Source: a virus
Strand: one strand, 5' to 3'
IMG/VR virus record: IMGVR_UViG_3300009507_000158
Coordinates: 1 to 21,405 of that record
DNA: 21,405 bases
Of the stretch, positions 1-21,405 are shown in pieces (positions within the stretch are counted from its first letter, which is position 1; every line of letters begins with the position of its first letter). The position numbers and the translations under genes are program-made. A model generated the notes under the pieces. The model saw only the letters and a program-made list of their open reading frames with translations. It had not been told where the DNA came from and did no database searches.

Positions 1-500
1 TTAACGGCATAGATCAGCTTAAAAATCTTGTGTATAGCATTAATACTAACGCGCATTCAAGACGCCTTGTGGTTAGCGCATGGGCTCCACACGAGCTAGA
101 TGAAATGGCATTGCCTCCTTGTCATTACGCTTTTCAAGTTTATATAAATAATGGTGTTATGGATTTGATGTGGCAACAACGATCTGCCGATGTTTTCTTA
201 GGTTTACCTTACGATATTGCAATGTATGGTTTGCTATTAGAAATGTTAGCTAAAGGCGCTGAGTTAAAAGCTGGTCAATTAATTGGTCAACTAGGTGATT
301 GCCATTTATACAACAATCATTTAGATCAAGCTAGGGAGTTTAGAAGAAGACACAATCCAAAGCTTCCTCAGTTAGAATTAGATAGCGGTATATTTTTAAG
401 TATCAGCAATGATTTATATATACCTGAATCAAATAAAATTAAATTAATTAACTACAATCCTTTGTCTGCAATCAAAGCAGAGTTAAGCGTTGGCAAATAA
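1..500 (+). CDS. Thymidylate synthase-fold enzyme, probable dCMP hydroxymethylase or methylase (5' part missing)
   Basis: The frame is open from base 3, so the N-terminal part lies outside the window; the GTG at base 30 is internal. The visible 165 residues are the C-terminal part of the thymidylate synthase fold. Numbering from base 3, they show the SRR phosphate-binding pair (19-21), the catalytic Cys in PPCH (C40, bases 120-122), QRS-A-D (59-63) and the GDCHLYNNH nucleotide-binding segment. In dUMP-specific enzymes the next motif is PFNIASY, and its Asn (E. coli N177) selects uracil. Here it is PYDIAMY, with Asp D71 (GAT at 213-215). T4 dCMP hydroxymethylase has Asp179 at this place, and Asn-to-Asp mutation of L. 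casei thymidylate synthase gives dCMP methylase activity. I infer a dCMP substrate; whether the product is 5-hydroxymethyl- or 5-methyl-dCMP cannot be read here. The alternative is an ordinary ThyA. The MazG-domain gene begins 8 bases downstream. Confidence 0.9.
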   Translation, partial: NGIDQLKNLVYSINTNAHSRRLVVSAWAPHELDEMALPPCHYAFQVYINNGVMDLMWQQRSADVFLGLPYDIAMYGLLLEMLAKGAELKAGQLIGQLGDCHLYNNHLDQAREFRRRHNPKLPQLELDSGIFLSISNDLYIPESNKIKLINYNPLSAIKAELSVGK

Positions 501-508
501 AAATAAAT

Positions 509-1273
509 ATGTATTATATATACCACATTCCGGGTAAAAAAATTGGTGTTACACGTAATCTTAAGAATAGAGTTACCCTTATGCAAGGATATAAGGAGGG
601 TGAGTACGAAGTTCTTGAACAGTCAACAGATATAGATTATATATCAGGCCGTGAAATAGAACTTCAAAAGTCTTATAGATATAAAGTTGACAGACAATCT
701 TATAAAAATTTAATCAATAAAAATAATAAAATGAAATTAAATTCAACAGAGCAAACAACAACATTTCCAATGCCAGTTAATAAATTAAAAGGCAATTTAA
801 TGGATAACATAGGCCTTAAATGGGTGACTGATCACGGTACATTTGGCTTAGACGATCAAACTATTAATTGGATATGTAAAAACGCTAAAGTATCTATGTT
901 CAATGTAAATAGATGTTATATTTATAATAAAGCTTACGCTTCAGAGTTTTTAGAAAGCAAAGTAGAAGTTCCTTCTAACACCGTGTATGATGACATAAGA
1001 GCTTGGGCTAAAGCAAAAGGTATATACAAGTCTGGTGATTCTAGAACTCAATATATAAAGTTAATGGAAGAAGCAGGTGAGCTAGCTCAAGCTTTATTAA
1101 AAAATGATGAGACAGAAGTTATTGATGCTATTGGTGATATGGTCGTTGTTTTGACTAACTTAGCAAAACTAAGAGGTCATAACATTGAAGACTGTATAAC
1201 GTCTGCTTACAGTGTTATTAAAGATCGTCAAGGTAAAATGATTAATGGAACATTCGTAAAACAAACTTTATAA
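509..1273 (+). CDS. Fusion of a GIY-YIG nuclease-like domain with a MazG-type nucleotide pyrophosphohydrolase
   Basis: The protein has 254 residues. Residues 2-60 look like a compact GIY-YIG domain: YYIYHI, then KIGVTRNLKNR (11-21), then an acidic helix REIELQK (48-54). The middle (75-155) is not recognised; it contains a Trp/Cys/Asn-rich patch around WICKNAK (121-127). Residues 158-250 are an all-alpha MazG-like domain with the metal-binding EExxE motif (E187, E188, E191 in KLMEEAGELAQ) and a second acidic helix EVIDAIGD (E203, D206, D210). Such enzymes hydrolyse NTPs or dNTPs to monophosphates and PPi. T4 dCTPase gp56 belongs to the same superfamily. Next to a probable dCMP-modifying enzyme, a dCTP-to-dCMP role is plausible but unproven. 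The start follows an A-rich leader with no Shine-Dalgarno. The stop overlaps the next start as TAATG (1271-1275), which suggests translational coupling. The MazG call is firm; nuclease activity of the N-terminal domain is uncertain. Confidence 0.85.
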   Translation: MYYIYHIPGKKIGVTRNLKNRVTLMQGYKEGEYEVLEQSTDIDYISGREIELQKSYRYKVDRQSYKNLINKNNKMKLNSTEQTTTFPMPVNKLKGNLMDNIGLKWVTDHGTFGLDDQTINWICKNAKVSMFNVNRCYIYNKAYASEFLESKVEVPSNTVYDDIRAWAKAKGIYKSGDSRTQYIKLMEEAGELAQALLKNDETEVIDAIGDMVVVLTNLAKLRGHNIEDCITSAYSVIKDRQGKMINGTFVKQTL

Positions 1274-1536
1274 TGAATAAAAAACAAATAGAATTTAGAG
1301 ACCCAGTTGTTGAAAGAGTTGTAGATAAATTTGTATCAAGATCTGATGTTGGCTTTGCCAAATATGGTGTAACATTACAAGATGATCCATCAAAAATGTT
1401 TGAATGGCTTAATCATTTACAAGAAGAACTTATGGATGCTGTATTGTATTTACAAAAAGCTAAAGAAGTTTATACTACAGATCTTCAAGAAGATTTATTA
1501 AGTGACTTAGATGTTGACTATGAGGAAGCCATTTAA
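1273..1536 (+). CDS. Small phage protein resembling half a MazG/dUTPase-like pyrophosphohydrolase
   Basis: The protein has 87 residues. It begins DPVVERVVDKFVSRSDVGFAKYG, then has a segment resembling WLNHLQEELMDAVLYLQKA (46-64). The EELMDA helix recalls the acidic metal-binding helix of MazG/dUTPase-like all-alpha enzymes. A KYGVTL...EWL-HLQEE-MDA pattern is, as I remember it, widespread in small phage proteins annotated as hypothetical or MazG-like. Only one acidic helix is visible, so a monomer could not make a full active site; it would have to dimerise or work with a partner. The C-terminus is very acidic (DLDVDYEE). It starts by TAATG overlap with the GIY-YIG/MazG gene and its end overlaps the endonuclease gene, so it is in the same coupled operon. 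Its biochemical role is unknown. Confidence 0.75.
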   Translation: MNKKQIEFRDPVVERVVDKFVSRSDVGFAKYGVTLQDDPSKMFEWLNHLQEELMDAVLYLQKAKEVYTTDLQEDLLSDLDVDYEEAI

Positions 1537-1978
1537 AAGAAAGAGCGGCAAGCGCGGTCCGGTAAGAGCAAAGAAAGTATCATATGATGGTATTGACTTT
1601 GCTTCAGGTCTGGAAAAATATATGTATATTGCTTTACAGAAAGCAAAGATAAAAACAAAATACGAAGGTGAAACTTTTGTTTTGTTAAACGGATTTCATT
1701 TTGAAAATGAAGTATATGAGAGGCAAGCTAATAGCAAGGGTGATTATAAAAATAGAGGTTGTAAAAGAATACTACCTATAAAATATACTCCTGATTTTAT
1801 TGGCGAAGACTTTATAATAGAAACTAAAGGTAGAGCTAACGAATCATTTCCAATGAGATGGAAGATGTTTAAGTTATTAGTATCTAATCAGTTTCCAGGA
1901 CACACACTTTACAAACCACAAAACCAAAAGGAATGCGACGAAACGGTACGAATAATCCTAGAGAAGCAAAGATCATAG
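1520..1978 (+). CDS. T7 endonuclease I-like Holliday junction resolvase (PD-(D/E)XK fold)
   Basis: Numbering from the ATG at 1520 gives 152 residues, close to T7 gp3 (149). The catalytic set of T7 endonuclease I (E20, D55, E65, K67) is matched: SGLEKYMY (E32), then YTPDFIGEDFIIETKG with D92, E101 and K103. The following ANESFPMRWKMFKLL segment is also typical. The N-terminus is very basic (MRKPFKRKSGKRG), fitting DNA contact. In T7 this enzyme resolves branched replication intermediates and helps degrade host DNA. An in-frame ATG at 1511 would add three residues (MLT); I prefer 1520 because it begins directly at the basic segment and overlaps the upstream gene less (17 bases rather than 26). 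The upstream gene's stop lies inside this gene in another frame, so the two are probably translated in a coupled way. Confidence 0.92.
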   Translation: MRKPFKRKSGKRGPVRAKKVSYDGIDFASGLEKYMYIALQKAKIKTKYEGETFVLLNGFHFENEVYERQANSKGDYKNRGCKRILPIKYTPDFIGEDFIIETKGRANESFPMRWKMFKLLVSNQFPGHTLYKPQNQKECDETVRIILEKQRS

Positions 1979-2103
1979 CCAAGCAAAAGTATGCCGAGCG
2001 ACAGATTGATAAATGGGTTAAATGGAGTTGGGAAGTTAAAGGTAGGATTAGATATAAAGATTTAGTTAAATTACAAACAAAATACGGAATTACAAGCACA
2101 TGA
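1933..2103 (+). CDS. Small basic protein, unknown function
   Basis: An ATG at 1933, inside the end of the endonuclease gene in another frame, opens 56 codons ending in TGA at 2101-2103. The protein starts MRRNGTNNPREAK and contains a basic, Trp-rich centre (DKWVKWSWEVKGRIRYKDL). It then ends KLQTKYGITST. The KGRIRYKDLVKLQ part could be a small helical nucleic-acid-binding unit, but this is only a reading of composition. It is supported as a gene because it fills an otherwise empty stretch between the endonuclease and the next gene. Its stop also overlaps the next start as ATGA (2100-2103), the same tight packing used across this operon. I do not recognise the family. Confidence 0.6.
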   Translation: MRRNGTNNPREAKIIAKQKYAERQIDKWVKWSWEVKGRIRYKDLVKLQTKYGITST

Positions 2104-2252
2104 AAGACGACGAAAACAAATCAGCATGGTCAATTGAAATAGGGTTTTACCCAGGGTTTTTAATAGGCATAAGAAGTTATGAAATGGAAGATTCAAGAAT
2201 ACACGTTTTATACTTACCTCTTATAGACATAGCATTAACTATTTATAATTAA
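2100..2252 (+). CDS. Small conserved phage protein, unknown function
   Basis: Fifty codons start with ATG at 2100, overlapping the preceding stop as ATGA, and end with TAA at 2250-2252. The protein begins MKDDENKSAWSIEIGFYPG, continues FLIGIRSYEMEDSR and ends with IHVLYLPLIDIALTIYN. The WSIEIGFYPG...GIRSYE...HVLYLPLIDI pattern matches, from memory, a short protein found in many marine phages near replication genes; its function is not established. The two halves are hydrophobic enough for a small beta-rich fold or a membrane-peripheral protein. There is no charged-loop-separated pair of long helices, so I do not call transmembrane segments. The next gene starts 5 bases downstream after an A-rich leader. 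Confidence 0.65.
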   Translation: MKDDENKSAWSIEIGFYPGFLIGIRSYEMEDSRIHVLYLPLIDIALTIYN

Positions 2253-2257
2253 AAAAT

Positions 2258-2629
2258 ATGGATTACACTATAACTAACAGTAGCAATACCAACTGCACAA
2301 ACAGTAACATCGAGTATCACCCAATGTACAACGGTACTAATGGGAGCGTGGGCTTAGGTACATCATCTCCAAACGAAAAATTACATATTAATAACACAAT
2401 AATTTCACAACCAATGAACAATCAGAATCAAATTAAAGTAGCAATTTTTAGAATAGAAAAAGTAGAAGATCAGATAATATCATCAGAAATGATACACGAA
2501 GGGTGGTTAGATAGAACAAATAAAGAAGGTTACATGAGTATCGACTTACAAGCAGCAAAAGAGTTTAATATATCTTATGATGATTTAGATAAAATTGTTG
2601 TTAAAGAAATTCTAGGAGTTAAGTTTTAA
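2258..2629 (+). CDS. Protein with a tail-fibre-like GLGTSSPNEKLHI motif, unknown function
   Basis: The protein has 123 residues. Residues 1-30 are rich in Asn, Ser and Thr (MDYTITNSSNTNCTNSN). Residues 29-45 read GSVGLGTSSPNEKLHIN, which closely resembles the vGIGT-tsP-ekLhv motif found before tail-fibre and S74-chaperone regions of phage adhesins. The C-terminal two thirds are ordinary mixed sequence (KVAIFRIEKVEDQ, then HEGWLDRTNKEGYMSIDLQ) with no fibre repeats. It is odd that such a motif sits in a short protein within the nucleotide-metabolism operon, far from the virion genes. It could be a domesticated fibre fragment or a small decoration protein, or the resemblance could be chance. 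The stop overlaps the next start as TAATG (2627-2631). Confidence 0.65.
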   Translation: MDYTITNSSNTNCTNSNIEYHPMYNGTNGSVGLGTSSPNEKLHINNTIISQPMNNQNQIKVAIFRIEKVEDQIISSEMIHEGWLDRTNKEGYMSIDLQAAKEFNISYDDLDKIVVKEILGVKF

Positions 2630-2796
2630 TGGATGAAGATCTTAAAAACGTGGTAGCGTCTGTAGGTTTATTTATTGACAACATATTATATGATATGAGA
2701 AATGTATCTAAGTCTACAACAAAGCCCGTTATATTGGCTCATATAGAAGCCTGGAAGAATGAATTAGAAACAATTAAAAGCTTTACACAAACATAA
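2629..2796 (+). CDS. Small helical protein upstream of nrdB, unknown function
   Basis: Fifty-five codons run from ATG at 2629, overlapping the previous TAA as TAATG, to TAA at 2794-2796. That stop in turn overlaps the nrdB start as TAATG. The protein begins MDEDLKNVVASVGLFIDNIL and ends LAHIEAWKNELETIKSFTQT. It looks mostly alpha-helical and soluble. No family is recognised. The double one-base overlap leaves no intergenic sequence and argues that it is translated, with nrdB translation probably coupled to it. Confidence 0.6.
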   Translation: MDEDLKNVVASVGLFIDNILYDMRNVSKSTTKPVILAHIEAWKNELETIKSFTQT

Positions 2797-3764
2797 TGGG
2801 ATTATTTGATAAAAGAATAGCATACAAGCCTTTTGAGTATCCAGAATACTACACGGAAGGTTGGTTAAAACAAGCTCAAGCATTTTGGTTACACACTGAA
2901 ATCTCAATGCAAGGCGATTTAAAAGATTGGAATGAAAGACTTACAAAAAAAGAAAAGCACCTCGTTGGAAACATTTTACTTGGGTTCGCTCAGACAGAGT
3001 GCGCCGTGTCCGACTATTGGACTCAGAAAGTTGTTGGATGGTTTCCGAAACACGAGATCCAACAAATGGCAATGATGTTTGGTTCACAAGAAACTATACA
3101 TGCAGTTGCTTACAGTTATTTAAATGAAACATTAGGATTAGAAGATTATGAAGCATTTTTACACGAGCCGGCCACGTCCGACAGATTTGATAATCTGGTT
3201 GCTTATGACGGTAATAACCTTACTGGTATTGCGAGGAGTTTGGCTGTATTTTCAGCCTTTGCTGAGGGAGTTAGCTTGTATTCTGCTTTTGCTGTTTTAT
3301 ATTCTTTTCAATTACGCAATCTCCTTAAGGGGGTAGGCCAACAAATGAAGTGGTCAGTAAGAGATGAATCATTGCACAGTAAAATGGGATGTCAATTATT
3401 CCGTCATATGTGCGAAGAAGATGATCAGTTACTACACTTATGTCGAGAAGATATAATAAAAGCTGCAGAAGCAATGGTTTCTTTAGAAACAAAGTATATA
3501 GACAAGATGTTTGAGATGGGTGACATTGAAGGCATATCGTCTAATGATTTAAAACATTTTATAAAAAAGAGAACAAATGAAAAACTTGTGGAACTTGGTT
3601 ACGTTGACCTGGGGTCGTATTTTGCGTATGACACTAAAGCAGCAGCTAATCTTGATTGGTTCTATCATCTTACCGGGGGCGTCACTCATACTGATTTTTT
3701 CGCAATTAGGCCAACAGATTATAGCAAAGCTGGTGAGGGTGAGGACTATGAGGACATTTGGTAG
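2796..3764 (+). CDS. nrdB: Class I ribonucleotide reductase, small (beta, radical-generating) subunit
   Basis: The protein has 322 residues, close to the family length. It generates the radical that NrdA uses to reduce ribonucleotides to deoxyribonucleotides. All six dimetal ligands are visible: E68 (FAQTE; Asp84 in E. coli), E99 and H102 (SQETIH), E157 (FAEG), and E191 and H194 (RDESLH). Y106, four residues after H102, lies where E. coli has radical Tyr122, so a tyrosyl-radical enzyme is plausible. The first ligand is Glu rather than E. coli's Asp. The opening GLFDKR...KPFEYPEYY and the FAQTECAVSDYW segment recall marine phage and cyanophage NrdB. The C-terminal tail (EDYEDIW) has a Tyr suitable for radical transfer and docking to NrdA. 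The start is fixed by TAATG overlap with the upstream small gene. nrdA follows after one small ORF. Confidence 0.96.
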   Translation: MGLFDKRIAYKPFEYPEYYTEGWLKQAQAFWLHTEISMQGDLKDWNERLTKKEKHLVGNILLGFAQTECAVSDYWTQKVVGWFPKHEIQQMAMMFGSQETIHAVAYSYLNETLGLEDYEAFLHEPATSDRFDNLVAYDGNNLTGIARSLAVFSAFAEGVSLYSAFAVLYSFQLRNLLKGVGQQMKWSVRDESLHSKMGCQLFRHMCEEDDQLLHLCREDIIKAAEAMVSLETKYIDKMFEMGDIEGISSNDLKHFIKKRTNEKLVELGYVDLGSYFAYDTKAAANLDWFYHLTGGVTHTDFFAIRPTDYSKAGEGEDYEDIW

Positions 3765-3825
3765 AATAAATATAACACAACAAGAAATAGATAAACAATT
3801 ATATGAAAGAACAGACGCTACTTGA
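3748..3825 (+). CDS. Possible 25-residue ORF at the nrdB 3' end
   Basis: An ATG at 3748, inside the last codons of nrdB in another frame, opens 25 codons (MRTFGRINITQQEIDKQLYERTDAT) ending in TGA at 3823-3825. It bridges the 38-base gap between the nrdB stop and the next start and overlaps both. The sequence is hydrophilic and could be one helix. It fits the overlapping style of this operon, but it is very short and could be chance. No function is suggested. Confidence 0.3.
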   Translation: MRTFGRINITQQEIDKQLYERTDAT

Positions 3826-4015
3826 AATGAAGAACAAGATTGAGACATTAGGAATGATCAATCAAAAAGTAATAGGAGAATTAAATCAGCTAACTACAAT
3901 AGCTTTAGGAACCTTAGAAGCAATTAAACATATGCCAGGTTATGATGAAGCAATTGAAAAACTTAAGGAAAAAGCTGGTGAAGAAAAAGTTGAAGATAAA
4001 AAACTAGAATTATAA
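3803..4015 (+). CDS. Small coiled-coil protein between nrdB and nrdA
   Basis: The protein has 70 residues. It begins MKEQTLLEMKNKIETLG, continues with a heptad-like helical stretch (MINQKVIGELNQLTTIALGTLEAI) and ends in a highly charged Lys/Glu tail (EKLKEKAGEEKVEDKKLEL). It has no Cys pair, so it is not a glutaredoxin, and it is too small and unlike NrdI. It lies between the two RNR subunit genes, ending one base before the nrdA start. Co-translation with nrdA is therefore likely. A role in RNR assembly is only a guess from position. A coiled-coil or oligomerising protein is the most that can be said. Confidence 0.7.
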   Translation: MKEQTLLEMKNKIETLGMINQKVIGELNQLTTIALGTLEAIKHMPGYDEAIEKLKEKAGEEKVEDKKLEL

Positions 4016-4016
4016 T

Positions 4017-5735
4017 ATGTGGAACAATGATTGGATTAAAGGCGAGGACTATCCTGCGTGGGGTGATACGAACGTATACAAGAAGACAATATCCGGGGGA
4101 TACTTATATAACGGAGAAACACCTAGAGAAGCATACCATAGGGTCTCTAAAACGGTTGCTCGTAGATTATATAAACCAGAGATGGCTGAAACTTTTTTTA
4201 ATTATATTTGGAATGGTTGGCTGTGCCTTGCTAGTCCGGTACTCTCAAACACGGGGACTGACAGGGGCTTACCTATTAGTTGCTTTGGTATCGATGTTGC
4301 TGATTCGATTCAGGATATCGGACAGAAAAATCTAGAGATGATGCTACTCGCTAAGCAAGGTGGTGGTGTTGGTATTGGTATTAATCAAATAAGACCTGCG
4401 GGCGCTAAAATTACAGGTAATGGAACATCAGACGGAGTCGTACCTTTCTGCAAAATATATGACTCAACAATTCTTGCAACTAATCAAGGGAGTGTCCGTA
4501 GAGGAGCTGCCTCAGTTAATATCAACATCGAACACGCGGACTTTGAGGAGTGGCTTGAGATCAGGGAACCTAAAGGAGATGTTAACAGACAATCGCTTAA
4601 CTTACATCAGTGCGCAATTGTTGGCGATAAGTTTATGCGTAAGCTTGAACAAGGGGATGCTGAAGCAAGGGGTAAATGGAGTAAATTGCTTAGAAAGCGA
4701 AAAGCAACTGGAGAACCGTATATTATGTTTAAAGGAAATGTTAATAAAGCAAATCCAGAAGCATATAAGCACAACGGATTAAAAGTTCATATGACTAATA
4801 TATGTTCAGAAATAACGTTACACACCGATGAAAACCACAGTTTTGTATGTTGTTTATCATCATTAAATTTATCAAAATATGAAGAATGGAAAGATACTAA
4901 TCTTATATATGACTCAATATACTTTCTTGATGGGGTTATGGAGGAATTTATTCAACGCGCCAAAGGGCTTCGAGGTTTCGAAAATAGTGTTAGATCAGCA
5001 AATAAAGGGCGTGCTTTGGGCTTGGGGGTCCTTGGATGGCACACATATCTCCAAGAAAGAGGAATACCTTTTGAAGGTTTACTATCTCAGTTTGAAACTA
5101 GGAAAATATTTTCACAAATTAAGATTGAAAGTGAAAGAGCTTCTAGGGATCTTGCTGAAATTTATGGCGAGCCTCTGTGGTGTGTTGGTACTGGTATGCG
5201 CAATACTCACCTTCGCGCTGTTGCTCCCACTGTTAGCAATAGTAAGCTTAGTGGTAATGTTTCGCCAGGAATAGAACCATGGGCTGCTAATGTATTTGCA
5301 GAGCAAGGAGCTAATGGAACTTTCATTAGAAAGAATCCTACATTAGTTAAACTATTAAGAAAACATAAATTAAATAATGAAAAGATATGGAGTAAAATAC
5401 TGGCTGATGGAGGTTCGGTCCAAGATATCAGTGAGCTTGATAATATTACTATGGGCCATGACATACCTGCTAAGGAAGTGTTTAAAACGTTTAAGGAAAT
5501 TAATCAACTAGAATTAGTTAATCAAGCAGGGTTAAGACAACAGTATATAGATCAGTCTGTTAGTTTAAACTTAGCGTTTCCTTCTGAGGCAACACCTAAG
5601 TGGTTGAACAAAGTTCATTTTAATGCATGGAAGCAAGGTATTAAAACTTTATATTATACTAGAACTGAATCTGTTTTACGAGGTGATATAGCTGCAAGCG
5701 CTATGAATGAAGATTGCCAAGCATGTGATGGCTAA
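4017..5735 (+). CDS. nrdA: Class I ribonucleotide reductase, large (alpha, catalytic) subunit lacking the ATP cone
   Basis: The protein has 572 residues, much shorter than E. coli NrdA (761). It reduces ribonucleotides with the NrdB radical. Catalytic residues are present: C89 (PISCFG; C225 in E. coli), N261/C263/E265 (NICSEI; N437/C439/E441), C278 (FVCCLSSLN; C462) and Y546/Y547 (TLYYTRT; Y730/Y731). The PTVSNSKLSGNVSPGIEP region is also normal. The C-terminus ends CQACDG with C567 and C570, the swinging-arm cysteines re-reduced by thioredoxin or glutaredoxin. Residue 1 begins directly before the alpha-subunit core, so the N-terminal ATP cone that mediates dATP inhibition is absent. This would let dNTP synthesis continue at high dATP, as expected of a lytic phage. 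The start lies one base after the upstream stop (TAATATG). The C-terminus is intact despite the homing endonuclease gene that follows. Confidence 0.96.
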   Translation: MWNNDWIKGEDYPAWGDTNVYKKTISGGYLYNGETPREAYHRVSKTVARRLYKPEMAETFFNYIWNGWLCLASPVLSNTGTDRGLPISCFGIDVADSIQDIGQKNLEMMLLAKQGGGVGIGINQIRPAGAKITGNGTSDGVVPFCKIYDSTILATNQGSVRRGAASVNINIEHADFEEWLEIREPKGDVNRQSLNLHQCAIVGDKFMRKLEQGDAEARGKWSKLLRKRKATGEPYIMFKGNVNKANPEAYKHNGLKVHMTNICSEITLHTDENHSFVCCLSSLNLSKYEEWKDTNLIYDSIYFLDGVMEEFIQRAKGLRGFENSVRSANKGRALGLGVLGWHTYLQERGIPFEGLLSQFETRKIFSQIKIESERASRDLAEIYGEPLWCVGTGMRNTHLRAVAPTVSNSKLSGNVSPGIEPWAANVFAEQGANGTFIRKNPTLVKLLRKHKLNNEKIWSKILADGGSVQDISELDNITMGHDIPAKEVFKTFKEINQLELVNQAGLRQQYIDQSVSLNLAFPSEATPKWLNKVHFNAWKQGIKTLYYTRTESVLRGDIAASAMNEDCQACDG

Positions 5736-5759
5736 GGAGCTTTGTATTATATTGGTCCC

Positions 5760-5798
5760 ATTACTAAATAACATATAGTTAAATAGTAATATACTATT
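5760..5798 (+). other. AT-rich competing inverted repeats between nrdA and the homing endonuclease
   Basis: ATTACTA (5760-5766) can pair with TAGTAAT (5784-5790). AATAGTA (5782-5788) can also pair with TACTATT (5792-5798) around a 3-base loop. The two stems share bases, so only one can form at a time. Both are weak and have no T-run, so they are unlikely to be a strong terminator. They may modulate expression of the downstream gene or mark an insertion junction. The rest of the 132-base gap holds nothing I recognise. Confidence 0.3.
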
Positions 5799-5867
5799 AA
5801 TATCACACGTATATTTATACTTTTACCTGTTTTCGAGAGATAATTTGATGGGTAAATAATAATTTAT

Positions 5868-6476
5868 ATGTGTGATAATTATATTATGGATATATACTTT
5901 TACAGAACAAACAATAAACTTAATGGTAAATTTTACTATGGAACACATCAACAAAACGGTAGGCCTTATTTAGGATCAGGCACAATACTAAACAGAGCTA
6001 TAGATAGATACGGCGTTGACAGTTTTGAGTTTGTTATACTTAAAAGATTTAATACTAGGCAAGAAGCGTATGATTTTGAAGATAGGTTCCTAAAACTATA
6101 TAATATATCATCATTACCTAATTCTTATAACATAAAAAACGAAGGTTGTGGTGGGGATACTTTTACTAACAACCCACGTAAAGAAGAAACGCGGATAAAG
6201 CACCGTATCAACATGACTAAAAGAATGTCAGATCCAGCAGCGAGAGCTAAAATAAATGCGTTTAGAGACGTTTCAGATGCTAGGTTGACTTATCTTAAAG
6301 AAACTTGGTCAAAAGCCTCTACGGGTCGTCTAAATGGGCGCGCTAAGAAAGTATATGTTAAAGATAAACTTTACCACACTATAGATGAAGCTGCTTTAGG
6401 AGAAGCTTTAACAAGACAACAAGTAAAATATCGATTAAAAATGGATCACTATCCAGATTTTAAATTTAGCGTGTGA
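5868..6476 (+). CDS. GIY-YIG homing endonuclease, free-standing
   Basis: The protein has 202 residues. The N-terminal nuclease domain reads IYFYRTNNKLNGKFYYGTHQ (residues 9-28; the GIY and YIG strands become YFY and YYG). It is followed by YLGSGTILNRAIDRYGVDSF and a helix with the catalytic Glu candidate (YDFEDRFL, E71). The linker RMSDPAARAK and the C-terminal segment VYVKDKLYHTIDEAALGEAL resemble the modular DNA-binding repeats (NUMOD/IENR type) of phage homing enzymes. Such enzymes cut a target in phages that lack them and spread by repair. The gene lies 132 bases after intact nrdA and just before the operon terminator, a typical insertion at the edge of an RNR cluster. An internal ATG at 5886 (MDIYFY) fits the domain start equally well. 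There is no sign of a group I intron around it. Confidence 0.88.
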   Translation: MCDNYIMDIYFYRTNNKLNGKFYYGTHQQNGRPYLGSGTILNRAIDRYGVDSFEFVILKRFNTRQEAYDFEDRFLKLYNISSLPNSYNIKNEGCGGDTFTNNPRKEETRIKHRINMTKRMSDPAARAKINAFRDVSDARLTYLKETWSKASTGRLNGRAKKVYVKDKLYHTIDEAALGEALTRQQVKYRLKMDHYPDFKFSV

Positions 6477-6506
6477 CGGATAACAAGCATATGCTATACA
6501 TAATAT

Positions 6507-6541
6507 TAAAAAGGGGCCTCAATATGAGACCCCTTTTTTTA
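6507..6541. terminator. Bidirectional rho-independent terminator between convergent operons
   Basis: AAAAAGGGGCCTC, loop AATAT, then GAGACCCCTTTTTTT forms a GC-rich hairpin with one C-A mismatch. It has A-runs on the left and T-runs on the right, so it has a U-tract in either direction. It lies 30 bases after the last plus-strand gene and about 50 bases beyond the last minus-strand gene, exactly where both transcription units should end. Confidence 0.9.
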
Positions 6542-6590
6542 TAGGAATTGCAGGTATGGTACGCCTGATAATCTTTACTCCTATTTTTTA
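6541..6590 (+). other. Second stem-loop followed by a T-run (possible weaker plus-strand terminator)
   Basis: ATAGGA (6541-6546) pairs with TCCTAT (6579-6584). Inside it, CAGG (6551-6554) pairs with CCTG (6564-6567), and TTTTTTATTTTT follows. On the plus strand this looks like a backup terminator to the strong hairpin just before it. The stem is AT-rich and interrupted, so the call is tentative. It is too short and lacks the arms for a tRNA. Confidence 0.35.
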
Positions 6591-6593
6591 TTT

Positions 6594-6953
6594 TTAATAA
6601 GTCCATAATACTTTTGGAGCTTTGTCTTTATCGATATCTACATGTATAAACGACTTGCCTATACCTATCCTTGTAAACCCAACTTCTCTTAATATACCTT
6701 CTAATAAAAATCTATCAGTTGAATTTGTGCACTTTATATCTACAGCTAATCCTTTTAAATGAGATGAGGTGGGTTTACCACCAACCTCGGCATTGTGTTC
6801 AATTGTTCTATAGCCAGAATTTATAGCCATAGATTTACCATACTTTTTTCTAGCAACATCTAGCATACTTATTAGTTCATTACTAACTAGCTTTCCGCTG
6901 CCTAAAGAATCTGGAGAATCAAATTCTCCGTAAGTAAAATATTTAAACTTCAT
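6594..6953 (-). CDS. Peptidase M15-family zinc endopeptidase (probable endolysin or virion lytic enzyme)
   Basis: The protein has 119 residues, about the size of the compact M15_3 domain. Zinc ligands are visible in SSHLKGLAVDI (H65, D72) and FIHVDID (H104), with D106 next to it. INSGYRT (44-50) is the usual substrate-side Arg motif. Family members cleave D-Ala or L-Ala-D-Glu bonds in peptidoglycan. No signal peptide or membrane segment is present, so release would need a holin or packaging in the virion; no holin gene is visible here. The gene is the last of the minus-strand unit. Its ATG overlaps the stop of the giant gene as TAATG (6951-6955), so the two are translationally coupled. It could therefore act at entry, with the ejection proteins, as well as at lysis. 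Confidence 0.9.
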   Translation of the reverse strand: MKFKYFTYGEFDSPDSLGSGKLVSNELISMLDVARKKYGKSMAINSGYRTIEHNAEVGGKPTSSHLKGLAVDIKCTNSTDRFLLEGILREVGFTRIGIGKSFIHVDIDKDKAPKVLWTY

Positions 6954-9900
6954 TATTTAAATTTAGGTGTTTTAAATTTAGGTGTTTTAAAAGCGTTTTT
7001 CTTCTTCTTTTTTGATGATTTCTTTTTATCTTTAGGAATATTTAAATCGTATTTAGACCATCCTAATAATAAACCTAGCCTTTGTATTTCATCAAGCTCC
7101 ATGGTAGTTGCATCAACTATATTATTGATTTTTCGCATAGCCCTATCTAAAGGAATATTAGTTAAAGCGGAAGTTACTTGAGCACCAGCCATTAAAGCTG
7201 GATTGTCTATAGAAAAACCTTTGTCTATTACTTCTTGTCTACTTCCTGGATATGTAAATTTACGACCAGCACTTTTTATTTGTTGATATTTATATCTTAT
7301 TGGAGGAGAGAATCCTAATGCAGCATCGGCTACCCTGTCATAATCCTGAACAGTTTTACCTTGTTGTTTGTATATTTCAAGACCCATATCTTTTAGAGAA
7401 TTTACGATATTACCACTAACACCACTTCCTCTAAGTAAAGATGAAGCCATACCATTAACTACATCTATGTACTTATTTTGTGTTTTTGCTTCTGCTTTTC
7501 TTTTAGCAGCAGTAGATGTGGTATCATCGTCGTCATCTCCCATAAGATCCATAAATAAAGCTTTTTGTAAGCCATTAAACAATACATTTTGTAAAAATGA
7601 ATAGTAAACTATTTTAGATATATTTGTTTTTTGATCTCCTCTACCCGCTTTAAGATCCATTGCAGATTTTTTAATTATTCTAGCGTACTGACTAGGCGTA
7701 TTTGCAAATGATAATACAGTTCTTCCTAAAATTCCCGATTGTTGTTGGCTAATTTTATCAGGTCTACTTGATTGCTGTGATTCTTCTGCGGTTTCTTTGA
7801 AATCTAAAAAAGCTTTTTCTTTTGCTTCTTTTTCTGTATAAACTTTTTCGCCTTCAGCATTTGTTTCTTTTAAATAAGTTTTATATCTATTTCTAAAAAA
7901 TGTAGATCCTCCTGAAGCAATAGCAAAACTATCTGCTAATTGCGTTGGTGTAAAACCTACTTTTAATATTTTAGCAATAACTCCATTAATACCGCCTGCT
8001 TTAGCTATATCAGCTATTTCTGATTCTGTTACATTAAATTCAAGACCTCCTCTTCTATTTTTTAGATATTCAGAATTAAATAACATTTTAAAGTCACTCC
8101 AATATTGAGGTTGATTTGCAAAGGCGGCACCAGCTTTAAATATGTTGTTATCAGACATGTTTACAAAGTTACTTGCAGATATTAATTGCAATACTGCAGA
8201 TCTTTGATTTAAAAACATAATAGCTCCCGTTGAATTATTAACCCAGTCAGTAACTCTACCTCCTAAATAATCACCAGATATGTTTCTGTTTCTACCGGTT
8301 TTCATTCGATGTAACATGTTTTCCATTGCCTTGCGATAGCTTTTACCGTATACGCCTTCTAGTTTATTTAAGTTTTCTTTAGAAAAAATTTGATCTACAT
8401 TAGCTTGCCATTGTTCTAAATGCTGAGCTCTTTTTGTAGTATTAATGCCTTGCAGTAAATCTGTAGAAACATTACCAGATACCCAGTTATTACTAGGCTC
8501 TGGATAAGGTGTACCTTTATTTATTAATCTAATTTTATTCGCAAACTCAATCAATTCTGGATTTTTAACAAATTCTTTAATAACAGCATCAACCTCAGCT
8601 TTGTCTATACTTGGTATTTCATTACCTTGCTTAGACCATATATACATTCTTAAAGCATCTTCACCTGTATATTCTAAACCAGGCAATTTATCTTTCATTT
8701 TTTTAGTCAATGGCGATGTTCCTTTCCAGTCTTTACCAGCAATAGCTTCTGTAATTTCTTTTTTAATTTGCTTAAAATCTCTCATTAAAGCATTACGCTC
8801 ATTTGTAACAGCGGCATCTCCTCTAGCAAATGGATCAAGTAAATTCTTTTTATACCAAGCTAATTGCGCATTACCTTCTTTTCCTTTACCTAATGTTTTA
8901 TATAACAATCCAACGAAATCTTCTGCAGATGGTGGTATGAATAGATCAAGTCTACCTTTATTTTTACCTGCTTTTACACCTCGACTTTCGCTAAAAACAT
9001 CTTCAGCTTTAACACCAGTTTTATTTTCTATTATTTTATTGAATGTTTTACTTAAATCTCCGGAATTTAAATCTTTTGATGCAAAAGCTTTTGCACTTAC
9101 ATCAATTTTATCCATTTCAGCTAAAGCTTGATCATTTGTTTTAATGTTTTTAATATCTGCCCCTGCTTCTTTTAATAATTTTAAATTTGTTTTATTTGGA
9201 GGAGTTGATTCTTTTATAGATTTTTTAACTAAATAATTTCCCAGCAAACTTTTAGAGGGGGCGTGATAAAATTTATTTAGTTTTTTTACAATTTGTTTTG
9301 AAGTCATAACCAACGCATCTGCCCCTACAAGTTTTAAATATGATTGCATTTGAGGTGAAAACACACTGCCTAAAGCTTTGTCAGCTTCTACTCTAGATGT
9401 ATTGTCCACAAGAGCACTTTCATATCCTGTGTTCAATTTTTTTAATCCAGGTTCAAGATCAACTAAACCTTCTTTTAATAAGTTGATTGCATCGGTTTTA
9501 TATTTTACCGATTCTTTTAGATGCTCATTAGAAAATTTACCTTTTGTTGTTAATTCAAAAATTGTAAAAGGTGATGCAAGTCTAAACCCAAATTGTCTAT
9601 TATGAGTAAACATTAAAGATAATTTTTCTATAGCCTTTATTCTTTCCGCAGGTTTTCCCTCATATTTAGAGTTTAAACTTTTATTCATGCTTTTTATAAT
9701 AGCATTGTGATAAGCAGTATTTAGCTCATTAGAAAATCTAAAATTTTCTTCGTATATTTTATCTATTTCTTTTTCTTTTGCTTTATCTGTTAAGCTTTCA
9801 TTTGAAGTTATATTTCTAACTTTTCCAACACCTGTATTATTTGAACCCTGGGATATTTCTGCAAAAAACTTTTGTTGACTTTTTTCTACTAAATCAAAAA

Positions 9901-12900
9901 CAGGTTTCCATATAGAAGCATCAGCCTTGCTACCTAAAGTGCTTTCAAAATCTTTTAAAAATTGCTTAGTAGATTTACCCATTCCTCCGTCGTAGCCAAA
10001 TGTTTCAGCTATAATAAAACCTTTTTCTCCTGATAAAGTTTTTTGGAACTCTAAGATTTTTTTAGGTATTAATTCTAATATTGAGGCAGCTTCTTCTCTA
10101 AATTCTTTATGTGCTTCAGTATTGTGCCCAATTTTATTATTGTTTAATATATTTAAATTAGTTTCTGTTTTTAAAACTTCTTGACCTATTGCTTTTTTAA
10201 TATTTTCAGCTATTAATTCTTTTGCTTCAGTAGTATTAATAAATGATCTAACAGCAGCTTCTGATAATCTTCCTGATAATTCAGTATCTAATTCACCTCT
10301 TGTATATTGATTTATTAAAGTTCTATATTGCGCTTCGTTACTAACCGCAAGATCTTTCATTTTTAAAACTTCTTCATATAAGTCTTTAGACGAAAAAGAT
10401 CTATCTGCTTCACCTGAAGGTAATCTATCTAATTCTATAGAAACTTTTGATATAAAGTTTTCTCCTACATCATTACCCAATTCAGTTTGTCGTTCTTCTA
10501 CAATCTTTTTAAATGTGTCAGATTCTATTTTTTCCATTATAGCATCTTTACCTATTTCCATGGCTATAGTTTCTATAAGAGATCTTCTTTTACCGTCTAA
10601 TCTTTCATTACCAGTACCATCGCCTCCGAAGTATTTTTTCCATTCCGCAGGTGTTATATTTTTTTTCTTAAAAATAGCGTTACCTTGATCCGTAGCTTCT
10701 CTGGCTTGCTCTCCTGTTTTAGAATCTATTAATGGCTCAGCAAATATATTAAATCTTTTATTTATACTAGACTGACTTATATAATTTTTATATAATTTAA
10801 AAGTGTTGTCAATAAATGCAGAATATTCCGGAGTGGGTATTGCATTTTTAAATGATTGACCAGGTATTTTAGGTATTTTTAATTTACCAGCTTCTTTTTC
10901 TATTTCTTTAAATAAACTTATTTTAAAAGCCTCTTGTTGATATTGATTAAAGTTTTTAAGTTTAACGGGTTTTCCTTCTACGGATAATCCTTGCTTTGAT
11001 AAGTAATCGTTTACTTCTTTGAATCCTCTTGCTTTAATGTTTACAGTTTTATCTCCAATAGTGATATCTGCATTGTCTCTGAATAAAGCATAAGTAGCTT
11101 CCTCGCCTGACGATAGTTTAGCTTTAGCTATAGATCTAGCTCCTAATGTAGGAAACTTTAGCAGTAAAGTTTTTTCAGCTATACTCGTTGCCTTGTCGTT
11201 AATATTTTCCGATAATTTAGCCACAGCTACTGCAGCTTTTCTAGAAACCCTGTCATTTTTAGATAAATCTAAAAAAGCAACGCTACCTTCACCAGAAGAA
11301 GCCTCTTGCATTATTGCTTCTTGCTGGTTTTCTTCCATCCCCCCTAGCTTAATAGACTGCATTTGTTCAGCATATTCAGGTTTTTGCATAATACCAAGTA
11401 TACGCTTGTCTATATCTCTTTCAAGCATTGTAGTTAAGGTAGCCTCTGCTTTTGTTCCTTTAGCTATGGCTTCAAGGTTATCCAATCTAGAAGGCCCTTC
11501 GCTTTGTCTTATTTCACGTATTCCGTTTTCTTTAGCAAAGTTTTGAATTTCTTGTTTGCTTGGATTGTTATCTTTAACATATTTTATAACTTTTTGCCCT
11601 TCAAAATAAGGTTTTACAATGCCAGGAACTCCTCCTCTGTCCATTATTACAGCATCTGTAAGATTTTCAGCAAAATCGCTATCAACAGGTATGCTATTTC
11701 TATCTATATACCTTCTTATTTTTTGTAAAACTCTAGGCCTATATGCAAATCCAACCATGACGCCAGTTGCATCTATGTTTATTCTTTTTTCGCTAATACC
11801 TTCTTCATAAGCTTTATTTACTTTACTAAATATATCCTTATTATCTACGTCTAATTCTTTAGAAGAAAAATCTTTAAGAGCCTCTGCTTTTGTTTTAATT
11901 TCAGCACCAGTTTCTAAATCTATTAATTTTTTACCATCAATTTCTATGTTGGAAAACTTTTCAAACTGTTTAGAAATATTTTTACCTCCTTTTTCTATAT
12001 TACCAAGATCATATAAAAATTCCAAAAGATCACTTGCTCTATTTATATTTTTTTCTCCAATTTCTAAAGGTTTTTTAGAAGACAAGTCTAGGCCTATTTT
12101 ACCCGCGGTATTTTTAACTATTCTATTTATCCCTGTTAATAAGCCTTTACTTAAAAGCAAATCTTTGTATTTAGGATTTTGTAAAAATTCCGCAATATTC
12201 ATCACGTATTCTTCAGGTCTTTGTGATTTGTCTTTATACTTTTCATTAATAATTTCTTGAAAAGTTTTATCCCCTAGTTCACCGAAGCGCTCTCCTTCTA
12301 AAGCTTTATTAACAGTTGTTTCAATACCTTCTTTAAATTTTTGGGCAACACCTTCATTATTTTTAAAAGCTAAATCCATTAAAGCATGCCCTACTTCTTG
12401 TGTAAAAACACCTGGTTTATATTTTGATAGATCAACTTGAAATTCATTTGATTCTGGAAAGTACTTAGCCTTACTGCCATCTAAAGCATTAGGCTCTTTT
12501 TCGTTTCTTATTATTTTTAGTACAGGAGTTTTACCTTTAGATTGGAAAACCCCCGATTTTTTTACATTGTCAAATGATTTTTCTATACCAACTTTAGCTA
12601 TTTCAATTTTAGACTCAGCAACAATAATTTCTTTTTCTAAAATTCTTTGTTCTCTATTTGAAATATTACCTTCATTGATTTTAGTTCTTGCACTGTTTAT
12701 TTCTGAAGTTAATTCCCCAACATCTTTATTATAAAACGAAGCGTCCGCTCTTAGCAAGCTATTTTCTAATTCAATAGCATAATTTTCTTTTTGTTTTCTT
12801 TCTTTACCTTCTAATAAATAGTCACCCTCTGCATTTGTTTCAGTTAATAAACGCATAGCATCAGTAAAATTAGCTCTTTTTTTAGCAACACTCATAAAAT

Positions 12901-15208
12901 CAACTGATTTTAGTTTTGTGACACCCATGCCTGCAAATGTAAAGAAATCTACTATTAATTTTTCAAAGCCTTTGCTTTGGTTTTCCATAGTATTTTCATT
13001 ACCACTTTTTTTTCTTTCTTCAACTTCTTTTTCTGAAAGCAAAGCTCCAGTAGTTTTGTCATAATATATGCTACCATAGGTTTCGTTCATAAACTTTCCC
13101 CAATCAACATCTTTTGATAAAGATTTAAGCGCTTCTTCTGTAAATAAAGCTGCATTACTACCTGTCATACCACCTAATCCAGGCGCTACTATTTTTTGAA
13201 ACACAGGTTCAAGAGCTTGGTATGGTCCACCAAATTTAACTTTACTTAAAAATTTATTTGCTAGTTGTCCACCCGCAAAAAACCCTACACCACCACCGGT
13301 TTGTGATTCACCACCTGTTACAATTTTAAATTTAGCCTCTTCTAAAAGAGCGTGATATATAAAACTTTCTGTTTGTTGTTTAATAGTAGGGGTAAAATTT
13401 TTAGTTCTTTTAAGGTGTTTAGCCATTTTAAGTCCAAACTTAGTGGTAGCTAAAGTACCTCCTGTTACCGCATTTAATACACCAAATTTAATAATTTCCG
13501 GAACAAACCCACCTAAACCCTCTGCTATTTGAGTAGGTAATGATCTTCTGTAATTTTCTCGCTGAGATTTAGACATGTCTATCCCATAATCTGTTTGGAG
13601 CTCTTCTATCGCATCCAATTCCATTCTTCGAGTTGTACCTATACTTTTAGTTAAATCCTCCCCTATTGTAGCCGTACTCATCGCTCCTACAAATTCGCCT
13701 ATCTTGTCACCAACTTGATTACCTATAGTTGATTTAATACTACCTGGATCTATGTTAAGCATAAATGTAGTAGTTAAAGCTTCTCTGTTTATATTTAACC
13801 TTATATTGTCTTTGTAAAGATCATCAAGCAAATTTGAAAAACCTGCTTGCCCGAGTGTTTCTTCTTTAGAACCTAATGTAGTTGCTTTACTTAATTCTTT
13901 GTTTATATCTGTTATGTTTCTAAGAGGTAATAAATCTTGATATTTTACTTCATAAATACCATCTTTATTAGGTTTATATCCTTTACTTGATAAAGCATTT
14001 ATTAAAGGAAAAAAAGATGATTTTAATTTTACTGTACGATTTTCTCTTTGTGTAAGATCTTGTGTTTCTAATACATTTAATACAAAAGCTTCCTCAAGCT
14101 GAGTAGCGGTTGATTTTTTGTATTGAGTAGTTTTAGCGTCAATTTCTTTTTTTAAATTTCTAGGTTTAGATTGCCCTGTAAGAACATCTTTTTCTTTTTG
14201 GGATAAAGACATGTTTTTCCCTGTAATAGGATCAATCCAGTATTGAAAGTTTTTATTATAATCTTTTATAGCATCACTAGATGCTTCAGACAATGTAGCT
14301 ATCTCTTGCGAAGCCTCAGCAGCCTGTGAAGCAGTGCCGTTATCTCTTACATCTCTTAGTTTTTTTAAACGAGAATTTATATTTGCTATAGTTGTTTGTT
14401 TAGGTGAAAGGTTTTTTGAATAATCTTTTACGCCTAATTCTATAGTAGCTGTATATCTTTTAGCATCGCGTAAGTCTTGTATTACAGCACTTCTCTTTGT
14501 ATTCTCTTCCTGTTTTTCTTTTTGTAAAGCGGTATCTATTCTTGCGTTTACAAGAGTGTTTATAGTGCTTTCTGCAGGGGCTAGTTGACTTGGGTTTAAT
14601 CGATAAAAAGATTCTGTAATTTTATTTGTTAAAGCATTTCTCCACTCAGGATTTTTATTTAATTCTGTTATACTTTGCCCTTCAATAGGATCTTTAAATA
14701 TCATACCTTCCTCCAGTTGATAAGGGATGTTTGTGTTAAAAATGGCATCAACGGAAGAATTAAAATTGTCAGCTATTTCTTTACCTTCTGGTGTAGTTAG
14801 GTTTTTTTCTATTTCTATTTCATCATTTAGATCAGCAATTATTTGACCCTTCATTGTTGTTCTAAAAGTTTTAGCTTTTTCAAGCCTGTCTTCTAATTCA
14901 ATTAACCTTTCACTTTTAGGTTTAGGATCTAGTGAATCCAAAGAAGTATCTACCGAAGGTAACACCGTATCTTCTGGTTCCACATACCCGGCTTGTGATG
15001 CTGTCATTGGTTGTTGCACTGCATCCGCATCCTCTACAGTACTTGTTGGAAAATCCACTTCTTCAGTTTTAACTTCAGTTACTTCTGTAACTTCTTCTTC
15101 AAAAGTAATATTATTTTTACTAGTATAATCTTCAAGAGATAATCCTGCTTTATCTGCTGCATTTTGAATCTCTTCTTCCGTGTACTTTGATCCGTCGTAT
15201 ATATACAT
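6953..15208 (-). CDS. Giant 2751-residue virion/ejection protein candidate (polyvalent-type)
   Basis: A single uninterrupted frame of 2751 codons. Residues 1-40 (YTEEEIQNAADKAGLSLEDY) are a small helical unit. The next 400 residues are charged and helical, with coiled-coil stretches. Around 555-690 lie Gly-rich hydrophobic segments (GLGGFVPEIIKFGVLNAVTGG, GGGVGFFAGGQ) that could insert in membranes. Around 937-941 is QEVGHALMD, a zinc-metallopeptidase HExxH helix with Gln for the first His. Residues about 2300-2600 (GDYLGGRVTDWVNNS, FANQPQYWSDF, ESQQSSRPDKISQQQ, LSFANTPSQYAR) form a block I remember from large hypothetical proteins of marine phages. An acidic DDDDD run follows near 2556, and a Lys-rich tail ends with KTPKF repeats. 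The position after two structural genes and before a lytic peptidase parallels T7 gp16, suggesting a protein packaged and ejected into the cell. No RNA polymerase signature was found. The function is inferred. Confidence 0.85.
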   Translation of the reverse strand: MYIYDGSKYTEEEIQNAADKAGLSLEDYTSKNNITFEEEVTEVTEVKTEEVDFPTSTVEDADAVQQPMTASQAGYVEPEDTVLPSVDTSLDSLDPKPKSERLIELEDRLEKAKTFRTTMKGQIIADLNDEIEIEKNLTTPEGKEIADNFNSSVDAIFNTNIPYQLEEGMIFKDPIEGQSITELNKNPEWRNALTNKITESFYRLNPSQLAPAESTINTLVNARIDTALQKEKQEENTKRSAVIQDLRDAKRYTATIELGVKDYSKNLSPKQTTIANINSRLKKLRDVRDNGTASQAAEASQEIATLSEASSDAIKDYNKNFQYWIDPITGKNMSLSQKEKDVLTGQSKPRNLKKEIDAKTTQYKKSTATQLEEAFVLNVLETQDLTQRENRTVKLKSSFFPLINALSSKGYKPNKDGIYEVKYQDLLPLRNITDINKELSKATTLGSKEETLGQAGFSNLLDDLYKDNIRLNINREALTTTFMLNIDPGSIKSTIGNQVGDKIGEFVGAMSTATIGEDLTKSIGTTRRMELDAIEELQTDYGIDMSKSQRENYRRSLPTQIAEGLGGFVPEIIKFGVLNAVTGGTLATTKFGLKMAKHLKRTKNFTPTIKQQTESFIYHALLEEAKFKIVTGGESQTGGGVGFFAGGQLANKFLSKVKFGGPYQALEPVFQKIVAPGLGGMTGSNAALFTEEALKSLSKDVDWGKFMNETYGSIYYDKTTGALLSEKEVEERKKSGNENTMENQSKGFEKLIVDFFTFAGMGVTKLKSVDFMSVAKKRANFTDAMRLLTETNAEGDYLLEGKERKQKENYAIELENSLLRADASFYNKDVGELTSEINSARTKINEGNISNREQRILEKEIIVAESKIEIAKVGIEKSFDNVKKSGVFQSKGKTPVLKIIRNEKEPNALDGSKAKYFPESNEFQVDLSKYKPGVFTQEVGHALMDLAFKNNEGVAQKFKEGIETTVNKALEGERFGELGDKTFQEIINEKYKDKSQRPEEYVMNIAEFLQNPKYKDLLLSKGLLTGINRIVKNTAGKIGLDLSSKKPLEIGEKNINRASDLLEFLYDLGNIEKGGKNISKQFEKFSNIEIDGKKLIDLETGAEIKTKAEALKDFSSKELDVDNKDIFSKVNKAYEEGISEKRINIDATGVMVGFAYRPRVLQKIRRYIDRNSIPVDSDFAENLTDAVIMDRGGVPGIVKPYFEGQKVIKYVKDNNPSKQEIQNFAKENGIREIRQSEGPSRLDNLEAIAKGTKAEATLTTMLERDIDKRILGIMQKPEYAEQMQSIKLGGMEENQQEAIMQEASSGEGSVAFLDLSKNDRVSRKAAVAVAKLSENINDKATSIAEKTLLLKFPTLGARSIAKAKLSSGEEATYALFRDNADITIGDKTVNIKARGFKEVNDYLSKQGLSVEGKPVKLKNFNQYQQEAFKISLFKEIEKEAGKLKIPKIPGQSFKNAIPTPEYSAFIDNTFKLYKNYISQSSINKRFNIFAEPLIDSKTGEQAREATDQGNAIFKKKNITPAEWKKYFGGDGTGNERLDGKRRSLIETIAMEIGKDAIMEKIESDTFKKIVEERQTELGNDVGENFISKVSIELDRLPSGEADRSFSSKDLYEEVLKMKDLAVSNEAQYRTLINQYTRGELDTELSGRLSEAAVRSFINTTEAKELIAENIKKAIGQEVLKTETNLNILNNNKIGHNTEAHKEFREEAASILELIPKKILEFQKTLSGEKGFIIAETFGYDGGMGKSTKQFLKDFESTLGSKADASIWKPVFDLVEKSQQKFFAEISQGSNNTGVGKVRNITSNESLTDKAKEKEIDKIYEENFRFSNELNTAYHNAIIKSMNKSLNSKYEGKPAERIKAIEKLSLMFTHNRQFGFRLASPFTIFELTTKGKFSNEHLKESVKYKTDAINLLKEGLVDLEPGLKKLNTGYESALVDNTSRVEADKALGSVFSPQMQSYLKLVGADALVMTSKQIVKKLNKFYHAPSKSLLGNYLVKKSIKESTPPNKTNLKLLKEAGADIKNIKTNDQALAEMDKIDVSAKAFASKDLNSGDLSKTFNKIIENKTGVKAEDVFSESRGVKAGKNKGRLDLFIPPSAEDFVGLLYKTLGKGKEGNAQLAWYKKNLLDPFARGDAAVTNERNALMRDFKQIKKEITEAIAGKDWKGTSPLTKKMKDKLPGLEYTGEDALRMYIWSKQGNEIPSIDKAEVDAVIKEFVKNPELIEFANKIRLINKGTPYPEPSNNWVSGNVSTDLLQGINTTKRAQHLEQWQANVDQIFSKENLNKLEGVYGKSYRKAMENMLHRMKTGRNRNISGDYLGGRVTDWVNNSTGAIMFLNQRSAVLQLISASNFVNMSDNNIFKAGAAFANQPQYWSDFKMLFNSEYLKNRRGGLEFNVTESEIADIAKAGGINGVIAKILKVGFTPTQLADSFAIASGGSTFFRNRYKTYLKETNAEGEKVYTEKEAKEKAFLDFKETAEESQQSSRPDKISQQQSGILGRTVLSFANTPSQYARIIKKSAMDLKAGRGDQKTNISKIVYYSFLQNVLFNGLQKALFMDLMGDDDDDTTSTAAKRKAEAKTQNKYIDVVNGMASSLLRGSGVSGNIVNSLKDMGLEIYKQQGKTVQDYDRVADAALGFSPPIRYKYQQIKSAGRKFTYPGSRQEVIDKGFSIDNPALMAGAQVTSALTNIPLDRAMRKINNIVDATTMELDEIQRLGLLLGWSKYDLNIPKDKKKSSKKKKKNAFKTPKFKTPKFK
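6956..6990. repeat. Tandem 15-base repeat encoding KTPKF copies
   Basis: TTTAAATTTAGGTGT occurs at 6956-6970 and again at 6971-6985, with a partial third copy to 6990. In frame on the minus strand it encodes the repeated KTPKF at the extreme C-terminus of the giant protein. The 15-base unit keeps the frame, so copy number could vary without breaking the protein. Confidence 0.85.
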
Positions 15209-15224
15209 TTTTTTAATTTAATTA

Positions 15225-16793
15225 TTATGGTAACTTAGGTCTATCTTGATTTCCTCCGATTATTGCTTTAAGCAATCTATCCCTTTCAGAAGGTTCTATT
15301 CCAGGAATTAATAAATCTAACATTGAATTATTTAGTTCTTTAGGATCAGAAATATCAACTGGTATTATTGCTCCAGAAGAAGTTCTATAAGCCAAATCTG
15401 TTTTGGGCCGCACATCTTCCCAGCTTTCTTCAGTATTTCCATCTTGCCTTAAATATAAAGCTTTTAAATCTTCTGTTCTTACAATTTTAGGATCAGACCC
15501 TCTGCGTTTAGAATTAATTACATCTACAAAAGCACCTAACTTATCTAAATTAAAATTTTTACTTCCTTTTTGTTTTTTGCTATCTGTTAAAGATTTTATT
15601 TCATTTAAGACTTTTTTTCCTAGAGATACTCTACCTTTAAATTTTTTACTTGCTTCTGTTAATTTAGTTGTTTTTTCGTCACCTGTTTTATCATATACTT
15701 TTCTTAAAGGTTTTTCTACCCCCAAACCTTCTTCTTTTATAAGCATTTTAGCATAAGCTATTTGAGTTCTATTAAGAAAAGGATCAATTATTTTGCTAGT
15801 AGCATCCCTGTCCCATGTAGCCTTATCTGGGTCTATTATTTTAAAAGCATCTCCTAGATCAGGCATACCAGGCATTGTAGGAATTTTATCTATATATTCT
15901 AACATTTTGTTGTTACTTAGCCTAACAGCGGGTTGTGCTCCTATGCCTATTATATAAGAATCTGATTTTTTTCTAACATCCTCTATTAAACGAGCCATGT
16001 CTACTTCTTGATATTCTTGGGTGTAACTCCCTGTTACGTTTCCTTCACTATCTTTAATTGGAACTCTTCTAGTTTTAACACCCTCTTTGTAATAATTTAC
16101 TTTTGTTTCTTTAATTCCAACACCAACTTCTTTCATATTTTTAGTAGGGTTGGGTACTACAGGAAGATCAAAAGCTCTGTTAGCATCTGTACCTATTTTA
16201 TTTCCTTCGCCGTCATACGAAACAACTTCAGTATATCCTCTACTTAAATTGCTATCCCATCGCATGGTTCCAATAGATCTACCAGCTGTACTACCTACTT
16301 GCCCTTCAACATCTAATGTTTTATAAAGATTAGGTGATACAAATTTATCTATTCCGTCAAAATCTCCTGGAGGTATCTCCATCGTATCATTGTATGACTG
16401 CATTTTTGCTTCCGTTTGCTTAGCGTCTTCTAAAATTTGATTAGGAATTGTTTGAAGCCATGATAACTCTTTAGCATTATCTGTAGTAAATTTTAAAGGA
16501 GAATCGAGTTGTTTTTTTATTAATTCATTGTGTCTAGTTAAAGCTCCTTCTAAAGGGGTTTGCCAATCAGTTGCACTGTTTTTAATATCAGCAGCATTAT
16601 AAGCATTTAAAAATTTACCCTGTGCAGAATTAAGCTTTTGAACTCTTTCAACATTTTCTTTTTCTCGCTGCTTGTAATTTGCTTGAATTGTTTTTATAGC
16701 ACCAGTAGTTGCACCAGTAATTTGCTTAAGCATATTTTGTATATGTTGGCCTGACTGTGTGTCTACTACTTGTTGTGGATTTCTATAACTCAT
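15225..16793 (-). CDS. Internal virion / ejection protein candidate (522 residues)
   Basis: The protein has 522 residues. It begins MSYRNPQQVVDTQSGQHIQN, an opening I recall from structural proteins of marine and Bacteroidetes phages. A helical, Gln/Lys-rich segment (30-110) follows. A mixed middle holds a short beta-rich insert (YTEVVSYDGEGNKIG, then VPIKDSEGNVTGSYTQEYQE, 190-260), and the C-terminal half is Lys-rich and helical. There is no signal peptide or membrane segment. It lies 16 bases upstream of the giant gene and 19 bases downstream of the coiled-coil gene. This matches the place of T7 gp15 between gp14 and gp16, though I see no direct sequence similarity to gp15. The virion assignment is from context; no enzyme motif is visible. 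Confidence 0.75.
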   Translation of the reverse strand: MSYRNPQQVVDTQSGQHIQNMLKQITGATTGAIKTIQANYKQREKENVERVQKLNSAQGKFLNAYNAADIKNSATDWQTPLEGALTRHNELIKKQLDSPLKFTTDNAKELSWLQTIPNQILEDAKQTEAKMQSYNDTMEIPPGDFDGIDKFVSPNLYKTLDVEGQVGSTAGRSIGTMRWDSNLSRGYTEVVSYDGEGNKIGTDANRAFDLPVVPNPTKNMKEVGVGIKETKVNYYKEGVKTRRVPIKDSEGNVTGSYTQEYQEVDMARLIEDVRKKSDSYIIGIGAQPAVRLSNNKMLEYIDKIPTMPGMPDLGDAFKIIDPDKATWDRDATSKIIDPFLNRTQIAYAKMLIKEEGLGVEKPLRKVYDKTGDEKTTKLTEASKKFKGRVSLGKKVLNEIKSLTDSKKQKGSKNFNLDKLGAFVDVINSKRRGSDPKIVRTEDLKALYLRQDGNTEESWEDVRPKTDLAYRTSSGAIIPVDISDPKELNNSMLDLLIPGIEPSERDRLLKAIIGGNQDRPKLP

Positions 16794-16812
16794 GTTTTAT
16801 TTTTTATGATTT

Positions 16813-17550
16813 CTATTTACCCGCCGCTAGTGCTCCCATATATGCACCACCAATAGATGTTAAACCTCCAATAGCACCTGTTATTGCCCCTGTTCTATCT
16901 GAACTTGCTTGCGCTTGTCTTGCTTGTGCACCTGCTAATTGAGCTGATGCTCTGTCTAATTGAGCATCCTCTCTATTTTCTTGAGTCTGAAATTGAAATT
17001 GTCTACCTTGCATTTCCATACCTTGAACTCTACCTCCTTCAGCAATTTGAACACCTTGAACTCTTTGTTGTTCAGCCATCCTTCTAGCTTGTAAATCTTG
17101 CTCTCCTTGAGCTCTTAGTCTTTCATTTTGAGCTTCTTGATTTTCTATACTGGCAGATACACCTTTTTTACTTTGTAATGCAGCTTGCGCTAAAGCGGTT
17201 GCTCCACCAGCTCCAGCCCCAGTTGCTCTTATAGTATCCAATGTATTAGCTAATGATATATCAGCTTGTTCTATTTCTATTTCAGCGGCTTGTGTAGCTA
17301 CACTTAGATTAGCCATATTGTTAGTTAACTGTCCGCTTAAGTCTTGAGCTAATCCGCTTAGGTTTGTAACTCCTTCTGCTGGATTTATTATTGCTTGCCT
17401 ATTGTTTTCTAAGTAGGTTATTTTTCTTTGTGCTGCTTGTCTTTCTCTTCTAGCTGCTCTTTCAGCTTTTTTAGCTTTTCCTGCTCCAAAAAGACCACCA
17501 ACAACGTTAAGCACCGCTCCGCCTATTGCCACTCCTGCCATTAAACTCAT
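16813..17550 (-). CDS. Ala/Gln-rich coiled-coil internal virion protein (T7 gp14-like by layout)
   Basis: The protein has 245 residues. It has a Gly/Ala/Val hydrophobic N-terminus (AGVAIGGAVLNVVGGLFGAG, 5-24) and then a strongly basic helix (KAKKAERAARRERQAAQRK). A long Gln/Glu/Ala-rich coiled coil follows (about 120-215, with repeated VQG and RAQ turns), and it ends in a second Gly/Ala segment (TGAITGAIGGLTSIGGAYMG). Hydrophobic glycine-rich ends flanking a coiled coil are typical of podovirus ejection proteins such as T7 gp14, which form part of the trans-envelope channel. The segment is not a cleavable signal peptide, because a basic helix follows rather than a cleavage site. It sits between the tail hub-like gene and the 522-residue gene, which fits this role. 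The assignment is by architecture and position. Confidence 0.75.
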   Translation of the reverse strand: MSLMAGVAIGGAVLNVVGGLFGAGKAKKAERAARRERQAAQRKITYLENNRQAIINPAEGVTNLSGLAQDLSGQLTNNMANLSVATQAAEIEIEQADISLANTLDTIRATGAGAGGATALAQAALQSKKGVSASIENQEAQNERLRAQGEQDLQARRMAEQQRVQGVQIAEGGRVQGMEMQGRQFQFQTQENREDAQLDRASAQLAGAQARQAQASSDRTGAITGAIGGLTSIGGAYMGALAAGK

Positions 17551-17575
17551 AATTTATATTTTTTTAATTATTTTT

Positions 17576-18985
17576 TTATCTTCCATATGTTGCGCCTACT
17601 GCAAACAACTCTTTTAATCCACCTAGATCTGTTGTTGCATCTGTTTTCATAGTTACTGTAGCGTAGTATGCTTTTATGCCTGAGCTATCAGGTCCAATCA
17701 AAACTTGACCATCTATAGGTTGAGTTGAATTATTTTTAATAGCTGCTACATATCTGTTTTGCTTTCTATTAAAACCAGCTCTATAAGGTATACCGCCTTC
17801 TGTATAAAGGCCTTCGTCATAACTCCATATTCTCGATGAAGTATCTATTGTTTCATCCCATCCAGCTCCTCTTGCATCAAATCCAGTAGCATCAGAAACT
17901 AATGATGTAATCTCCCAACCGTTTGTTCCTTCGTAATTAACAGTATTAAATGTTTTAACTCTTGTTGGATCTGGATTAATAACAAACTTCAGTGTTGAAG
18001 GTAGGCTAGCAGCATCATAGAATGAATTTCTAAGTACTGGTGCTGGTGGTGCAGCTTTTGTTTGTAAAACGTAATGTTCCCAAATAGATGTTCCGTTTGT
18101 TGTAAAAAACTTACCTTGAGAACTAAATCCAGAACTTGGTTTATAGTCATAAAAACTTACCCAACCATTTGTAGCTTCTTCAAAGCTTAATGTATTATAA
18201 GTATTATCTGCATTTTGTAACGATAGTACATAGTTTTTATTATATATATCGTAAGCACCTACTATTTTACCAGTAGAACTAACAGTTGCTAACTTATCTC
18301 TAAAGAAATCAACCATACCGTAGCTAGATATTTCAGTAATGCCATCCATTGATAACCTAAGCACAGCATTTCTGTTTCTATCTGTAAAGTATTTTTGATA
18401 TCCGTAAACAGCAAATGATTCTGGGTTTGTGGATATACCGTATTCACCAGAATAAGGTATTATCTGGCCAATAACTAAATTAGCGCTTGTTGTAATAGCT
18501 CCACCTTCTGCAGAGTATATAGCGTCTTTATCTATTAAAGCTCTATTTACTTTGTCTTCTTGAAATACAATTAAGTTAGTATCTTCAGCATAAAGCTTTT
18601 GTATGCTTCCGCTAATAGGATCAACACTTCTAGTTATTTGTTCAGCAATACTAAATTGATTAGATTGGTTTACACCTGTTCTAGAATTAAATATTCCAGA
18701 ATATATTAATGAACTTGATCTTCGTTGTTGCGCATCGTTATCTTCTACTATGTATGCTTTTACGCCTAGATCAGTTGAAGTATTGTTATAACCACCTCGT
18801 ATTCTTGATTCTTCAATATACCAATCTTCCTCTACTATAGAAGTAGATGGAGCCACCCAAGGATATGGAACTAAGCTAGTATCAGGTAAAGAAACTACAT
18901 TAGTTGGTCCCACTGGTACCGGTATATCAGCTATTCTCTTCAAATAAAATGAGTTAAAGTACCCTACTTCTAGTGTTATTGACAT
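17576..18985 (-). CDS. Tail hub/nozzle-like structural protein (crAss-like/podovirus stabilisation type)
   Basis: The protein has 469 residues and looks beta-rich throughout. The segment WYIEESRIRGGYNNTS (55-70) is followed by a motif at 199-230 with key parts YFTDRNRNAVLRLS, DGITEIS and YGMVDFFRD. Both recur, as I remember, in tail stabilisation or muzzle proteins of crAss-like phages and other Bacteroidetes podoviruses, and in a beta-propeller setting analogous to T7 gp12. Further propeller-like repeats follow: IVGAYDIYNKNYVLSL, TLSFEEATNGWVSFYDY and IWSYDEG. There is no lytic or enzymatic motif. The stop of the upstream tail gene is 34 bases away, so the two are probably made together and assembled side by side. 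The crAss-like link rests on motif memory, not a search. Confidence 0.75.
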   Translation of the reverse strand: MSITLEVGYFNSFYLKRIADIPVPVGPTNVVSLPDTSLVPYPWVAPSTSIVEEDWYIEESRIRGGYNNTSTDLGVKAYIVEDNDAQQRRSSSLIYSGIFNSRTGVNQSNQFSIAEQITRSVDPISGSIQKLYAEDTNLIVFQEDKVNRALIDKDAIYSAEGGAITTSANLVIGQIIPYSGEYGISTNPESFAVYGYQKYFTDRNRNAVLRLSMDGITEISSYGMVDFFRDKLATVSSTGKIVGAYDIYNKNYVLSLQNADNTYNTLSFEEATNGWVSFYDYKPSSGFSSQGKFFTTNGTSIWEHYVLQTKAAPPAPVLRNSFYDAASLPSTLKFVINPDPTRVKTFNTVNYEGTNGWEITSLVSDATGFDARGAGWDETIDTSSRIWSYDEGLYTEGGIPYRAGFNRKQNRYVAAIKNNSTQPIDGQVLIGPDSSGIKAYYATVTMKTDATTDLGGLKELFAVGATYGR

Positions 18986-19019
18986 ATTATATTAATTACT
19001 TGTTTTTTCTATTTATTAC

Positions 19020-21405
19020 CTACGCTGGAGCTGGAAAGCAAGATTGGCCAATATAGTTTTCGTCTCCAAAGTTAACCTTCAATGATGTTCCAGACTCGCC
19101 CAAACTACACATACCTCCTGTTATAGTAGTTGTTAAAACCCTATATTCTCCAGGAGTATCAAATACTTTTTTGCTACTTACCGTTGCGTTATTTCCTACT
19201 TGTAATGTTATATTTCTAATTTCATTACTACTTGAGTCAACAGCTTGAACCCATCCACCTGTTGTGCCTTTAAATTGTATTGTAAAAGTAACAGTGTCAT
19301 CGTCTGATCCGCTACCACCTACGTTTGTCAATGTTGGTGTTATATACAGCGTTCCTTGTTCTAAAGCCCCTGTAGTATGTATTACTGTAGGTTGGCCAAA
19401 ATCTCCAGGCGAACTAGGATTTTTTGCAAGAACATTATAGCTATTGGATGAATTATTAGCAGGGTATGCAACACTCGTGCCGCTAGTACCGCTATTAAAA
19501 ACGGTAACTGAGCTTGTAGGAACTGATGTAGGTGTATTATACCCTGCAAAAACAACACCTAAACTTTCACCGCAACCTGTAAATGCTGATCCTTGCCATC
19601 CTTGACACAAGGCTTTATTTATGCGATTACCTGCTGCTGATCCAATTTGAAATTGCACAGAAGCAGATAAGCTATCTAATCCGTTCCCATCAGCATCAGT
19701 AGTCTTAACAACTACATCGTAAGAAGTAGCATCTGTTAAAATAGCATCATTAGATAATTCACCTGTTGTTGCATTTATTTGAATTTTAGCAGGAGTTTCT
19801 ACAGGACTAATTGAAACTATTGACCAATTAAGCTCTGTTGTATTAACCGTTGCATCAGCACTACCGTTTTTACCAGCTAATGTTATTATAGTTCCTACGG
19901 CTGCGCTAACTGTTGGCTGTTGAAAGTTGTCTATTACCGGAGCAACATTTGTTAATGCTATGCTTGGTAAAACAATATTATCCGCTGGGTTAGAAGCATA
20001 GGTAACATTTGCTGTTATATTATAAACACCTGTTAGAGGTGATTGTAAAATACTATCACTATAAAAGAAATCGGTATTCGTTGGTTTTATTTGAAAAGAA
20101 GTTTGGCTTGCGTTTTTCGTTATTGTAAAAAGTGTAGAAGATAAAACAGTATCTGCTCCATCTTTTATTGTTATAGAGTTCAATGTAACCGCGGAAGCTG
20201 GAGCAATTTGTCCATCTCCTTTTAAAAAGTTAAAACCAAAGCCTATAATATCATTGCTAGTTATACTCTCCGGAAAAGTTGTTGCTTGAAAATTAGAACC
20301 TATTAAACCGCTGTCTTGTGAACTTACCAGTGAATTAAGCGTCGCTAAATTACCTGATAACGATGTTTCCCAATATATATCTAGCAATGATTCTACAGGT
20401 TTTGTTTCCGCTATAGATAAAAACGGCACCATTGATAACACTGATTGAGCGGGCTCGTCTTCATTTACAGAAAGAGTTGTTACATAGGCTCCTATTGGAT
20501 TATTTTTATTTTGTGATTGACTACCTTTAATAATAAATGGGTTTGAGTCTCCATTGTAAAAAGTAGCGTCTGGTCCTGTTGTACCCCATGGTATTGCACC
20601 TGTAGGTTCTGGCGTTTCATTAACGCTTGTTACAGTTGTTGGATTAGCCGTGTCATCATAATTATACGCTTGTAATATGCTAGACTCACCATACTCTCCT
20701 TCTATGGCGTTTGCTTTAAAAGGAATTGCTTGTATTTCTAAATCTCTAACTGTACCTATTTGTATTATTTCTTGTTCTATATTACCAGGATAGTATTGAG
20801 CATTCCACGCTCTGTCTTGAAGATACGGAGGGCTAGCTATTGTTTTATTATTTATCCTAGGATTATTAATCCTTATCATTATGTTTTCACTACTAGTAAA
20901 ATCTCTGTCATTAGGACCTACTTCTGATAAATCTCTAGGTATTTTATTTATATTATCGCCTAGTAATGTTGTAAAAAAGCTAGTATCCCTTTCAGCATTT
21001 TGAATACCAGTTATAGGATATCCATTAACAAATCCAGGCAAATAAACATTGTAATACTCTTGCTCTGTTTGTTTTACAACTATTTTATAAGAATACCAAC
21101 CTAAAGGATTAGTAGCTGAATATAAACCAGGAGAGCCTGTGCTTGGACTATAAGCTGGATTTATTTGTTCGTATAAAGTTACGTTTAAAGCATTACCAAG
21201 CCAATCAAGTATTGGAGATTGTTGCTGTGTTGTTAAATCATTATAAGGGTTAAAAACAGTAGATCCAGGTGTATTAGCCACACCATCATAAGATGATAAT
21301 ATAACGTCTGATTGTCTTCCGTATTTATCTGACAGCACAAAACCAACTTGGTAAGTTCTATCTTGTTTTAATTGATGTTTCGGAAATTGAGTATAGTTGT
21401 CAAAA
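19020..21405 (-). CDS. Large beta-rich tail structural protein with cadherin/Ig-like domain (5' end outside window)
   Basis: The frame stays open to the window edge. The GTG at 21338 is internal, because upstream codons read FDNYTQFPKHQLKQDRTYQ and then VGFVLSDKYGRQSDVIL. At least 794 residues are visible. The YQVGFVLSDKYGRQSDVIL signature is shared, from memory, with large tail or muzzle proteins of Bacteroidetes phages. Near residues 465-565 (from the GTG) lies a cadherin/Ig-like unit: VGTIITLAGKNGSADATVN, TTGELSND and TTDADGNGLDSLS. The last 200 residues are Gly/Ser/Thr-rich with scattered Cys (CQGWQGSAFTGCGES, GGMCSLGESG, GQSCFPAPA) and look like stacked beta-sandwiches. Such add-on domains are common in surface-exposed tail parts that bind glycans. 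It ends 34 bases before the 469-residue gene. Whether it carries receptor binding or only tail structure cannot be decided here. Confidence 0.8.
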   Translation of the reverse strand, partial: FDNYTQFPKHQLKQDRTYQVGFVLSDKYGRQSDVILSSYDGVANTPGSTVFNPYNDLTTQQQSPILDWLGNALNVTLYEQINPAYSPSTGSPGLYSATNPLGWYSYKIVVKQTEQEYYNVYLPGFVNGYPITGIQNAERDTSFFTTLLGDNINKIPRDLSEVGPNDRDFTSSENIMIRINNPRINNKTIASPPYLQDRAWNAQYYPGNIEQEIIQIGTVRDLEIQAIPFKANAIEGEYGESSILQAYNYDDTANPTTVTSVNETPEPTGAIPWGTTGPDATFYNGDSNPFIIKGSQSQNKNNPIGAYVTTLSVNEDEPAQSVLSMVPFLSIAETKPVESLLDIYWETSLSGNLATLNSLVSSQDSGLIGSNFQATTFPESITSNDIIGFGFNFLKGDGQIAPASAVTLNSITIKDGADTVLSSTLFTITKNASQTSFQIKPTNTDFFYSDSILQSPLTGVYNITANVTYASNPADNIVLPSIALTNVAPVIDNFQQPTVSAAVGTIITLAGKNGSADATVNTTELNWSIVSISPVETPAKIQINATTGELSNDAILTDATSYDVVVKTTDADGNGLDSLSASVQFQIGSAAGNRINKALCQGWQGSAFTGCGESLGVVFAGYNTPTSVPTSSVTVFNSGTSGTSVAYPANNSSNSYNVLAKNPSSPGDFGQPTVIHTTGALEQGTLYITPTLTNVGGSGSDDDTVTFTIQFKGTTGGWVQAVDSSSNEIRNITLQVGNNATVSSKKVFDTPGEYRVLTTTITGGMCSLGESGTSLKVNFGDENYIGQSCFPAPA

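Follow-up and report, generated by a model that had tools for sequence, protein, structure and literature searches.

A giant candidate ejection protein of a marine flavobacterial phage, with a constant C-terminal block and an exchangeable front part

The question raised by this locus is what a phage protein of such exceptional length is for. Within the window, by which we mean the whole 21,405-base virus record analysed here, a single gene at 6953-15208 on the minus strand opens with ATG and encodes 2751 residues, taking up 38.6% of the sequence and bearing out an earlier reading made from the letters alone (the first-pass annotation), which had put this 2751-residue protein at over a third of the window. 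Collinear open reading frames of 2720 and 2733 residues, 77-78% identical to the window protein, are found at two sister loci (L003 and L004), and the pairwise dN/dS over the whole gene is ~0.18 (0.147/0.828); the reading frame is therefore a real gene under coding constraint. An identical copy is held by a 37.6 kb IMG/VR contig (L002).

The giant itself has no sequence match in Pfam, PHROGs, NCBIfam or the PDB, its C-terminal block (hereafter the C-block) taken alone has none in the PDB, and tblastn against 50,697 phage records returned zero matches both for the whole protein and for the C-block on its own. At the level of Pfam, PHROG, NCBIfam and PDB sequence comparison, the first-pass statement that there is no clear enzyme domain holds, but it does not extend to a zincin family that is detectable through relatives. 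Neither a lytic transglycosylase nor an RNA polymerase family was found in Pfam, PHROGs or NCBIfam, and nothing else in the window copy was recognised as an active enzyme. The reading that we favour, at a probability of roughly 0.7, is that a short-tailed marine Bacteroidota phage makes three ejection (cargo) proteins, of which the giant comes last and is the largest, and that the giant joins an exchangeable polyvalent payload to a constant C-block.

Gene neighbourhood and the ejection-protein slot

The genes that surround the giant follow the order muzzle, small membrane-helix protein, medium protein and giant, all on the minus strand. The muzzle seems to be represented first by a protein of 1415 residues, of which the window holds the C-terminal part (19020-21404) and which at its N-terminus resembles the beginning of the muzzle PHROG, and then by a 469-residue protein (17576-18985) whose Pfam (2.2e-10 and 4.3e-8) and PHROG 14478 (1.5e-51) matches, at the C-terminal end of the crassvirus muzzle, mark it as the C-terminal part of a crAss-type muzzle. 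Positions 1-179 of PHROG 14478 are covered by the former and positions 924-1145 by the latter; the muzzle is a single gene in crAss001 and phi38:1, and in the window phage it is seemingly split over two (17576-21404; 1942-7633 in L002). Next comes a 245-residue protein with an N-terminal transmembrane helix (16813-17550), in the slot of T7 gp14, and then a 522-residue protein (15225-16793), in the slot of T7 gp15 and crAss gp46 and hypervariable among relatives. The giant is the last of this small-medium-giant set beside the tail nozzle gene.

The same order is kept in Cellulophaga phage phi38:1, Maribacter phage Panino, Tenacibaculum phage Gundel_1 and Flavobacterium phage elemoF, whose giants measure 1691, 1829, 2482 and 3694 residues, respectively, and both order and relative sizes equal those of gp14-gp15-gp16 in T7, gp45-gp46-gp47 in crAss001 and gp52-gp51-gp50 in N4. 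In crAss001, gp45 to gp47 sit in the virion, with gp45 posed in the tail for N-terminus-first ejection (PMC10172136). In Cellulophaga phage phi18:3, all three proteins after the muzzle, a 1935-residue giant included, are annotated from experimental MS/MS. By its gene slot and the MS/MS identification of its phi18:3 counterpart, the window giant is a probable virion protein, a reading supported by homology and synteny, and this marine flavobacterial phage very probably packs the giant in the virion and ejects it into the cell. The first-pass annotation had argued from gene order for packaging and ejection in the manner of T7 gp16. Slot and delivery agree with this, but no transglycosylase was found, and giants from flavobacterial podoviruses are nearer relatives.

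Directly after the giant lies the gene of an M15 peptidase/endolysin (6594-6953, minus strand; Pfam, PHROG), a position that could suit a late-expressed effector or adhesin outside the virion; since the same-slot counterparts are annotated as structural, in phi18:3 from the MS/MS data, we consider such a role extremely improbable. Further along, a plus-strand block contains a ribonucleotide reductase large subunit (4017-5735), with its nearest phage relative, at 60%, in Flavobacterium phage immuto, and, from a look at the sequence, an apparent small subunit (2796-3764) and a MazG-like protein (509-1273), with a GIY-YIG homing endonuclease gene (5868-6476) adjoining.

A constant end and an exchanged front part

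A search with the C-block placed relatives at no fewer than 583 viral loci or contigs. From 80 fetched loci and earlier matches, 79 complete open reading frames of 1887-3065 residues were read, and the marine reading frames together with four giants of cultured phages make up a set of 76 distinct giants. The C-block also occurs in ten bacterial or archaeal genome records, among which bins named Flavobacteriaceae, Cryomorphaceae and Saprospiraceae fit Bacteroidota hosts, and some others (Woesearchaeota, Aliivibrio) resemble contamination. The marine group is large and has no name in the libraries searched; the significance of the comparison is that it links at least 583 contigs of unnamed marine viral giants to cultured phages related to them and to a delivery system already described.

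The C-block of the window giant spans residues 1983-2743 (6980-9262; coordinates within the giant all refer to the minus strand) and has a match in all 69 other marine giants tested, so that the conserved C-terminal block of the first-pass annotation is indeed kept in all marine relatives. Complete relatives keep the final ~700 residues, and most of the remainder is exchanged between them. Upstream patches that match the window giant are few: residues 1-110 in 12 giants, an island at residues 1454-1570 (10499-10849), belonging to no known family, in 18, and residues ~38-1124 in two giants besides the close pair L003/L004. Residues 1641-1980 (9269-10288) have no detectable relative outside that pair and were matched in 0 of the 69 other marine giants tested. 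A search for middle-region intermediates yielded one, L094.

Among 71 loci, the C-block and the gp14-slot protein could be aligned in every pair; when the front part of the giant was divided into thirds, pairs without a match amounted to 81%, 46% and 64%, and the figure for the gp15-slot protein was 87%. The C-blocks of L020 and L034 are 84% identical and their N-parts share a match of 89 residues only, those of L054 and L055 are 86% identical with no front-part match, and in the C-block tree L014 and L023 stand beside relatives with quite different front parts. From these pairwise matches, the two pairs of loci and the tree, it follows that recombination has replaced the front part and left the end behind it constant. 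The gp15-slot protein (15225-16793 and its counterparts) varies as much as the front part of the giant, unlike the conserved protein of the gp14 slot. Joint exchange of the N-part and the gp15-slot protein was also considered and dropped as an argument, the correlation being present but weak (partial correlations of 0.10 and 0.16).

The N-region of the marine giants can be aligned to that of the cultured giants (E 1.7e-16). The N-region of the window giant's own clade did not align to the giants of phi18:3 or phi38:1, and its sequence links to these two run via other marine relatives. In this phage-encoded chain the zincin, the C-block, the island and a small alpha/beta domain of unassigned family predicted in the AlphaFold model (residues ~1334-1440; 10889-11209) are distributed separately among the giants, with further catalytic modules in relatives, so that several unrelated domains share one polypeptide. 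The split between constant block and exchangeable payload indicates where injected effectors and the packaging signal should be sought.

Several smaller elements named in the first-pass annotation recur in the relatives. Its N-terminal helical unit corresponds to a 36-residue leader (residues 1-36; 15101-15208; consensus MxxYxGxxYTxEEIxxAA...SLxDY), which forms the N-terminus of 27 giants and was found in no other open reading frame searched; the window giant has it, and its 77%-identical nearest sisters L003 and L004 lack it. The acidic run lies inside the C-block at residues 2558-2562 (7523-7537), and most relatives looked at have one at a corresponding place in theirs. The Lys-rich tail (residues 2727-2751; 6956-7030) is likewise general, with at least 8 Lys or Arg among the last 25 residues in 63 of 72 giants. 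The Gly-rich membrane-like stretches fared less well: a Gly-rich, weakly hydrophobic helical region is present (residues 543-713; 13070-13582; common to L065), but its membrane character is weak, all segments of the giant stay below the hydropathy cut-off applied for transmembrane helices, and the clear transmembrane helix is in the 245-residue neighbour, not in the giant.

Domain-by-domain structure prediction and fold search had been proposed as a check, and they were informative for the C-block in BFVD but not in the PDB. The AlphaFold models are of low confidence overall (mean pLDDT ~64), and Foldseek with both whole models found nothing significant in the PDB. The C-block, predicted to be all-helical, gave 57 BFVD matches at E <= 1e-3. 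Marine homologues come first (E down to 1.5e-44), including one that bears the name UDP-N-acetylglucosamine kinase, and many of the next carry names such as large polyvalent protein associated, ART-PolyVal, MuF, nuclease and crystallin-motif. The window giant reaches none of the LPD or MPTase Pfam models, and the likeness of the C-block to phage large polyvalent proteins consists of fold matches to proteins so named. A crAss-type RNA-polymerase subunit stands at rank 48 (1.9e-4). Together with the same slot and a similar size, this weak match would suit a virion RNA polymerase subunit, as crAss001 gp47 is annotated; however, Pfam, PHROGs and NCBIfam detect no such family in the giant, and gp47 has no significant sequence match to the zincin and C-block profiles, which makes this reading highly unlikely.

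The zincin-type core and the payload modules

In the front part, mid-chain, an HExxH motif was found in 61 of the 76 giants, once in nearly all of them, as against a chance expectation from shuffled sequences of 0.26 on average and at most 2. It is followed by EE 40-70 residues on and by a conserved helix. When 23 diverse front parts with a mean identity of 15% were aligned, E938, H941 and E1000 were three of the four nearly invariant columns, and an independent set of 25 giants recovered the same glutamates and histidine. E1895 had appeared near-invariant in one alignment, did not do so in the second and was discarded. A profile built from intact copies only matches the window giant at residues 937-1076 (E 1.7e-11), inside the zincin-type core that extends over residues 870-1080 (11969-12601). 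In the AlphaFold model, a helix, three strands, the motif helix and a later helix with E1000 succeed one another in zincin-like order, with a pLDDT of ~85-94 there.

The window copy itself departs from the motif. The broken zincin helix of the first-pass annotation proved to be QEVGH at residues 937-941 (12386-12400), in which the first His is replaced by Gln; E938, H941 and the third-ligand glutamate of the EE motif, E1000 (12209-12211; seen in alignments and again on 25 other giants), are kept. QEVGH is common to the window giant, L003, L004, L014 and L023. A different set (L017, L018, L027, L039 and L043) reads EELFH, with Glu in place of the first ligand, and because this set exists besides the QEVGH set, the first zinc ligand seems to have been lost more than once. 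The front-part intermediate L094 has an intact HEFNH. Relative to L003, the zincin core is the most conserved region, with 89% identity and a dN/dS of ~0.09, compared with 77% identity in the C-block. QEVGH, taken with these two values, means that a ligand has been lost and yet the domain is strongly constrained.

An active metallopeptidase is expected to have two motif histidines and a third ligand, and the window giant retains one of the histidines. Its zincin is probably catalytically dead but constrained; the likeliest reading is a pseudoprotease that this clade has retained as a binding module or a folding core. Could the site instead still hold metal and be active, the coordination being completed by Gln or some other residue? 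That E938, H941 and E1000 are all kept, in the most conserved region of the chain, is in line with this; yet polyvalent MPTases bind zinc by both motif histidines and a glutamate of the next helix (PMC5512222), and the EELFH set indicates that the position tolerates loss. We therefore regard an active site in the window copy as quite improbable and retain the pseudoprotease.

Intact zincins are found in the giants of Gundel_1 (1.4e-12) and elemoF (1.8e-22), and none was found with the zincin profile in those of phi38:1, phi18:3 and phi13:2. An isolated segment of L005 gave weak zincin-family matches (SprT-like, 0.0014; DUF5700, 0.0024). Against PDB chains the profile gave chance-level matches only, zinc proteases at HExxH among them, and against an N4 zincin profile it reached a probability of 63%, which is suggestive only. 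With a near-universal zincin and a constrained inactive form, the role of a virion protease becomes testable in culturable phages (Gundel_1, the elemoviruses).

Other catalytic modules occur in relatives. A HAD-type phosphatase module sits directly before the C-block in 28 of the 72 marine giants (DUF2608 above cut-off; PHROG polynucleotide kinase, 3.6e-9); with its motif IRVFDFDDTLA, it was noted in L007, L070, L080, L090 and 24 other loci, being present or absent between otherwise related giants. One marine relative has a zeta-toxin-like kinase (Pfam Zeta_toxin, 6.9e-12). The carrier is most likely L046, because a segment around residue 800, after the zincin, has a P-loop of zeta-toxin-like or UDP-GlcNAc-kinase-like type and a polynucleotide-kinase PHROG match (3.3e-12). 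The Gundel_1 giant has a weak GNAT match (0.0018) and the elemoF giant a DUF3293 (1e-12). A PD-(D/E)XK reading of a segment in L032, from a weak look, was given no confirmation by Pfam and was abandoned. The first-pass suggestion of a polyvalent protein with several activities in one chain thus applies to the family, in which most members have the zincin and some the modules above, but not to the window copy, whose sole recognisable enzyme domain is short of one zinc ligand.

These modules also bear on a purely structural role, in which the whole chain would form the head core or a trans-envelope channel as an ejectosome protein and its sequence would change by co-evolution with the gp15-slot protein and not through a turnover of effectors. 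The slot, which equals that of T7 gp16, the hypervariable gp15-slot protein with its weak correlation, and the fact that no intact active site was found in the window copy would all suit such a role. The intact HExxH motifs, the HAD module, the zeta-toxin-like kinase, and GNAT and DUF3293 in cultured relatives argue against it and render it unlikely, although the window copy, taken by itself, could have the purely scaffolding role that the first-pass annotation named as a refuting outcome.

Delivery model and comparison with known systems

On the reading of the giant as polyvalent cargo, it would be stored in the phage head and leave via portal and muzzle once the small membrane-helix and gp15-slot proteins have gone; it would travel partly unfolded, with its N-terminus in front, and refold in the host. 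The constant helical C-block and the basic tail would probably serve packaging and docking to the ejection machinery, and the front part would be the exchangeable, polyvalent-type payload that acts in the host around its zincin core. Metallopeptidase activity is to be expected of the zincin in most relatives, where it would trim its own giant or cut host proteins, and both self-processing and host-protein cleavage have been proposed for polyvalent proteins (PMC5512222). In the window clade, the change of the first zinc ligand to Gln would leave a pseudoprotease for binding or a folding core. A broader proposal, which we put forward tentatively and at less than even odds, is that marine Bacteroidota podoviruses combine one constant C-terminal delivery block and rapidly exchanged injected effectors in a single gene, and that the hub protease of some lineages has become a conserved pseudoprotease that binds, and does not cut, a host or phage partner.

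How does such a protein compare with ejection proteins already described? T7 gp16 is likewise a large ejected protein in the slot after gp14 and gp15, but the window giant is twice as long, no transglycosylase was found in it, and gp16 has no sequence match to the profiles tested. The virion RNA polymerase of N4, gp50, is also a giant that closes an ejection set begun by a small and a medium protein. Its HExxH domain precedes a large, helical C-terminal domain for which no relatives are known (PMC12633501), and encapsidation depends on the MPTase region (PMC5512222). In contrast, the window giant has no RNA polymerase, and the zincin profiles of the two align at the 63% given above. crAss001 shares a muzzle homologue upstream, the same gene order (gp45, gp46, gp47) and a giant cargo protein in the virion; its gp47, of 2341 residues, has HEAFH near the C-terminus, with the zincin at the C-terminal end, whereas that of the marine giants is mid-chain.

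The giants of cultured flavobacterial podoviruses (Gundel_1 gp74, elemovirus gp18, phi38:1 gp101, phi18:3 gp123) likewise stand behind a muzzle, a small and a medium protein. Too distant for tblastn detection from the window giant, they have an N-region homologous to that of the marine giants and, in Gundel_1 and elemoF, the intact HExxH. They differ in that no C-block was detected in phi38:1, Panino or elemoF (Gundel_1 has a trace of it, 8e-9) and no zincin in phi38:1, phi18:3 or phi13:2.

A further likeness is to the polyvalent proteins of phages, in which a zincin-type MPTase, marked by HExxH plus a glutamate in the helix that follows, is the most common hub, if not a universal one (PMC5512222). 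Unlike these, the window giant reaches no LPD or MPTase Pfam model and has a zincin without its first His. With them, it and its family share one long chain, a zincin-type hub (in the window copy by profile and lacking one ligand), exchangeable catalytic modules and a helical C-terminal part similar in fold to proteins named large polyvalent, ART-PolyVal or MuF (Iyer et al. 2017, PMC5512222), and by its architecture the window giant belongs with the phage polyvalent ejection proteins.
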